From assembly GCA_027314915.1 (NCBI GenBank), contig DAHUZZ010000002.1, forward strand, positions 1 to 64,000: a DNA stretch of 64,000 nucleotides. Reading direction: 5' to 3'. Position numbers and translations under genes: made by a program. The notes below the pieces were generated by a model, which was given only the letters and a program-made list of their open reading frames with translations, had not been told where the DNA came from and did not search any database. The stretch comes from Thermoplasmata archaeon. GTDB taxonomy: Archaea; Thermoplasmatota; Thermoplasmata; Lutacidiplasmatales; UBA184. Shown piece by piece: positions 1-64,000 of this stretch (its first letter is position 1; each line of letters starts with the position of its first letter).

Positions 1-222
1 CGTCGAGATCACGGCGTCCATTCCTCGGCACGCGGCTTCGAGGGAGTGGGCGTCGCGGAGGTCGGCCGCAACCAACTCCACTCCCATCTTGCGCAGCCGA
101 TCGACCTTGCTCTTGTCGGCGGTCGGGCGTGCGATCCCACGCACCGTGTGGCGCTTCTCGATGAGCTGGGCGCAGATCGACATACCCAGGAATCCCGTGG
201 CCCCCACGACCAAGACTTTCAT
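1..222 (-). CDS. NAD(P)-binding SDR/NmrA-like epimerase, N-terminal part (truncated by window edge)
   Basis: Reverse complement reads MKVLVVGATGFLGMSICAQLIEKRHTVRGIARPTADKSKVDRLRKMGVELVAADLRD..., a Rossmann GATGFLG motif open to the window edge. Confidence 0.85.
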   Translation of the reverse strand, partial: MKVLVVGATGFLGMSICAQLIEKRHTVRGIARPTADKSKVDRLRKMGVELVAADLRDAHSLEAACRGMDAVIST

Positions 223-395
223 GGATTTCCCCCCGACGGAGCCGTCCAGCTCCCCCTCGGTGACCCGTAGCCAGTCTAGGTATACCATCCTTTCGGGAAC
301 CGATACTCTGTTGGAGGATCCGGCGGGCGCTCCGTGCGTGCACGGGGCCCACCGGAGACATCATATCGGTCCCGTGCGCATCGCCTGCGCCGAAG

Positions 396-710
396 ATGCC
401 GGAGGGCGACGAGCCAGGGACTCCGATCGACCCGAAGGAGTTTGACCGCACGATGAACGAGAAGGTCCTCGCCTTCGGATCGCGCCACGATGAGGCCTGC
501 CCGGCCTGCGGGGAGCGAGGATTTCGGCGGGTCGCCGACTCGGAAATGGTCGCCCTGTACGCCTGCCGACTCTGCGGCCACCAGGAGCAGGTCCTCCACG
601 AAGCACGGTCGGAGGTGGAACCGCCGTTCCGGGAGTACCGAGAAGGCCGAGGTTTCACGGCCGCCGTCGAAGATGCGGACGAGGGCCCCGCCGGAGGTGC
701 GCACCCGTGA
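396..710 (+). CDS. Small zinc-ribbon protein
   Basis: Two CxxC pairs (CPACG...CRLCG); overlaps the next ORF. Confidence 0.55.
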   Translation: MPEGDEPGTPIDPKEFDRTMNEKVLAFGSRHDEACPACGERGFRRVADSEMVALYACRLCGHQEQVLHEARSEVEPPFREYREGRGFTAAVEDADEGPAGGAHP

Positions 711-1321
711 GCCCGGCGCGTAGGGCGCCCTCCGGAGCCAAGCGGCGGAGCCCCCGGAAGCGCCCGTCCCTTGTCCGCCGGGGCCGGCACCGCAAGGCGG
801 CCGACCCCATGGACTCGCTCGACGTGGCCATCCTCGCCGCCCTCCGTCGCGACGGCCGCGCCTCCTTGCGTCGCATCGCCCGGAGCGTGGGGGCGAGCGT
901 CACGACGGTCAGCAGCCGGGTACGGTACCTCGAGCGACTCGGCGTCCTCCAAGGCTTCGTTCCGCTGGTCAGCGTCCGGCAGCTCGCGGCCATCGGCCGC
1001 TCCCCGCACTGCGTCGCGCTGCAGGTGATCCCCTCCCGCGGCGATCCCGAAGCGGTCGAGCGGTTGGCCCGCGAGATCGCCCGGGAGCCCCACGTGTGCT
1101 ACCTCTTCGAGCTGGCCGGGTCCGAGGAGTTGATGGCGCTGGCCTCGACGCCCGCGGCCACCGAGACGGCTGCTCTCGTGAAGCGGATCGCCGGGATCCC
1201 GAACGTCGCGCGGGTGCGGCCCATCCCGATCCTCCACGTCCACAAGGAGCGCCCGGGCCACCCGGTCGGCCGGGCGGGGACGACCTTGGAACTCCCCCCG
1301 GGCCTTGCGCTCGCGCCCTGA
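707..1321 (+). CDS. Lrp/AsnC-family transcriptional regulator (true start may be at 809, MDSLDVAIL)
   Basis: HTH 'LDVAILAALRRDGRASLRRIARSVGASVTTVSSRVRYLERLGVLQGF' followed by a RAM-like domain. Confidence 0.8.
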   Translation: MSPARRAPSGAKRRSPRKRPSLVRRGRHRKAADPMDSLDVAILAALRRDGRASLRRIARSVGASVTTVSSRVRYLERLGVLQGFVPLVSVRQLAAIGRSPHCVALQVIPSRGDPEAVERLAREIAREPHVCYLFELAGSEELMALASTPAATETAALVKRIAGIPNVARVRPIPILHVHKERPGHPVGRAGTTLELPPGLALAP

Positions 1322-1384
1322 CCCGACGGTGGCGCCGACGGGCGAGCCCCCCCCGTGCAAAGACTTATCACGGTCCCCCCGTTT

Positions 1385-1396
1385 GGACGATTGTCC
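1385..1396. promoter_or_regulatory. Palindromic operator-like motif GGACGATTGTCC in the sHdr promoter
   Basis: Perfect GGAC..GTCC arms, 12 nt before the hdrC1 ATG and downstream of a TATA-like 'AAAGACTTATCA' (about 1359-1370). Confidence 0.6.
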
Positions 1397-1407
1397 ATCT
1401 CACGAAC

Positions 1408-2244
1408 ATGAGCATCGTCGCTCGCCTTCCGCGTCGCACGCTCTCCCTCACCGAGGAGGAGGAGGCGGCCCCCCCCACCATGGAGCTCACGGGGAGGCGA
1501 CGGATGACGGCCGAGGAACGGGGCACGGCCGCCACGATCTTCCAGGAGTTCCGGGCCGATCGACGACATCGGGAGTTCGTCGTGGGGTGTCTCAACTGTG
1601 GAGAGTGCACCACGGGCTGCCCGGCCGCGCGGTTCTACGACTTCTCGCCGCGCGAGATGCTCCAGATCGCCCAGAACGGCGACGCCACCACGCTGTGGGA
1701 TGCGATGCAGGAGAAGATCTGGGCGTGCTGCCAGTGCTACACCTGCAACATGCGCTGTCGGTTCGGCAACGACATCGCGGGCATCATCAGCGTGATGCGC
1801 GAGCTCTCGGTCTCGCACGGCCTCGAATCGACGCGGCGCACGCTCGCCCCCTTCGGCCGCTCCCTCACCCTGCTCATGACGGTCGGCACGCAGGTGGCGT
1901 CCGACATGATCCAGCCGGACTTCTTCCGCGACTGGGGCCCGTTCGCCACCGGCTCGGACAAGGTCTGGCAGGTGAGCGCCGAGGTGATGCGGAAGGCGAT
2001 CCCCTCGGACGTCCTCCAGACGACCCGGTCGTCCTGGGAAGTGTCGGTGCAGACCTCGCTCGAGCTGTTCCGGATCTACGAGGAGACCGGGGTGCTCGAC
2101 ATGCTCCGGGGACTCGACCCGGACCTGACGGAGATGCTGATCGACATCATCGAGGAGCGGCGCGAGGAGTTCGTCGAGGCACGCGAGCGCTTCCAGGACC
2201 AGCTGGCGGGCCAGACGGGACCGGTGACGACCTTTTCGGGGTAG
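1408..2244 (+). CDS. hdrC1: sHdrC1, heterodisulfide reductase subunit C-like iron-sulfur protein
   Basis: CLNCGECTTGCP and CCQCYTCNMRC [4Fe-4S] motifs; first gene of the C1-B1-A-hyp-C2-B2 order. Confidence 0.9.
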   Translation: MSIVARLPRRTLSLTEEEEAAPPTMELTGRRRMTAEERGTAATIFQEFRADRRHREFVVGCLNCGECTTGCPAARFYDFSPREMLQIAQNGDATTLWDAMQEKIWACCQCYTCNMRCRFGNDIAGIISVMRELSVSHGLESTRRTLAPFGRSLTLLMTVGTQVASDMIQPDFFRDWGPFATGSDKVWQVSAEVMRKAIPSDVLQTTRSSWEVSVQTSLELFRIYEETGVLDMLRGLDPDLTEMLIDIIEERREEFVEARERFQDQLAGQTGPVTTFSG

Positions 2245-2260
2245 GCGGAGAGCGAAGGGC

Positions 2261-3580
2261 ATGCTGAGCGCGAACGAGATCCGGAAGGTGGTCGCCGAGC
2301 GGACGGCGCATCAGAAGGGCACCGGGAAGCGCGTCGTCGACGTGCGCGAGGAGATGGAACGGCTCGAGGAGCGGGGCGAGCTCGTCATCCATCGGATCCG
2401 TCCGGAGAACCGCCCCGTCGAGGCGAGCACGCTCTTCGGATGGACCAAGCGGATCCCCACCGACCGCCTCTGGCACCACAAGTCCTGTGGCCAGTGCGGC
2501 AACATCCCCGGCTATCCGTCCTCGCTCCTCTGGTTGATGAACGAGACCGGGCGCTCCTACCTCAACGAGCCCCATCAGACCTCCTGCACGGCCTGGAACT
2601 ATCACGGGACGGCGACCTCGAACCCGGTCGCGCTCGCCGCCGTCGCGGCCCGCAACTTCCACCGCGCCTACGAGACCGGCCACTTCCCCCTGATCCATTG
2701 CGGCACGAGCTTCGGGGACTACAAGGAGATGCGCAAGCTCCTGGTGGAGAACACGGAGGTGCGGCACAAGGTCCGCGAGGTCCTGCGGAAGATGGATCGC
2801 GATCTCGTGCTCCCGGAGGAGATCGTCCACTACTCCGAATGGGTCCACGCAATGACCCCCGAGATCCTGGCCCGCCAGCGGTACCCCGTGAAGGGGATCA
2901 TTGCGACCGTGCACGAGCCGTGCCACTACTACAAGATGGTGCCCGAGGACGCCGTCTACGATGATGCGATCTACGCCGGCCAGCGCCCCGCCGTGCCGTC
3001 CGGGATCCTCATGGCGCTGGGGGCGACCGTCGCCGACTACTCGACGTGGTACGACTGCTGCGGGTTCGGCTTCCGCCACATCCTGAGCGAGCGGGAGTTC
3101 AGCCGCTCCTTCGCGAACCTTCGGAAGATCCGTCCGATGGTGGAAGAGGCCCACGCCGACGTGGCGATCACCAGCGACACCGGCTGCGTGACCACCCTCG
3201 ACAAGAGCCAGTGGATCGGCAAGGCGCACGGGCTCTCCTACCTGCTGCCGGTGCTCGCGGACGTGCAGTTCGCCGCCCTCGCGCTGGGCGCGCATCCGTA
3301 CAAGATCGCCCAGGTGCACTGGCACTCCTCCTCCACGGAGGGTCTGCTGACGAAGATGGGGATCGACTGGCGCACCGCGAAGGAGGAGTTCCAGGAGTAC
3401 CTGCGCGCGCTCAAGGCCGGCGCGACGCCGGAGCTGTTGCATCCGGCCCACGGGGAGATCGAGACGTTCTTCGCCGTCAACAAGGGCCAGGTCCTGCCCG
3501 AGGCCTCCGGTCCGGCCCCCACCTCCGCTTCCGCTTCCGCTCCCGCGGCCGTGCCGGCGGTCGGAGGACCGGCCAAGTGA
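2261..3580 (+). CDS. hdrB1: sHdrB1, heterodisulfide reductase subunit B-like (CCG domain)
   Basis: CGQCGNIPGYP, HEPCHYYK and YDCCGFGFRH cysteine-rich motifs; follows hdrC1. Confidence 0.88.
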   Translation: MLSANEIRKVVAERTAHQKGTGKRVVDVREEMERLEERGELVIHRIRPENRPVEASTLFGWTKRIPTDRLWHHKSCGQCGNIPGYPSSLLWLMNETGRSYLNEPHQTSCTAWNYHGTATSNPVALAAVAARNFHRAYETGHFPLIHCGTSFGDYKEMRKLLVENTEVRHKVREVLRKMDRDLVLPEEIVHYSEWVHAMTPEILARQRYPVKGIIATVHEPCHYYKMVPEDAVYDDAIYAGQRPAVPSGILMALGATVADYSTWYDCCGFGFRHILSEREFSRSFANLRKIRPMVEEAHADVAITSDTGCVTTLDKSQWIGKAHGLSYLLPVLADVQFAALALGAHPYKIAQVHWHSSSTEGLLTKMGIDWRTAKEEFQEYLRALKAGATPELLHPAHGEIETFFAVNKGQVLPEASGPAPTSASASAPAAVPAVGGPAK

Positions 3581-4614
3581 ACCCGATCCTCGTCCTCGGG
3601 GGCGGACCCGCCGGCCTCAGCGCGACCGCGGAGCTCGCGTCGCTCGGGGCGCCGACGCTCCTCGTGGAGCGGGAGAGCTACCTTGGAGGGAACCCGAAAC
3701 GGTGGCATTACTCCCTGCTCGCCCCCGATCTCCGCCCCGCCGAGGAAGTGATGGACCCGCTGCTTGAGCGGGTGACGGGGCGGCCCGAGGTGGAGCTCCG
3801 GCTGGGAACCACCCTGACGAAGGCCGAGCGGACCGCCACCGGCTTTTCGGTCGCCCTGCGGTCCGCCGACACCACGGTGACGCGGGAGGTCTCCGCGGTC
3901 GTCCTCGCGACCGGGTTCGACCACTTCGATTCGCGACGTAAGTTCGAGTACGGCTACGGGCGGTACCCGGATGTGCTCGACTTCAAGGAGCTCGAGGGGA
4001 TGATCCACGACGACAAGGTCCTGCGGCCCTCCGACGGCCGTCCGCCGAAGCGGATCGCCTGGATCCTCTGCGTCGGCTCGCGGGACGTCCAGGTGGGGAA
4101 TCCCTGGTGCTGCCGGATGGGCTGCGCCGTGAGCATCAAGCAGGCCGTCGAGATCCGGCAGAAGCACCCCGAGATCGACGCCTACGTCTACTACATGGAC
4201 ATCCGGACCTACGGGCTCTGGGAAGACCTGTACTGGAAGTCGATGCAGGAGTACGGGGTCAAGTTCATCCGGGGTCGCATCGGCCAGGTGACGGTCGCGG
4301 AGGGCGGCTCCCGGCTGATCGCGACCGGGGAGGACACGATCCTGAGCCGGCCCACCGAGGTGCCGTTCGACATGATCGTGCTCGCGAGCGGGATGGAGCC
4401 CGGGACCGGCACGAAGCAGGCCGCCGAGTTGTTCGGGGTGCCCGTCGGACCGGAAGGGTTCCTGACGCCCCGCCTCTCGGACCTGAACCCGGTCGACTCC
4501 GGCATCCCCGGGGTGTTCTTCGCGGGCGCCGCGACGGGCCCCAAGGCCATTCCCGACGCCGTCACGGAAGGAATGGGGGCGGCGCTGCGCGCCTTTCAGT
4601 ATGCTCGGCGTTGA
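3577..4614 (+). CDS. hdrA: sHdrA, FAD-binding HdrA-like subunit (GTG start overlapping hdrB1 stop)
   Basis: GGGPAGLSATAELASLG dinucleotide fold; CVGSRD...CCRMGC; short HdrA typical of sHdr complexes. Confidence 0.9.
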   Translation: MNPILVLGGGPAGLSATAELASLGAPTLLVERESYLGGNPKRWHYSLLAPDLRPAEEVMDPLLERVTGRPEVELRLGTTLTKAERTATGFSVALRSADTTVTREVSAVVLATGFDHFDSRRKFEYGYGRYPDVLDFKELEGMIHDDKVLRPSDGRPPKRIAWILCVGSRDVQVGNPWCCRMGCAVSIKQAVEIRQKHPEIDAYVYYMDIRTYGLWEDLYWKSMQEYGVKFIRGRIGQVTVAEGGSRLIATGEDTILSRPTEVPFDMIVLASGMEPGTGTKQAAELFGVPVGPEGFLTPRLSDLNPVDSGIPGVFFAGAATGPKAIPDAVTEGMGAALRAFQYARR

Positions 4615-5338
4615 GCTCCGTCGCCCCGGCACCGGACTCGGCGCCGACCCCACCCTCGTGGCCCGGGCGTTCCGCGAGCGGGTGCTGCCCTGCGGCATCG
4701 AGCCCATCAACCGGCTCGAGCGGATCGTGACGGCGAAGCACGAGGAGACCCGGAGGCTTTCGCGCGCTCCCGCCGAGGAGCTCCCGTCGCGGCTCCGACG
4801 GCTTCTCGAGACCGTGCCGGCGACCCGACCCCACCGGGACGGGCTCCTTCGCGAGACCCCGCCCGGGACGTTCCGGGAGATCGTGAGCGCGACGGGGGGC
4901 GGGCGTCTCGGGCCGCGGGACCTCGAGGAGGTCGCGGGCAGGCTCTCGGGCGCCCCGCTCGAGGTGCGCCGGGACCTCGCGGCCGAGCTGATCCACGCCT
5001 CCGCGCCGGACCGGGTCGCGCTCCTGGCCCGCTGGGTCTACCATCCGGCGCGGCGCACGGGGGTCCTCTGCGAGTTCGGCGGCCCGCCGCCCGAGGACTA
5101 TCCGGCGGCCCAGGCCCGCCTGGCCGAGGTCCGACTCGAGCTCGCGGAGCTCGGCTTCCCGTCCACCACCTTCGCCGGAGTGGATGTCCTGCTCGCGCTC
5201 ACCTACGCGGGCCGTCTGCAGGACGCGGTCGACCGGAGCTTCCAGGGCGGCGGGATCGAGCGGCTCCTGCCCGGCCCGTTCCCGCTCGCCACGATGATCC
5301 TGGGCGTACGAAGGAGGTTCGCCGATGCCGATCGTTGA
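4601..5338 (+). CDS. sHdr-associated hypothetical protein (position of 'hyp' in sHdr clusters)
   Basis: Conserved position between hdrA and hdrC2; overlaps both neighbours. Confidence 0.7.
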   Translation: MLGVELRRPGTGLGADPTLVARAFRERVLPCGIEPINRLERIVTAKHEETRRLSRAPAEELPSRLRRLLETVPATRPHRDGLLRETPPGTFREIVSATGGGRLGPRDLEEVAGRLSGAPLEVRRDLAAELIHASAPDRVALLARWVYHPARRTGVLCEFGGPPPEDYPAAQARLAEVRLELAELGFPSTTFAGVDVLLALTYAGRLQDAVDRSFQGGGIERLLPGPFPLATMILGVRRRFADADR

Positions 5339-6056
5339 GAAATCGCTCGTCCGGGTCGACCGTACCGAGAAGCTCGAGCTCGAGGGGATCGACGTCTCGG
5401 GGGACTGGAACACCTTCCTGCGGTCCCGGGTTTGGACCGACCTCGACGTCAAGGTGGCGGACTGGGTGCGGGCGCAGCCCGGGGGGGACACGATCGACCG
5501 CTGCTGGCAGTGCGGGACCTGCACCGCCGGCTGCTGCATGCACACCGACTTCGGGCTGACGGAGTTCAACCCGCGGTATTTCATCTACCTCGCCCAGATC
5601 GGCTACGAGGAGGAACTGCGCCGCTACGCCCACACGATCTGGCGCTGCGTCTCCTGCAACAAGTGCGTGGAGCGGTGCCCGAAGGGCGTGAAGGTCGAGG
5701 AGGTGGTCCATACCATCGGCAGCTACCTCGAACGGACCGGGGCCGCGCCCGAGAGCCCCGCCGACCGGTTCGACCGGGCGTACACGGAGAACCTCCTGAA
5801 TCGGGGGATCCTGGACGAAGCGGCCCTCTTCCGCACCTACGAGCGGCTCGAGGGCCGGAAGACGCCGACCCGCGAGCTCCTGCGGATGGGGCTCGCGCTC
5901 TTCACGAGCGGCCGGCTCCGCACGGGGCCGTTCGCCCACCGCACGCGCGGATGGGGGAAGATGCGCGAGGTGCTCCGGGCGAGGTTGGAGGAGGAGACCC
6001 GGCAGCGTCGCGTCCCGGTCCCCAAGCCCCCGGTCGGTGCCGGAGGGGGGCGATGA
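5325..6056 (+). CDS. hdrC2: sHdrC2, heterodisulfide reductase subunit C-like
   Basis: CWQCGTCTAGCC and CVSCNKCVERCP iron-sulfur motifs. Confidence 0.9.
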   Translation: MPIVEKSLVRVDRTEKLELEGIDVSGDWNTFLRSRVWTDLDVKVADWVRAQPGGDTIDRCWQCGTCTAGCCMHTDFGLTEFNPRYFIYLAQIGYEEELRRYAHTIWRCVSCNKCVERCPKGVKVEEVVHTIGSYLERTGAAPESPADRFDRAYTENLLNRGILDEAALFRTYERLEGRKTPTRELLRMGLALFTSGRLRTGPFAHRTRGWGKMREVLRARLEEETRQRRVPVPKPPVGAGGGR

Positions 6057-6988
6057 GCGCGAGCGCGGGGCGCGGCCCGAGCGACCCGGTCCCCGCCTAC
6101 TATCCGGGCTGCTCGTTGGATGGGCTCGGGAAGGCCTACGAGGTCACTTGCCAGCAGGTGCTCGACCGGCTCGGGCTCTCGCTCGACCGGATCGTGGACT
6201 ACAACTGCTGCGGCGCGACCGAGGTGAAGAACCTGAGCGAGGACGTCTCGGTCGCGCTGCCCGCGCGCAACCTGGCCCTCGCACGCTCCATGGACCGCCA
6301 CCAGGTCGTCGCCGCCTGCAACGGCTGCGTCTACTCCCTTGCCCGCGCGAACGACGCGGTCCAGGGCCCCGCGACCCGGGACCGGGTCAACGCGATGCTG
6401 ACCCAGGGGGGCGCGCCCGCCTACGACGGTAGCGCCTCGGTCCAGCACGTCCTCGAGTTCATCTACCAGCGGGCGGGGCCCGACCGGGTGCGCGCGGCGG
6501 TCCGACGGCCCCTCGCCGGGCTCACGGTCGCGCCGTACTACGGCTGCCTCTACACGCGACCGAAGCGGTACACGGGCGCGGGGAAGACGCCGGGCACCGA
6601 TGACCCGGAGCACCCCCACTTCCTGGACGAGCTCCTCGTGGCGTGCGGGGCGAAGATCGTCCCGGAGTTCTCCGCCAAGACGATCTGCTGCGGCGGCGGC
6701 CACGCGCTGAGCGACCTCGAGGTCTCCGTCGCCTTCAGCGCGTCGATCCTGAACGAGGCGACCCGCGCGGGCGCCGACCTCGTGGCGACGATCTGCCCGC
6801 TCGGCCAGATCAACATCGAGAACCACCTCGACCGCGTCCGGGCCGCCTACGGGCCCGAGGTGATCCGGCCCGTGGCCTACTTCACCCAGCTGATGAGCCT
6901 CGCCTTCGGCGCCTCGGTCCGCGAGGCCCGCCTCGCCGACAACTTCTCCCGACCGGATTCCTTATTGCGGGCCCGAGGGTTCCCCTAG
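6053..6988 (+). CDS. hdrB2: sHdrB2, heterodisulfide reductase subunit B-like
   Basis: YYPGCSLDG..., DYNCCGATE..., YYGCLYTRP..., TICCGGGHA CCG-domain motifs. Confidence 0.92.
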   Translation: MSASAGRGPSDPVPAYYPGCSLDGLGKAYEVTCQQVLDRLGLSLDRIVDYNCCGATEVKNLSEDVSVALPARNLALARSMDRHQVVAACNGCVYSLARANDAVQGPATRDRVNAMLTQGGAPAYDGSASVQHVLEFIYQRAGPDRVRAAVRRPLAGLTVAPYYGCLYTRPKRYTGAGKTPGTDDPEHPHFLDELLVACGAKIVPEFSAKTICCGGGHALSDLEVSVAFSASILNEATRAGADLVATICPLGQINIENHLDRVRAAYGPEVIRPVAYFTQLMSLAFGASVREARLADNFSRPDSLLRARGFP

Positions 6989-7000
6989 GGGAGTTCCACC

Positions 7001-7450
7001 ATGGCGATCCTGAACGGATGCGAGCTGCCCGAGGACCGGGCCTACTTCATCGAGCGTACGCAGATGACGTGGGCGATGGTCGAGGGGGACCGCGTGACCG
7101 TCGGGCTCACCGACCCGGCGCAGACGCGCGCCGGCAAGATCCTCCACGTGCGCGTGAAGGCGGCCGGGACCGTGCGCGAGCGGGGCAAGCCGATCGCGAC
7201 GGTGGAGAGCGGCAAGTGGGCCGGACCGGTCATGGCGCCGGTCTCGGGCACCGTCGTCGAGGCGAACGCGGAGGTCGAGAAGGACCCGACGCTCCTCAAC
7301 ACCGACCCCTACGGGCGGGGCTGGATCGTCCGCATGACCGCGACGAGCCCCGCCGAGCTCGCGTCGCTCCTCCGCGGCGAGGCCGCCCTGGCCCGGTTCA
7401 AGGAGATCCTCGAGCGCGACCAGATCCGGTGCGTCCGGTGCCAGGGGTGA
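7001..7450 (+). CDS. lbpA: Lipoate-binding protein (GcvH-like, LbpA)
   Basis: Lipoyl-domain motif 'GKPIATVESGKWAGPVMAPVSGTVVEANAEV'; directly follows hdrB2. Confidence 0.88.
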   Translation: MAILNGCELPEDRAYFIERTQMTWAMVEGDRVTVGLTDPAQTRAGKILHVRVKAAGTVRERGKPIATVESGKWAGPVMAPVSGTVVEANAEVEKDPTLLNTDPYGRGWIVRMTATSPAELASLLRGEAALARFKEILERDQIRCVRCQG

Positions 7451-7472
7451 GCGCGCGGGGAGCGATCGAACG

Positions 7473-7877
7473 ATGAGCGGATCCGGGAGCACGAGCCCAC
7501 CGAGCGACCCGACGGGGAAGAAGATCCTGATGATCATGACGACGGGGCCGGAGGACCCCGACAAGACCTACGCGCCGTTCTACACGGCGGCGCTCATGGC
7601 CGCCATGGAGATCGACACGACGATGTACTTCCTCATGCACGCGCCCGAGCTCCTCAAGAAGGGCGCGGCCGAGAAGATCCCGCTCAAGAAGGGGGGGAAC
7701 CTCAAGATGTTCCTCGATATGGCGAGCGAGAACGGGGTCAAGTTCGTGGCCTGCGCCGAGAGCTGTCGCGACCTCTGCGAGATCGCCCCGGGCGAGCTCA
7801 TCGACGGCGTGAAGCTCGTGGGGTCGGCGACGATGGCCGACCTCGCCCTCGAGGCCGACTCCGTCCTTTCCTTCTGA
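7473..7877 (+). CDS. DsrE-family protein
   Basis: DsrE-like fold pattern 'KKILMIMTTGPEDPDKTYAPFYTAALMAAMEIDTTMYF... FVACAESCRDL'. Confidence 0.75.
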   Translation: MSGSGSTSPPSDPTGKKILMIMTTGPEDPDKTYAPFYTAALMAAMEIDTTMYFLMHAPELLKKGAAEKIPLKKGGNLKMFLDMASENGVKFVACAESCRDLCEIAPGELIDGVKLVGSATMADLALEADSVLSF

Positions 7878-7893
7878 GCGGGGCCGGCGACCC

Positions 7894-9018
7894 ATGCCGG
7901 CGACCTGGCGCTGGCTCGACCTGGGCGCCGTCGACGGCGCCACGATGGTCAACCTGTTCGTGGCGCTCGCGGGTCCCGTGGGCGCCGGCCGGTCCCCGCC
8001 GACCGTGATCCTGCTCCATCCGCAGGCCCCCTTCGCGAACGTCGGGTTCCACCAGGAGGCCGAACGCGAGGTCGACGTGGAGCACTGCCGGGCGCAGGGG
8101 ATCCCCCTCGTCCGCCGCGTGGTGGGCGGTGGGGCGATCCTGGACGGACCGTGGGAGCAGGACTACATGGTCATCGTGCCCGCGGGCACCCCCGGGACCG
8201 AGGCGGGCATCGCGGCCTTCTACGAACGCTACCTCGAGCCCATCCGCGCGACGCTCGACCGCCTGGGGGTCCCGGCGGAGCGCTCCGGCGTGAACGATCT
8301 CGCCGTCCGCGGCCGGAAGGTCAGCGCCAACGGAGCGATGGCGCTCGAGGGCAGCTGGGTCCTCGTCGGCGACCTCCTCCTCGACCTCGACGTGCCGGCG
8401 ATGAGCCGGGTCCTGCGCGTCCCCGACGAGAAGTTCCGCGGGAAGCTCGCCCAGGGGATGGGCGAGTGGCTCACCTCGGTGCGCGCCGAGACGGGCCGGC
8501 TCCCCGGGCGCGAGGAGGTCGGCCACCTCCTGCGCGAGGAGTTCGCCCGACGGTTCGCGGTCGAGCTCGTCCCGGGGGTCCTCCTCCCCGAGGAGGGATC
8601 CCGGCTATCCGAGCTCGTGCGGACCCGCACGACGGACGACTGGACGTTCCAGAAGGACCGGGCCCACGGCGCCCTCGACCGCGCCCCGGCGGAGGGTCGC
8701 GCGGTGAAGATCTCGAACGAGGCGGTGATCGCGCGGATCGACCGGAAGGCCGGCAAGCTCCTGCGCGTCACGCTGCTGCACACCCACGACCGGGTCGTGG
8801 AGGTCCAGTTCTCCGGCGACTTCTTCACCCAGCCGTTCGACGGCCGGCTCGCCGAGCTCGAGGCGGCGCTCGTCGGCGTCCCGCTCCGGCCGGACGACCT
8901 GGCCGGGGCGGTGTCGGCATGGTTCGCGGGATCGAAGGTCCAGCTCATCGGGGCGGGCCCGGAGGACCTTGTCCGCTCCGTCCTCGACGCCGCCGCGCTG
9001 CCGCCCGCGTCGAGCTAG
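7894..9018 (+). CDS. Lipoate-protein ligase A-like with C-terminal LplB-like accessory domain
   Basis: 'RRVVGGGAILDGPWEQDYMV' and 'NDLAVRGRKVSANGAMALEGSWVLVGDLLLDLD'; C-terminal extension with 'KISNEAVIARIDRKAGKLLRVTLL'. Confidence 0.82.
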   Translation: MPATWRWLDLGAVDGATMVNLFVALAGPVGAGRSPPTVILLHPQAPFANVGFHQEAEREVDVEHCRAQGIPLVRRVVGGGAILDGPWEQDYMVIVPAGTPGTEAGIAAFYERYLEPIRATLDRLGVPAERSGVNDLAVRGRKVSANGAMALEGSWVLVGDLLLDLDVPAMSRVLRVPDEKFRGKLAQGMGEWLTSVRAETGRLPGREEVGHLLREEFARRFAVELVPGVLLPEEGSRLSELVRTRTTDDWTFQKDRAHGALDRAPAEGRAVKISNEAVIARIDRKAGKLLRVTLLHTHDRVVEVQFSGDFFTQPFDGRLAELEAALVGVPLRPDDLAGAVSAWFAGSKVQLIGAGPEDLVRSVLDAAALPPASS

Positions 9019-9090
9019 GGACCGGGTCGCGTGCCCGCGGGGCGGCGGTCGAGCCACGGATCCCGCCCTCCCGCGGGGGCACCGACCGCC

Positions 9091-9501
9091 CTACGCGATC
9101 ACGTGCCCGGACGCATCCACCGTGAGCCGCCCCCAGGAGGAGTCGGGGAGGACCCGGTGGTTCGTCCACGGGTCCCGGACGACCGCGCATCGTCCGAGGG
9201 GGGTATCGAAGGGTCCCGAGGCGAGGGTGCCCCCGGCGGACTCGACCACTCGGCACGCTCCGTCCCCCGACCTCACCTTGAGATCCCGCTCCAGAGCCCC
9301 CGGACCTTCGACGAGCACGAGCTCCGTGTCCGAGTCCGCCCTCTTGGGACCGGCCGATCCCCCCTCCCGGACCCACGCGCTCGGACGCCCAAGACGCGCG
9401 GGGTAGAACTCCCTCGCTTCCCTCAGGTTCGGCACCGGCGACGGCCCCCCTCCGGCGCGGGCGGGCGGACACCGGGAGACCCGCGCCCGCGCGCCCGCCA
9501 C
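9091..9501 (-). CDS. Probable glyoxalase/VOC-superfamily-like protein
   Basis: 'REFYPARLGRPSAWV....ELVLVEG....GGTLASGPFDTPLGRCAVVRDPWTN' resembles a VOC repeat. Confidence 0.45.
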   Translation of the reverse strand: MAGARARVSRCPPARAGGGPSPVPNLREAREFYPARLGRPSAWVREGGSAGPKRADSDTELVLVEGPGALERDLKVRSGDGACRVVESAGGTLASGPFDTPLGRCAVVRDPWTNHRVLPDSSWGRLTVDASGHVIA

Positions 9502-9504
9502 GGA

Positions 9505-10548
9505 CTACTCGAAGGCTGGGAGGCGGGCCGTCGCTGCCCGGAGCTCCTCCCACTCCGCCCGACCCGGTTCCACGAGCAGGAGCGCCCCCGGGTCGCCCTC
9601 GGGCCATCGGAACGCCTCCTGGATCCGGTTCCCCTCCACGACGGCCGCCCACCGGCCACCGTCCGATCCGCCGTCGACGATCCAGAGCCCGTGCGGGCCG
9701 GCGACCCGGACCCGTCGGACGGAGGGGCCCGGGGGCTTCGGCAGCGGAGGAAGCTCCCTCCACTCGGGGGTCTCGATGCGAGGGGCAACCTCGTCGCGGA
9801 AGCGGGCCTCCTCGGCTTCGGTCGTCTCGCCCGGAAGGGCGCGGAAGAGGCCCGCCCGCTCGAAGCCCTCGACGAGCGCGGGGGCGATGTGCTCCGGGGC
9901 GGGGCACCCTCCGGTCTCCTCCTCCCACGAGGTGATCCAGCGCCCCATCTCCCGGAGGAGCAGGGGTCGGAGCGCCGGGTCCGGCAGCCGGAGGAGGTCC
10001 GCCATCGTCTCCCGGTCGGCGCGGAGGAGCCACCCGCCGACGATCAGGTGGGCCCCCTCCCAGTCCCCGCCGGCGTTCCCGGAGAACTTGCGGTCCCCGA
10101 CGACCAGGTCGCACGGGGGCCGCACCGAGGCCTCGAGGCCGAGCTGGCGCGCCGCCCGGGCCACCGCCCCGAGGACCCGGGCGAGGTCCGCGGCCCCGCC
10201 GGCGGCGGTCGCTTCGTCCCGGTAGACGAGCTGGTAGAAGATCTGGTCCGGGTCGAGGTACGTCGTGCCGCCGCCCTCCACCCGCCGGAGGACCGGCAGG
10301 GGCCGTCGGGCGAGGAACCCCGGCTCGAGCTCCTCGGCATAGGACTGGTGGTACCCGAGCGAGATGTACGGTGCGGAGGGCCGCGCGAGCAGGAGCGTGT
10401 TCGGGACCGACCCGTCGGCGACCGACGGGGCGACCGCCTCCGCGAACGACTGGGCCCGCTCGGGCGGGCACCTTCCGAGGTCGAGGAGCCTCCAGGTCGG
10501 GAGGGCTCCGCCGCGGTCCGGCGGGGCCCCGGGGGGCACCGGGCTCAC
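9505..10548 (-). CDS. Second lipoate-protein ligase A-like protein (GTG start inferred at 10548)
   Basis: 'RRVEGGGTTYLDPDQIFYQLVY' and 'CDLVVGDRKFSGNAGGDWEGAHLIVGGWLL'; GTGA overlap with the upstream lbpA stop. Confidence 0.8.
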   Translation of the reverse strand: MSPVPPGAPPDRGGALPTWRLLDLGRCPPERAQSFAEAVAPSVADGSVPNTLLLARPSAPYISLGYHQSYAEELEPGFLARRPLPVLRRVEGGGTTYLDPDQIFYQLVYRDEATAAGGAADLARVLGAVARAARQLGLEASVRPPCDLVVGDRKFSGNAGGDWEGAHLIVGGWLLRADRETMADLLRLPDPALRPLLLREMGRWITSWEEETGGCPAPEHIAPALVEGFERAGLFRALPGETTEAEEARFRDEVAPRIETPEWRELPPLPKPPGPSVRRVRVAGPHGLWIVDGGSDGGRWAAVVEGNRIQEAFRWPEGDPGALLLVEPGRAEWEELRAATARLPAFE

Positions 10549-10934
10549 GGGACGGCCGCGGGGCGCGGAGGCGCGTTCCCCCGGCCGGGCCCCGCCGGGT
10601 CCTCCGGCCGCATCCGGAAGAGCCAGCCCTCGCCCAGGGGGTCGTCGTGGATCGGTCTCGGGTCCCCCCGCAACGGCTCGTTCGTCGCGACGACGGTGCC
10701 CGGCGCCGGCAGGGGGAGGTGGCCGACCCACTTGCCGGATTCGATCGAGAACGCCGGTTCCCCGGCGGCGTACCGGTGGCCGACGGTCGGGGGACCGTAG
10801 AACGCGACCGGTCCGATCCGGCCCCGGGCCTCCCGCGTGAGCCCGACCGTGAACGACCCGTCCGGCTCCTCCCGCATCCACAGGTCCGGCCCGGCCGGGC
10901 AGGCCGGTCCGGTGGCGACCGGCCCCGGGTCCAT
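10545..10934 (-). CDS. Second lipoate-binding (GcvH-like) protein
   Basis: 'GEPAFSIESGKWVGHLPLPAPGTVVATNEPL' lipoyl-lysine motif. Confidence 0.85.
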   Translation of the reverse strand: MDPGPVATGPACPAGPDLWMREEPDGSFTVGLTREARGRIGPVAFYGPPTVGHRYAAGEPAFSIESGKWVGHLPLPAPGTVVATNEPLRGDPRPIHDDPLGEGWLFRMRPEDPAGPGRGNAPPRPAAVP

Positions 10935-10940
10935 CGGCGG

Positions 10941-11633
10941 CTAGCGGGGGGGCGGAGCGGCCGAGGTGCTCCGTCCGAGCTGCTTCATCAGGACGAGCAT
11001 CACCTTGAGCCCCCGCTGGGTCTCGGGGTCCCGGAGCGCGTGGCCGAGCGCGAAGATGCCCGAGACGTCCGGGACCTGGGCGATGGCCTTCTCCCGGGCC
11101 GCCGGGTCGGCCAGCAGCGCGGACGTGTCCGACAGCATGGCGAGCGTGGGGCCGGCCTTGACCGCGGCCCGGACGAGCGGTTCGATCTCCTCCTTCGGCG
11201 GCAGCGACTCGGCGAAGTGGACCCAGCCGATGGCGCTCGCCCCGGCGTGGGCGATCATGCCGTCGGTCGTCGCCTGGGCCACGCCGACCAGCCCCTCGGC
11301 GAGGGTGACGAGCGTCTCCAGCGCACCCGTCTCCTTCCACTCGGCGAGCCGGTCGAGGAGGTAGAGGACCGCGTCCCGGCGCCGCTCGTCCTGGGCGACC
11401 CAGTCGAGGAGCGAGAGGGCGCCGATGAGCGTCGTGCCGGCCGAGCCGAGCATCCGGTCCGTCACCGCGTCGGCCACCCCGACCGCCCCCTCGGCGAGCG
11501 AGAAGAGGCGGTCGAGGGTCCCGTCGGCCTGCCAGCGGGCGAGCCGTTCGTCGAGGAGCCGCCGCGCCTCGGCCGGGTCCGGAGCCGAGGTCGCCGGGGG
11601 AGCGGTGGGCGGGGGAACTACGGGGGTGGCCAT
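10941..11633 (-). CDS. DUF1641-family protein
   Basis: Sequence style with repeated helical segments and placement next to an SQR-like gene. Confidence 0.6.
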   Translation of the reverse strand: MATPVVPPPTAPPATSAPDPAEARRLLDERLARWQADGTLDRLFSLAEGAVGVADAVTDRMLGSAGTTLIGALSLLDWVAQDERRRDAVLYLLDRLAEWKETGALETLVTLAEGLVGVAQATTDGMIAHAGASAIGWVHFAESLPPKEEIEPLVRAAVKAGPTLAMLSDTSALLADPAAREKAIAQVPDVSGIFALGHALRDPETQRGLKVMLVLMKQLGRSTSAAPPPR

Positions 11634-11648
11634 GCGCGTCTCCCCCCC

Positions 11649-12797
11649 TCAGAACAGCGCCCGCGCCGTGAGGTCCCAGTACGTCCGGTTGTAGATCGTC
11701 TTGTTCCAGTAGTGGGCGAAGGAGGGGGTGGGCGGGTGCGGGGGGTGCAGGTAGTCGAACTTGATGTACGTCGCCTGCGAGAGCCCCGTCATGATCCAGC
11801 AGTAGACCCGGCCCTCGTACCGCGCCGTCGGCGTCTCGCCCCGCACCATCGACGCGACGTTCTGGGTGACGACCTCGGCCTCGTAGTCGGCGGTCGACCC
11901 GGCCTTCGAGATGGGGATGTTGGTCGCATCACCGAGGACGAAGATGTTCTCCTTCCCCTCGGCCTTCAGGCTGTACCGGTCCGTCGGGATCCAGTTCCCC
12001 TTGTCACCGAGTCCCGACGCGCCCACGAAGTCGGCGCCGCGGTGGGCGGGGATCGCGATCAGGAGGTCGTAGGGCAGGGTGTCCCCCTCGACGGCCTTGA
12101 TCGTCTTCGCGGCGGGGTCGATCTTGTCGACGTTGAACGGGACATGGATGCTGATGCCGCGCTCGCCCATGAGGCGTGTCATCGGCTGGGCGACCGTGTC
12201 GATCCCGAAGACCTTCGGGATCGGGTAGGTGTAGTGGATCTCGCACTTGTCGCGGATCCCCCGCCCGCGCAGGAAGTCGTCCAGCATGAACGTCACTTCC
12301 AGCGGGGCGACCGGGCACTTGTAGGGCATCCCGGCGACCGACACCACGATCCGGCCGCCGGTGAAGCCGTGCAGCGCGGCGCGCAGCTTCTTCGCGTTGC
12401 CGAGATCGTAGAAGCTGTGGGCGCCCTCGGCGAAGCCCGGCGTCAGCTCGGGGTGGAGGACGGAGCCGCTCGAGAGGACGAGGAGGTCGTAGCCGAGCTC
12501 CTTGCCGCCCTTGAGCAGGAGCTTGTTCGCGGCCGCATCGACCTTCTCGACTTCCGCCCGGACGAGCTGCACCGAGCGGTGCAGGAGCTGGCTCTCGTCG
12601 CGCTGCGTCTCCTCCGGTCGCATCTTCTCGAAGACGACCATGAGGTAGCCCGGCTGGTAGGCGTGGACCCCCTCCCGGTCGACCAGCTGGATCGAGACCT
12701 GCCCGCTCGCCACCTCCGCGTCGAGCGCCCGGCGAATCCGGTTCGCCACCGTCGTTCCGCCGATGCCGCCTCCGACCACCACGACCCGTTTCGCCAC
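11649..12797 (-). CDS. sqr: Sulfide:quinone oxidoreductase / FCSD-flavoprotein-like FAD oxidoreductase
   Basis: 'VVVVGGGIGGTTVANRIRRAL', 'AYQPGYLMVVF', 'MPYKCPVAPLEVTFMLDDFLR', 'IFVLGDATNIPISKAGSTADYEAEVV'. Confidence 0.82.
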   Translation of the reverse strand: MAKRVVVVGGGIGGTTVANRIRRALDAEVASGQVSIQLVDREGVHAYQPGYLMVVFEKMRPEETQRDESQLLHRSVQLVRAEVEKVDAAANKLLLKGGKELGYDLLVLSSGSVLHPELTPGFAEGAHSFYDLGNAKKLRAALHGFTGGRIVVSVAGMPYKCPVAPLEVTFMLDDFLRGRGIRDKCEIHYTYPIPKVFGIDTVAQPMTRLMGERGISIHVPFNVDKIDPAAKTIKAVEGDTLPYDLLIAIPAHRGADFVGASGLGDKGNWIPTDRYSLKAEGKENIFVLGDATNIPISKAGSTADYEAEVVTQNVASMVRGETPTARYEGRVYCWIMTGLSQATYIKFDYLHPPHPPTPSFAHYWNKTIYNRTYWDLTARALF

Positions 12798-12813
12798 GTT
12801 CTTTCCTCCTGTG

Positions 12814-13092
12814 TTACTCGTGCGTCTTCTGGACCACGTACCGGTCGAACCCCGAGTCCGATCGGAACTCGACCAACCGATGCCCCGCCTTCTCGAGCCA
12901 CATCGGCACGTCCTTCCGGGAACCCTCGTCGCTCGAGAGCAGCTCGAACTCCGTCCCCACCGGCTCCTCCCGGATGACGCGTACGAGCTCCATGAGGGGA
13001 CCGGGACACCAGCTGCCCCGCGCGTCGACGATGAGCCGCGAGGCCGCCGGAGGGTTCGTCGCCGTGCCCGGGGGCGGGTCGGCGCCGCTCAT
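12814..13092 (-). CDS. tusA: TusA-family sulfurtransferase
   Basis: 'LIVDARGSWCPGPLMELVRVIREEPVGTEFELLSSDEGSRKDVPMWLEKAGH' (CPxP motif). Confidence 0.88.
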   Translation of the reverse strand: MSGADPPPGTATNPPAASRLIVDARGSWCPGPLMELVRVIREEPVGTEFELLSSDEGSRKDVPMWLEKAGHRLVEFRSDSGFDRYVVQKTHE

Positions 13093-13526
13093 ATGAAGTA
13101 GGTCACGTTCGCCGACCTCGTCCGGTCCACGAACGTCGCCACCCCCGTCACCCCGTCCACGATCGGCTCGAGGTCGCCCGGCGCGAGCCCGAGGACGTCC
13201 ATCGACTGCGAGCACGCGTAGATGTGGAGCTCGCCGATGGACTTGGCCATCTGGAGGATCGCCCTCCAGGAGGGCGCCTTCTTCGCGCGGAGGGCCGCTT
13301 CGAGGCGGCTCCCCTCCTCGCCGTGCCCGGGGCTCACCACGGCCGGCTCCGATCCGGAGCTCTTCCGGAACGCGAGCAGCCCCCAGTAGCTCGCGAAGAC
13401 GTCGACGCGCATCCCCATCGCCACCGCCCCGCTCACGAGGGTGGCGAACGGGAGCAGCTTGTCGGCCGAGTTCTCGGTGAGGACGACGGCCATCTGCTCC
13501 GCGGGGGAGGCCCCGACATCCCCCAC
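13089..13526 (-). CDS. DsrE2/DsrE3-like protein
   Basis: 'MAVVLTENSADKLLPFATLVSGAVAMGMRVDVFASYWGLLAF... HIYACSQSMDVLGL'. Confidence 0.82.
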   Translation of the reverse strand: MGDVGASPAEQMAVVLTENSADKLLPFATLVSGAVAMGMRVDVFASYWGLLAFRKSSGSEPAVVSPGHGEEGSRLEAALRAKKAPSWRAILQMAKSIGELHIYACSQSMDVLGLAPGDLEPIVDGVTGVATFVDRTRSANVTYFI

Positions 13527-13563
13527 GGAGACACCTTCCCCCGGGACAACCGACCCTGCCCCG

Positions 13564-14022
13564 TCAGATGAACAGGGTGAGGGCGTCCGGCCGGGACGCG
13601 AGTTCGAGGTAGGTGCTCGCCCCGATGATGTCGTCGACCTCGTTGACGAGGCTCGTCTTCGTCAGCCCGAACATGTCCATGGTGGGCGAGCAGGCGTGGA
13701 TGTGGACCCCGGCCTGCTTCGCCTGCTGCATGAACTGCTCGACCGTCGGGAACTTCGAGGTGATCGCCTTCCGGATCTCCGGCGGGAAGACCTCCATCGA
13801 CTTCTCCCGTCCCTGGGGGGTCAGCAGCTGCATCCCCCAGAACGTGAAGTACATGTGGGCGTCCATCCCGAGCGCACGCGCGGTGGTCGCCAGGATCAGG
13901 GAGGGGTAGGCCATGTCTGCCCCGCCCTTCGAGACGACCAGGATCAGGGACTTCTTGCCCTCCTGCTTCGCGTGTTCGATCGTCGACGTCGCCTTGGTGT
14001 CGGGAGCTGCTCCTGCTGTCAT
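13564..14022 (-). CDS. DsrE3-like protein
   Basis: 'LILVVSKGGADMAYPSLILATTARALGMDAHMYFTFWGMQLL... HIHACSPTMDMFGL'. Confidence 0.85.
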   Translation of the reverse strand: MTAGAAPDTKATSTIEHAKQEGKKSLILVVSKGGADMAYPSLILATTARALGMDAHMYFTFWGMQLLTPQGREKSMEVFPPEIRKAITSKFPTVEQFMQQAKQAGVHIHACSPTMDMFGLTKTSLVNEVDDIIGASTYLELASRPDALTLFI

Positions 14023-14047
14023 GGACCGTTAGGTTCGTCCCCTGCGC

Positions 14048-14290
14048 TCACTTGTGCTCGAGGACGAATCGGTAGGTCCCCGCGTCCTCGGAGTTCTCCC
14101 GGAGGGGGTGCCCCGTACGCTTGGAGAAGGCCACGAAGTCCGAGGGGGCGGCCGGGTCGTCGGCGAGCACCTCGAGCAGCTCGCCCGACTTCAAGGTCTC
14201 GAGCATCGAGCTGGCCTTGAGGATCGGCATGGGACAGAACAGGCCCCGGGCGTCGAGATGGGCGGAGGAGTTCGATGGAGACACTGACAC
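14048..14290 (-). CDS. tusA: TusA-family sulfurtransferase (GTG start inferred at 14290; the track starts at TTG 14341)
   Basis: 'HLDARGLFCPMPILKASSMLETLKSGELLEVLADDPAAPSDFVAFSKRTGH'. Confidence 0.88.
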   Translation of the reverse strand: MSVSPSNSSAHLDARGLFCPMPILKASSMLETLKSGELLEVLADDPAAPSDFVAFSKRTGHPLRENSEDAGTYRFVLEHK

Positions 14291-14327
14291 ACCGTAGCGC
14301 GGGGAAGCGCCGGGGCGTATTTTGAGT

Positions 14328-14339
14328 TTACGATTGTCC
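14328..14339. promoter_or_regulatory. Operator-like motif GGACAATCGTAA (minus strand) before the tusA-dsrE-sqr-lbpA-lpl operon
   Basis: Immediately upstream of TATA-like CTCAAAATACG (minus strand), about 40 nt before the inferred start. Confidence 0.5.
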
Positions 14340-14347
14340 AACGAGGA

Positions 14348-14728
14348 TCATGGGCCCGCGTTCGCGTCGCCGGCCGCCCGGACCACGAAGTCCCGCCGCT
14401 CGACGACGGCGGCCTTCGGGACGGTGAGCGTGTTCCGGTAGGCCGGGAAGAGGTCCGGCCCGTACCGCCCGGCGAGCGGGGCGTTCTCGTCGGAGAAGGC
14501 GATCTCCCCGATCGCCAGGAACTCCTCGTCCTCGCGCAACAGCACGCCGGCCGCATGGAAGACCGGCCCGGGGAGCCGCTCGGGACGTTCGGGGAACATC
14601 AGCGGGTTCGGGTCACGGTAGCGCAGGTAGACGACCCGGAGCTCCCGGGGGGCCGCCCCGGGGCCCGCCGGAGCGCCCTGCATCGGGAGGGGAACGAACG
14701 GGGGTGGGGGCCCGGATTCCTCGGTCAT
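14348..14728 (-). CDS. Hypothetical protein, last gene of the mrp-dsrEFH-like operon
   Basis: ORF with AUGA-type overlap to the upstream gene. Confidence 0.5.
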   Translation of the reverse strand: MTEESGPPPPFVPLPMQGAPAGPGAAPRELRVVYLRYRDPNPLMFPERPERLPGPVFHAAGVLLREDEEFLAIGEIAFSDENAPLAGRYGPDLFPAYRNTLTVPKAAVVERRDFVVRAAGDANAGP

Positions 14729-15050
14729 GACATCGAGACCACGCGCTCGGCGGCCATGATCTCCACCATGAGCTCCTCGGGGGTGAGCACTCGGACCGCG
14801 TCGTCCGGGGGGACCGCAAGGCCCCGGCCGGCCGCGTCCTCGGCGAGCACCCACCGGGGACCCCGGGGGGCCGTAGATCCGCCCGGCCGCTCCGCCTCGT
14901 AGCTCCCGCTGCCGAGATACACGCTCACGAGCTCGATGCCCTCGTCGGCGAGCCGGCGACCGAGCTGATCGAGGATCGGGATCTCTTCCGCCGGAGGAGC
15001 GTCCGTCCGGACCACGATCCACCGGCGCGGGAGGGCGGCGGCCGGGGTCA
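14725..15050 (-). CDS. DsrH/TusB-like or other small DsrE-superfamily protein (start uncertain)
   Basis: 'WIVVRTDAPPAEEIPILDQLGRRLADEGIELVSVYLGSGSY...DAVRVLTPEELMVEIMAAERVVSMS'; third of three short consecutive genes. Confidence 0.4.
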
Positions 15051-15416
15051 GAAGGGCACCACCCGCCCGGCCCGGTAGAGCCAGTCGGCCGACTCGGCAT
15101 CGTCCACGAAGCGGACGGGGAGCCCCTCGACCAGTCGCTCCGGGCCGAGCCCCCGACATTCGAGCGACGGTCGATGGACCAGCGCGGGCGCGTCGGGGGT
15201 CACGATCCCGGCGAGCGTCCGCCCGAGGGGAGGGGCGAGCCGGTAGGGTTCCTGGCCGCGCACGAGGGCCCGGACGCCCTCGGCCAGGAACAGGAGGCGT
15301 ACGGGACGGTCGAAGGCGGCGGCCATGGACGCCACGCGGACGGCCTCGGAGAGGTGCACCGTCGAGTGCGGCGGCCGCCGGATCCACAGGAGGAGGGACG
15401 GCGGGGGCTCGCTCAT
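15048..15416 (-). CDS. DsrF/TusC-like protein
   Basis: 'HLSEAVRVASMAAAFDRPVRLLFLAEGVRALVRGQEPYRL' pattern of the DsrE superfamily. Confidence 0.55.
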   Translation of the reverse strand: MSEPPPSLLLWIRRPPHSTVHLSEAVRVASMAAAFDRPVRLLFLAEGVRALVRGQEPYRLAPPLGRTLAGIVTPDAPALVHRPSLECRGLGPERLVEGLPVRFVDDAESADWLYRAGRVVPF

Positions 15417-15769
15417 CCCTCCCCCGTCAGTCCCAGGAACCGGTCGCAGTCGGAGAGAAGGTCGACGAGGTCCTCGAGCGTCCCGTTCCGCGCGTGGGGA
15501 AGGAGCTCTTCCTCCTCGAGCCCCCGGAACCGGGCGCAGGTGCCGCAGTTCACGAGCTCGACCGACGCGGGCAACCCCGCGATCCGGTGCAGGACGCTCT
15601 CCTCCGGCGCGGAGAGCAGGGCGCGGCTCGAGCAGTAGACCCCGTCCGCGAGCAGGAACATCGTCACGGAGTGGCCCTGCCGTGCGGCCGCCGCCGCCAG
15701 GTCCACCGCAGTCTCGACGATCCGGTGCTGGACCGGCGAGGCGAAGAGGAGCATCCCGAGGCGACCCAT
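15413..15769 (-). CDS. DsrE/TusD-like protein
   Basis: 'MLLFASPVQHRIVETAVDLAAAAARQGHSVTMFLLADGVYCSS... VELVNCGTCARFRGL'. Confidence 0.75.
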   Translation of the reverse strand: MGRLGMLLFASPVQHRIVETAVDLAAAAARQGHSVTMFLLADGVYCSSRALLSAPEESVLHRIAGLPASVELVNCGTCARFRGLEEEELLPHARNGTLEDLVDLLSDCDRFLGLTGEG

Positions 15770-16011
15770 CAGCGCTCCGGGGCCGCCCCTTCGAGGCGCC
15801 AGCCGGCCCGGGTGCAGACGTAGATGCGGCCGTCGATCTCGACCCGGCCGCCCAGGTCGACCGAGCTGTCGTAGAAGAGCCGGTTCAGGACCGCGACGTG
15901 GGAGGGGTCCTCCGGCCCGGCGCCCGACTCCGCCCGTTCCGCTTCGAAGGGGTCGCCGACCGCCCGGAGGATCCGGACCCTCGAGGGGCGCGGAGCGTCG
16001 CCCGCGCTCAC
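15769..16011 (-). CDS. Hypothetical small protein
   Basis: 80 aa ORF overlapping both neighbours by 1-4 nt, consistent with translational coupling. Confidence 0.5.
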   Translation of the reverse strand: MSAGDAPRPSRVRILRAVGDPFEAERAESGAGPEDPSHVAVLNRLFYDSSVDLGGRVEIDGRIYVCTRAGWRLEGAAPER

Positions 16012-16931
16012 CGGGACCGGTCCGTGCCCGCCGCGGGGCCGTCGGTACGGTCGGCGGGCATTCCGCGGGCGCGCCGGAGCCGGTCGAGCAGGAGCCGCAC
16101 CCGGCTCGCGAGCAGCGCCGTCTCCGGGGTGTGCAGCTCCTCGATCCGCCCGGCGTCGGCCAGCGCCGGCAGGCCCGGGAACACGGGCAGGCTCCCGAGG
16201 TACGGGATTCCCATCCGGGTCGCGAACTCCGGGCCGCGCGACGGGCCGAACAGCTCGATGCGCTCCCCGTGCGGGCAGGTGAGGTAGGCCATGTTCTCGA
16301 TGAGCCCGAGGATCGGCGCGTCAAACGTCTTCGCCATCGTCGCCGTCTTGGCCACGACCTCGGCCGAGAGCTCCGTCGGGGCGGTCACGACCACGACCCC
16401 ATCGGGGTCCAGCGACTGGAAGACGGTCATCGGCGCATCGCTCGTCCCCGGCGGGAGGTCGACCACGAGGTAGTCGAGCTCGGGCCAGTCGGTGTCCTTG
16501 AACAGCCCGCGGATGGCGCTGTTGATCATCGGGCCCCTCCAGATGAGCGGGATCTGGGTCGCCGCCGTGACCGAGGCCATCGACATCACCGCGATCCCTC
16601 CGGCGGTGCGCAACGGCTGGATGCGGGCGCCGTCCGGCGTCAGACGGGGGACCTCGTGGAATCCGAAGACGCGGGCCATCGAAGGTCCGGTGATGTCGGC
16701 GTCGAGGATACCGACGCGCGCGCCGTCCCGGTGGAGCTCGTTCGCGAGGAGCGCGGAGACGAAGGTCTTGCCGACCCCGCCCTTGCCCGAGAGCACGGCG
16801 AGCACCGCCCGGATCCGGGTACGGTCGAGCCGGCCGATGGGGCTCTCGGCGTCGCTCGGACGGATCGCGCCCGGACGGCCGCCCGCCATCGGGAGCGCCA
16901 CGGGGCCCGCGGATCCGGAGGGGGACCCCAT
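16008..16931 (-). CDS. Mrp/NBP35-type P-loop ATPase (Fe-S carrier family)
   Basis: 'AVLSGKGGVGKTFVSALLANEL', 'ILDADITGPSMARVFG', 'LPPGTSDAPMTVFQ', 'ENMAYLTCPHGERIELFG'; start inferred at 16931. Confidence 0.88.
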   Translation of the reverse strand: MGSPSGSAGPVALPMAGGRPGAIRPSDAESPIGRLDRTRIRAVLAVLSGKGGVGKTFVSALLANELHRDGARVGILDADITGPSMARVFGFHEVPRLTPDGARIQPLRTAGGIAVMSMASVTAATQIPLIWRGPMINSAIRGLFKDTDWPELDYLVVDLPPGTSDAPMTVFQSLDPDGVVVVTAPTELSAEVVAKTATMAKTFDAPILGLIENMAYLTCPHGERIELFGPSRGPEFATRMGIPYLGSLPVFPGLPALADAGRIEELHTPETALLASRVRLLLDRLRRARGMPADRTDGPAAGTDRSR

Positions 16932-17042
16932 CGTCGGTGCAACCTCCCCGGCTACGTAACTCCTCGCCGGACCACGGGCCGAACTAGAGCAATTATACGG
17001 GAGGCGTATTGCCGGGCCGTCGACCCAGGGGGACGACGCGGT

Positions 17043-17231
17043 ATGGACGAGAGGGCTCGGGTGCGATTCGAGTGCCGTTCGCTGGGGAATGCGTGCGAGT
17101 GGGCGCTCGCGGCCCGCACGACCGAGGACGTCCTCGAGCGGGTCCGGGACCATATGCGGTGCGCCCACGCTCAGCCCGAGCTCCCCGCGGACCTCGCCCG
17201 CCAGGTCCGGGCGTCCGTTCGGTCCGGCTGA
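17043..17231 (+). CDS. DUF1059-like small protein
   Basis: 'VRFECRSLGNACEWALAARTTEDVLERVRDHMRCAHA' Cys/His pattern. Confidence 0.6.
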   Translation: MDERARVRFECRSLGNACEWALAARTTEDVLERVRDHMRCAHAQPELPADLARQVRASVRSG

Positions 17232-17248
17232 CCGCCGCGAGGTCGGGG

Positions 17249-17542
17249 ATGGTCGGGCGCCTCTCCATCGCGGATGCGCTCGGGGCCGATGCCTTCGACA
17301 CCGACTCGATCGCGCACCTTGCGCTCTCGGACCCCCAGCTCTGCGTCACCTGCGCCCGCCGGCCGTGCATCCAGGTCTGCCCGGCCGAGGTCTACCACTG
17401 GGAGGAGGGGCGTCTGCGGATCAGCTACGAGAACTGCCTCGAGACCGGGGCGTGCCGGATCGCCTGCCACGTGCTCGGGAACCGGGCCCTCGTGTGGAAC
17501 TATCCGGCCACCGGCCATGGCGTGCAATACCGCTACGGCTGA
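17249..17542 (+). CDS. fixX: FixX-like ferredoxin
   Basis: 'PQLCVTCARRPCIQVCPAEVYHWEEGRLRISYENCLETGACRIAC' is the FixX/ETF-QO ferredoxin signature. Confidence 0.85.
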   Translation: MVGRLSIADALGADAFDTDSIAHLALSDPQLCVTCARRPCIQVCPAEVYHWEEGRLRISYENCLETGACRIACHVLGNRALVWNYPATGHGVQYRYG

Positions 17543-17581
17543 GCGGTCCGGAGCTCCGACCGGCCCCGGCCCAAAGAATTT

Positions 17582-17593
17582 GGACAATTGTCG
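17582..17593. promoter_or_regulatory. Operator-like motif GGACAATTGTCG before aprBA
   Basis: 'TTTGGACAATTGTCGAAAGGCTTTTCC'; same core as 1385 and 14328. Confidence 0.6.
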
Positions 17594-17689
17594 AAAGGCT
17601 TTTCCTGAGCCACCCCTACCCGCGTCCGTGCATCCCCGTGGCACGGCCACCGGCCCGCGCGGCGGGGGGCCCCGGCGGTAGGAGAACGG

Positions 17690-18136
17690 ATGCCGACCTT
17701 TGTGCGGACGGACAAGTGCAAGGGCTGCATGGAATGCGTTCGGATCTGTCCGAGCGACATCATGCACATCGACCCCGAGCAGGGGCGCGCCTACAACATC
17801 GAACCGGCCATGTGCTGGGAGTGCTTCGCCTGCGTGAAGGCCTGCCCCGAGGCGGCGATCGAGGTCCGCGGCTACGCGGACTTCGCCCCGCTCGGCCACT
17901 CCGTCCAGCCGACGCGGACCCCCGACAAGATCGAGTGGAAGATCCGCATGCGGAACGGGGACCAAAAGGAGTTCACCTTCCCGATCCGCACGACCCCGTG
18001 GGGCTCGATCCGGGCGCCCCAGGAAGGGGCGTCCCCGAGCGCGGAGGCCCGGTCCGGCGAGCTGCTCTCGTTCGAACCGGACTACCTGGCGGTCGAAGCG
18101 TTGCCGACCCTCCCCCGGAGACCCACCACGGCGTAG
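17690..18136 (+). CDS. aprB: Adenylylsulfate (APS) reductase beta subunit
   Basis: 'DKCKGCMECVRICPSDIMHIDPEQGRAYNIEPAMCWECFACVKACPEAAIEVRGYADFAPLGHSV... PIRTTPWGSI'. Confidence 0.95.
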   Translation: MPTFVRTDKCKGCMECVRICPSDIMHIDPEQGRAYNIEPAMCWECFACVKACPEAAIEVRGYADFAPLGHSVQPTRTPDKIEWKIRMRNGDQKEFTFPIRTTPWGSIRAPQEGASPSAEARSGELLSFEPDYLAVEALPTLPRRPTTA

Positions 18137-18152
18137 GAGGGAGGAGGGGCCC

Positions 18153-19994
18153 GTGAGCGAACCCGGAGCGGAACCCGTCACGCACGAGGTCGACTGCGAC
18201 CTCCTGATCATCGGCGGCGGCTTCGCCGGCTGCGGCGCCGCCTTCGAGGCCCGGTACTGGGGGCGCGACCTCAAGGTCGTGGTCGCCGAGAAGGCGGCGA
18301 TCGAGCGGAGCGGCGCCGTCGCGCAGGGGCTGAGCGCGATCAACTGCTACATGGGGATGCGCTGGAACGAGAACCAGCCCGAGGACTTCGTCCGGTACGT
18401 CCGCAACGACCTCATGGGACTCTCCCGCGAGGACCTCGTCTACGACATCGCGCGCCACGTCGACTCCACGGTGCACCTGTTCGAGGAGTGGGGTCTTCCG
18501 ATCTTCACCGACCCCCAGACCGGCCGGTACGTCCGCGAGGGCCGCTGGCAGATCATGATCCACGGCGAGTCGTACAAGCCGATCATCGCCGAGGCGACCC
18601 GGAAGTCGGTGGACGAGGTCCACGAGCGGATCATGGTCACGCACCTGCTCCCGGCCGCCGACGACCCCCACCGGGTCGCCGGCGCCGTCGGGTTCAGCGT
18701 CCGGGACGGCTCCTTCTACGTCTTCCGGGCCAAGGCGGTCATCGTGGCGGCGTCCGGCGCCTCCCACATCTACCGGCCGCGCTCGGCGGGCGAGGGCGCC
18801 GGAAGGACGTGGTACCCGCCCTGGGCGAGCGGCTCGGCCTACGCGCTGCTCATCCAGATGGGGGCCGAGATGACCCAGATGGAGAACCGGCTCGTCGTCA
18901 CGCGCTTCAAGGACGGCTACGGTCCCGTCGGGGCGTGGTTCCTCCTCCTCAAGGCGATCGCGACGAACGCCGCCGGCGAGAGCTACGAGACCTCTCGGCT
19001 CCCCGAGCTGCGGGAGCGCGTCGGCGCCTACGCCGACGCGAAGCCGATGCCGACCTGCCTGCGGAACCACCTCATGCTGCAGGAGATCCTCGCCGGTCGG
19101 GGACCCATCCTCCTGCACACCGAGCGGGTGCTGGACACGCCCGAGAAGGAGTCCATCGGCTGGGAGGACTTCCTGAACATGACCATCGGGCAGGCGGTGA
19201 CTTGGGCCTCCCAGGGCATCGAGCCGAAGAGCGTGCCCTCCGAGCTCATCCTCTCCGAGCCCTACGTGATGGGTTCCCATGCGGTCTGCGCGGGCGCGTG
19301 GACGAGCGGACCCGGCGACCTTTCCGAAGCGGAGTACCGGTGGGGGTACAACCGCATGACCACGGTGGCGGGCCTCTTCGGTGCGGGCGACACCGTCGGG
19401 GGTTCGGCGCACAAGTTCTCGAGCGGATCGTACACCGAGGGGCGGCTCGCCGCGAAGGCGGCGGTCGCGTTCCTCCGGGACCATCCGGATCCGGTCCCCG
19501 TCCGGGCGGCCGACGTGGAGGGGTTCCGGCGGAAGATCTTCGCCCCGCGGGAACACTGGGAGGTGGAGGGCCCCCAGGTCACCGCGGGCACGGTCCATCC
19601 GGAGGTGCTCTTCCCCGACCAGGGATTGACCCGTCTCGAGAAGATCATGGACGAGTACGGCGGGGGGGTCAGCGCGAACTACTCGACCAGCCGCAACCTC
19701 CTCGAGCGCGGGCTCGGCCACCTGGCGGCGCTGCGCCACGACATGTCCCGGCTCGGCGCGCGCGACCTGCACCAGCTCCAGCGGGGCTGGGAGCTCGACC
19801 ACCGGCTCTGGACCGCGGAGGCCGTCCTGCGCCATACGCTCTTCCGGGAGGAGACCCGCTGGCCCGGCTACTACTACCGGGCCGACTTCCCGCACGTGGA
19901 CGATGCGCGCTGGAAGTGCTTCGTGAACTCGACCTACGCTCCCGCCACGGGAGAGTGGCAGGTGTTCACCCGGCCCTACCGCGCGCTCTTCTAG
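18153..19994 (+). CDS. aprA: Adenylylsulfate (APS) reductase alpha subunit
   Basis: 'CDLLIIGGGFAGCGAAFEARYWG', 'AINCYMGMRWNENQPEDFVRYVRNDLMGLSREDLVYDIARHVDSTVHLFEEWGLPI', 'FGAGDTVGGSAHKFSSGSYTEGR'. Confidence 0.95.
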   Translation: MSEPGAEPVTHEVDCDLLIIGGGFAGCGAAFEARYWGRDLKVVVAEKAAIERSGAVAQGLSAINCYMGMRWNENQPEDFVRYVRNDLMGLSREDLVYDIARHVDSTVHLFEEWGLPIFTDPQTGRYVREGRWQIMIHGESYKPIIAEATRKSVDEVHERIMVTHLLPAADDPHRVAGAVGFSVRDGSFYVFRAKAVIVAASGASHIYRPRSAGEGAGRTWYPPWASGSAYALLIQMGAEMTQMENRLVVTRFKDGYGPVGAWFLLLKAIATNAAGESYETSRLPELRERVGAYADAKPMPTCLRNHLMLQEILAGRGPILLHTERVLDTPEKESIGWEDFLNMTIGQAVTWASQGIEPKSVPSELILSEPYVMGSHAVCAGAWTSGPGDLSEAEYRWGYNRMTTVAGLFGAGDTVGGSAHKFSSGSYTEGRLAAKAAVAFLRDHPDPVPVRAADVEGFRRKIFAPREHWEVEGPQVTAGTVHPEVLFPDQGLTRLEKIMDEYGGGVSANYSTSRNLLERGLGHLAALRHDMSRLGARDLHQLQRGWELDHRLWTAEAVLRHTLFREETRWPGYYYRADFPHVDDARWKCFVNSTYAPATGEWQVFTRPYRALF

Positions 19995-20031
19995 GGACGG
20001 CCCGAGGGCGGGGACGGGTCGAGGGGGAGGC

Positions 20032-21042
20032 GTGGTCGACTGGGGGGAGCGGCTCCGCGGCGACCCCACGGTGCTCGCCGGAGCGCCTTCCGGGGCGCTC
20101 CACGAGGTCCTGGACGAGGTGGCGGCGGCCTTCGACCGCAGACCCTGGCCGCCCCTCGTCGAGGTCGGCTCCGACCGGCCCATCCAGGTGATCGGCGACA
20201 GCCACGGGGACTATCCGGCGGTCCACGCCGCGCTCTCCTTCGCCCGCCGCGGCGACCCGCCCGACCGGTTCATCGGTCTCGGGGACTACGTCGACCGCGC
20301 GACCCGGAGCCAGCCGGACCCGAAGGCGCTCCCGAGCGGTTCGGTGTGGAACGCGGCCTACCTGTTGTCCTGGACCGCCCACGCCCCGGACGAGGTGATC
20401 CTGCTCCGGGGGAATCACGAGGCGACGCGCCAACTCCCGGTCCCCGGGCCGACGCTCCTGCGGGAGCTCCGCCGGGCCTACCCCGCGGAAGAGGCGCTCG
20501 GCCTGTGGGAGCGGCTCGTCGGCCTCCTCGAACGGCTGCCCCTCGCCGCGCGGACCGAGCACGGCGTCTTCCTCGCCCACGGGGGGATCCCCCCGGCGGG
20601 CCGGCTCGACCCGGCGGGCTGGAACTCCGGGGACCTCGAGCTCCTCGAGGGGCTCCTCTGGGGCGACCCCGACCTCGACTACGAGGACCGGTCCGTGGGA
20701 CATCCCTACACCGTGGAGGAGTTCGCCGCGTTCCTCCGCGCGATCGGTTGCCGCGCGATGATCAAGGGCCACGCGCCCGGCCACTCGGGCCGGGCCATCT
20801 ACGGCGGCACCCTGCTCACGGTGCACACGAGCGACCTGTTCGCGACCCACGGCGAGGGGGGCGTCCTCCTCGCGGAGATCCCTCCCCTGGGCCGGTTCCG
20901 GGAGCTCGACGACGTCGTCCTCCGCGCCTGGGGCGGGACGACGTGGACGCGCCGACCGATCCGCGGCCTCGTCCGGGGGGCCGCGGCGACCGAGCCGGGA
21001 TCGTCACGGGCCGAGCGGGTGCTCTCCGGGAGCGGGGCCTGA
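20032..21042 (+). CDS. Calcineurin-like / PP1-PP2A-type metallophosphatase
   Basis: GDSHGD, GDYVDR, GNHEA and GH motifs; GTG start. Confidence 0.85.
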   Translation: MVDWGERLRGDPTVLAGAPSGALHEVLDEVAAAFDRRPWPPLVEVGSDRPIQVIGDSHGDYPAVHAALSFARRGDPPDRFIGLGDYVDRATRSQPDPKALPSGSVWNAAYLLSWTAHAPDEVILLRGNHEATRQLPVPGPTLLRELRRAYPAEEALGLWERLVGLLERLPLAARTEHGVFLAHGGIPPAGRLDPAGWNSGDLELLEGLLWGDPDLDYEDRSVGHPYTVEEFAAFLRAIGCRAMIKGHAPGHSGRAIYGGTLLTVHTSDLFATHGEGGVLLAEIPPLGRFRELDDVVLRAWGGTTWTRRPIRGLVRGAAATEPGSSRAERVLSGSGA

Positions 21043-21102
21043 AGGGTTCGGGGGCGAGCGCGCTCGGGCGGACGCACGGAGATCCTCACAGATCACGAAA
21101 CC

Positions 21103-21894
21103 ATGGCCGAAACGTTGCGCATCGGGGTGGCGGTCAAGCACGGCGTCGATGTCACGCTCACCCGGGCCGATCGGGCCACCGGGCGGGTCGATCTTGCGGG
21201 GGCGCCCCGGAAGACGAGCGACTTCGACAAGAACGCGGTCGAGGAGGCGGTGCGCCTCCGGGAGAAGCACGGTGGGACCGTCACGGCGATCACCGTCGGC
21301 GGCCCGGCGGCGCGCGAGGCGCTGCGGGAGGCCCTGGCGATCGGAGCCGATGAGGCGGTGCTGGTCACCGCCGAGAGCTGGTCCACCTGGGACACCCGCG
21401 CCGTCGCCCGGCTCCTCGCCGGCGCCTACCGGACGCTGGGCGGGTTCGACCTCTTCCTCGTCGGCGAGGGGAGCACCGACCATTTCGGCGGGCTGGTCGG
21501 CCCGCGGATGGCCGGCGAGCTCGGCATCGCCGAGGTCGCGAGCGTCCGCAAGGTCACGATCGAGGGGCGGGCGGTGCTCGCCGAGAAGGACCTCGAAAAG
21601 GAGGTCGAGGTCGTGCGGGCGAAGTTCCCCGTCGTCCTGACCGTCGGCCAGGAGATCAACACCCCCCGGCTTCCCACCTTCATGGCGAACCTCAAGGCCT
21701 CGAAGAAGGAGGCGAAGGTGCTCGCCCCCCCGGACGTCGGGCTGGCGCCCGACTCCCTGGCACCGGTCGTCGTGGTCGAGAAGGTGGCGGTGCCCGAGAT
21801 CCCCCGGAAGCAGGTCGCCCTCGCCGGCGCCTCCGCCGAGGAGATCGCGAAAGGGCTCCGCGAGGCGCTGCGTGCGGAGGGGCTCGTGCCATGA
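21103..21894 (+). CDS. fixA: Electron transfer flavoprotein beta subunit (FixA/EtfB)
   Basis: 'DFDKNAVEEAVRLREKHGGTVTAITVGGPAAREALREALAIGADEAVLVT'; 'VEVVRAKFPVVLTVGQEINTPRLPTFMANLKA'. Confidence 0.93.
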   Translation: MAETLRIGVAVKHGVDVTLTRADRATGRVDLAGAPRKTSDFDKNAVEEAVRLREKHGGTVTAITVGGPAAREALREALAIGADEAVLVTAESWSTWDTRAVARLLAGAYRTLGGFDLFLVGEGSTDHFGGLVGPRMAGELGIAEVASVRKVTIEGRAVLAEKDLEKEVEVVRAKFPVVLTVGQEINTPRLPTFMANLKASKKEAKVLAPPDVGLAPDSLAPVVVVEKVAVPEIPRKQVALAGASAEEIAKGLREALRAEGLVP

Positions 21895-22841
21895 GCCCCG
21901 AGCGCATCGTCGCCGTCTCCGAGGAGCCCGCGCTCCTGCCCGACCTCGTCCGGGTGGGCCGCAGCGTGGGCGCGGATCCCTCCGACCGGGTCGTGGCCGT
22001 ACTCCTTCCGGGGGTGCCCGGCGACGCGGCGGACCGCGCCCGCGCGGCGGGCGCCCACGAGGTCCACCGGCTGGTCGCGCCCGCGAGCACCGACCCCCAC
22101 GTCCTCACGTCGGCCCTCGAGGAAGTGGTCCGCACGCTCGCCCCGACGCTCATCCTCGTCGGTTCGACCAAGCGGGGGCGGGAGCTCGCCGGCCGGCTCG
22201 CGGGACGACTCGACCTGCCCGCGGCGAGCGGCGTCACGGCGCTCCGGACCGAGGGCGGAGCGCTGCTCCTCGACCGCGAGGCGCTCAGCGGCAATGCGGT
22301 CGCGACCGAGCGGATCGAACGCCGGCCGGCCGTCCTCGCGCTGCTCCCCGGCACGACCGCCCCGTCCCCCTCCGTCGCCCCGCCCGGGCCGGCCGAGGAC
22401 CGGACCGTCGCTCCCGTCCCGCCGCTCACCGAGACCGTGGAGGTGCGCGCGAAAGCGGGCGGGCAGCTCGAGATCGAGAAGGCGGACCGGATCGTCACGA
22501 TCGGCCGCGGCCTCAGGAAGAAGGAGGACCTCCCCCTCATCGAAGCGCTCGCCCGGGCGCTCGGCGCCGAGGTCGGATGCACCCGGCCGCTCGCGGCCGA
22601 CGCCGGATGGCTCTCCGACGACCACTGGATCGGGCTCACGGGCCACCGGGTCCACCCGAAGCTCTACGTCGCGGTCGGGGTCTCGGGCGCGGTCCAGCAC
22701 CAGGTCGGGATGCGCTCCGCGCAGGTCGTGGTCGCGGTCAACAAGGACCCGAACGCCCCGATCTTCGCCCAGGCGGACTACCGGATCGTCGGCGACCTCT
22801 ACCAGATCGTCCCGGCGCTGACGAAGGTGTTCTCGACCTGA
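21891..22841 (+). CDS. fixB: Electron transfer flavoprotein alpha subunit (FixB/EtfA)
   Basis: 'WIGLTGHRVHPKLYVAVGVSGAVQHQVGMRSAQVVVAVNKDPNAPIFAQADYRIVGDLYQIVPALTKV'. Confidence 0.95.
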   Translation: MSPERIVAVSEEPALLPDLVRVGRSVGADPSDRVVAVLLPGVPGDAADRARAAGAHEVHRLVAPASTDPHVLTSALEEVVRTLAPTLILVGSTKRGRELAGRLAGRLDLPAASGVTALRTEGGALLLDREALSGNAVATERIERRPAVLALLPGTTAPSPSVAPPGPAEDRTVAPVPPLTETVEVRAKAGGQLEIEKADRIVTIGRGLRKKEDLPLIEALARALGAEVGCTRPLAADAGWLSDDHWIGLTGHRVHPKLYVAVGVSGAVQHQVGMRSAQVVVAVNKDPNAPIFAQADYRIVGDLYQIVPALTKVFST

Positions 22842-22865
22842 GCCGTCGGCGGGGCCGGGCGGCCC

Positions 22866-24155
22866 TCACAGCGTGCGCATCGCCTGCAGCAGGTCGCGGG
22901 CGAGCGTGAGGGTCGACACCTTCCCGGCACGCACCGAGCGGAGCACGCCGTTCAGGTGCGGCCGCTCCGAGCCGTCGATGAAGTACGCACGGTGCAGGAG
23001 ACTAGAGAGCATCTCCGGGTAGAGGCCGTAGAGGCGCCGGTTGCGGAACACCTTGGGGGCGCGGCGGTACGTCTGGAGGTCGCGGAGGACGAAGCTCGCG
23101 GCCAGGCGTTCCCCGTAGCGCGCGAGGTACTTCGCCGAGCCGTCGTGGTCGCGGCTCGCCTCCGCGGCGACCTCGCCCGCCAGCCGGCCGGACTCGAGCG
23201 CGAAGTCCATCCCCCGGAGGGTGAGGCCGGCGTTGACGAACATCTGCCCGGCGGACCCGGCGACGAGATACCCGTCGCCCGAGAGCGCCGGGAGCGCCTC
23301 GCGCCCCCCCTCGTTCACCACGCAGCCGCTGTACTCGAGGAGCGTCCCCCCCTCGAGGTACCGGGCGATCAGGGGGTGCTGCTTGAACTCCTCGAGGACC
23401 TCGTACATCGCCACGCCGCGCGCGAGGACCGACCCGAGGTTGAGGATCATCCCGACGGAGAGGGTGTCGCGGTTCGTGTACAGGAACCCGCCGCCTTCCA
23501 CGCCGGCCGGCAGGCCGGTCGCGGCCATCTGGAACCCCTCGTTCCCGCGGAGCTGGAACCGCCGTTCGACCTCGCCCGGCGGAAGCCCGATCACCTGCTT
23601 CACGCCGATGCCGACCGTCTCGGGCGCGAGCTCCGGGGCGAGCCCGGCCCCCCGCGTGCTGGTGGCGTTGAACCCCTCCGCGACCACGGTGACCCGGGCC
23701 CCGAGCACCTCGGAACCGAGCCGGATGCCGACCACGCGGCCGTTCTCCCGGGCGAGCCCGTCGACCCGGGAGCCGTACACGACGGTGGCCCCCGCGGACT
23801 CGGCCTTCGCGGCGAGCCAGGGATCGAGCCGCGCGCGAAGGACGCTGAACGAGTTGAACGGCGGCGCCGCGAACGCGGCGTCGTAGTAGTCGAGGCTCGT
23901 CGCCTGGGTCCGGGTGAGCAGCGTGACGACGTTGCGGGAGATCGCCCGCTCCACCGGGGAGGGCTCCTCCTCCCAGAACCGGGGGAACATCCGGCCGAGC
24001 GCGTGCGTGTACAGCAGCCCGCCCGAGAGGCCCTTCGAACCGGACCGCGCCCCCCGCTCGACGAGGACCACCTGGGCCCCGGCCCGGGCCGCGGCGTAGG
24101 CGGTCGCCGCACCGGCGAGGCCCGCCCCCACCACCGCGACGTCGACCTGGTCCAC
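22866..24155 (-). CDS. fixC: FixC-like ETF:quinone oxidoreductase flavoprotein (GTG start inferred at 24155)
   Basis: 'VDVAVVGAGLAGAATAYAAARAGAQVVLVERG', 'GGLLYTHALGRMFP', 'YLVAGSAGQMFVNAGLTLRGMDFALESGRLAGE'. Confidence 0.9.
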   Translation of the reverse strand: MDQVDVAVVGAGLAGAATAYAAARAGAQVVLVERGARSGSKGLSGGLLYTHALGRMFPRFWEEEPSPVERAISRNVVTLLTRTQATSLDYYDAAFAAPPFNSFSVLRARLDPWLAAKAESAGATVVYGSRVDGLARENGRVVGIRLGSEVLGARVTVVAEGFNATSTRGAGLAPELAPETVGIGVKQVIGLPPGEVERRFQLRGNEGFQMAATGLPAGVEGGGFLYTNRDTLSVGMILNLGSVLARGVAMYEVLEEFKQHPLIARYLEGGTLLEYSGCVVNEGGREALPALSGDGYLVAGSAGQMFVNAGLTLRGMDFALESGRLAGEVAAEASRDHDGSAKYLARYGERLAASFVLRDLQTYRRAPKVFRNRRLYGLYPEMLSSLLHRAYFIDGSERPHLNGVLRSVRAGKVSTLTLARDLLQAMRTL

Positions 24156-24371
24156 GGGCGGGGGACGAGGGCCCGGTCTTCTTGGGTCTTTCGCCGTCGG
24201 CCCCCCAGGGCGCCCGCGCACCGCCCGCACTCCGTTCGGCGGCGGGGCGCGCCCGGATCGGACCCGGGGCGCCCCCGGGCACGGTGCGCCGGCGGTGCGC
24301 CGGACGCTTCCGGAGCCCGTGACTAAGAATTAGGGACCACCTTATATTGTCGGGCCGGATGGACCGGCCCC

Positions 24372-24803
24372 ATGGAAGTGCTCCAGCGGCTCACGCGCCG
24401 GCAGGTCGAAGCGCTCGAGGCGGTGCGGGACCGCGAGAGCCCCCCGCGGGGCGCCCCCCTGAGCGCCATCGCCCGGGCGCTCCGGGTCACCCCGCCGTCG
24501 GCGCTCGACCACCTCACCCAGCTGGAGTCCCTCCGGCTCGTCACGCGCTACCGCGGGAAGTCCCGGCTCACGAGCCAGGGGCGGGAGACGCTCGTCGAGT
24601 ACCGGCGGCATCATCGCATCGCCGAGGGCATGTTCAGCCGTCTCGGCCTCTCGCCCCACGACACCTGCCGGGCCGCGCAGGAGGTCGACCTCGCCCTCTC
24701 GCACCGGACGGTGGAGCGGCTCTGTCGCGCCGAGGGTCACCCCTCGACCTGCCCCCACGGCGAGCCCATCCCCGGGTGCGCCACGCGCGATCGGGGCCGT
24801 TGA
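24372..24803 (+). CDS. DtxR/MntR-like metal-dependent repressor
   Basis: N-terminal winged HTH plus 'CRAAQEVDLALSHRTVERLCRAEGHPSTCPHGEPIPGC', typical of DtxR dimerization/metal regions. Confidence 0.72.
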   Translation: MEVLQRLTRRQVEALEAVRDRESPPRGAPLSAIARALRVTPPSALDHLTQLESLRLVTRYRGKSRLTSQGRETLVEYRRHHRIAEGMFSRLGLSPHDTCRAAQEVDLALSHRTVERLCRAEGHPSTCPHGEPIPGCATRDRGR

Positions 24804-24812
24804 CGGTCCACC

Positions 24813-25814
24813 ATGTCGATCTTCGATACGATCCTCGCACTGTTCAACGGGGCGTCGGCGGCGGGCCTCTCGATCCCCGTGATCCTGGTCATCGGGCTCA
24901 TCCTGGGACTGCTCCACGGGGCCACGCCCGACGAGCACACCTGGCCCATCACCTTCAGCTACTCGATCGGGAGCTACAGCAGCCGGGGCGGGGCCCGGGC
25001 CGGACTGATCTTCTCGACCGGGTTCACCGTCCAGCGGGCGATCCTGACCGCGCTCGGCTTCCTCGGCCTCGCGTCGGTGTACACCGCCTACAACCTCGAC
25101 GGGTACGTCTACCTCCTCGTCGGGTTCGTGATGCTCGTGGCGGGCTGGTACCTGCTGCGCGGCTCGGACATCCACCTTCCCCTCGATCGGGCGATGGAGC
25201 GGGTGTTCGGGCGGTTCTTCCAGGAGCACACGCACCACACCTACGCCGCCGGGGAGGGTCCGCCGCCGGAGGGCCCGGTCGCCGCCGTTCCGGCCCGCAT
25301 GGCGCTCGTCCACGGCTTCGTGGCGGGATGGGGGGTGGGGGGTTTCGCGGTCATCCTCATCTTCGTCCTGGCCCCCCGGATGCCCAACGTCGGCTGGGCG
25401 GCGCTCGTCGGCGTGATGTTCGGCCTGGGCTCGATGGTGATGCAGATCGTGACCGGCGCGCTCTTCGCCCGGCTCGCCCGCGTGAAGAAGCTCAGCGAGG
25501 GGCAGATCCAGCAGATCGGCCGGAGGACGGCGGCCCGGACGCTCTACCTCGGCGGGTTCGCGTTCATGCTCGTGGGATCGATCGTGGCGGCGCTCCCCTG
25601 GCTCCAGGGGTACTACCTCAACACGGGCAACCCCGTGCCGAACCTGAACCAGGTCGGCTACGCGACGGTGCTCATCGTCCTCGTCGTGGGGGTGATCGGG
25701 GGCCACAGTCTCTGGCAGGCCTATCAGGAGACCACCCACCCCGGCCGGGGACCGCCCCCGGGCGTCGGCGCGACGACGACCCGGCCGGGCGGAAAGCGCG
25801 TGCCGCCCCCGTGA
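24813..25814 (+). CDS. Polytopic membrane transporter, possibly NicO/RcnA- or TauE-like
   Basis: Multiple TM segments; 'GLLHGATPDEHTWPI' resembles HxxxxD/H metal-transporter motifs; follows the DtxR-like gene. Confidence 0.55.
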   Translation: MSIFDTILALFNGASAAGLSIPVILVIGLILGLLHGATPDEHTWPITFSYSIGSYSSRGGARAGLIFSTGFTVQRAILTALGFLGLASVYTAYNLDGYVYLLVGFVMLVAGWYLLRGSDIHLPLDRAMERVFGRFFQEHTHHTYAAGEGPPPEGPVAAVPARMALVHGFVAGWGVGGFAVILIFVLAPRMPNVGWAALVGVMFGLGSMVMQIVTGALFARLARVKKLSEGQIQQIGRRTAARTLYLGGFAFMLVGSIVAALPWLQGYYLNTGNPVPNLNQVGYATVLIVLVVGVIGGHSLWQAYQETTHPGRGPPPGVGATTTRPGGKRVPPP

Positions 25815-25864
25815 TCTCCGCGGACCCGGTCCCCGGGGATCCCCCACGGGGCGGTCCCGAGTCC

Positions 25865-25876
25865 GGACAATGGTCT
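25865..25876. promoter_or_regulatory. Weaker copy of the operator-like motif, GGACAATGGTCT, directly upstream of TATA-like CTAATATT
   Basis: Two mismatches to GGACAATTGTCC; positioned about 42 nt before the AIM24 GTG start. Confidence 0.4.
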
Positions 25877-25917
25877 AATATTCGGCGGGCGGCCATTCCG
25901 GCCGTCGGGAGGGGCTC

Positions 25918-26565
25918 GTGGAGCTCGAAACGCTCAAGGGGATCGTGCCGGCGGTGCTCGCGACGCTCGGCGCCCAGGAGTCCGTCTACTGCGAGCACGG
26001 CATCATGCTCTACAAGGACCCGAGCGTGGGCGTGGGGCGCAAGACCATCCAGTCCGGCGGGCTGTTCGGGACGCTCAAGCGCTCGACGCTGGGCGGCGTG
26101 CCGTTCTTCCTCGCGGAGTTCACGGGGCCCGGCAGCGTCGCCTTCTCGCGCGATGGCGTCGGCGAGATCCGCGACTTGGAGCTCGCCCCCAACGAGGTCC
26201 TCGACGTCGCGGAGGGATCGCTGCTCTGCGCCGAGAACCGGATCCCCTACGACATGCTCTACGTCAAGGGGACGAACCGACCGGGCCGGATGATGGGGTT
26301 CTGGATGGACCGGCTGACCGGTCCGGGGAAGATCGCCCTCCACGGCTTCGGCAACATCATCTCCATGACGCTCGCGCCCCAGGAGAAGGTCACCTGCGAC
26401 TTCGGCGCCCTGCTCTTCAAGAGCGGGAGCGTCACGGCGCGGGCCCTGAACCTTCCCTTCGGCTCCGGACTGCTCGGCCGGCTCGAAGCCTACGAGGTGC
26501 TCGAGCTGATCGGCCCGGGCAAGGTCGCGCTCCAGAGCATCGATCCGAAGAGGGTCCTGGGCTGA
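25918..26565 (+). CDS. AIM24-family protein
   Basis: 'EFTGPGSVAFSRDGVGEIRDLELAPNEVLDVAEGSLLC... GPGKIALHGFGNIISMTLAPQEKVTCDFGALLF'. Confidence 0.82.
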   Translation: MELETLKGIVPAVLATLGAQESVYCEHGIMLYKDPSVGVGRKTIQSGGLFGTLKRSTLGGVPFFLAEFTGPGSVAFSRDGVGEIRDLELAPNEVLDVAEGSLLCAENRIPYDMLYVKGTNRPGRMMGFWMDRLTGPGKIALHGFGNIISMTLAPQEKVTCDFGALLFKSGSVTARALNLPFGSGLLGRLEAYEVLELIGPGKVALQSIDPKRVLG

Positions 26566-26579
26566 GGAGGAGAACGGAG

Positions 26580-26777
26580 ATGCCGGTTCCCGAGGAGTTC
26601 GTCAAGAAGCGGACCGAGGTCACGATCAGCCGGGCGAGCCTGAAGGAGCTCTCCTGCAAGGGCTGCGGGGCGCCGATCCAGGGCCAGAACATCTCCGGCG
26701 GCTATGCGCGCTGCGAGTACTGCGGCGGCACCTTCGCCCTCGACGTGGGCGCCTCCGAGAAGGGGGGTTCCGCGTGA
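26580..26777 (+). CDS. Small zinc-ribbon protein embedded in AIM24 cluster
   Basis: 'LSCKGCGAPIQGQNISGGYARCEYCGGTF'. Confidence 0.7.
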   Translation: MPVPEEFVKKRTEVTISRASLKELSCKGCGAPIQGQNISGGYARCEYCGGTFALDVGASEKGGSA

Positions 26778-27424
26778 AGGCGGAGACCGTCGGGGCGATC
26801 ACCCCCGCGGTCCTCGTCGAGCTCCGGGCCGGCGAGAAGATCCTCGCGGCCCACGAGATCATGCTCCACATGGACGGCCCGGTCAAGGTCGCCCGCAAGA
26901 CGATGAAGCAGCTCGGGGTGAGCCGCACGCACCTCATGGGGATGCACGCCCGGGGGGACGCGGAGGAGAACTACTTCTTCGCGGAGTTCGAGGGACCGGG
27001 CAACGTCACCTTCTCCCGCGACAAGGGCGGCGAGGTCCGGGTCCTCCAGCTTCCGCCGGGGGAGACGATCCGGCTGCGGTCGGGCCACCTGATCTGCTTC
27101 GACGAGAGCGTCCGATACTACCCGATGGTCCTCGCCCAGTGGGTCGTCCAGCGCGGGAACGACCAGGAGACCGAGTACCTCTTCGCCGACGAGCTGACCG
27201 GCCCGGGGACGGTCGTCTTCCAGTCCTACGGGAACATCCTGAGCTTTACCCTCAAGCCGGGGGAGATGATCCGCGCCTCCCCCGAGTCGCTCCTCCTGAG
27301 CGCCCCCACGAACGGGGTCCAGATCGACTGGCTCGCCCGGCCGAACTTCGGCCCCGGGACCGCCTTCCGGCCCGTGCTCGATGTCGCCGGCCCGGGCCTC
27401 GTCATGGTGCACAGCGGGGTCTAG
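26774..27424 (+). CDS. AIM24-family protein
   Basis: 'AEFEGPGNVTFSRDKGGEVRVLQLPPGETIRLRSGHLICFDESVRY'. Confidence 0.82.
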   Translation: MKAETVGAITPAVLVELRAGEKILAAHEIMLHMDGPVKVARKTMKQLGVSRTHLMGMHARGDAEENYFFAEFEGPGNVTFSRDKGGEVRVLQLPPGETIRLRSGHLICFDESVRYYPMVLAQWVVQRGNDQETEYLFADELTGPGTVVFQSYGNILSFTLKPGEMIRASPESLLLSAPTNGVQIDWLARPNFGPGTAFRPVLDVAGPGLVMVHSGV

Positions 27425-27428
27425 GACG

Positions 27429-28085
27429 ATGGAGATCAAGGTCCAGGGCGAGTTCGTCCCCGTCGCCCTTGTCGCGCTCGCGCCGGGGGAGGAGATCTAC
27501 TGCGAAGGGGGCCTCATGGTCTACTCCGACCCGTCGGTCCGCACCGCCGTCCGCGCGCTCACCCAGGGCGGCTTCGGGCAGGTGCTCCGCCGGACGATGG
27601 TCGGCGGCCTCCCGTTCTTCTTCCATGCGTTCGTGGGCCCGGGCTACGCGGCGTTCAGCCGGTTCACCCCGGGCGAGGTCCGGACCCTCGAGCTCGCCCC
27701 GGGCCAGACCGTCGACATCGCCGAGCACTCGATGCTGCTCGCCTCGAGCTCCGTCCAGTACTCGACCTCCTACGTCGCCGGCACGGGCCGCATCGGCCGG
27801 ATGATCGGGTTCTGGCTCGACCGCCTGACCGGCCCGGGCGTCATCGCCTACCACGGCCACGGCAACATCCTGGGCTTCGACCTGAAGCCGGGCGAGACGA
27901 TGGACATCGACCATGGCGCGCTCCTGCGCAAGGACCCGACCGTCAACGTGCGGGCGTTCAACCAGCCCCTCGGGGGCGGCCTCACCGGCCATGCGCTGAG
28001 CTTCGAGGCGCTCCACGTCGAGGGACCCGGGCGCCTCGAGCTCCAGACGGTCGACCCGACGGCGGGCCGGTCCGCGTCGGGCTGA
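27429..28085 (+). CDS. AIM24-family protein
   Basis: 'FVGPGYAAFSRFTPGEVRTLELAPGQTVDIAEHSMLLAS... TGPGVIAYHGHGNILGFDLKPGETMDIDHGALL'. Confidence 0.82.
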   Translation: MEIKVQGEFVPVALVALAPGEEIYCEGGLMVYSDPSVRTAVRALTQGGFGQVLRRTMVGGLPFFFHAFVGPGYAAFSRFTPGEVRTLELAPGQTVDIAEHSMLLASSSVQYSTSYVAGTGRIGRMIGFWLDRLTGPGVIAYHGHGNILGFDLKPGETMDIDHGALLRKDPTVNVRAFNQPLGGGLTGHALSFEALHVEGPGRLELQTVDPTAGRSASG

Positions 28086-28107
28086 CGGCCTCCGACCGGC
28101 GCCCGCC

Positions 28108-29430
28108 CTAGGCGCCCCGCTCCCGCTCCGCCGGGTCGCCGGCCTCCGCCTCGGGTGGCCCACCGGGGCCGGACCCCGGACCTCCGGGCCCGGAGCCCGC
28201 CGCCGGTCCCTCCGTCCCCTCCGCGGCCGGGATCCGCTCCCCCCGCCAGCCGAAGAAGCGGACGTAGAGGTAGGTGTTCAGGACGAGGGCCAGGGAGTAC
28301 CCGAGGAACGGTATCGGCACGGCCACGTCCTCGATCGCGAACCCGCCCAGGGCGGTCGCCCCGCTCGCGGCGCCGACCCGGGCCGCCTGGTTGGTCCCCG
28401 CCCCCTCGGAGCGGTCCGAGTGGGGGAGCAGCCGCATGAGCGCGGACTGCTGGGCGGGCAGCGCCGCCACCCGGAAGGCCGGCAGCGCCACGTACATCGC
28501 GAGCGCCGGGACGAGCGGCACGAACGGCATCAGGGCCGCGAGCCCCGCGGCCACCCCCCGGGTCATGATGACCGAGGTGACCCAGCCCCAGCGCGCTTCG
28601 AGGAGCGGCGCCGTGAGGACGGAGAACGTCCCGAGGAGGCCGGCGGCGGTCGTGTAGACCGCCATGTCGGGCCGGGCGATGCCGAAGTAGAGCACGAAGA
28701 ACGGGATCAGGAACGGGGAGAGCAGTCCCTGCGAGAAGCCGTTGAGCACCCCCGTCGCGGCGAACCGCCGGATGACCCCCCGGCTCTGCCGCGAGGGTCG
28801 GCGCCCCCGGGCGATGGACCGTACCGGGACCGCGAGCGCCACGACGAACGACGCGGCGCCCAGCACGAGGGCCGCCGCGAAGACCTGCTCGAGGCTGCCG
28901 AACCCCGCGCCGAGCGCGCCGAGGGCGCCCGAGATCCCGACGGTGAAGGTGAACAGGCTGAACCACCGGGTCCGGCTCCCGGAGGGCGTGAGGTCGCTCA
29001 GGATCGCCGTCTGGAGCGGCATCTCGACCCCGCCGACCCCTCCGCCCGCGAGCGATCCCGTGGCGCTGAACCCGCCCAGGATGCTCGCGAGCGTCGCGAT
29101 CGGGAGGGTCGGCGGGAAGAGCAGGAGGAGGGCGGCGATCGGCAGGAGACCGAGACTGCCCAGGTAGGCCGCGCGCATCGCCGAGCGGCTCCCGAGACGG
29201 CCGAACCCGTAGGCGAGGATCGCGGTCGAGAGCGCGCCCCCCGCGTAGATCCCTCCGAGCAGGAACGCCCCGGTGTGGAGCACCTGCAGCATGAGGTAGG
29301 GAAACCCGATCGTGAGGAGTCCCGCGGCGATCCCCCGCAGGATCCGGGTCACGAGGAGGAGCGACCGGCCCCGCCGGGCGGGGGCCGACCCGATCCAGTC
29401 GGCCCCCTCCGGCGCGCCGGGCCCCGCCAC
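28108..29430 (-). CDS. Major facilitator superfamily transporter
   Basis: About 12 hydrophobic segments, MFS-like loop 'GFGRLGSRSAMRAAYLGSLG'. Confidence 0.75.
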   Translation of the reverse strand: MAGPGAPEGADWIGSAPARRGRSLLLVTRILRGIAAGLLTIGFPYLMLQVLHTGAFLLGGIYAGGALSTAILAYGFGRLGSRSAMRAAYLGSLGLLPIAALLLLFPPTLPIATLASILGGFSATGSLAGGGVGGVEMPLQTAILSDLTPSGSRTRWFSLFTFTVGISGALGALGAGFGSLEQVFAAALVLGAASFVVALAVPVRSIARGRRPSRQSRGVIRRFAATGVLNGFSQGLLSPFLIPFFVLYFGIARPDMAVYTTAAGLLGTFSVLTAPLLEARWGWVTSVIMTRGVAAGLAALMPFVPLVPALAMYVALPAFRVAALPAQQSALMRLLPHSDRSEGAGTNQAARVGAASGATALGGFAIEDVAVPIPFLGYSLALVLNTYLYVRFFGWRGERIPAAEGTEGPAAGSGPGGPGSGPGGPPEAEAGDPAERERGA

Positions 29431-29576
29431 GGGCGCCGGGACCGGCGCGAGTTGGTAAGGGCTCGTCCCCTCCGGGACCCGGAGTCGGGCCCCGCCGGTG
29501 GGCCCTCCCCGGAATCTTCCCGCGGGGCGGGCCCGGTCCGGGGCAGCGCTATCTGGGCCGCCGGCTCGCGCCGCCG

Positions 29577-30392
29577 ATGCCGAGGGTCCACCGGGAGGTC
29601 GCGGCGCAGTTCGACGCGATCTCCACCGTCTACGACCGGACCCGGGAGCCCCTGGCGCCCGAGGCGATCGATGCGCTGGCCCGGGCGTTCGCCCGCGCCG
29701 GCGTACACTCCCTCCTCGAGATCGGCGTCGGGACCGGAAGGATCGCCCGTCCGCTCGGGGACCGTGGACTCGCGATCACCGGGCTGGATATCTCCCGGGG
29801 CATGCTCCGGGAGGCGCGGTCCAAGGGGCTCCGCGATCTCCTCCGGGGGCGGGGCGAACGGCTGCCGTTCCGGGACCGTTCCTTCGACGCGGTCCTGATG
29901 GTCCACGTGCTGCACCTCCTCGACGACCCGGGCGAGGTGCTCGGCGAAGGGGAGCGGGTCGGACGCGTGGGCGCCTTCGCGCTGGTCCACGCCCGGCCGG
30001 CAGCACCGGTCGGCGCCGCCGGGGCGGGCCCGGAGTCCGTGCGGCACGTGCTCCGGGAGGTCCTCGAGGAGATGGGCTACCCGAACACGTTCGGAACTTC
30101 CGGCCCCTGGACGCGCGAGCCCCGGATCCTCGAGCAGCACCCCCCCCGGCGCCTCGAGACCATCACCGACGAGGAGGTCACGGAGTCGCTGGGGTCCTCG
30201 CTCGACCGGCTCGCGCTCCGGGGCCACCGTGGGCTCCTCGACGTACCCCGGGAGGTGCTGGGGTCGGCGATCGCGGTCGCCCGCGAGCGCGTGGGCGATC
30301 GCACGAACACCTACCGCCGTGTCGAACGGCTCGCCTTCTGGGAGGCGGCCCGGCCCCCGGGGGATCGCGGGGGCGGATCCGGACCGGCCTAG
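29577..30392 (+). CDS. SAM-dependent class I methyltransferase
   Basis: 'LLEIGVGTGRIARPLGDRGLAITGLDISRGMLREARSKG'. Confidence 0.85.
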   Translation: MPRVHREVAAQFDAISTVYDRTREPLAPEAIDALARAFARAGVHSLLEIGVGTGRIARPLGDRGLAITGLDISRGMLREARSKGLRDLLRGRGERLPFRDRSFDAVLMVHVLHLLDDPGEVLGEGERVGRVGAFALVHARPAAPVGAAGAGPESVRHVLREVLEEMGYPNTFGTSGPWTREPRILEQHPPRRLETITDEEVTESLGSSLDRLALRGHRGLLDVPREVLGSAIAVARERVGDRTNTYRRVERLAFWEAARPPGDRGGGSGPA

Positions 30393-30464
30393 CGGTCGGC
30401 CGACGCCCGCGCGGAACGTCCGGGAGGCGACGCGGCCGCACCGCGGGCGGCCGCGCCCCCCTCC

Positions 30465-31469
30465 CTACAGGTCCTCTTCGGGGGGTCGCCGGCGCCCGCG
30501 GAGCACGAGCGCGAGCGCGCCGCAGAGCCCCGTGGCGCCCCCGATCACCTCGAGGGAGGAGGTGGTCACGACCCACGCCGGCACGGGTGCGGGGCCGGCG
30601 AACGGCAGGGTGGGGAGGTTCAGCGAGAGCGTAGGATCGTAGGAGAGGGCGTGGTATCCTCCGGTGAGGGACGCGAACTCGAGCCGGACGAGGAACCCGG
30701 CCGGGTTCGAGACGTTCCGGTAGGCCCCGACCGAGCTGTCCTCCTGCGTGCCGCTCGCGTAGGTGGCCGTGGCCTGAGCACCCCACGAGAACCGGGCGGT
30801 CGGGACGGGGCCCGAGGCCGCGAACCCGTCGAGACCGTTGGTCCCGCTCGCCATCCAGCGCTGGGTCGCGGGGGTCGCGGTCGAACGGACCTCGACGCCG
30901 AGGGAGTCGTTCGCGTGGATCCAGGGCCAGTCGGAGACCGCCAGGTCGTAGGAGACCGATCCGGCCCCGGGCCGGGTCGACGCGTTGAGGTAGAACCTCA
31001 GCGTGACCTGCGCGGCACCGAGCCCCGCGTCCGCCACGCCGGCGCTGTCCCCGGACTCCCATTCCCCGCTCGTCGGCACGGGCGCGACCGCGCCGGAGAG
31101 CGTCACCCGGACCCCGGTCGCGTTGCTCGTGTTCGAGAAGCTCCACCGGGTCCCGTTCCCCAGGAAGGGGGCGAACGACAGCATCCCGCCGCGGGCCCCG
31201 ATCTCCGCGAGGCCGACCAGGGTCTGGTTCGAGGAGAGGGAGGAGTTGGTGGCCGAGGTGAGCAGGAAGCGCGGGGCCGGTGTCGGGAAGGTGAGCTCCA
31301 CCTGCCCGTTCGTCCAGCCCGCGAACTGGGCCGAGCCGGCGAGCGGCCGGACGGTCCCGGGGAGGTCGCCCGGCACGCTCCCCCCGACGCCGGGGGCCAG
31401 GAGGGCGGCGGCCAGGAGGCCCGCCACGATCATGCCGTAGGCCCGGAGGGGGTGGCCCCGACCCCTCAT
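30465..31469 (-). CDS. Secreted/membrane-anchored protein with N-terminal signal and C-terminal TM
   Basis: 'MRGRGHPLRAYGMIVAGLLAAALLAPGVGGS...' and C-terminal 'VIGGATGLCGALALVLRGRRRP'. Confidence 0.6.
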   Translation of the reverse strand: MRGRGHPLRAYGMIVAGLLAAALLAPGVGGSVPGDLPGTVRPLAGSAQFAGWTNGQVELTFPTPAPRFLLTSATNSSLSSNQTLVGLAEIGARGGMLSFAPFLGNGTRWSFSNTSNATGVRVTLSGAVAPVPTSGEWESGDSAGVADAGLGAAQVTLRFYLNASTRPGAGSVSYDLAVSDWPWIHANDSLGVEVRSTATPATQRWMASGTNGLDGFAASGPVPTARFSWGAQATATYASGTQEDSSVGAYRNVSNPAGFLVRLEFASLTGGYHALSYDPTLSLNLPTLPFAGPAPVPAWVVTTSSLEVIGGATGLCGALALVLRGRRRPPEEDL

Positions 31470-31564
31470 CCCTCCCGACGAGCGCCCCGGAGGATACCAC
31501 GGTTTTGGCGCAAGCCCCGAATTCCTTGGTGCGTGCCGCGGAGCGGGAGGGGGGACCGGGCGCG

Positions 31565-32089
31565 TCATGGCCCGAGCAGGCCGCTCCAGGCCGCGACGAA
31601 CCGGTCGACCAGCCGGTCCCGGAAGGACTCCCGGTACCCACGGAGCAGCTCCGCGACCCGACCCGGGTGGACCACCCGGTAGCGGCGGAGGTTGCCGTCC
31701 CGGAATCCCTCCACGACGCCGCGCTCGAGCAAGTGGCGGAGATGGAAGGAGGTCGTCGAGAGGCTGAGGCCGGTGCGCTCCTTCAGCTCGGCCAGGGTCC
31801 GATCCGGGGCCGCGGCCAGCGCGAGGATCAGCCGCCGCTGCGTCGAGCTCCGCAGCGCCTGGAGGAGCCGCCGGTCCTCCCAGCCCATCGCCGCCGGGAA
31901 GTAGTAGTCCCGCCGCCCCCCGCGCTCCCGGCGCAGGAGGCCGCCGCGGGTGAGCTGGTCCAGATGGTAGGCGGTCTCGCCCCAGGCGAGCGCGGCGAAC
32001 CGCTGCACCTCCCGGGCGCTCGCGCCGGGGTGCCGGGCGACCACGTCGTGGATCTTCTTCCGGGTCGGCTGGGAGAGGAGGTCGTCCAT
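31565..32089 (-). CDS. Double winged-helix (ArsR/MarR-like) transcriptional regulator
   Basis: Two wHTH units: 'ASAREVQRFAALAWGETAYHLDQLTRGGLLRRE' and 'RTLAELKERTGLSLSTTSFHLRHLLERGVVE'. Confidence 0.8.
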   Translation of the reverse strand: MDDLLSQPTRKKIHDVVARHPGASAREVQRFAALAWGETAYHLDQLTRGGLLRRERGGRRDYYFPAAMGWEDRRLLQALRSSTQRRLILALAAAPDRTLAELKERTGLSLSTTSFHLRHLLERGVVEGFRDGNLRRYRVVHPGRVAELLRGYRESFRDRLVDRFVAAWSGLLGP

Positions 32090-32090
32090 C

Positions 32091-32381
32091 TCATCGAGCG
32101 GGGGCCCGGGGGCCGCCGGTCGCCACCGCCAGGTAGAGGAGGGCGACGGCGAGCAGCAGGACGAGGAGCGGCGTCGAGTCCACGGCGAACGGCCCGCCGT
32201 ACGCCGGCGAGATCTCGTGGAGGAGGCCGAGCACGCCGACCACGCCGATCGACCCGAGCCCGGCGGCGATCAGGGCGAGCCGGCGATCCGAGTAGCGCGC
32301 CGCGGCGGCCCCGCCGACGGCGGCGAGCGTGAACGACAGGCCGGCGAGCACCACCGCCGCCGCCTCGGTGACCCCGTCCAC
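32091..32381 (-). CDS. Small integral membrane protein (GTG start inferred)
   Basis: Three hydrophobic segments; adjacent to the regulator gene. Confidence 0.45.
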   Translation of the reverse strand: MDGVTEAAAVVLAGLSFTLAAVGGAAAARYSDRRLALIAAGLGSIGVVGVLGLLHEISPAYGGPFAVDSTPLLVLLLAVALLYLAVATGGPRAPAR

Positions 32382-32499
32382 GTCGAAGCAGGCGTGGACC
32401 CGATAATCTCCTTTGTGCTCGTTACGGGGTTTGCGCCAACGATTTCGGAGCGCACACCAAGATCGAGGTGTAGCCCGGCCGCCCCGGTGCGGTCCGATG

Positions 32500-33882
32500 A
32501 ATTCTCCCGGAGCCGGCACCGCCCGCGGCGGCCCGGCCGGACGCTCCGGGCGGGGGCGGCACCCCCTCACGATGCACCGCATCCTCCGCGCCGGCCGGAC
32601 CGCGTCGATCGTCGTGCTCGCGTCGCTCCGCGCCCTCTCCCTGTACGGGACGCTCGCGCCCGCGGCGCCGCGATGCCACCTGCCCCGCGCCGTCGGCTGC
32701 CCCGGGGGCGTGTTCGGCACGGCGGCCTCCCCTGCCGGGACGGGCGACGCGTGGTTCGACGTCACCATGTACGACGGGGGATTCTGGATCGTCGACTCGG
32801 TCTCCGGGGCGAACGTTTCGGGGACGTGGACGATCTTCGAAGGCGACACGATCCACCTCAATGCCACGAGCCTCTCGCCGAACACCGCCCTCGGCGGGAC
32901 CGCCTACCACGGGCTCGGGATCGAGGTCAACCAGACCGGCCAGCAGCTGCTCGCGTCGGCCGCCCCCGTGGGCCGGTGGGTGAGCGCCTCGTTCGTGGCT
33001 CCGACGACCGCCTGCTACCCTCAGCACATCTGGCGCACGATCCCGTGCGGGCCCGGCCACAGCTCCCAGCAGGAGCACAACCTGAACATCGTGCCCGCGA
33101 TCGCGCTCCCGCTCCGCACGCTGCCTGCCGTCGCCGCCCGCACCGACCTGGGGCTCCCGGCGACCCGCTTCCCGCGGCTCCGCCTCCCCGACGCTGCGAT
33201 CTCGAACGGCCTGTTCCTTTCGCTGATCCTCTGGCCCTCCGCGATCTCGCTCGAGCTCACCGCGGTCGCGGTCGTGACCGTCGGGGTCCGTCACCTGCTC
33301 CGGTTCGGGGGCCATCCGCTCCGGAACCCGGCCGCCGTGGGCATCACCCTCGCGGCCGTCCACTTCGCCCTCCGGCAACCGTGGCACGTGGGGTTCTCGC
33401 TCGGCGACTCCGCGCTCCTCGCGGCCCTCGGGTTGGTCCCCTGGAGCCGGGCCTGGCACACGTGGCGACTCTGGGCGGTCTACTTCGCGGTCCACTTCGC
33501 GGCGACGCTCGCTCTCGCGGACCTCCTCGGCGGCAGCTCCGTGCTCCCGCTGGTGGTCCAGACGACCGTCCTGGGGGGGGCCCCGGTCTTCTACGGCTTC
33601 TTCATGGTCACGGAGCCGCGCACCGCGCCGTCCGCCCGCTGGGCGATGGTCGCGTTCGGGGTCCTGGTGGGCGCCACGTCCGCGGTCCTACCGGTGGCCT
33701 TCGCCCAGGCCCCCGACCTCGTCGCCTTAGGGGTGCTCACCCCCTACCTGGCGCTCTTTACCGGCAACCTCTTCGCGGCCGCCCTCCCCTCGGCCCGGGC
33801 CGCCCGCCGCACGGTGCCCGTCACGAGCCCCGCGCGATCGGCCGCTCGGCTCCCCGGCCGGCCCGCCGCCATGGACCGTTGA
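32500..33882 (+). CDS. Putative cupredoxin-like domain fused to RnfD/NqrB-like membrane domain (start uncertain)
   Basis: 'WFDVTMYDGG...YHGLGIEVN...IPCGPGHSSQQEHNLNIV' then 'RFGGHPLRNPAAVGI' and 'FYGFFMVTEPRTAP'; track ORF 32413..33882. Confidence 0.55.
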   Translation, partial: NSPGAGTARGGPAGRSGRGRHPLTMHRILRAGRTASIVVLASLRALSLYGTLAPAAPRCHLPRAVGCPGGVFGTAASPAGTGDAWFDVTMYDGGFWIVDSVSGANVSGTWTIFEGDTIHLNATSLSPNTALGGTAYHGLGIEVNQTGQQLLASAAPVGRWVSASFVAPTTACYPQHIWRTIPCGPGHSSQQEHNLNIVPAIALPLRTLPAVAARTDLGLPATRFPRLRLPDAAISNGLFLSLILWPSAISLELTAVAVVTVGVRHLLRFGGHPLRNPAAVGITLAAVHFALRQPWHVGFSLGDSALLAALGLVPWSRAWHTWRLWAVYFAVHFAATLALADLLGGSSVLPLVVQTTVLGGAPVFYGFFMVTEPRTAPSARWAMVAFGVLVGATSAVLPVAFAQAPDLVALGVLTPYLALFTGNLFAAALPSARAARRTVPVTSPARSAARLPGRPAAMDR

Positions 33883-34035
33883 GGGCCCGAGATTCACGAG
33901 CACATCCTGCGCATATCGCGGTCGAACCTACTCGCCGGCCGGCCTCCCGCACGGCTTCGAGTATCGTATACCCAAAGTATTTGAAACGAAAACAGGTCGC
34001 GGAGCCTGCGACGGGGTTTCGTCGCGGGGGAAGTC

Positions 34036-36249
34036 GTGCGGCTTTGGAATCGTAGTGTGCGGATCACCACGGCGGTCGCGGCCATCACAACGGTGCTCGT
34101 CATGGTGTTGGGGGGAGCGAATGCGGCGACACCGACGGCCGGACCGGGGGGTGCGGTCTCGAGCGTCGCCGGCGTTAGCACGGTGAACCTGGGCAACCAC
34201 GCGCCCAGCTACGCCGGCCCGGCGGCGAAATTCCTGTTGAACGGGCCGATCCATGTCTCGGCGGCCGCCGTAGCGACACCGCTCACGGCGTCGACGACGG
34301 CGAAGTCGACCCAGCTCCGGCTCACGCCCAACATGGAGAAGCCGGGGCTGAAGGCGCTCTCGACCGGGGCCCTGACCGCCACGGCGCTCGCGACCGCGGG
34401 CGTGACCACCACGTCGCTCTCGGTCCCGCCGACCATCTCGTGCGCACCCGCCCGGTCGGCGGCCTGTGATGTCATCAGCTCGAACAACGGCGGCGCGACC
34501 ACGAACCCCGCCGGGATCAACGCGGTCGACCTGCTGGGCACCTACGGCACGTCGGTCGAGCCGCCCGACCAGGGTCTCTGCGCGGGCAACGGCTACGTCA
34601 TGGAGGTGCTGAACATCGGCGAGCTGCGGGTCTTCAACGCGAAGCTCTCCGGCGGAAGCGCCGACATCTCCCTCGACTCGCTCATGGGGCTCACCGGGCT
34701 CGGCTGGAGCAGCGGCGGGGACGTCGTCTGCCTCTACGACGCGAGCCACGGCGGCCACTGGTTCATCATCGAGTTCGTCTCGACCAGCTCGGAGGCGAGC
34801 GGAGGCACCTTCTCCGGCTGCTTCGCGGCCGTGAAGGACTCCTGCCTCGAGGGCATCGCGGTGAGCGTGACCAACGACCCCCGCGGGGCCTACAACGTCT
34901 ACTTCCTCGACCCGAACGCGGTGAACCACGACCCGGGCAAGGGCTACCTGCTCAACGACTTCGCGAAGCTCGGCAACACCCGGGACGCGCTCCTGCTCTC
35001 CTACGATGAGTTCAACCTGAACGGGAGCACCGTCCCGGCGTGCCCGGCCTTCGGCTGCTTCGGCTTCAACGGCGCGCAGCAGTTCGCGATCAACAAGAAG
35101 GCGCTCGAGCTCGGCTGGCCGGTCCTCTCGCCGTTCGGCGGGCCGAACCCGATGTTCACCAGCGCCTACGTCAACATGGGCCGGATCCACGGTCTCCAGC
35201 CCCCGCCGGGCAAGTGCTACGCCGGACCCTACGCGGGGATCGACTGCTGGTACCAGGTGATTCCGGCGCAGTCGCCGGATCCCTCGCAGTTCGACAACGC
35301 GCACAACGGGATGGGCTTCATGCTCGGCTCGCTCGACCTCTTCGGCACCGGCGACAACCGGATCGCGGCGTTCGACTGGAGCGGGCTCGGGTACCTGAAC
35401 AGCTACGGTTGCGCCTCCTGCTCGAGCATCACGTTCGGCGGGATGGTGTTCACGAACCTCGAGGCCTACATGGATGAGGGCGCGGGCTGCGCGGCGAGCC
35501 TGGGCGGCTACTGCGGGCTCGCGGCCCAGCGGACCGGCCTGGTCCCGCTCGGGAAGAACTGCGTCGCCTTCGGCCTCGACTCGGGCGTGAAGAGCTGCGC
35601 GGAGCAGGGCATCGCCTCCAACGGGGACGGGATGACGCAGGTCTCCTACGCCCAGGGCAAGATCTGGGGCGCCATCAGCACCCTCGTGAACCAGAAGTAC
35701 GGGAACGGGAAGTGCGGCGCGTCGGCCTCCTGCGAGATCCACGTGGGCGCGGCGTTCTTCGTCGTCAGCACCTCGAACGGCGGGCTCACCATGGTCAACC
35801 AGGGGTACATCTCCCCGGCGCACGAGGACATCACCTTCCCGTCCTTCGCGGCGGGCGACACCTCGGGCCAGGGGACCATCGTGTCCTTCACGCTCTCGGG
35901 GAACGGCGGTCCTTCGGGCGCGAACGGCGGCGGGTACTTCCCGAGCAGCGCCTTCGGCTGGGTGAGCTCGAGCTCGCGCGGGCTCGTGGCGGGCAAGATC
36001 TACATCACGGCGATGGGCAAGGGGGCCCAGGACGGCTTCACGCAGTACTTGGGTTACCCGAACTCCATCCGCCCGCGGTGGGGCGACTACGGCGCGGCGA
36101 TCTTCGTGCCCGGCAAGGGGTTCTACTTCGCGTCGGAGTACATCCAGAACGCGAACTGCCCGTCGTCGAAGTTCCTCGTGGACCCGTCCTGTGGCGGCAC
36201 GAGGGCACCCTATGCGAACTGGGGGAGCTCGATCAACCTCGTGAAGTAG
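34036..36249 (+). CDS. Large secreted protein, Cys- and Gly-rich, unknown function
   Basis: N-terminal signal 'ITTAVAAITTVLVMVLGGANA', no C-terminal TM; preceded by an AT-rich intergenic region with TATA-like AAAGTATTTGAAA. Confidence 0.75.
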   Translation: MRLWNRSVRITTAVAAITTVLVMVLGGANAATPTAGPGGAVSSVAGVSTVNLGNHAPSYAGPAAKFLLNGPIHVSAAAVATPLTASTTAKSTQLRLTPNMEKPGLKALSTGALTATALATAGVTTTSLSVPPTISCAPARSAACDVISSNNGGATTNPAGINAVDLLGTYGTSVEPPDQGLCAGNGYVMEVLNIGELRVFNAKLSGGSADISLDSLMGLTGLGWSSGGDVVCLYDASHGGHWFIIEFVSTSSEASGGTFSGCFAAVKDSCLEGIAVSVTNDPRGAYNVYFLDPNAVNHDPGKGYLLNDFAKLGNTRDALLLSYDEFNLNGSTVPACPAFGCFGFNGAQQFAINKKALELGWPVLSPFGGPNPMFTSAYVNMGRIHGLQPPPGKCYAGPYAGIDCWYQVIPAQSPDPSQFDNAHNGMGFMLGSLDLFGTGDNRIAAFDWSGLGYLNSYGCASCSSITFGGMVFTNLEAYMDEGAGCAASLGGYCGLAAQRTGLVPLGKNCVAFGLDSGVKSCAEQGIASNGDGMTQVSYAQGKIWGAISTLVNQKYGNGKCGASASCEIHVGAAFFVVSTSNGGLTMVNQGYISPAHEDITFPSFAAGDTSGQGTIVSFTLSGNGGPSGANGGGYFPSSAFGWVSSSSRGLVAGKIYITAMGKGAQDGFTQYLGYPNSIRPRWGDYGAAIFVPGKGFYFASEYIQNANCPSSKFLVDPSCGGTRAPYANWGSSINLVK

Positions 36250-36265
36250 GGAGCTCGAACCTCCG

Positions 36266-36293
36266 GACCCTCCCGCTGCCCGGCGGGAGGGTC
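36266..36293 (+). terminator. Perfect 11-bp hairpin GACCCTCCCGC-TGCCCG-GCGGGAGGGTC after the secreted-protein gene
   Basis: Inverted repeat read directly; 16 nt downstream of the stop, followed by a T-rich stretch (CCTCTTTTG). Confidence 0.5.
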
Positions 36294-36516
36294 GAACCTC
36301 TTCCCGGCCCTCTTTTGAAGCTCTCGTACCGGGGCGGTGGGCGTCACGCTCCGCCGGCCCATCCACCCACCCGATGCGGGGCCCGGGCGAGATCCCCGTG
36401 CGGCGGGGCCGACCCTTCGAGGAGTCGTGGGAGCTCCCGACCCGGGGCTGGGCGGGCGACGATCCGTCGGTCGTAGACGGGTCCCGGGAGGGCGTCAGAG
36501 GCCGCCCGGGGCCCTG

Positions 36517-37311
36517 CTATCGTTCCCGCGCTCCGCCGGAGGATCGGAGGCCGCACAGAAGCTCGTGGACCTCGCGCATGTCCCGGGCCTCGAGGCGCCG
36601 TAGCGGCGGCTCGACCGACCTCGCCAGGTTCATCGAACGGTAGTGCGGCCCGTACTCCGGGAGTCCCGTGAACCAGATGGCGGCCCGTAGTCCCGCGCGT
36701 CGCGCCCCCTCGAGGTCGGGCCAGGCATCCCCGATGTGCACCGCCGATCCCGGTTCGGCCCCTGCCAGGCGGAGGGCGTGCCAGAAGATCTCCGGGGCGG
36801 GCTTGGCCCACGGCAGCTCGTCGCTGAAGTACATCGCATCGAAGGGTTCCGAGAGGCCGAGCCGGGCGAGCACGCGTCGCAGCGCGAGGCCGCGCTCCCC
36901 CACGGTGTTCCCCACGACGAGGAGGGTCCAGCCTTCCTCGCGCAGCTCCCGAAGCACCGGGCCCGCCCCCGGTGCGGCGCGGAACGGCTGTCGGAGGACG
37001 AGCTCGTCCAGCTCCTCGAGGTAGGTCGCCGGGTCCGGGCGGCGCGTCAGGCGCTCGCCGGCCCGGAGCAGCTGCTCGGCGGGTGGAACGCTCTTCCCCT
37101 CGTGCGCGGCCGCCGTCGCCTCGGCGAGCGAGCGTTCGACCTCGGCGGAGATCGCCGGCCCGGACCGTCCCGGGGCGCCGTCAGGGCCCGGGGCGTGGGC
37201 GAGCGCGGCCGACGCGAGCTCGACCTGGGCCCGGTAGTACTCCTCCTCGGAGGAGGGTTCGAGGTGGATCAGGGTGTGCCAGACGTCGAAGGTCGCGACG
37301 GGCCGGCCCAC
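36517..37311 (-). CDS. HAD-superfamily hydrolase (GTG start inferred at 37311; track ORF extends to 37398)
   Basis: 'ATFDVWHTLIHL', 'TLLVVGNTVGERG', 'KPAPEIFWHALRLAGAEPGSAVHIGDAWPDLEGARRAGLRAAIWF'. Confidence 0.8.
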   Translation of the reverse strand: MGRPVATFDVWHTLIHLEPSSEEEYYRAQVELASAALAHAPGPDGAPGRSGPAISAEVERSLAEATAAAHEGKSVPPAEQLLRAGERLTRRPDPATYLEELDELVLRQPFRAAPGAGPVLRELREEGWTLLVVGNTVGERGLALRRVLARLGLSEPFDAMYFSDELPWAKPAPEIFWHALRLAGAEPGSAVHIGDAWPDLEGARRAGLRAAIWFTGLPEYGPHYRSMNLARSVEPPLRRLEARDMREVHELLCGLRSSGGARER

Positions 37312-37430
37312 CCCGGGGACAGCGGTTCCGCCCTTGATAAGCGGTCCGGCGGCCCCCGGGTCGCCGGCGGGGGCGCGTTCCGGGGGCGTCGGTCGCACCG
37401 TTCAGCGGTCGGAAGAGAATCCAAATCATA

Positions 37431-39983
37431 ATGGGACCCCCGCCTGTCGATGCGCCGATGGTCGCACCCTGGGGGCGCGTGGCGCGCCTCCTGTTCCTCG
37501 TCCTCCTCCTCGGCGTGCTGGTCGGCCTGCCGAGCGGACCGGCGGCGGCTCGCTCCCTACCTCCGGTACTCCCCCACGCCGGTCCCCCGCCGACCCCCCC
37601 GGCCCGGGCCCAGGCGGCGGCCCTTCCGTTCCCGGGCCCCTTCGCGCCGGCCTCGTCGACCCCGCCGACGTTCGAGTGGGGCCATGCCTACATCTTCTAC
37701 AGTCCGGGGGACGACGCGACCCACTTCATGGGCGAGGGAGGGGCGATGGTGGTGGACGATCACCTCCACAACATCACCACCTTCGGCGGCGAGGGCCGCG
37801 GAGGGCTGATCAACTACACGGTCAACTACAATGACTCGACGGGGGCCTTCCAGGTCGCCGTCCCCGCGCCCTCGCCGAGCGCGCGGACGAACGCGTCCTT
37901 CGCGAGCGTGCCCGGCCGGGACTTCGCCGTCCTCTTCGGCGGGCTGACCGACCTCCGCACGCAGGCGACGACGAACGACACCTGGGTGTACTACTTCGGG
38001 AACCAGACCTGGCAGAACGTGACGCACTCCCGGGCGCCCCCGGCGCGGGAGAGCGCGGCCTTCGCCGTGAACGCGTCGGGCAACGTCGCGCTCCTCGAGG
38101 GCGGGTGGGCGCCCGACGTCGCGTTCGGCGGCTCGACGGGTGCCGTCGTGTGGAACGATACCTGGTCGCTCAACCTCACGACCTTCGACTGGACCGAGGC
38201 GACGCGGGTGGCCGCGCCACCCCCGATGTACGGCTCGGTGATGATCTGGCAGAACGCGACGGACCGGTTCGACCTCTTCGGGGGCTGCGCCCTGAGCTGC
38301 TCCGGGGGGCTCTGGAGCTACGGCGGCGACCCGGCCGCCTGGCAGCCGGTGGCCACGAGCGGCGGACCCTCCGCCCGGGCCTCCCCGACCTTCGTGTGGG
38401 ATGCGGCCGACGGGCTCGGGATCCTCTACGGGGGGTTCACCTACGGTGCGAACGGGGTCACCGCGCTTCAAGGCGGGTACCTCTTCGACCCCGAGGGGGA
38501 CCTCTGGTCGCCGCTGGTCCTGGGGGGAGGCCCCGGGCCCCGCTTCGACGCGCCCAGCGCATGGGCCGACTTCCCGGGATGCGTGGGGTTGAACCTGATC
38601 GGAGGCAACACCTCCCTGGCCGGCCCGCCGATGAACGCCTCGGTCCTCGAGCCGACCGGCGCCCCGTCGCCCAACTGCTTCCCCTACCTCATCTCGGGCG
38701 GGGGCCCGCCGCCCAAGCCCTGCTCGGTCGCGCAATCCCCCCTCGACCTGCGGGTGATCGACAACTTCACCGGCCTGGGCGTTCCGGACGCGACGGTCGA
38801 GGTGATGGGCGGGTGCGTCGCGCGGAGCGCGATGACGAACCAGCTCGGGTACCTCAACCTCTCGCTTCCGGCCCCGGACAACCTGAGCATCGCCGCGAGC
38901 GCTCCCGGGTACCGGCTCAACGAGGTCCTCCGGCCCTTCCTGCCGAACACGACGGTGGAGCTCCTCCTGCCCCTCGCGCCGTACCCGTCCCTCCGGCTCC
39001 GTGCGTGGGGGGTCAACGCCTCGGGGGACCGGGTGCCGCTCCCGGGCGTGACCGTCGACCAGGGGACCGCCATCGTGCTCGGGACCACCGGTCCGAGCGG
39101 GTTCCTCAACGTGAGCCACGTCATCTCCGCCGGCGGCAACCTGACGCTGTACGGCGCCCGCTCCGACTACTCGACCGGGAACTCCACGGTGAGGGTGCCC
39201 TACTCGGGTCCCTTTGAGGTGAACCTCACGCTCTACCTCGCGGGCAGCCTCGATGTCCGGGCGCTGAGCTCCGCGGCCGGCAACGCTCCGATCCCCCTCG
39301 CCGCGGGGACCCTGACCGATACCGACCCCGGCAGCGGGCCGCCCCTTTCCTTCACGACCAACGGGCTCGGCTGGTACAACGTCACGCTGCTGCCCGCCGG
39401 GAACTACACCGTCTCCGCGTCGGCGCCGGGGTACTTCCCGTCCACGGTCCGGTTCGACCATCCGTGGCTCGCGACCACGACGATCACGGTGGCGCTGGCG
39501 CCGCAGCTGGGGGCCATCCTCGACGTCCTCGTCCGGAGCGCGGCCACCGGCGACTCCCTCGGCGGCGCCAGCGTGGAGCTGCTCGGGAACCCCACCCTCA
39601 CGACCAACGGGGCCGGCTACGCCAACTATTCGAACGTCCGCCCGGCCGGCCTCTACCAGGTCGTGGCGAGCGCGAGCGGGTACATCTCGAACTTCAGCTG
39701 GGTCCGGCTCGAGTACGGCGAGGTGCTCGCGCCCTACCTCGTCTACCTGCGACCGATCGCCCTCTGCCCCGGGGGACCGGCGTGCCCCGCCGAACCGACG
39801 GGGGCCTCCCCGCCGCCGTTCGGCTACCTCGGAGGCGGCGCCCTGACCTCCGCGCTCCTGGTGGCCGCCCCGGCGGCGCTCCTCGCGGCCGGTCTGCTGT
39901 ACGCGGCGCTGCTCCTCCGCGGGCGCGACCGCCCGTCCCGTCCGACCGCGGCCGCGCCCCGTCCGGGGGGTCCGGCGCGATGA
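37431..39983 (+). CDS. Secreted multidomain protein: Kelch-like N-terminal part, carboxypeptidase-regulatory-like repeats, C-terminal TM anchor
   Basis: Kelch-like 'AVLFGGLTDL...NDTWVYYFGNQTWQNVT' repeats; 'DLRVIDNFTGLGVPDATVEVMGG...TNQLGYLNLSLPAPDNLSIAASAPGY'; TM 'LTSALLVAAPAALLAAGLLYAALLL'. Confidence 0.75.
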   Translation: MGPPPVDAPMVAPWGRVARLLFLVLLLGVLVGLPSGPAAARSLPPVLPHAGPPPTPPARAQAAALPFPGPFAPASSTPPTFEWGHAYIFYSPGDDATHFMGEGGAMVVDDHLHNITTFGGEGRGGLINYTVNYNDSTGAFQVAVPAPSPSARTNASFASVPGRDFAVLFGGLTDLRTQATTNDTWVYYFGNQTWQNVTHSRAPPARESAAFAVNASGNVALLEGGWAPDVAFGGSTGAVVWNDTWSLNLTTFDWTEATRVAAPPPMYGSVMIWQNATDRFDLFGGCALSCSGGLWSYGGDPAAWQPVATSGGPSARASPTFVWDAADGLGILYGGFTYGANGVTALQGGYLFDPEGDLWSPLVLGGGPGPRFDAPSAWADFPGCVGLNLIGGNTSLAGPPMNASVLEPTGAPSPNCFPYLISGGGPPPKPCSVAQSPLDLRVIDNFTGLGVPDATVEVMGGCVARSAMTNQLGYLNLSLPAPDNLSIAASAPGYRLNEVLRPFLPNTTVELLLPLAPYPSLRLRAWGVNASGDRVPLPGVTVDQGTAIVLGTTGPSGFLNVSHVISAGGNLTLYGARSDYSTGNSTVRVPYSGPFEVNLTLYLAGSLDVRALSSAAGNAPIPLAAGTLTDTDPGSGPPLSFTTNGLGWYNVTLLPAGNYTVSASAPGYFPSTVRFDHPWLATTTITVALAPQLGAILDVLVRSAATGDSLGGASVELLGNPTLTTNGAGYANYSNVRPAGLYQVVASASGYISNFSWVRLEYGEVLAPYLVYLRPIALCPGGPACPAEPTGASPPPFGYLGGGALTSALLVAAPAALLAAGLLYAALLLRGRDRPSRPTAAAPRPGGPAR

Positions 39984-40450
39984 GGTGGTGGGACCGTCGG
40001 CCGCCCGCGACGCCGCCGGTCGTCATCGAGCGGATCCGCCCCGTCGAGGTCCCGGTCCTCACCGAGGTCAAGCGCCGGCTGGGGCGGGAGGAGCTCGCCC
40101 AGGCCGTCCTGTACGCCTACCCCAAGGTGGTGGAGGACCTCGCCCGGGGCTACGGTGTCGAGATCCCGCCGGGCTACTCGCACGAGGAGATCCTCACGAA
40201 GTGCTTCACGGAGACGATGGTCCCCTGGGCCGGGTTCTTCGACCGGCTGTACCGGATCTACGCGCCGATCCGGTACGGGGAACGCGCCCCGACCGGTACG
40301 CCGGAGGACCTGCTCGAGCTCCTCCAGAGCCTCTACGGCGCCGAGCCGATGTGGCGGCTCTACGTGGCCTCCGCGACCGGCCCGACCAACGGCGGCACGC
40401 TCCCGCCGAAGAACGGGTCCGCCTCCCCGACGGACCCCCCGGAGGACTGA
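39980..40450 (+). CDS. Hypothetical DUF4129-like protein of MoxR/DUF58 operon
   Basis: Overlaps upstream stop; 'ELAQAVLYAYPKVVEDLARGYGVEIPPGYSHEEIL'. Confidence 0.5.
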   Translation: MRWWDRRPPATPPVVIERIRPVEVPVLTEVKRRLGREELAQAVLYAYPKVVEDLARGYGVEIPPGYSHEEILTKCFTETMVPWAGFFDRLYRIYAPIRYGERAPTGTPEDLLELLQSLYGAEPMWRLYVASATGPTNGGTLPPKNGSASPTDPPED

Positions 40451-40453
40451 ACC

Positions 40454-40975
40454 ATGGCCCTCCTGCCGCCCGACCTCCTGGGGCTGCTCACCGAGCCGCG
40501 GGTGGGTCTCCCGCTCACCCTCATCGTCGCCGGCCTGGCCGCCTGGTACGCCCTGGGCACGCGCGGGGAACCCCGGCGGAGCTCGTGGGAGGCGGCCCCG
40601 CCACTCTCCGACGCGGAGTCCGTCTCCCGGACCTACCTCGCGCTCTACCGGGGCGAGTACTCCGTGGCGGTGCGCGAGATGCGCGACCGGCTCGACCGCC
40701 GGGTCCGTGCCCGCACGGGCCGGTCGATGCACGAGCTCCCCTGGCGGGGAGGTGCCCAGCGCCGCCTGGGGATCCCCGATCCCCGCCGGCTGAGGGCCAG
40801 CCGGGAGGTGCTCGACGGGCTCGAGCGATGGGCCTACCGGCTCGAGACCGGAAGCTACTTCCGCTGGGACTTCTGGCGGAGCGCCGAGAGCTCGCAGCGG
40901 GCGCTCCACGCCCGGCTCGGGTCCGGGCTCCTCCAGGCCGGCCAGACCCTCCGTCGCTTCGATCCCGCTCCATGA
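40454..40975 (+). CDS. Hypothetical protein with N-terminal TM
   Basis: Operonic ORF overlapping the moxR start. Confidence 0.5.
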   Translation: MALLPPDLLGLLTEPRVGLPLTLIVAGLAAWYALGTRGEPRRSSWEAAPPLSDAESVSRTYLALYRGEYSVAVREMRDRLDRRVRARTGRSMHELPWRGGAQRRLGIPDPRRLRASREVLDGLERWAYRLETGSYFRWDFWRSAESSQRALHARLGSGLLQAGQTLRRFDPAP

Positions 40976-42009
40976 ACTCCTCCGTCCCCACCCCCCGCGG
41001 AACAGGTCCGACCGCCGAACGACCCGGGGCCCGCCCCCCCGGGCCTCCCGTCGACGCCCCGGGCGTGCTCGCCCGGCTCAACTCCTCGGTCGGGGAGTCG
41101 GTGATCGGCTACGATCCGGTGGTCCGGCTCCTGGCGATCGCCCTCCTCTCCGAGGGGCACGTGCTCCTCGAGGGGGTCCCGGGCATCGCGAAGACGATGC
41201 TGGTGCGCCGCTTCTCGGCCTCGCTCTCGCTGTCGTTCAAGCGGATCCAGTTCACCCCCGACATGCTGCCGAGCGACATCGTCGGGACGGTGATCCTGAA
41301 CCCGGTGAGCCAGGCCTTCGAGTACCGGCGGGGCCCGGTCTTCGCGAACGTGGTCCTCGCCGACGAGATCAACCGGGCCCCGCCCAAGGTCCAGTCGGCG
41401 CTCCTCGAGGCGATGCAGGAGCGCCAGGTGACCGTCGACGGCGTGACCTACCCGCTGCCCCAGCCCTTCATGGTCATCGCGACGGAGAACCCCATCGAGC
41501 AGGAGGGCACCTACCCGCTGCCCGAGGCGGAGCTCGACCGGTTCCTCTTCCGCATCCTGATGGGCTACCCGGACGAGCCGGACGAGCGCCGGCTCCTCGA
41601 GCGGCACTCCGGGCCCGCCGTCCCCGAGGCGCGGGGGATCCCCCTGGGCGCGGAGCCGCTCGACCGGCTCGCGCGCGACGCGCTCCGCGTGACCCTCACG
41701 CCCGAGGTGCTCGACTTCGTCGTCCGGCTGATCCGGAGCACCCGGGAGGACCCGCAGATCCTGATGGGCGCCTCGCCGCGCGCGGGGGTCCAGTTCCTGA
41801 GGGCCACGAAGGCGGCGGCGCTGCTGGCCGGGCGCAGCTACGTGACCCCGGACGACGTCAAGGCGGTCGTCTTCGAGGTGCTCAACCACCGCATCCTGCT
41901 CCATCCGGACCTCCTCGCCCAGCGCTACGTCACCGGCCGCGGGGGCGTCGAGCCCCTGCTGCGCGAGGTGCTCGAGCGGAGGACCCGGGAGGTCCCGCTC
42001 CCCCGGTAG
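40972..42009 (+). CDS. MoxR-family AAA ATPase
   Basis: 'LLEGVPGIAKTMLVRRFS', 'VVLADEINRAPPKVQSALLEAMQERQVTVDG', 'FMVIATENPIEQEGTYPLPEAELDRFL'. Confidence 0.93.
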   Translation: MNSSVPTPRGTGPTAERPGARPPGPPVDAPGVLARLNSSVGESVIGYDPVVRLLAIALLSEGHVLLEGVPGIAKTMLVRRFSASLSLSFKRIQFTPDMLPSDIVGTVILNPVSQAFEYRRGPVFANVVLADEINRAPPKVQSALLEAMQERQVTVDGVTYPLPQPFMVIATENPIEQEGTYPLPEAELDRFLFRILMGYPDEPDERRLLERHSGPAVPEARGIPLGAEPLDRLARDALRVTLTPEVLDFVVRLIRSTREDPQILMGASPRAGVQFLRATKAAALLAGRSYVTPDDVKAVVFEVLNHRILLHPDLLAQRYVTGRGGVEPLLREVLERRTREVPLPR

Positions 42010-42028
42010 GCGAGGACGGTCGCGCCCG

Positions 42029-43348
42029 ATGATCTCCCGACGCGGTGCCGGATTCGTCGGGGCCGCCGTCGTCGGGATCCTCCTCGCGGTCTACACGCTC
42101 AACCTGATCGTCCTGGTGGGCGCGCTCGCGATCTTCGCGGCCGTCGGGGGCGAGCTCGTCTACTTCCATCTCGCGACGCCCCCGGCCTCGGAGCTCGAGT
42201 TCGGGGTGCGGCGGACGGGCGCCCGGCGGGGGCTCTCCCCCGGCGCGACCGCCGAGATCGCGCTCGAGATCACCTACCTCGGCGCCCGGCCGATCTTCGC
42301 CGAGCTGCGCGACCTCCTGCCCTCGACGCTCCCGCGGGACTCCGGGACGACCGCGCTCAAGCGGTGGTGGCACCCGGGCGACCGGGCGACGATCGGCTAC
42401 GCGGTCCGCGCGGCGGGCCGGGGGAGCCACCTGGTCGGCCCGGTCGCGGTCACCCTGCGGAGCCCCCACGCGCTCGCCTGGGTCCAGCGGATCCTGCCGG
42501 AGAGCGAGGAGCCGATCCGGGTCGTCCCGCCCGCCCCCATCGCCCGGAGCCAGCGGCTCGGCCCGGCGCTCCTCACCGGGATGCAGGGCCGGCTCGCCCT
42601 CCGCCAACGGGGGTTCGGCTCGGAGTTCCGGTCGCTCCGGCCCTACCAGCTCACCGATGACCTCCGGCACGTCGCCTGGAAGCGCTCGCGGCCGGGCGCC
42701 TGGCAGGTCCGCGAGTTCGACCAGGAGAACCGGCAGGACTTCGTCCTGCTCCTCGATGTCTCCGAGGGGATGCTCGCGGGACTCCCCGGGCAGAACGCGC
42801 TCGACCGCGCGATCGAGGCGGCCTCGCTCGTCCTCGCGGCCGTGGCCCGGAACGGGGAGGACCGGGTCGGTCTCCTGTCCTACGCGGGCCGGCCCCGCCA
42901 GTACTTCGCGCCGGCCCGGGGCGAGTTCCACTTCCGCCGGCTCGCCGAGAACCTGGCCTTCCTGCAGCCGGTCGATGGCCTCTTCGATCTCGGGGCGGCG
43001 CTCGACCTGCTGACCCGGCGCCTCACGACCAACGCCCACGTGCTCGCGTTCACGGCGCTCGACGGACCGCTCGCTCCCGTGCGGCCGGCGCACCTCAAGT
43101 TCCGCTCCCGCGGCCACCACCTCTACCTCTTCCCGCCCAACCGGGCCGGCTTCTACCCGCCGCTGCCGGAGGGACGGGCCGGCGAGCTCGCGCTGCGATG
43201 GGCCGAGGCCGAGGAGCGGGCGCGGCTCGGCCGGAGCGTCGCGGAGCTCCGGGCCGAGGGGATCCCGGTCTTCCCCTACGATCGGCGCGGCGCGACCGGT
43301 CCGGTGCTCACGGCCTACGGACGGCTCCGCGCCTGGGGGCTCGCATGA
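42029..43348 (+). CDS. DUF58-domain protein
   Basis: 'EFRSLRPYQLTDDLRHVAWKRSRPGAWQVREFDQENRQDFVLLLDVS' is the DUF58 signature. Confidence 0.9.
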   Translation: MISRRGAGFVGAAVVGILLAVYTLNLIVLVGALAIFAAVGGELVYFHLATPPASELEFGVRRTGARRGLSPGATAEIALEITYLGARPIFAELRDLLPSTLPRDSGTTALKRWWHPGDRATIGYAVRAAGRGSHLVGPVAVTLRSPHALAWVQRILPESEEPIRVVPPAPIARSQRLGPALLTGMQGRLALRQRGFGSEFRSLRPYQLTDDLRHVAWKRSRPGAWQVREFDQENRQDFVLLLDVSEGMLAGLPGQNALDRAIEAASLVLAAVARNGEDRVGLLSYAGRPRQYFAPARGEFHFRRLAENLAFLQPVDGLFDLGAALDLLTRRLTTNAHVLAFTALDGPLAPVRPAHLKFRSRGHHLYLFPPNRAGFYPPLPEGRAGELALRWAEAEERARLGRSVAELRAEGIPVFPYDRRGATGPVLTAYGRLRAWGLA

Positions 43349-44208
43349 GATCGCCGGTGGACGTCGAGCCGGCCCGGCTGCTCGTGCTGCCGGTCCTCGG
43401 CTACTCCTTCCTCGCCCTCCTCCTCACGCTGGTCCCGATCTCCGGACTGGCCCTCGCCGGGATCCTGGCCGCGGCGGTGCCGCTCGCCGCCCTCCTCGCC
43501 GGTCGGTCGCAGAGCGCCCTCATCTTCGCCCCCCTGGCCGCCTGGCTCGCCGGCGTCCTGCTCGTGCTCGGCGAGGGCGGCGCGCCGACCACCCCGGGCG
43601 GGGAGCTCCTGGGCGGGCTCCTCCTCGGGGCGCCCCTCGTGCTCGCGGCCTGCGTGCTCTGGCCCGCCCGCGGCTCGCCGCTCCTCCTGCCGCTCACCGG
43701 GGTGGCCATCGTGGATGCGATGACGAACTCCGCGGCCCTCGCCCGGCTGGGCGCGGGCGGGCTCGCGGCCACGCCCGGCAACTACCTGGGCGCCTTCCTC
43801 TCGGTCAGCTCCGACCAGCTGGGCGGCTGGGCCGACCTCGTGGGCGGGGCGAGCTCCGCCCCGCTCCCGCTCCAGCTGTTCACCGACCCGGTCCTCGCCT
43901 CCCTCGCGCTCCTCGCCCTCGTGGGCGCCTTCCTCGCCTTCGTCGCGCCCGGCATCCCCGAGGGGGAGCCCGCCGACCGGCCGAGCCCGACGCTCATCCT
44001 GAGCGCCTCCGCGGGGGCCCTCGCGGCCGCGGCGTTCGAGCTCGTCGCGGCCGGCGCGCCCCGCTTCGCGCTGCTCGGGCTCGCCGCCGCCGTCGTGGCG
44101 GTGCTGGGCGCGATCCTCCTCCTCGCTCGCGCCCCCCCCGCGCCCCGGGTGCGGACCGCCCCGGCGCCGAGGAGCGCCGACCGGACGCCCGCGACCTCCG
44201 CCCGGTGA
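43345..44208 (+). CDS. Integral membrane protein of the MoxR/DUF58 operon
   Basis: Many hydrophobic segments; ATGA overlap with the DUF58 gene. Confidence 0.65.
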   Translation: MRSPVDVEPARLLVLPVLGYSFLALLLTLVPISGLALAGILAAAVPLAALLAGRSQSALIFAPLAAWLAGVLLVLGEGGAPTTPGGELLGGLLLGAPLVLAACVLWPARGSPLLLPLTGVAIVDAMTNSAALARLGAGGLAATPGNYLGAFLSVSSDQLGGWADLVGGASSAPLPLQLFTDPVLASLALLALVGAFLAFVAPGIPEGEPADRPSPTLILSASAGALAAAAFELVAAGAPRFALLGLAAAVVAVLGAILLLARAPPAPRVRTAPAPRSADRTPATSAR

Positions 44209-44254
44209 CCGCCCGGACGCGAGCCTTTTATCGGGATGCGATGGGTCGCCCGGC

Positions 44255-45277
44255 ATGGCCGAGGGAGCGATCCGGGTCGACGGCCTCTCGAAGGTCTACC
44301 ACGGGTCCGTCCGGGCGGTCGACCACATCTCCTTCGAGGTGCGCCCGGGGGAGGCGTTCGGCTTCCTAGGCCCGAACGGCGCGGGGAAGACCACCACCGT
44401 GGCCATCCTCACCGCGCTCCTCGCCCCCACCGCGGGGACGGCGATCGTCGACGGCATCGACGTCTTCTCCCACCCGGCGGAGATCAAGCGGCGGATCGGG
44501 CTCGTCTTCCAGGAGTCCACCGCGGACGCCGACCTGACCGGCCGCGAGAACCTCGAGCTGGCGGCGGCGCTCTTCAACGTCCCACGGCGCGAGGTGGCCG
44601 CCCGGATCGAGGCGCTCCTGGACCGGATGCAGATCGGCGACGCGGCCGACCGGCTCGCGAAGACCTACTCCGGCGGGATGCGGCGGAGGCTCGAGCTCGC
44701 GGTCGGCATCATCCACTCGCCCCGGGTCCTCTTCCTGGATGAGCCGACCCTCGGGCTCGACCCGCAGGGCCGGGCCGGGTTCTGGCGGTACGTGCAGGAG
44801 CTGAGGCGGGACCACGGGATGACCGTCTTCGTCACCACCCACTACCTGGACGAGGCGGACGGGCTCTGCGACCGGATCGCCATCATCGACCGCGGCCACA
44901 TCGTCGCGACCGGCACCCCCTCCGAGCTCAAGGACCGGCTCGGCGGCGACATCCTCACCGTCCGGCCGCTCGCGCCGAACGCGGGGATCGAGCCGATCCT
45001 CCGGGCCGTCCCCGGGGTCCTCTCGGTGACCGCCCAGGAGGGAAGCTTCCGGATCAAGGCCCCCCGGGGCGAGGAGCTCGTGCCGAAGCTCGTCGAGGCC
45101 TGCGCCGGCGCAGGCATCCCGCTCGCCGGCGTCTCGCTCAAGCGGCCGAGCCTGGACGAGGTGTTCCTGGAGTTCACCGGCCGCGAGTACCGCGAGGAGG
45201 AGGGCGGCATGACGCCGACCGACCGGGCGGTCCGTCTCGGGCAGGTCGCGCAGGCGATGGGACGGGGGCGGCGATGA
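44255..45277 (+). CDS. ABC transporter ATP-binding protein (DrrA/CcmA-like)
   Basis: Walker A 'GPNGAGKTTTVAIL', signature 'YSGGMRRRLELAVG', Walker B 'VLFLDEPTLGLDP'. Confidence 0.95.
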   Translation: MAEGAIRVDGLSKVYHGSVRAVDHISFEVRPGEAFGFLGPNGAGKTTTVAILTALLAPTAGTAIVDGIDVFSHPAEIKRRIGLVFQESTADADLTGRENLELAAALFNVPRREVAARIEALLDRMQIGDAADRLAKTYSGGMRRRLELAVGIIHSPRVLFLDEPTLGLDPQGRAGFWRYVQELRRDHGMTVFVTTHYLDEADGLCDRIAIIDRGHIVATGTPSELKDRLGGDILTVRPLAPNAGIEPILRAVPGVLSVTAQEGSFRIKAPRGEELVPKLVEACAGAGIPLAGVSLKRPSLDEVFLEFTGREYREEEGGMTPTDRAVRLGQVAQAMGRGRR

Positions 45278-46110
45278 TCCGCGAGCTGGGCGCGCTCACG
45301 CGCCGCGAGCTCCTGAGGCTCGCCCGGAACCCCCAGGCGATCATCACCTCGCTCCTCCTCCCGATCCTCTACCTCCTCCTCTTCGGCCAGGCGTTCAACC
45401 TGGAGAACCTGGGCGGGGGGTCGATCCCCTCCGCCTACTTCCTCGCGGCGTTCCGGGGCGCCCCGAGCTACTTCTCCTACTTCTCCGCCGGGATGGCCGG
45501 CTTCGTGGCGGTCACCGCGACCCTCTTCATCGGGGCGAACGTCATCTTCGACCGGCTCTTCGGCACGCTCAAGCGGGTGGCGGCCTCGCCCGCCGGGGCG
45601 GTGGAGATCTTCGGCTCCCGGCTGCTGGCCGGGATGATCCAGCCCATCGGGCTCGCCTTCCTCGTCCTCTTCCTCGCCGTCCTCACCGGCCACGCGGGGC
45701 TCGCCGGGCTCGACGTGACGGCGAACGTGACGGTGCTCGGGGCGATCGAGGTCCTGCTCGCGATCGTGCTGCTCTCGGCGATGTTCGCCTCGCTCTTCCT
45801 GGCCATCGGATTCTCCCTGGAGCAGCCGCAGACCTACTTCGCCGTCGTGAACGCGGTCAACCTGCCCGTCCTCCTCACCTCCGCGGCGCTCTATCCGTGG
45901 GGGACGATGCCCCCGTGGTTCCAGAACGTCGCGTCGTACAACCCCATCACGCTCGCCGTGAACGTGCTGAGGATCAACCTCTTCGCCGGCGCGGGGGCCT
46001 ACTACCCGTACGATCCGGCCGTCTACCTGCTCGGGCTGCTCGCCTGGGGCGGGGTCATGTTCCTGGTGGCGATCCTGCTCGCCCGCCGGGCGCTCGCGCC
46101 GAAGAAGTAG
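45274..46110 (+). CDS. ABC-2 type permease
   Basis: 'RRELLRLARNPQAIITSLLLPILYLLLFGQAF' and six hydrophobic segments; overlaps the ATPase gene. Confidence 0.9.
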   Translation: MIRELGALTRRELLRLARNPQAIITSLLLPILYLLLFGQAFNLENLGGGSIPSAYFLAAFRGAPSYFSYFSAGMAGFVAVTATLFIGANVIFDRLFGTLKRVAASPAGAVEIFGSRLLAGMIQPIGLAFLVLFLAVLTGHAGLAGLDVTANVTVLGAIEVLLAIVLLSAMFASLFLAIGFSLEQPQTYFAVVNAVNLPVLLTSAALYPWGTMPPWFQNVASYNPITLAVNVLRINLFAGAGAYYPYDPAVYLLGLLAWGGVMFLVAILLARRALAPKK

Positions 46111-46275
46111 GCCGTCCGGTGGGACGGGGGCGGGACGGTCCCCCGGTCCGCCCCTCCCCCGGGATCGCCCGGTGCGCCCGGAAGGACGCCGCGGTGGACC
46201 CGCCCCGCGGGCGGGAGGCCCGTGGCCGGGTCCGCCTCCGCCCCGGGCCGGCCGCGGTGGCCCTCAGCCGCTCGG

Positions 46276-46965
46276 CTAGTCCGGGCCGCGGCCCCGCCGA
46301 TCGGAACGGTACCGGCCGCCCCGACGGGCCTCGTACCGCGGGGGACCCCGGCGTCCGCCCTGGGGCCGGTATCCCGATCGCCCCCCGCCGTACTCTCCGC
46401 GCTCGCCCCGGTCGCGCCGGGGCGGCAGGACGAACTTGTTCCCGCAGGAGGCGCACTCGCCCTGCACCATCCCGTCCGAGAGGGTCGTGAACGAGAGGGG
46501 TCCTCCGCATTCCCGGCACGGGCGGGTCCGCGCGGGTCCCCCGGGACCGTCCCGGGACTCGCGCTCCTCGCGCCGCGGACCGGGCCGCTCGGCGCGTTCG
46601 CGGTCGGAGCCCGGCCGCTCGGCGCGCTCGCGGTCGGAGCCCGGCCGCTCGAGCACGAACCGCTGGACCGAATTGCAGGAGGGGCACACCGCCTCGATCG
46701 AGTCCCCCGCCCCCAGGCTCAGCTCGAGGTCCGCCCCGCAGTTCTTGCACGGCAGACCGACCTCCTCCTCCGCGTCCTCCGCGTCCTCCGCCCCCGCCCC
46801 TTCCGGGGCCGCCGCTGGGGGGGCGCCGGCGGGGACCGGGATCACCTCCTCGGTCCTCAGGAAGGTGAAATCCTGTCCGCAATGGCCACAATGGCCATTC
46901 TTCAACGTCGCCGGGCGGGTCGCATACTCGATCTCCGAACCACAGTCAGGGCACGATTCGCTCAC
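46276..46965 (-). CDS. Multi-zinc-ribbon protein with low-complexity Arg/Glu repeats
   Basis: Four CxxC pairs and repeats 'GSDRERAERP'. Confidence 0.65.
   Translation of the reverse strand: MSESCPDCGSEIEYATRPATLKNGHCGHCGQDFTFLRTEEVIPVPAGAPPAAAPEGAGAEDAEDAEEEVGLPCKNCGADLELSLGAGDSIEAVCPSCNSVQRFVLERPGSDRERAERPGSDRERAERPGPRREERESRDGPGGPARTRPCRECGGPLSFTTLSDGMVQGECASCGNKFVLPPRRDRGERGEYGGGRSGYRPQGGRRGPPRYEARRGGRYRSDRRGRGPD
46582..46650. repeat. Short 30-bp tandem repeat within zinc-ribbon gene (about 2.3 copies)
   Basis: 'gggccgctcggcgcgttcgcggtcggagcc' repeated with one mismatch. Confidence 0.7.
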
Positions 46966-47285
46966 GTAGCACCGGCCGAACAGGCCGGCGGGCCTACTTT
47001 AGCTGCGGCATGCCCCCCGGGCGCGCTCGCGCGGGGCCGCCCCGGCACGACGGAGGCCGCCGATGAGCTTAGGAACCGGGTCCCGCTGGGGGACCGGGAT
47101 CCGGGATGCCGGCGCAGCGAAGGTCGAGGTCGAAGCGGTCACCGGCGCGGAGATCCCCGGCCGCGCGGAGGCCCGTCCGGAGGTCGAGGAGCTCCCCCTC
47201 CCGTCGAGCCGCGGCCCCGCGACCGCCCGGCACCCGGCCGCGTCCGGGGACCCGACGCCGCACGGAGCCCGCCCCCCGGGGACGC

Positions 47286-47753
47286 GTGGCGAGCGCCCGG
47301 TCCCGTGCCGCGGTCGACCTGCTGGAGGACCTCGCGGCCGAGTTCGAGGAGGCCGGTGAGCACGTCGCGGGCCAGCCCGAGTTCGGGGAGCTGCACCTTG
47401 CACCCGTCCGACTCCTGGGGCTCGAGCAGCTGATCCCCGGCGCGGTCGGCTGGGGCCGGGAGCTCACCCACCGTCGGGACCCGCTCCGCCCGGGGCCATC
47501 GGACGGCGGCGCGCAGCGCGCCGGGTGGGTCTACCTCATCGTGCGCCCCGCTCCGCCGTCGAACCGCGGCCGGGCCGAGCCGGGCTCGCCGCTGCGCGGG
47601 ATCCGGTGGGAGGAACTCGCCTTCGCCGCCGAGTGCAAGGGGATCCCGAACGCGATCGTGGCCGCCACGTCGGAGGACGCGGAGGCGACGCCCGTCGTCC
47701 GAAAGTTCGCGGAAGGGCTCCTGGGCGAGCTCGAGACCGAGAGCGCACCGTAG
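47286..47753 (+). CDS. Hypothetical protein (start uncertain)
   Basis: ORF only. Confidence 0.4.
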   Translation: MASARSRAAVDLLEDLAAEFEEAGEHVAGQPEFGELHLAPVRLLGLEQLIPGAVGWGRELTHRRDPLRPGPSDGGAQRAGWVYLIVRPAPPSNRGRAEPGSPLRGIRWEELAFAAECKGIPNAIVAATSEDAEATPVVRKFAEGLLGELETESAP

Positions 47754-47760
47754 GGCCGGG

Positions 47761-47952
47761 CTAGTTGGCCCGGGCCCGCGCGAGCCGGCTCCACGCGAGC
47801 CGACCGGGCCGTAGCGTCTCGTGGCGCCGGCACTGCCGACAGAAGATCACCTGCTCGCCGCCCTGCCCGGAGAGCTCGGGCGTGGCGAGATGCTCCTCCG
47901 GCGCGTGTCGACACGAGCGTTCGGCGCACGGAAGGTTCCAGCTGCGATCCAT
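47761..47952 (-). CDS. Small zinc-binding protein
   Basis: Four Cys in CxxxxC/CxxC-like arrangement ('FCRQCRRHE'). Confidence 0.45.
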   Translation of the reverse strand: MDRSWNLPCAERSCRHAPEEHLATPELSGQGGEQVIFCRQCRRHETLRPGRLAWSRLARARAN

Positions 47953-48117
47953 CGACGCGTCTCCGGGGAGGAATAGAACACGCGCGTCCTGGTTCTTAAA
48001 CCCCGTCTATGCGCATGGATACATGGCTCTACCGCCCGGGCGGCCCGGCGCTCCCGCGGGTCATCGCGTCGGCGGGCGCGCTCCGAACTCCTTATGCTCG
48101 GCCGGGATGGCCGCGCC

Positions 48118-48789
48118 ATGGACGCGCTCCCGGAGCTGTTCGGCTACGACCTGAGCCACTACGTGGTCGCCGCGGAACGGATCCTCGCCTACAAGCGGAT
48201 CCCGCACCGCCGGGTGCCGGTCTCCTACTACGACAAGCGGGAGCTCCTGCGGAGGACCGGGCAGGACTACGTCCCGGCCCTCGTCTGGGACGGCCGGGTC
48301 GTTCCCTGGAAGGAGATCCCCGAGTTCCTCGAGGCCCGGCAGCCCGACCCGACGATCTTCCCTCCGGGGCTCGGCCCGGCGGCCCGGGTGATCGAGAACT
48401 GGGGCCACCAGGTGGTCGAGGAGCGGGTCTGGCGGTTCGTGGTCCCGGAGGCGGTCCGGACCTTTTCTGACGAGGTCGAGCGATGGGTGTTCGAGGAGCT
48501 GCAGCGACGCGCCCGGGGCCCGCTCGAGCTGCTCGCGGCGCGCCGGGAGGAGTTCCGTGCGGAGATGAACGAGCACCTCCGCCTCATCGAAGGGCTGCTC
48601 GACGGCCGGGAGTACCTCCTCGGCCCGGCGAGCCTCGCGGACTTCGGGGTCTTCGGGAGCCTCTCGCCGCTCCGGTACGTGGGGGAGGAGATCCCCCGGG
48701 AGTTCCCCCGGCTCGGCGCGTGGTACGATCGCATCGCCCGGATCCCCTCGACGGCACGGGAGCCTCCGGCGCCGCGCGGCCCGGCGTAG
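48118..48789 (+). CDS. Glutathione S-transferase-fold protein
   Basis: Thioredoxin-like N-terminus 'ELFGYDLSHYVVAAERILAYKRIPHRRVPV' with 'VPALVWDGRVVPWKEIPEFLEAR' and GST_C-like 'EYLLGPASLADFGVFGSLSPL'. Confidence 0.7.
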   Translation: MDALPELFGYDLSHYVVAAERILAYKRIPHRRVPVSYYDKRELLRRTGQDYVPALVWDGRVVPWKEIPEFLEARQPDPTIFPPGLGPAARVIENWGHQVVEERVWRFVVPEAVRTFSDEVERWVFEELQRRARGPLELLAARREEFRAEMNEHLRLIEGLLDGREYLLGPASLADFGVFGSLSPLRYVGEEIPREFPRLGAWYDRIARIPSTAREPPAPRGPA

Positions 48790-48793
48790 CGCG

Positions 48794-50413
48794 TCAGGAC
48801 GGCATCTCGGCGAAGAGCCGATCCACCCCGCGGCGCGCCGACCAGAACCCGAGCCCGATCACCACGGTCGCGAGGAGCGCGCCGAAGAGGAGGAAGTCGA
48901 GCCCGATCGCCCCCAGGGCAGGGTCCCCGATCGCGAAGGCGAGCGGGCCGACCGTGAGCAGGAGCACGAACATCCCGCCCAGGCTCGCCGCGAGCATCGC
49001 GGTCGGCCGGAGGTACTGCGGCCGGGGGCGTTCCTGGAAGTCGGAGTACCGCGCGGCGAAGGCGAGGCCGAGGAAGGTCGACTCCGCGACCGCGGCGAGG
49101 GCGCTCGCCCCGGTGCCGATCGTCGTCGGGAGATCGAGCCCCATGCGCAGCGAGACGGCACCGGTGAGGACGACGGCGAACGTCCCGGCCAGGAGCAGGA
49201 CCAGGCCGGCCTTGGCCCGGAAGACGCTGCGCGGCGGTACCGGGTTCGCGTAGAGGTTGAGCACGCCGCGGCGCTCCTGGCCGAGGCTCGTCGTGCTCAG
49301 GAAGAGCGCGAAGAGCCCCGCGACCATCCCGCCCCAGAGCACCGCCCCCGGGACGCTGGAGGGGCCGGCCCCCGGGTCCAGGCCCAGGAGCCCGACCGCG
49401 CCGAGGACGAGCGGGAGCAGCAGGAACGGGGTCATCTCGCGGCGGCGGAGGAGCCCCTGGAGGTCCTTGCCGACCAGGGAGGCCTCGAGCGGCCCGAAGC
49501 CGAACCGGCGCAGCCAGGGGTGCGAGGCGCCGTACTCGTGGGGCGAGAGCTTGAGCTCGGGGGCCACGGGGTTCCAGTACCGCGCCCTGAGCCGGACCGC
49601 GGCGGCGAGCAGCAGCGCCGAGAGCGCCACCGTCGCGGCCGCGAAGACCGCGCCGCTCAGGAGGTCGCCGCGACCGGCCGCCTCCACGCTGTGGGTCCCC
49701 CAGAGGATCGGGATCACGGCGGTCCACGTCCCGTTCAGCCCGGAGGTCCCGACCACGTCGTACAGGAGCACGGGATTGAAGGCGAACTGGAGCGCGAGGA
49801 GCATCACGAGCACCCCGACGATCCGGAGCGCGAGGGAGACCCGGGCCGCCCGGCCGGCGACGACGGCGCTCACCCGCTGGGTGACCGCCCGGATCATCTC
49901 GATGAGGAATCCGCCCTCGAGGAGGCCGAGGACCCCGAGACCGGCCGCGAGGAGGTAGGTGAGGTACTCGCCGGTCGCGACGGCGATCGCCGCGCCCGCC
50001 CCCAGGGCGAGGGCGAGGGAGAGGGAGTAGGAGAAGGCGATGGCGAAGGTCGAGGCGAGGACGTACTCGATGGGACGGAGCGGGAGCCAGTTGACCGCAT
50101 CGCTGCTCGCGAACCGTGCCGTGGTCGTGAGCTCGAACATCACGCCGGCGACGAGCACGAGCCCCACGGCGATCGCCGGGATCAGCGGGAGGACGAGGCC
50201 GGCCGCGAGGGCTCCGAACCCCGGCTGGATCGAGGCGAGGCCGTCGACCACCCAGAGGGTGAACCCGAAGGCGGCCAGGGCGGCCACGACGTCGAGGACG
50301 AGGAGCGCGACGCCCCGGCCGAGGAAGCTGTGCGGGTTGCTGCTCGCGCGCCCGCTCCGGAGCTGGGAGGCCACCAGCACCTCGGCCATGCGGCGGATCC
50401 GGTGGAGGTCCAT
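48794..50413 (-). CDS. ABC transporter permease (large polytopic)
   Basis: About 12 hydrophobic segments; downstream of the ATPase gene. Confidence 0.7.
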   Translation of the reverse strand: MDLHRIRRMAEVLVASQLRSGRASSNPHSFLGRGVALLVLDVVAALAAFGFTLWVVDGLASIQPGFGALAAGLVLPLIPAIAVGLVLVAGVMFELTTTARFASSDAVNWLPLRPIEYVLASTFAIAFSYSLSLALALGAGAAIAVATGEYLTYLLAAGLGVLGLLEGGFLIEMIRAVTQRVSAVVAGRAARVSLALRIVGVLVMLLALQFAFNPVLLYDVVGTSGLNGTWTAVIPILWGTHSVEAAGRGDLLSGAVFAAATVALSALLLAAAVRLRARYWNPVAPELKLSPHEYGASHPWLRRFGFGPLEASLVGKDLQGLLRRREMTPFLLLPLVLGAVGLLGLDPGAGPSSVPGAVLWGGMVAGLFALFLSTTSLGQERRGVLNLYANPVPPRSVFRAKAGLVLLLAGTFAVVLTGAVSLRMGLDLPTTIGTGASALAAVAESTFLGLAFAARYSDFQERPRPQYLRPTAMLAASLGGMFVLLLTVGPLAFAIGDPALGAIGLDFLLFGALLATVVIGLGFWSARRGVDRLFAEMPS

Positions 50414-50425
50414 GGTACTGCGAGG

Positions 50426-51289
50426 TTAGGGGGAGAGCCCCCGGACCACCTCGGGGAGATCGCCGGTACCCGTGAGCGTGAGGAAGAGCTCCTCGAGGCC
50501 GACGGCCGCCGTCCCGCCCCGGGCCCGGAGCGCGGCCATGGTGTCCTCGGCGCGGACCTGCCCGCGGTCCAGGATCACGATCCGGTCGCAGATCGCGTCC
50601 GCGATCTCGAGCACGTGGGTGCTGAAGAGGACCCCCACGCCCTCGCCGGTGAGCCGGCGGAGGAGGTCCTTCACGATGCGCGCGGAGCGGGGGTCGAAGC
50701 CGTTCAGCGCCTCGTCGAGGATCAGGAGCCGTGGACGGTGGATGAGCGCGGCCGTCAGGGCGACCTTCTGCTTCATCCCGTGCGAATAGCCGCTGATGAG
50801 GGCGTCCTCGTGCCCCACGAGCTCGAGCGCGTGGAGGAACGGTTCGATCCGGGCCCTCCGCACCCCGGGCTCCATCCCGTAGAGGTCGGCGATGAAATCG
50901 AGATACTCGGCCCCCGTGAGGAACTCGTAGAGGGCCGGGGTCTCCGGCACGAACCCCACCTCCCGCCGGATCTCGACCGCCTGGTCCCGCACCTCCCGGC
51001 CGAACACCCGGATCGACCCGGCCTCGGGCCGAAGGATGCCGAGGATCGCCTTCATCATCGTCGACTTGCCCGCGCCGTTCGGGCCGAGCAACCCGACGAT
51101 CTGGCCGGCGGGGACCCGGAAGCTGACGTCGGAGAGCGCCCGCACCGGCCCGAAGAGCTTGGTGACGTGCTCGACCTCGAGGGCGACCGTCCCGGGGACG
51201 GACGGCCCGGGGGGTACCCCCGAGGAGGGGAGGGGCAGCGGCGTCGGCCGCAGCGGCTCCCCGGAAGGATAGGAAGCGAGCGGTTCCAT
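50426..51289 (-). CDS. ABC transporter ATP-binding protein (start inferred at 51289; longer track ORF is an artifact)
   Basis: 'GLLGPNGAGKSTMMKAILGIL', 'YSHGMKQKVALTAALIHRPRLLILDEALNGFDP'. Confidence 0.93.
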   Translation of the reverse strand: MEPLASYPSGEPLRPTPLPLPSSGVPPGPSVPGTVALEVEHVTKLFGPVRALSDVSFRVPAGQIVGLLGPNGAGKSTMMKAILGILRPEAGSIRVFGREVRDQAVEIRREVGFVPETPALYEFLTGAEYLDFIADLYGMEPGVRRARIEPFLHALELVGHEDALISGYSHGMKQKVALTAALIHRPRLLILDEALNGFDPRSARIVKDLLRRLTGEGVGVLFSTHVLEIADAICDRIVILDRGQVRAEDTMAALRARGGTAAVGLEELFLTLTGTGDLPEVVRGLSP

Positions 51290-51388
51290 GGGGACTACCC
51301 GGGAAGATAGCGGCCGTCCCTCATCTGCTCTCCGCACCGGGCGACCGACGGGCGCGGGGTTAAGCGGCGACGCCGTCGTGGTCGCCCC

Positions 51389-52681
51389 GTGACCCCCGCG
51401 GAGGCTCCCCCGCGTCCCCCGGGGCCCGACCCGCCGCCCGCGGGGCCTCCCGCGGGCGCGCGCTCGGCGTTCCGGGGAACGGCGGGGCGCGCCACCCTGG
51501 CGCTCATCGCGCTCCGGGTCCTGTACGCGTTCAACTGGTTCGACGTCGGGCCCGGGCTGCCGGCGATCGGCGTCGAGTTCGGGATCGGGAGCGTCGGCTG
51601 GGGGCTCCTGCTCGCCGCCTTCTTCGCCGGGGCCGGCGCGTTGCAGATCCCCGCCGGGCTCCTCGCGCGTCGTTGGGGGACCCGGAGCGTCGCGCTCGGG
51701 GGGGCCGTGGTGCTCGGGGGAGCCGTCCTCGCGTCGAGCCTCGCGCCCTCCTTCCTCGCGCTCGTGGCCCTGCGCGCCGTCGCCGGCGCGGGCGCCGGCC
51801 TGTTCTTCTCCCCCGCCATCGCGCTCGTCACGACGCTCCACGCCGAAGGGCGGCGCGGCGTGCCCGTCGGGGTGTTCAGCTCGGCCTACACTGTCGGCGC
51901 GGGGCTCGGGCTCTTCGCGGGGGCGCTGCTCCTGGGGCCGCTCGGCTGGCGCGGACTGCTCGCGCTCGGCGGCATCCTGACGCTGGGCCTCGTTCCGGTG
52001 GCCCTCTGGTTCGTACCGCGCTGGGCCGGCGCGCCGCCCCCCGCCGGTGCCCGGCCGGCGCCGGGGATCCCCCGGGCGCTCACCTCGCGGAGCCTGTGGG
52101 TGCTCGGCCTCTCGTTCATCGGGCTCGAGGGCGCCTCGCTCTCGGCGGGGCAGTACTTCGTTCCGTACGCCGAGGCGGCCCGGGCCTGGAGCCCCGCGCT
52201 GGCCGGCGGGATCGCGGCGCTCTTCGTCTTCCCGAGCTTCTTCGGCGGGCCGATCGGCGGGGGGCTGACCGAGCGCTTCGCGAACCGGCGGACCCAGCTC
52301 GCGGTCTTCACCGCGGTCCCCGCGGCGCTCCTGCTCGCGATCCCCTTCGTCGGGCTGGGCGCGATCGCCGCCATCGGGAGCCTCTTCGCCTTCGCCTTCG
52401 GCATGGTCTACGCGATCATGTATGTCCTGCCGCCCTACCTGCCCGGGTTCCGCCGGGATGAGCTGTCGCTCGCGATCGGCATGTTCAACGGGATCCAGCT
52501 CGCGGGGGGCGCGCTGGTGGCGTCGATCGCCGGCTGGGCGGTCGACGTGTACGGGTACAGCTCGCTCTGGTGGGTCCTCGGGGGCGGGGCGATCGCCACC
52601 CTCGTGCTGCTGCCGCTCTTCCCCGTGACGGGCCGCACGGTCCCGCCCTCCCCCGACAGGGCCTCGGCGGGCCCGGCGTAG
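51389..52681 (+). CDS. Major facilitator superfamily transporter
   Basis: 12-TM pattern; 'GLLARRWGTRSVALGGAVVLGGAVLASS'. Confidence 0.85.
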   Translation: MTPAEAPPRPPGPDPPPAGPPAGARSAFRGTAGRATLALIALRVLYAFNWFDVGPGLPAIGVEFGIGSVGWGLLLAAFFAGAGALQIPAGLLARRWGTRSVALGGAVVLGGAVLASSLAPSFLALVALRAVAGAGAGLFFSPAIALVTTLHAEGRRGVPVGVFSSAYTVGAGLGLFAGALLLGPLGWRGLLALGGILTLGLVPVALWFVPRWAGAPPPAGARPAPGIPRALTSRSLWVLGLSFIGLEGASLSAGQYFVPYAEAARAWSPALAGGIAALFVFPSFFGGPIGGGLTERFANRRTQLAVFTAVPAALLLAIPFVGLGAIAAIGSLFAFAFGMVYAIMYVLPPYLPGFRRDELSLAIGMFNGIQLAGGALVASIAGWAVDVYGYSSLWWVLGGGAIATLVLLPLFPVTGRTVPPSPDRASAGPA

Positions 52682-52720
52682 GGCGCGACCTATACGCCCC
52701 GCCGGGCTCCCCCGGAACGG

Positions 52721-53335
52721 ATGGAGGTCCTCCGCACCGTGCCCCCCGACCGCTCCTGCCGGGCCGGCACGCTCGACAACCCGCTGCGGCGCTGGCTCGC
52801 GCCAGCGGCCCGCGAGGTCGACCGGCTGGACCTCGCGCCCGGCCAGACGGTGGCGGATCTCGGGACCGGAGTGGGCTTCTACCTTCCCGAGATCGCGCGC
52901 CGCATCGCCCCCGGCGGGACGATCTACGCGGTCGACCCCGATCCGGAGAACCTCGAGGTGGCGAGGTCGCGGCCGGTGGCCGGCGTCCGGGCGGTCTTCC
53001 TCCGGGGCTCGGCGGCCCAGGCCCCCGAGATCCCGGACGGGTCCGTGGACCGGGTCCTGCTCTCGCTCGTCCTGTGCTGCATGTGGGACAAGGCCGGGGC
53101 GCTCGACACCGCCTGGAGGATCCTGCGGCCGGGGGGCCGCGCGCTCGTCACGTACCCCCGGGCGATGAAGATCGGCTCGCGGCGGCGCGCGCTCCGGGTC
53201 TCCGCGGAGCAGTGGGGCCTGCTCGTCCGACAGCACCCTTGGACCCAGCGGCCGGTCGATACCGGCCTCATCCTCCGCCGGAACCTGATCGAGCGCCCCC
53301 GGGCGGACGAGCCGGTCCCGGCACGCCAACCCTAA
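52721..53335 (+). CDS. SAM-dependent methyltransferase
   Basis: 'GQTVADLGTGVGFYLPEIARRIAPGGTIYAVDPDPENLEVARS'. Confidence 0.88.
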   Translation: MEVLRTVPPDRSCRAGTLDNPLRRWLAPAAREVDRLDLAPGQTVADLGTGVGFYLPEIARRIAPGGTIYAVDPDPENLEVARSRPVAGVRAVFLRGSAAQAPEIPDGSVDRVLLSLVLCCMWDKAGALDTAWRILRPGGRALVTYPRAMKIGSRRRALRVSAEQWGLLVRQHPWTQRPVDTGLILRRNLIERPRADEPVPARQP

Positions 53336-53360
53336 AGCGGCCCTACCGGTCGGCGGGGAC

Positions 53361-54059
53361 GTGTCGGAGCCGGCCTCCGCCGACCGACCCCCGTACGCGC
53401 GGTACGACTTCCACAGCCATACCTACCTCACCGACGGGAACACCTCGGCGACGGCGATGTGGAGGTACGCCCTCCAGCTCCGGCACGAGGTGCTCGCCAT
53501 CACCGATCACCTCGGCACCGAGGACCCGGCACCGCTCCTCGCCCGGCTGAGGTCGGAAGCGCGGGCCTGGGAGGACTCGCCGCTGATCCCGCTCATCGGG
53601 GTGGAGGTGACGCATGTGCCCCCCCGCAAGGTGCCCGAGGCGGTCCGGGCGGCCCGCCGGGCCGGGGCGGAGGTGGTCATCGTCCACGGAGAGACCCTGG
53701 CGGAGCAGGTCCTGCCGGGGACCAACCGCGCGGCGCTCGAGCTCGGCGAGGTCGACATCCTCGCCCACCCGGGGCTCCTCACCCCGGAAGAGGCGGAGCT
53801 CGCCCGCGCCCACGGTACGATCCTCGAGCTGAGCGGCCAGCGGGCCCACGCGCTCGCGAACGGCCACATCGCCCGGCTCGCGCTCGCGGCCGGGGCCCCC
53901 CTCGCGGTCGACTCCGACGCCCACGCCCCGGAGCAACTGCTGCCGGCCGAGCTCGCGCGCAAGGTCGCCCTGGGCGCAGGTCTGCCCGAGGACCGGCTCC
54001 GCGCCGTGCTCGAGGACGCGCCCCGCGCGCTGCTGAAGCGCGTGCGACGGAACCCCTAG
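53361..54059 (+). CDS. PHP-domain phosphoesterase (histidinol-phosphatase-like)
   Basis: 'YDFHSHTYLTDGNTS', 'LAITDHLGTED', 'GVEVTHVPPR', 'DILAHPGLLTPEEAELA', 'VDSDAHAPEQL'. Confidence 0.88.
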   Translation: MSEPASADRPPYARYDFHSHTYLTDGNTSATAMWRYALQLRHEVLAITDHLGTEDPAPLLARLRSEARAWEDSPLIPLIGVEVTHVPPRKVPEAVRAARRAGAEVVIVHGETLAEQVLPGTNRAALELGEVDILAHPGLLTPEEAELARAHGTILELSGQRAHALANGHIARLALAAGAPLAVDSDAHAPEQLLPAELARKVALGAGLPEDRLRAVLEDAPRALLKRVRRNP

Positions 54060-54077
54060 GCGGGCCCGTCGCGCGCG

Positions 54078-54914
54078 CTACGCGCGGTGGGCGACGATCG
54101 CGCGCCCGGAGTCCAGCCGGCCGGCGAGCCCATGGTCCACGAGGAGCTCCGACGCGACGAGGGCGACCGGCCCGAGGGCGACCGCCCAGATCCGGGGATC
54201 CGTCGGGTCCTCCACGACGAGCAGGAGGCTCACGGCCAGCGCCACCACCAGGAGCGACTCGATGACCCGGGGCAGCCGCGGCCCGTTCGCCATGGCCAGG
54301 AAGAGCCCGCTCGCGACGAACGCGACCGCCTCGAGGAGCCCGGCGTCGACGAGGGGGCTCACGGGGAGCGACCGGAGCGCGAACCCGTCGCCCCCGGCGA
54401 GCAGCCGCGTTCCGGCGAAGAGGAGGAGCAGGAGCGACCCCAGGGCGGCCGCCCGGCCGTTGGCGAGCGCCCGCACCCCGTCGGGGTCGTAGAGCACGGC
54501 GCCGCCCCGGCGGAGCGGGAACGGGTAGGCGACGAGCCCTGCGAGCGCGAAGAGCGCGAGAGCGAACTCGCCCGTAAGATGCGGCCCGGCGACGTGCGGG
54601 ACGAGCCGGACGACCGCCACGACGAGGATCTGCACCAGGAAGAGGAGGGCCACGATCCGGCGGCACGCGTGGTTGATCCGGGCCAGGTCCCGCCGCGTGA
54701 GGACGACGTAGAGCATCGTCGCGCCGCCCGCCATGAGGAGGGCGTCCGCGGCGAGCAGGAGCAGCTCGGCCCAGCCCCCCGACCCCGTGGAGACGACCAG
54801 GTAGGCGACCGTGGGCGTGACCGTCAGGAAGGCGAGCGCCACCACGACGAACGCCGATTGCTTGGCGTAGGCGTAGGCCACCTTGCTCGTGACATCGTTC
54901 ATCCCCACGGACAT
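54078..54914 (-). CDS. Integral membrane protein, unknown function
   Basis: Seven to eight hydrophobic segments. Confidence 0.6.
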   Translation of the reverse strand: MSVGMNDVTSKVAYAYAKQSAFVVVALAFLTVTPTVAYLVVSTGSGGWAELLLLAADALLMAGGATMLYVVLTRRDLARINHACRRIVALLFLVQILVVAVVRLVPHVAGPHLTGEFALALFALAGLVAYPFPLRRGGAVLYDPDGVRALANGRAAALGSLLLLLFAGTRLLAGGDGFALRSLPVSPLVDAGLLEAVAFVASGLFLAMANGPRLPRVIESLLVVALAVSLLLVVEDPTDPRIWAVALGPVALVASELLVDHGLAGRLDSGRAIVAHRA

Positions 54915-54969
54915 CGGCCCCGCCTCCGACCGGGCCCGGGATTAAGAACTGACGGCTGGCGACCGGGGG

Positions 54970-55197
54970 CTACCGCGGCCGTCCGGCTTCGCCCGAGGCG
55001 AGGAGCTTGAGCCGGTCGCGTCGGGCGTCCCACCCCGTGTAGAGGAAGAGGAAGGCCATCACCAGGAGGAGCACCCCCGGGAACGCGAGGACCGGGGCCA
55101 GCGCGAGGGCGCCGAACACCGCCAGGCTCCCGAGGAAGAGCGCGCCCGCGGCCAGGCAGAGCGAGCCGCCGAGGAGGAAGATCGTCTCGTTGAGCAT
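54970..55197 (-). CDS. Small membrane protein
   Basis: Two hydrophobic segments in a 75 aa ORF. Confidence 0.5.
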   Translation of the reverse strand: MLNETIFLLGGSLCLAAGALFLGSLAVFGALALAPVLAFPGVLLLVMAFLFLYTGWDARRDRLKLLASGEAGRPR

Positions 55198-55295
55198 GCG
55201 GATCCCGGCCGCCCCGTAGGTCGCGCGTTCGACCCCCGTGGGGGCCCCCGGATTCGGCGGGAGGTCTATAAGGCCGCCCCCGGTCCGACCGACGG

Positions 55296-56714
55296 ATGCG
55301 TGCGGTCGACGGCACGGGCCTACCGCCGATCGAGCCGTTCCGCATCAAGGTCGTCGAGCGGCTCCCCCAGCCCACCCCCGAGGAACGGGAGCGGGCGCTC
55401 GAACGGGCCGGCTACAACCTGTTCAACCTCACCTCGGACGAGATCCGGATCGATCTCCTGACGGATTCCGGTACGAGCGCGATGAGCGACCACCAGTGGG
55501 CGGCGCTCATGGTGGGCGACGAGAGCTACGCCGGCAGCCGCAACTTCGCGGAGTTCGAATCCACCATCCAGGCGATCACCGGCTTCCCGCACCTGATGCC
55601 AACCCACCAGGGCCGGGCGGCCGAGAACCTGCTGTTCTCCACCCTGTGCAAGCCCGGCGACTTCGTGCCGAACAACATGCACTTCGACACGACCCAGGCG
55701 CACGTGCGGAACAACGGGGCCCGGCCCGTGAACGTGGCCATCGACGAGGCCTACGATCTCGACAGCCCTCACCCGTTCAAGGGCAATGTGGACCTGCCGG
55801 CGCTCACCGCGCTCCTCGACGGCGAGGGATCCGGACGGGTGCCGCTGGTCATGGTCACGATCACGAACAACACCGGAGGGGGTCAGCCGGTCTCGCTCGA
55901 GAACCTCCGGGCCGTCTCCGAGCAGGCCCACGCGCGCCGGATCCCGCTCTACCTCGACATGTGCCGGTGGGCCGAGAACGCCTACTTCATCCGGCAGCGC
56001 GAGCCGGGGATGGCCGACCGCTCCATCGCCGACATCGGCCGCGCGATCTTCGCCCTCGCCGACGGGGCCACCATGAGCGCGAAGAAGGACGGGCTCGTCA
56101 ACATCGGCGGCTTCGTCGCGACCCGCGACCCCGAGCTGTTCGAGCGGCTCAAGGAGGCGCTCATCCTCTACGAGGGGTTCCCCACCTACGGGGGGCTCGC
56201 CCGGCGGGACCTGGGGGCCATCGCCGTGGGGCTGCGGGAGGCGATGGAGCTCGATTACCTGGAGCACCGGATCGAGCAGGTGCGCTACCTGGGGGGGCTC
56301 CTCGCGGCGCGCGGCGTTCCCTTCCTCAAGCCGCCGGGCGGCCACGGGATCTACCTCGACGTCCGCCGGTTCCTGCCGCACCTGACCGAGGAGGACCACG
56401 CCGGCCAGGCGCTCGCGGTCGAGCTCTACCGCGAAGGCGGGGTCCGGAGCGTCGAGGTCGGTGCGATCATGTTCGACGGAGGGGTCACGGAGCGGCACGC
56501 CCCGCTCGACTTCGTCCGGCTCGCCATCCCGCGCCGCGTGTACACCTCCGCGCACCTCGCCTACGTCGCCGAGGTGGTGGCCCGGGTCCACGCCCGGCGG
56601 GAGGGCGTCCGGGGCCTGGTGATGACGCACCGCCCCCCGCGGCTCCCGCACTTCACCGCCCGGTTCGCCCCCGCGGGCGCGAAGGTGCCCCCGACTCCCG
56701 CGGAACGCCGCTGA
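55296..56714 (+). CDS. Tryptophanase / tyrosine phenol-lyase family PLP enzyme
   Basis: 'AGYNLFNLTSDEIRIDLLTDSGTSAMSDHQWAALMVGDESYAGSRNF', 'GATMSAKKDGLVNIGGF', 'VRLAIPRRVYTSAHL'. Confidence 0.92.
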   Translation: MRAVDGTGLPPIEPFRIKVVERLPQPTPEERERALERAGYNLFNLTSDEIRIDLLTDSGTSAMSDHQWAALMVGDESYAGSRNFAEFESTIQAITGFPHLMPTHQGRAAENLLFSTLCKPGDFVPNNMHFDTTQAHVRNNGARPVNVAIDEAYDLDSPHPFKGNVDLPALTALLDGEGSGRVPLVMVTITNNTGGGQPVSLENLRAVSEQAHARRIPLYLDMCRWAENAYFIRQREPGMADRSIADIGRAIFALADGATMSAKKDGLVNIGGFVATRDPELFERLKEALILYEGFPTYGGLARRDLGAIAVGLREAMELDYLEHRIEQVRYLGGLLAARGVPFLKPPGGHGIYLDVRRFLPHLTEEDHAGQALAVELYREGGVRSVEVGAIMFDGGVTERHAPLDFVRLAIPRRVYTSAHLAYVAEVVARVHARREGVRGLVMTHRPPRLPHFTARFAPAGAKVPPTPAERR

Positions 56715-56823
56715 CCCCGTCCCGGAGTCGCACGAACCGGCCGCCGGGCCCCCTCGGCCCCCGGCCTCCGGCCGGTGCCTCCGGTTTGGAATTCTTATAA
56801 ACCGGGCCGGGAGTAGTTGCGAT

Positions 56824-57816
56824 GTGAAAGTCGTCCTGACGGGCGCCGCGGGGTTCATCGGCTCGAACCTTGCCCGGCAGTGGGTGGTGGAGCATCCCGA
56901 GGACACCGTCACCGTCTTCGATCTCCTGACCTACGCGGGCCGCCGGGAGTCGCTCCGCGAACTCGAGGCGCTCCCGAACTTCCGGTTCGTGCGGGGCGAC
57001 GTCGCCGAGCGGGGGGACCTCGACCCCGTGGTGGCCGACGCCGACCTCGTGGTCCACCTGGCGGCCGAGTCGCACAACGACCGGGCCATCGCCGACCCCC
57101 GCCCCTTCGTACGGACCAACATCGTGGGGACCGCGACGCTCCTCGAGTCCTGCCGGCGCCACGACGTGCCCCGCGCGCACTTCGTCTCGACGGACGAGGT
57201 GTTCGGCTCGCTCGAGCTCGACGATCCCCGGAGGTTCGACGAGAGCTCGCCGTACCGCCCCCGGGGGCCCTACAGCGCGTCGAAGGCCGCCGCCGACCAC
57301 CTGGTGCGCGCCTGGCAGACCACCTACGGCCTGCCGCTCACGCTGTCGAACTGCTCGAACAACTTCGGCCCCTACCAGTTCCCCGAGAAGCTCATCCCGC
57401 TCGCGATCACGAACCTGATCCGCGGCCGGAAGGTCCCGCTCTACGGCGACGGCCGGTACGTCCGGGACTGGATCGACGTGGGCGATCACTGCCGGGCGCT
57501 CGAGCTCGTCGCCCGGAAGGGACGGCCCGGCGTCACCTACCTCATCTCGGCGGAGACGGAGGTGGCGAACCTGGAGCTCGTCCACCGCCTCCTCGCGATC
57601 TTCGGCTCGGGGCCCGACATGATCGAGCACGTGGCGGACCGGCCCGGCCACGACCGGCGGTACGCCCTCGACCCGCGGCGGCTCCGCGAGGAGTTCGGAT
57701 GGGCCCCCGCCCACACCTTCGACCAGGCGCTCTCCGAGACCGTCCGATGGTACCGGGCGCACCCCGAGTGGTGGGAGCCGCTCCTCCCCCACGTGGTCGG
57801 CGGAGCGGCCCGATGA
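56824..57816 (+). CDS. rmlB: dTDP-glucose 4,6-dehydratase
   Basis: 'GAAGFIGSNLARQWV', 'HLAAESHNDRAI', 'ESSPYRPRGPYSASKAAADHLVRAWQTTYGLPLTLSNCSNNFGPYQFPEKLIPL'. Confidence 0.95.
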   Translation: MKVVLTGAAGFIGSNLARQWVVEHPEDTVTVFDLLTYAGRRESLRELEALPNFRFVRGDVAERGDLDPVVADADLVVHLAAESHNDRAIADPRPFVRTNIVGTATLLESCRRHDVPRAHFVSTDEVFGSLELDDPRRFDESSPYRPRGPYSASKAAADHLVRAWQTTYGLPLTLSNCSNNFGPYQFPEKLIPLAITNLIRGRKVPLYGDGRYVRDWIDVGDHCRALELVARKGRPGVTYLISAETEVANLELVHRLLAIFGSGPDMIEHVADRPGHDRRYALDPRRLREEFGWAPAHTFDQALSETVRWYRAHPEWWEPLLPHVVGGAAR

Positions 57817-58397
57817 GCGGCCCGGACCCGCTCGCCCCGATCTCGCCGTCCGAGATCCGGATCCCGGGCGCGCGCGCCCTCGTCCGGACGATCCACCAGG
57901 ACCCCCGCGGCCTGCTGGTCGAGATGCTCCGCTCGGACGACGCGGCCGTGGACGGCCGGCACTTCGCGATGGCCTACACCTCGGTCACGGTCCCCGGCGA
58001 GTTCCGGGACCGCGACCGCTGGCACGTCCACAAGGTCCAGAGCGACCGGTTCGTGGTGCCGCTCGGGGAGATGATCCTCGCGCTGTACGATGGCCGGGCC
58101 GAGTCCCCCACCCACGGCGTCCTCCACACGGTCCGCATGACCGGTCCGCCGCCGGACCGGCCCGGCGCCGCGGCGGCGGGCGCCCGGCAGACCTACCTCG
58201 TCCCGATCCCGCCCGGGGTCTACCACTGCATCGGCAACCTCTCCGACCAGCCGTTCGTGCTCGTGAACTTCCCGACCGAGCTCTACAACGCTTCGGACGA
58301 GGGACGGGTCCCCTTCGCGACGCTCCCCATCCCGTCGCTCGGCCGCCCGTTCCGATGGGACGAGGTGCCGCGCACCGGGGGCGCGGGCCCCCGGTGA
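57813..58397 (+). CDS. rmlC: dTDP-4-dehydrorhamnose 3,5-epimerase-like cupin
   Basis: Cupin pattern 'WHVHKVQSDRFVVPLGEMILALYDGR... IPPGVYHCIGNLSDQPFVLVNFPTELYN'; lies between rmlB and rmlD. Confidence 0.82.
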   Translation: MSGPDPLAPISPSEIRIPGARALVRTIHQDPRGLLVEMLRSDDAAVDGRHFAMAYTSVTVPGEFRDRDRWHVHKVQSDRFVVPLGEMILALYDGRAESPTHGVLHTVRMTGPPPDRPGAAAAGARQTYLVPIPPGVYHCIGNLSDQPFVLVNFPTELYNASDEGRVPFATLPIPSLGRPFRWDEVPRTGGAGPR

Positions 58398-59326
58398 GCG
58401 ACCTCCTCGTCTTCGGCGCCGCCTCCCTCGTGGGCTCCGAGTTCGTCGCCCGCACCGCGCACGCGGTGCACGCCGCCGGGCGCACCGACCCACGGACGCA
58501 GGGGTTCCCGGCGGCGAGCTTCACGTCCGTCGACCTCCTCGATGCCCGCGCGGTCGCGGAGGTGGTCGAACGTTCGGTCGCCGAAGTGGTCGTGAACTTC
58601 GCCGCGGCCACGGACGTCGACGGCGTCGAGCGGGAACGGCCCGCCACCCTCGGGGCGGCGGGCGGCCCGGCGTACCGGCTCAACGCGATCGCCCCCCGGG
58701 CGATGGCCGAGGCCGCCGAGCGCTCCGGGAAGCGGCTCATCACCCTCTCGACCGACTTCGTCTTCGACGGGGTCGACGGGCCGTACGACGAGCGGGCCGA
58801 GCCGGCCCCCTTCGGTCCCAAGGTGAGCTGGTACGGCTACACCAAGGGGGTCGGCGAGGTCGACGCGCGCGCCGCCTCGGCCGCGACCGCGGTCCTCCGC
58901 ATCGCCTACCCCTTCCGCGCCCGGTTCGCCGGGAAGCTCGACTTCGCGCGCGGGCTCGTGGCGCGCCGCCGCGCCGGCCGGCTCCCGCCGCTCTTCGCGG
59001 ACCAGCAGTTCACCCCGACGTGGATCCCGGACGTGGGGCGCGCGGTGGAGCACCTGATCCGTTCCGGGGAGCGGGGCGTACTCCATGTCGCCTCGCCCGA
59101 GCTCACGACGCCGTGGGAGTTCGGGAGCTACCTGTTCGGGCTCGTCGACCGCACGGAGCTCCGGCTCCCGCAGGGCTCGATGGCGGAGTTCCTCGAGAAG
59201 CCCGGGACCACGCCCCGGCCCCGGCGCGGAGGGCTTAAGGTGGGGCGCCTTCCCGGGGCCGGCGTGGAGCTCACCGGCTGGCGGCGCGCGCTCGAGGAGT
59301 TCGTCCGGGAGGGCGGCGCCGCGTGA
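58394..59326 (+). CDS. rmlD: dTDP-4-dehydrorhamnose reductase
   Basis: 'VVNFAAATDVDGVE', 'LITLSTDFVFDG', 'SWYGYTKGVGEVDAR'. Confidence 0.88.
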   Translation: MSDLLVFGAASLVGSEFVARTAHAVHAAGRTDPRTQGFPAASFTSVDLLDARAVAEVVERSVAEVVVNFAAATDVDGVERERPATLGAAGGPAYRLNAIAPRAMAEAAERSGKRLITLSTDFVFDGVDGPYDERAEPAPFGPKVSWYGYTKGVGEVDARAASAATAVLRIAYPFRARFAGKLDFARGLVARRRAGRLPPLFADQQFTPTWIPDVGRAVEHLIRSGERGVLHVASPELTTPWEFGSYLFGLVDRTELRLPQGSMAEFLEKPGTTPRPRRGGLKVGRLPGAGVELTGWRRALEEFVREGGAA

Positions 59327-60396
59327 AGGGGCTCATCCTCGCCGGCGGGCACGGGACCCGGCTCCGGCCGCTCACCTTCTCGGGCAACAAGCACATGATC
59401 CCCATCGCCAACGAGCCGATCCTCTTCTACGGGCTCCGGCACCTCGCGCGGGCCGGCATCCGCGAGGTGGGGGTGATCCTGGGACCGATCCAGGAGGGGA
59501 TCCGGGAGGCGATCGGGAACGGCTCCGACTTCGGGCTCGAGGTCACCTACATCGAGCAGGGCGCCCCGAAGGGGCTCGCGCAGGCCGTGCAGTGCGCCCG
59601 GGCGTTCCTTTCCGACGACCCGTTCGTGATGTACCTGGGCGACAACCTCCTCCAGCAGGGGGTCCGCCCGTTCGTCGACCTGTACGAGGCGGAGCACCCC
59701 GATGCGGTGGTGGGCGCGACGCCCGTGGCCGAGCCGCGCCACTACGGCGTGCTCGAGCTCGACGGCGACCGGATCGCCTCCATCGAGGAGAAGCCGGCGC
59801 AGCCGAAGAGCAACCTGGCGCTCATCGGGGTCTACCTGTTCACGCCCGCGATCCACCCCATCATCGACCAGCTCACGCCCTCCCGGCGGGGCGAGCTCGA
59901 GATCACCGAGGCCATCTGGCAGCTCCACCGGGCCGGCCGGCGCGTCCGGGTCCAGCGCGTCGAGGGCTGGTGGAAGGACACGGGGCTGCCCGGCGACCTC
60001 CTCGACGCGAACGACCTGGTGCTCGACACCCTCCCGGGCTCCGCGTTCCTCCGGCAGGGCACGATCGACCCGTCGGCGAAGCTGATCGGCTCCGTCGGCG
60101 TGGGCGCAGACTCGGTGATCGAGGGGGACTGCGAGATCCGCGGACCCGTGCTCATCGGCCGGAACGTGCGGATCGGCCGGGGGGCCCGGATCGGACCCCG
60201 GACGGCGCTCGGCAACGGGTCGGCCGTGGAGGGCGCGGAGGTCCGGCGCTCGATCGTCCTCGAGGGGACCCGGATCGAGGGACCCGTGCGCGTCCACGAC
60301 AGCATCATCGGGCGGAACGTGGTGATCCGCGGCGGATCGGGAGCCCCGGCCGAGCTCACGCTCATCGTCGGCGACGCGGCGCAGATCCGCGCCTAG
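59323..60396 (+). CDS. rmlA: Glucose-1-phosphate thymidylyltransferase, long form with left-handed beta-helix
   Basis: 'MKGLILAGGHGTRLRPLTFSGNKHMIPIANEPI', 'FVMYLGDNLL'; C-terminal hexapeptide repeats. Confidence 0.94.
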   Translation: MKGLILAGGHGTRLRPLTFSGNKHMIPIANEPILFYGLRHLARAGIREVGVILGPIQEGIREAIGNGSDFGLEVTYIEQGAPKGLAQAVQCARAFLSDDPFVMYLGDNLLQQGVRPFVDLYEAEHPDAVVGATPVAEPRHYGVLELDGDRIASIEEKPAQPKSNLALIGVYLFTPAIHPIIDQLTPSRRGELEITEAIWQLHRAGRRVRVQRVEGWWKDTGLPGDLLDANDLVLDTLPGSAFLRQGTIDPSAKLIGSVGVGADSVIEGDCEIRGPVLIGRNVRIGRGARIGPRTALGNGSAVEGAEVRRSIVLEGTRIEGPVRVHDSIIGRNVVIRGGSGAPAELTLIVGDAAQIRA

Positions 60397-60405
60397 CGGA
60401 CGACG

Positions 60406-60918
60406 ATGCGGCCCGGCCCCGCGAAGGAACTCGGGACCGCTCGGGCGAGCTGGGAGGAGCTCCACGAGCTCGTCGAGCGGGACGGGTCCATCGGCGACCG
60501 CCTGGTGCTGCTCGAGGAGATCCCGCGGGAGGAGCTCGCGGGGGCGCTCGGGCGCTGGGAGGAGTTGCTCGTCCTCCGGCACCCGGCCGTGTGGGACCGG
60601 CTGCTCGCCCGGGCCGACCGGATCCCCGGCGTGGTCGCCCCGGCCGCGCTGCAGCGCGAGCACACGATCTTCCCCTCCTCCGTGGGGCAGCTCCGGTGGC
60701 TGTTCGACCTGACGGGCCGGGAGGGCCACGGCGGTAACCGCCAGGCGCTCGGCCAGTCCTGGAAGCTCCTCGTGGAGGCGGTGAGCCGGCACCTGGCCGA
60801 TGAGCGGGGCTACCTCGAGGGGATCGGGACGGAGGAGCGTGGGCGGACCGGGAGCGACGAGGGCCGCGGGGGCGCGGACCGAGCCGCCCCGCCCTCCACG
60901 CACGGGCAACGAAGTTAA
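60406..60918 (+). CDS. Hypothetical protein downstream of rmlA
   Basis: ORF with consistent spacing. Confidence 0.5.
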   Translation: MRPGPAKELGTARASWEELHELVERDGSIGDRLVLLEEIPREELAGALGRWEELLVLRHPAVWDRLLARADRIPGVVAPAALQREHTIFPSSVGQLRWLFDLTGREGHGGNRQALGQSWKLLVEAVSRHLADERGYLEGIGTEERGRTGSDEGRGGADRAAPPSTHGQRS

Positions 60919-60948
60919 TACCCGGGCCCCGTCGCCCACCGACCGCCC

Positions 60949-61173
60949 ATGGGAATCGAGGACGAGCTCTCCGGGAACGGCGTGAAGGTGTACAAGACCA
61001 TGAAGGACCTCGGCATGATCGCCGAGGAGAAGATGGGGACCGCCGAGCGGATCACCCAGTCGGCGAAGCTTCCGAAGAACATGGTCCTGAACGCGCTCCA
61101 GGAGCTCCAGACGAAGAGCTTCGCCCGGCGGAAGGTCCGGGAAAAGGCCGCCGGCTACTACCTGACGAAGTAG
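60949..61173 (+). CDS. Small winged-helix-like protein
   Basis: 'AERITQSAKLPKNMVLNALQELQTKSFARRKVREKAAGYYLT'. Confidence 0.6.
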   Translation: MGIEDELSGNGVKVYKTMKDLGMIAEEKMGTAERITQSAKLPKNMVLNALQELQTKSFARRKVREKAAGYYLTK

Positions 61174-61192
61174 GGCGCGGAGGCGGGCGGGA

Positions 61193-62167
61193 TCACGCGC
61201 CGCTCGCCCCGGCCCGGGCGCGCCGGCCCTCGATCGCCTCGAGGAGGCGGCTCGTCGAACGCAGGGTGACCTCGGTCACCGCGCTCACCCGCGCCACCTG
61301 GGCCCGGGACCGGTGCTCGCCGTTGCGGTCGGCCGCGAGGTAGATGAGCGCCGCTACGAGGCCGTGCGCGGGCAGCCCGGAGAGCTCCGGGTCCTGCTGC
61401 GCCTCTTCCAGCATCGCCTCCACGGTGGATCGGACGCGCGCCGAGAGCGCGAGCTCCTCCGCGTAGCGCGCCAGGAACGCGCGGGTGTTGATCGAGGGCG
61501 CGGCCACGCCGAGGCCGCGGTGCAGGACCTTGAACGCCCGGCCCACCTCGGCCCGGCGGGCGCCGACGGCCTTGGAGACCTCGCCCAGGGTCCGGGGCAT
61601 CGAGTAGACCCGGCAGGCCGCGTAGAGCGTGGCCCCGATGCACGACGGGAGGCCCCGGCCGCGGAAGAGCCCCCGCGTGGCGCACTCGCGGAAGAGCCGC
61701 TCCGCCTCGGTCGCCACGATCGGCGGAAGCCCCAGGGTCTGCGCCGCATGGGTGATGGCTCCGCGCGCCTGCGAGCGCTCGAGCGTGCTCTCGGCCGCCC
61801 GGGCGGTCTGGCGCTGGGCGACCCGGCGGAGATGCTGGAACTCGTAGCGGCGGGCCCACCCGAGGGGGCGGCCCTGTCCGTCCCGGGAGCCGCTCAGCAC
61901 CGATCCGAGCGCACGGCGGGTCTCGTTGCCCCGGCCCACGAAGGGGCCGATCCCCCGGCCGCTCCCGTCGGAGCCGGGGGTCGCCCGGAGGAAGGGCGCC
62001 GGGGTGACGAATTCGGTGCCGTCCAGGACGAGCCCGCACTCGGCGCAGTGCACCTCGCCGAGCGACTCGTCGCGGACCTGGCGGCGGGCACCGCACATGG
62101 GACAGGCGCTCGCCTCGGCCCCTTCGGGACCGGGCGGCCCCGCACCCGGCGCGGGGGGGTTTGACAC
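61193..62167 (-). CDS. tfb: Transcription initiation factor IIB (TFB)
   Basis: 'CPMCGARRQVRDESLGEVHCAECGLVLDGTEF' zinc ribbon plus two cyclin-like repeats; GTG start 62167 about 25 nt after an ATTATATACT TATA box. Confidence 0.92.
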   Translation of the reverse strand: MSNPPAPGAGPPGPEGAEASACPMCGARRQVRDESLGEVHCAECGLVLDGTEFVTPAPFLRATPGSDGSGRGIGPFVGRGNETRRALGSVLSGSRDGQGRPLGWARRYEFQHLRRVAQRQTARAAESTLERSQARGAITHAAQTLGLPPIVATEAERLFRECATRGLFRGRGLPSCIGATLYAACRVYSMPRTLGEVSKAVGARRAEVGRAFKVLHRGLGVAAPSINTRAFLARYAEELALSARVRSTVEAMLEEAQQDPELSGLPAHGLVAALIYLAADRNGEHRSRAQVARVSAVTEVTLRSTSRLLEAIEGRRARAGASGA

Positions 62168-62187
62168 AGCGTCGCATGACGGAAGGG

Positions 62188-62197
62188 AGTATATAAT
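62188..62197 (-). promoter_or_regulatory. TATA-box-like element (ATTATATACT) of tfb
   Basis: + strand 'agtatataat'; correct spacing to a leaderless GTG start. Confidence 0.55.
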
Positions 62198-62281
62198 CAA
62201 TATGGGTCGGCCCTCGCCGGAAGAGCACCTGCGCACGCGCCGAGTACACAATATTTAGACTCTCCGACACCTCGGCCGGGC

Positions 62282-62953
62282 ATGCGACCGTGGCTCGTCT
62301 CGATCGGCGTCGCCTTCCTGGTGGTGGGCGGAGCGGCGCTCGCCTCGCTCTACGCGGCCTCGGACGCTCCGAACCATGAGCAGGTCGACTCCACCTCCAC
62401 GGTCGAGGTCAACCCGACGATCTGGGCGCTGACCGCCCCCCTCTGGGGGGAGAACGGCAGCGCCCCGAGCTTCTACGTCCACTGGCAGTCCACCGTGCCG
62501 GTCCAGGTGACGCTCCTCGACGGGGCCGGCTCCCGCTGCCCCGGCGGCGGGAGCTCCTGCGGCTCCCAGGCGATCGTGTGCCCCTGCCCGGTCACCAACT
62601 GGACGGACCGGCTCAGCGGGAACTGGAGCTCCTCGCAGGCGCTCGACTATCCGTACTACGTCCGCGCGCTCGCGGTCGGGGCCGACCCCGGCATCATGAC
62701 CGTCTACGCCACCGGGACCGCGGTCATCGACCAGCCCTCCTACACCCTCCAGCGGATCACGGGGACCTTCGCCGGGTCGGCGGCGGTGCTGGTGGGCGCG
62801 GTCGCGCTCTTCCTGGGGCTGTTCCTCCGGGCGAGCCCGTACGCCGCCCCGCCCCCGGTGATCCCGCTGAGCCCGGAGGACTTGGACGAGCTCTACGGGC
62901 CGGGGAGCGAGGAGGACGAGCCCCCGCCGGCGCGACCCCCGGGTCGACGGTAG
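62282..62953 (+). CDS. Membrane protein with N- and C-terminal TM segments
   Basis: 'WLVSIGVAFLVVGGAALASLYA' and 'GSAAVLVGAVALFLGLFLRA'. Confidence 0.65.
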   Translation: MRPWLVSIGVAFLVVGGAALASLYAASDAPNHEQVDSTSTVEVNPTIWALTAPLWGENGSAPSFYVHWQSTVPVQVTLLDGAGSRCPGGGSSCGSQAIVCPCPVTNWTDRLSGNWSSSQALDYPYYVRALAVGADPGIMTVYATGTAVIDQPSYTLQRITGTFAGSAAVLVGAVALFLGLFLRASPYAAPPPVIPLSPEDLDELYGPGSEEDEPPPARPPGRR

Positions 62954-62972
62954 CCCGACCGGGCCCGCGCGC

Positions 62973-63605
62973 TCACTCGAGCTCCTTGCGACGGCCGCCC
63001 CCGCCGTCGAACTCGGCCCAGCCCTGGTCGTTCCTCAAGCGGAGGGTCCCCTCGAGCCGCCCCTCCCGGGTCCCGCGCGCCAGCACGAACTGGACCCGGA
63101 GCGGGTGGTCGCTGACGGGCGGTTCGACGTCGGCCAGCGCCACCTCCTTGATCGCGGGGACGCGCTGCCAGAGGACCTCCGTGAACCGCCCGGGCAGCAG
63201 GAAGGGGGAGTATCCGACGACCGCCCGGTCGAGGGTGACGTGGATCTCCCGCACCGTCTCCGGGCTGCAGTTGTACAGGAAGATCCTCCACGACCCCGCC
63301 GAGAGCCGGGAGGAGGGAACGTAGCCCGGTTCCAGCTCGTGCCGCTGCCGCTCGCCGACGGGCCACAGGTAGGGGAAGAGGAGCCCCGCCGCCCGCGGGG
63401 CGGCGCCCGAGCCCTCGGGGCCCCGCCACCGCTGGATCGACCGCCGCCGGCTCGCGAGCTCGGGGGTCGATTCGGCCCAGCCTCCGTAGGCGACGGGAGC
63501 CCGCATCGCGAGCTCGGCGTCCAGCTCCCGTGCGTTCCACTCCGGGTGCTCCCGGTCCAGCGCCTGGGTCTGTTGGGCGAGCAGTCGACGATCGGTGCGG
63601 TTCAT
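62973..63605 (-). CDS. Hypothetical protein
   Basis: ORF 62973..63611, second Met at 63605. Confidence 0.5.
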   Translation of the reverse strand: MNRTDRRLLAQQTQALDREHPEWNARELDAELAMRAPVAYGGWAESTPELASRRRSIQRWRGPEGSGAAPRAAGLLFPYLWPVGERQRHELEPGYVPSSRLSAGSWRIFLYNCSPETVREIHVTLDRAVVGYSPFLLPGRFTEVLWQRVPAIKEVALADVEPPVSDHPLRVQFVLARGTREGRLEGTLRLRNDQGWAEFDGGGGRRKELE

Positions 63606-63613
63606 TTTCACTC

Positions 63614-63690
63614 TGTCGCGACTTGGGTCGCATCATGTCGCGACAGGCATGAGGCGTGTCCACGTCGGAAGCCGCCCCGATTCCGCGACA
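63614..63690. promoter_or_regulatory. Cluster of TGTCGCGACA-like palindromic sites upstream of the 63605 gene
   Basis: TGTCGCGACT (63614), TGTCGCGACA (63636), TTCCGCGACA (63681), spaced 22 and 45 bp. Confidence 0.45.
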
Positions 63691-63820
63691 GTGTACCGAT
63701 ACTTCCGCCCCTATGTAATCCATGGGGTCGGACCATGCAGACCACCTCGGGACCACGGAACCCTTTCGGAGACCGCTCGGAAGAGCTCCCCTCGGCGGAC
63801 CGGCGCGGCGGAGGCGACCG

Positions 63821-64000
63821 ATGAGCCCGGACCGGACGCGACCGGTCCCGGAGCTCCGGGGGGCCCTCCACGCGCTGAACGCCCACCTCGGCGTGTGCCC
63901 GGCGTGCCTGCGCTGGGGATTCGAGCTCTGCGACCGGGGGCTCCTCCTCTCGAACGGGGTGATCCGGGCCCGTGCTGCCCGGGAAGCCTTCGGGCTCCTC
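63821..64000 (+). CDS. Hypothetical protein, N-terminal part (truncated by window edge)
   Basis: 'MSPDRTRPVPELRGALHALNAHLGVCPACLRWGFELCDRGLLLSNG...' open to the window end. Confidence 0.5.
   Translation, partial: MSPDRTRPVPELRGALHALNAHLGVCPACLRWGFELCDRGLLLSNGVIRARAAREAFGLL

Follow-up and report, generated by a model that had tools for sequence, protein, structure and literature searches.

A FixABCX-type gene set linked to aprBA as a probable outlet for APS reductase electrons in a Thermoplasmata family

The Fix/ETF proteins encoded beside the apr genes in a family of uncultured Thermoplasmata probably pass the electrons of APS reductase to the respiratory quinone pool. We put at about one half the probability of the reading, drawn from sequence comparison, that FixCX, alone or together with EtfAB, has taken over from AprM as the route from AprBA to quinone. 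The window, i.e. the whole stretch of 64,000 nucleotides that was analysed, belongs to a MAG of a Thermoplasmata archaeon that is 84% complete. The original prediction was that a Fix/ETF:QO set carries electrons from AprBA or from sHdr to quinone, possibly with bifurcation. Its AprBA part is backed by comparative evidence (fixX in the aprM slot, no AprM, co-occurrence, another Fix set in the vicinity of beta-oxidation genes, and the AprM-docking loop lost from AprB), while sHdr is the less favoured donor and bifurcation is not upheld.

The FixA, FixB, FixC and FixX genes are all present within positions 17249-24155, in the order fixX, aprB, aprA, a metallophosphoesterase gene, etfB and etfA on the forward strand, followed by fixC on the reverse strand, and since fixC opposes etfBA the set is not a single operon in the window. 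FixX1 (17249-17542, +; 97 amino acids with 7 Cys) is an EtfX-like ferredoxin whose gene lies 147 bp before the start of aprB; its match to the NCBIfam FixX model PRK15449 was under the cut-off (38.5 bits) and its top PDB match was T. maritima EtfX (7KOE_D, 77.7 bits). The iron-sulfur subunit AprB (17690-18136, +) and the FAD subunit AprA (18153-19994, +) both passed the equivalog models of dissimilatory APS reductase (TIGR02060, 178.8 bits, cut-off 135.65; TIGR02061, 919.8 bits, cut-off 641.75), and AprA matched that of A. fulgidus (2FJA_A) at 716 bits. EtfB1, which is FixA-like (21103-21894, +; PF01012, 120 bits), was assigned by tree and motifs as well, and FixB-like EtfA1 (21891-22841, +; PF00766 and PF01012) by tree. 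FixC1, the ETF:quinone oxidoreductase flavoprotein (22866-24155, −; longest ORF to 24230), scored about 350 and 333 bits against NF007450 and NF007542, both under the cut-offs, but passed the model of the quinone-binding domain ETFQO_UQ-bd (PF21162, 33.2 bits, cut-off 27.7), and its top PDB match was 7KOE_C (224 bits, full length). Profile and PDB matches located every gene named in the original prediction, which had left out the metallophosphoesterase (20032-21042, +; PF00149, 59 bits), a gene kept in many islands. Also kept in most islands is the gene divergent from fixX, which encodes a NUBPL/ApbC-type Fe-S carrier P-loop NTPase (16008-17168, −; PF10609, 249 bits).

The closest known counterpart of this locus is the AprM-linked APS reductase (SOB Apr lineage I, as in sat-aprMBA of Allochromatium vinosum), which shares with it a sulfite-oxidising AprBA, an AprB without the Qmo loop and a slot for a single gene immediately 5′ of aprB; AprA is 62-72% identical to that of AprM-linked relatives. 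Among close AprA relatives outside the family, that slot holds aprM in 71 of 73 named loci, the two exceptions being a locus cut by a contig end (L064) and one in which aprB is inverted (L100). Within the window's family, in contrast, the slot holds the FixX ferredoxin gene in 24 of the 25 genomes in which FixX1 and AprA occur together; fixX and aprB are 9-16 bp apart in genus g7 and 131-222 bp apart in the other genomes. With fixX immediately 5′ of aprB in 24 genomes of the family, the arrangement is not due to chance. A profile search for AprM matched nothing in any AprA-positive family genome, nor in the genome of the window itself, where a QmoA query retrieved only the sHdrA of the window and short, weak fragments. 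That neither aprM nor qmo genes accompany aprBA, as first noted from the locus, therefore holds throughout this 84%-complete MAG, in which a copy of either elsewhere would have spoken against the proposal.

AprB itself differs from that of the AprM-linked enzymes. Residue Asp-B11, which has been suggested to hold AprB cluster II at low potential, is replaced by Lys in the window and by Lys or Gln across its clade. In an alignment in which A. fulgidus AprB was compared with 1JNR_B, the Qmo loop, KGX(D/E)(K/R), is missing from AprB of the clade. The elongated, charged beta8-beta9 loop, put forward as the dock for AprM by Meyer and Kuever (PMC2211403), is shortened in the window, and the alignment showed a two-residue deletion in all 16 Fix-type sequences where the 24 AprM-type sequences are all of full length.

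Across the family, EtfB1 was found in 22 of 103 genomes, 21 of which have AprA (Fisher, 1e-11, uncorrected for kinship), and AprA occurs in 25 of the 30 genomes bearing FixX1 (p 2e-11, likewise uncorrected). Counting against the reading, the Fix label has few independent origins on the AprA tree (2 changes). Linkage between the Fix set and apr persists through rearrangement in 25 genomes: fixX remains with aprB, while etfBA-fixC is found either beside apr or at the shdr end; where it lies away from apr it occupies the opposite end of the same sHdr-Apr island. The association has exceptions on both sides. FixX1 is missing from ten family genomes with AprA, and in four of these the AprA sequences branch together within the Fix clade, which indicates that such AprBA can persist without FixX1; conversely, FixX1 occurs without AprA in five genomes, none of which has EtfB1.

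The window also carries sHdr and other sulfur genes, and the main rival explanation concerns sHdr. A type I sHdr cluster (1150-7450, +; Pfam and NCBIfam HdrB matches) comprises sHdr C1 (1150-2244), B1 (2261-3580), A (about 3583-4611), C2 (5325-6056), B2 (6053-6985) and LbpA (7001-7450), followed by the lipoate:protein ligase of the sHdr system (7894-9018, +; PF21948, 107 bits). On the reverse strand lie a sulfide:quinone reductase-like protein (11649-12797; NF049943, 354 bits, below cut-off), closest to the selenoprotein subtype of type III, two DsrE-like sulfur carriers (13089-13526, called from neighbourhood and conservation in islands, and 13564-14022, PF13686) and TusA (14048-14341; PF01206). 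EtfAB-FixCX could thus serve sHdr, electrons from the sulfane sulfur on LbpA passing from sHdrA through EtfAB and FixC to quinone, with AprBA a mere neighbour that uses another acceptor. Type II sHdr clusters (shdrC1B1AHB3-etfAB) contain etfAB by definition (PMC11582611), HdrB2 is present in 17 of the 22 EtfB1 genomes, and EtfBA-FixC lies directly before the sHdr genes in G080 and G165, as FixC does in G057 and G242. However, although etfAB and shdr share one island in the window, its C2 and B2 are separate ORFs with no fused sHdrB3 and the cluster is type I, to which fixCX and aprBA are added. Four genomes of genus g7 (G209, G213, G275 and G287) have etfBA-fixC-fixX-aprBA but no HdrB2. In Sysuiplasma and FK5/YP4 relatives the same sHdr genes stand beside aprM-aprBA with no Fix set nearby, and the position of fixX follows aprB, not hdr. 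Because the four g7 genomes keep Fix beside Apr without sHdr, we favour Apr as the partner and regard exclusive service to sHdr as doubtful, if still the strongest competitor. An intermediate possibility, which we consider rather less probable again, is that FixCX acts as a quinone reductase shared by two donors: it would take the electrons of sulfite from AprB via FixX, and those of sHdr or some other dehydrogenase from EtfAB. This would fit the fixed place of fixX beside aprB while etfBA-fixC switches island ends, as well as T. maritima EtfABCX, where the path to quinone includes the EtfX clusters (PMC10734219). On the other hand, EtfBA1 is retained in g7 without sHdr, and the presence of FixX1-FixC1 in genomes with neither EtfB1 nor AprA implies that other donors exist.

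The EtfBA1 tree bears on two further readings, since it places these proteins as sister to E. coli FixAB/YdiQR (support 100/98) and outside the bifurcating clade. The E. coli proteins are linked to carnitine and acyl-CoA, and the Fix set could have a similar role, lying near apr by chance. We hold this to be improbable, given that the linkage to apr outlasts rearrangement and that a second set, FixC2-EtfBA2, is found near enoyl-CoA hydratase and acyl-CoA dehydrogenase genes, with FixX2 located elsewhere and present in most family genomes; a tie of Fix to fatty acid metabolism would have weakened the original prediction, and at the gene level it belongs to this different paralogue. Least probable is that FixABCX bifurcates, making low-potential ferredoxin alongside quinone reduction. 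The four subunits are those of A. vinelandii FixABCX and T. maritima EtfABCX, and FixX and FixC match 7KOE best. However, none of the 11 EtfBA1 examined has the motifs RXGV and RPXFGG, defined for bifurcating group 2 ETFs (PMC10734219), or the GDTAQ loop seen in bifurcating references, and the group 2 combination of RXGV, RPXFGG, SPTXV and placement with bifurcating ETFs is not found. Given the affinity of EtfBA1 to E. coli FixAB and the missing bifurcation motifs, bifurcation by this set is unlikely, and we rejected it on motifs and tree, the classification that the original prediction had proposed as a check.

Two features of FixX1 were set aside. Its proximal-cluster motif, CLE[T/L]GAC, has three of the four Cys, a loss not seen in FixX2 or in E. 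coli and Rhizobium FixX. However, this Cys is also missing from FixX of six further Thermoplasmata families, several of them encoded within ordinary Fix sets, so the loss is general in Thermoplasmata FixX and is not evidence for an adaptation to Apr. Charge complementarity between FixX1 and AprB was also dropped, FixX1 having a net charge of -2 to +3 with no pattern.

Under the preferred reading, in which the Fix proteins serve AprBA, the sHdr-LbpA pathway would make sulfite, AprBA would oxidise it, with AMP, to APS, and Sat, encoded elsewhere in the same genome, would turn APS into sulfate and ATP. The two electrons would exit through the AprB [4Fe-4S] clusters to a dedicated, non-bifurcating FixABCX1 in place of AprM or Qmo: FixX1 would receive them from AprB directly or via EtfAB and deliver them to the FAD of FixC1, a membrane-associated protein, which would reduce quinone. 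In this scheme we infer that the proteins make physical contact, which way the electrons flow, whether they enter at FixX or at EtfAB, and that quinone is reduced. Fe-S flavoproteins would tie a cytoplasmic AprBA to the quinone pool, as they do for the QmoABC-linked enzyme, from which the locus differs in that no Qmo was found and AprB has no Qmo loop. The proposed route is also that of T. maritima EtfABCX and A. vinelandii FixABCX (EtfX to the FAD of EtfC to menaquinone), whereas here EtfBA falls outside bifurcating group 2, FixX has one Cys fewer (7 against 8) and the genes are linked to apr. E. coli FixABCX/YdiQRST is closest for EtfBA by tree and for FixC by HMM score, but here the linkage is to sulfur oxidation genes, not carnitine/acyl-CoA, and FixX has an extra cluster motif. 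More tentatively, electrons may pass directly from AprB to FixX (EtfX-type) and on to a non-bifurcating FixC. This chain would be a third type of membrane link of APS reductase, one that took the place of AprM a single time, in an archaeal lineage whose AprB correspondingly lost the AprM-docking loop and Asp-B11. Open full-text searches gave no paper describing a replacement of AprM by Fix, and text searches gave nothing direct on sHdr, ETF and APS reductase together.

How APS reductase delivers the electrons of sulfite to the membrane is known in outline only for Qmo and is unknown for AprM. If our reading is true, the replacement of AprM by the well-studied Fix/ETF:QO would reveal what AprM must do and would offer a soluble, purifiable system in which to test it. 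Sulfite oxidation would then join the jobs of ETF:quinone oxidoreductases, and the scheme would describe energy conservation in sulfur-oxidising Thermoplasmata.

The gene calls bore out the positions originally predicted for fixX (17249-17542), aprB (17690-18136), aprA (18153-19994), etfB (21103-21894) and etfA (21891-22841) on the forward strand and for fixC (22866-24155) on the reverse strand. The aprB and aprA products (APS reductase, AprBA) each scored above the NCBIfam equivalog cut-off, and the best solved-structure matches of FixX and FixC were T. maritima EtfX and EtfC (7KOE). Upstream of these genes, the window encodes a type I sHdr cluster that includes LbpA, and in addition a lipoate ligase, DsrE, TusA and an SQR-like protein. 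The contig comes from a Thermoplasmata MAG (1.85 Mb, 84% complete) that carries its Sat gene on contig C74. A calcineurin-like metallophosphoesterase gene between aprA and etfB (20032-21042, forward strand), whose substrate might be AMP, APS or PAP, is kept in most family islands at about 47-69% identity and was not seen in those of genus g7 when the islands were compared. Divergent from fixX, a NUBPL/ApbC-type Fe-S carrier gene (16008-17168) recurs opposite it in most family islands outside g7. At 25918-28085, three adjoining paralogue-like proteins of about 215-235 aa each (25918-26565, 26774-27424 and 27381-28085) cluster with each other only inside this locus.

Among 103 family genomes we found AprA in 35, FixX1 of the apr-linked set in 30, FixC1 in 26, EtfB1 in 22 and HdrB (window protein 2261-3580, B1 by gene order, our sHdr marker) in 21. 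FixX1 and AprA occur together in 25, and in 24 of these fixX lies directly 5' of aprB, with a gap of 9-16 bp in g7 and 131-222 bp elsewhere in the family. AprA is present in 21 of the 22 EtfB1 genomes; the Fisher p for Fix/Apr co-occurrence is about 1e-11, a value that ignores kinship and is thus descriptive and no proof. Ten AprA-positive genomes without FixX1 and five FixX1-positive ones without AprA count against a strict link. In the AprA tree, sequences from loci with fixX in the slot 5' of aprB (Fix-type) fall in one clade (support 100/100), within which one group of five rows without Fix is nested. At loci L113-L116 and L120, aprBA of the same clade has neither FixX1 nor AprM nearby, its neighbours being ABC transporter and 2-oxoacid dehydrogenase-like genes. 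FixX1-FixC1 pairs at L181, L182, L184 and L185 belong to genomes lacking AprA and EtfB1, and sat gene pieces near the L182 pair are possibly the remnant of a lost apr island. One relative with a Fix-linked aprBA also has a second, diverged pair (AprA 64%, AprB 45%) opening an sHdr cluster (L147, G161:C12:34000-53900).

Outside the family the same slot is held by aprM. We compared the 80 closest AprA loci from named genomes. Of these, 73 lie outside the family, and 71 of the 73, including Sysuiplasma, Nitrososphaerota and many Proteobacteria, have aprM directly 5' of aprB; the exceptions are a locus cut by a contig end (L064) and one with aprB inverted (L100). A profile search found no AprM in AprA-positive family genomes, and in the window's own 84%-complete MAG a QmoA query matched sHdrA only.

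The AprB surface was compared in an alignment of 16 Fix-type and 24 AprM-type sequences plus three family AprB without FixX1, checked against 1JNR_B. Proposed docks are a charged loop after Cys-B13 for Qmo and a beta8-beta9 loop, elongated and mostly negative, for AprM, and Asp-B11 was suggested to hold cluster II at low potential (PMC2211403). Unlike Qmo-linked APS reductase, all 16 Fix-type sequences lack the Qmo loop. The site best fitting the AprM loop, which we read from the alignment as the published beta8-beta9 loop, is two residues shorter in 16/16 Fix-type sequences, whereas it is full length in 24/24 AprM-type ones; likewise B11 is Lys or Gln in all Fix-type sequences and Asp in all AprM-type ones. 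Since the three FixX1-less family members share both changes (short site; Lys or Arg at B11), these go with AprM loss and do not alone demonstrate FixX as partner.

In contrast to T. maritima EtfX, FixX1 has no Cys matching Cys64, a proximal-cluster ligand. We rejected this as Apr evidence: six other Thermoplasmata families have FixX lacking that Cys too, several of them within ordinary Fix sets, which makes the loss a subfamily trait. Seven-Cys FixX (the window's 17249-17542; L230-L241) occurs in many Thermoplasmata families, with Leu, Thr or Met in place of the second Cys in the proximal-cluster motif (CLECGTC), and may perhaps carry a [3Fe-4S] cluster; in the window's family it coexists with an 8-Cys paralogue, FixX2.

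Bifurcation, which the original prediction had allowed for, appears unlikely from the EtfBA1 sequences. Their sister group is E. coli FixAB/YdiQR (support 100/98), and they fall outside the clade of bifurcating ETFs from C. difficile, A. woodii and R. etli; a motif check found neither RXGV nor RPXFGG, the motifs of bifurcating ETFs (PMC10734219), and the GDTAQ loop of the bifurcating references is absent. The apr-linked set is not the genome's sole ETF:QO set. Another FixC lies with EtfBA at C1:34.5-38 kb, and several kb away are genes that by sequence alone look enoyl-CoA hydratase-like and acyl-CoA dehydrogenase-like; C66 carries a second FixX and C11 a third EtfBA.

The Fix set had been proposed as an electron outlet to quinone for AprBA or sHdr. 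The main rival to AprBA as donor is that EtfAB-FixCX accepts sHdr electrons, as etfAB is known in type II sHdr clusters (PMC11582611), a feature shared with the window although its own sHdr is type I. Where EtfBA-FixC is away from apr, it still belongs to the same island and adjoins the sHdr genes at its other end (G080, G165), and in G057 and G242 FixC adjoins them at the island's sHdr end. Against sHdr as donor, four g7 genomes (G209, G213, G275, G287) keep etfBA-fixC-fixX-aprBA without the HdrB marker, and Sysuiplasma and the FK5/YP4 relatives have aprM-aprBA beside the same sHdr genes as the window's, with no Fix set seen near them. FixCX could also be a hub shared by Apr and by sHdr or another dehydrogenase. 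Most likely, AprBA would convert sulfite and AMP to APS, and its electrons would pass to FixX1, FixC1 and then quinone, directly or via EtfAB.
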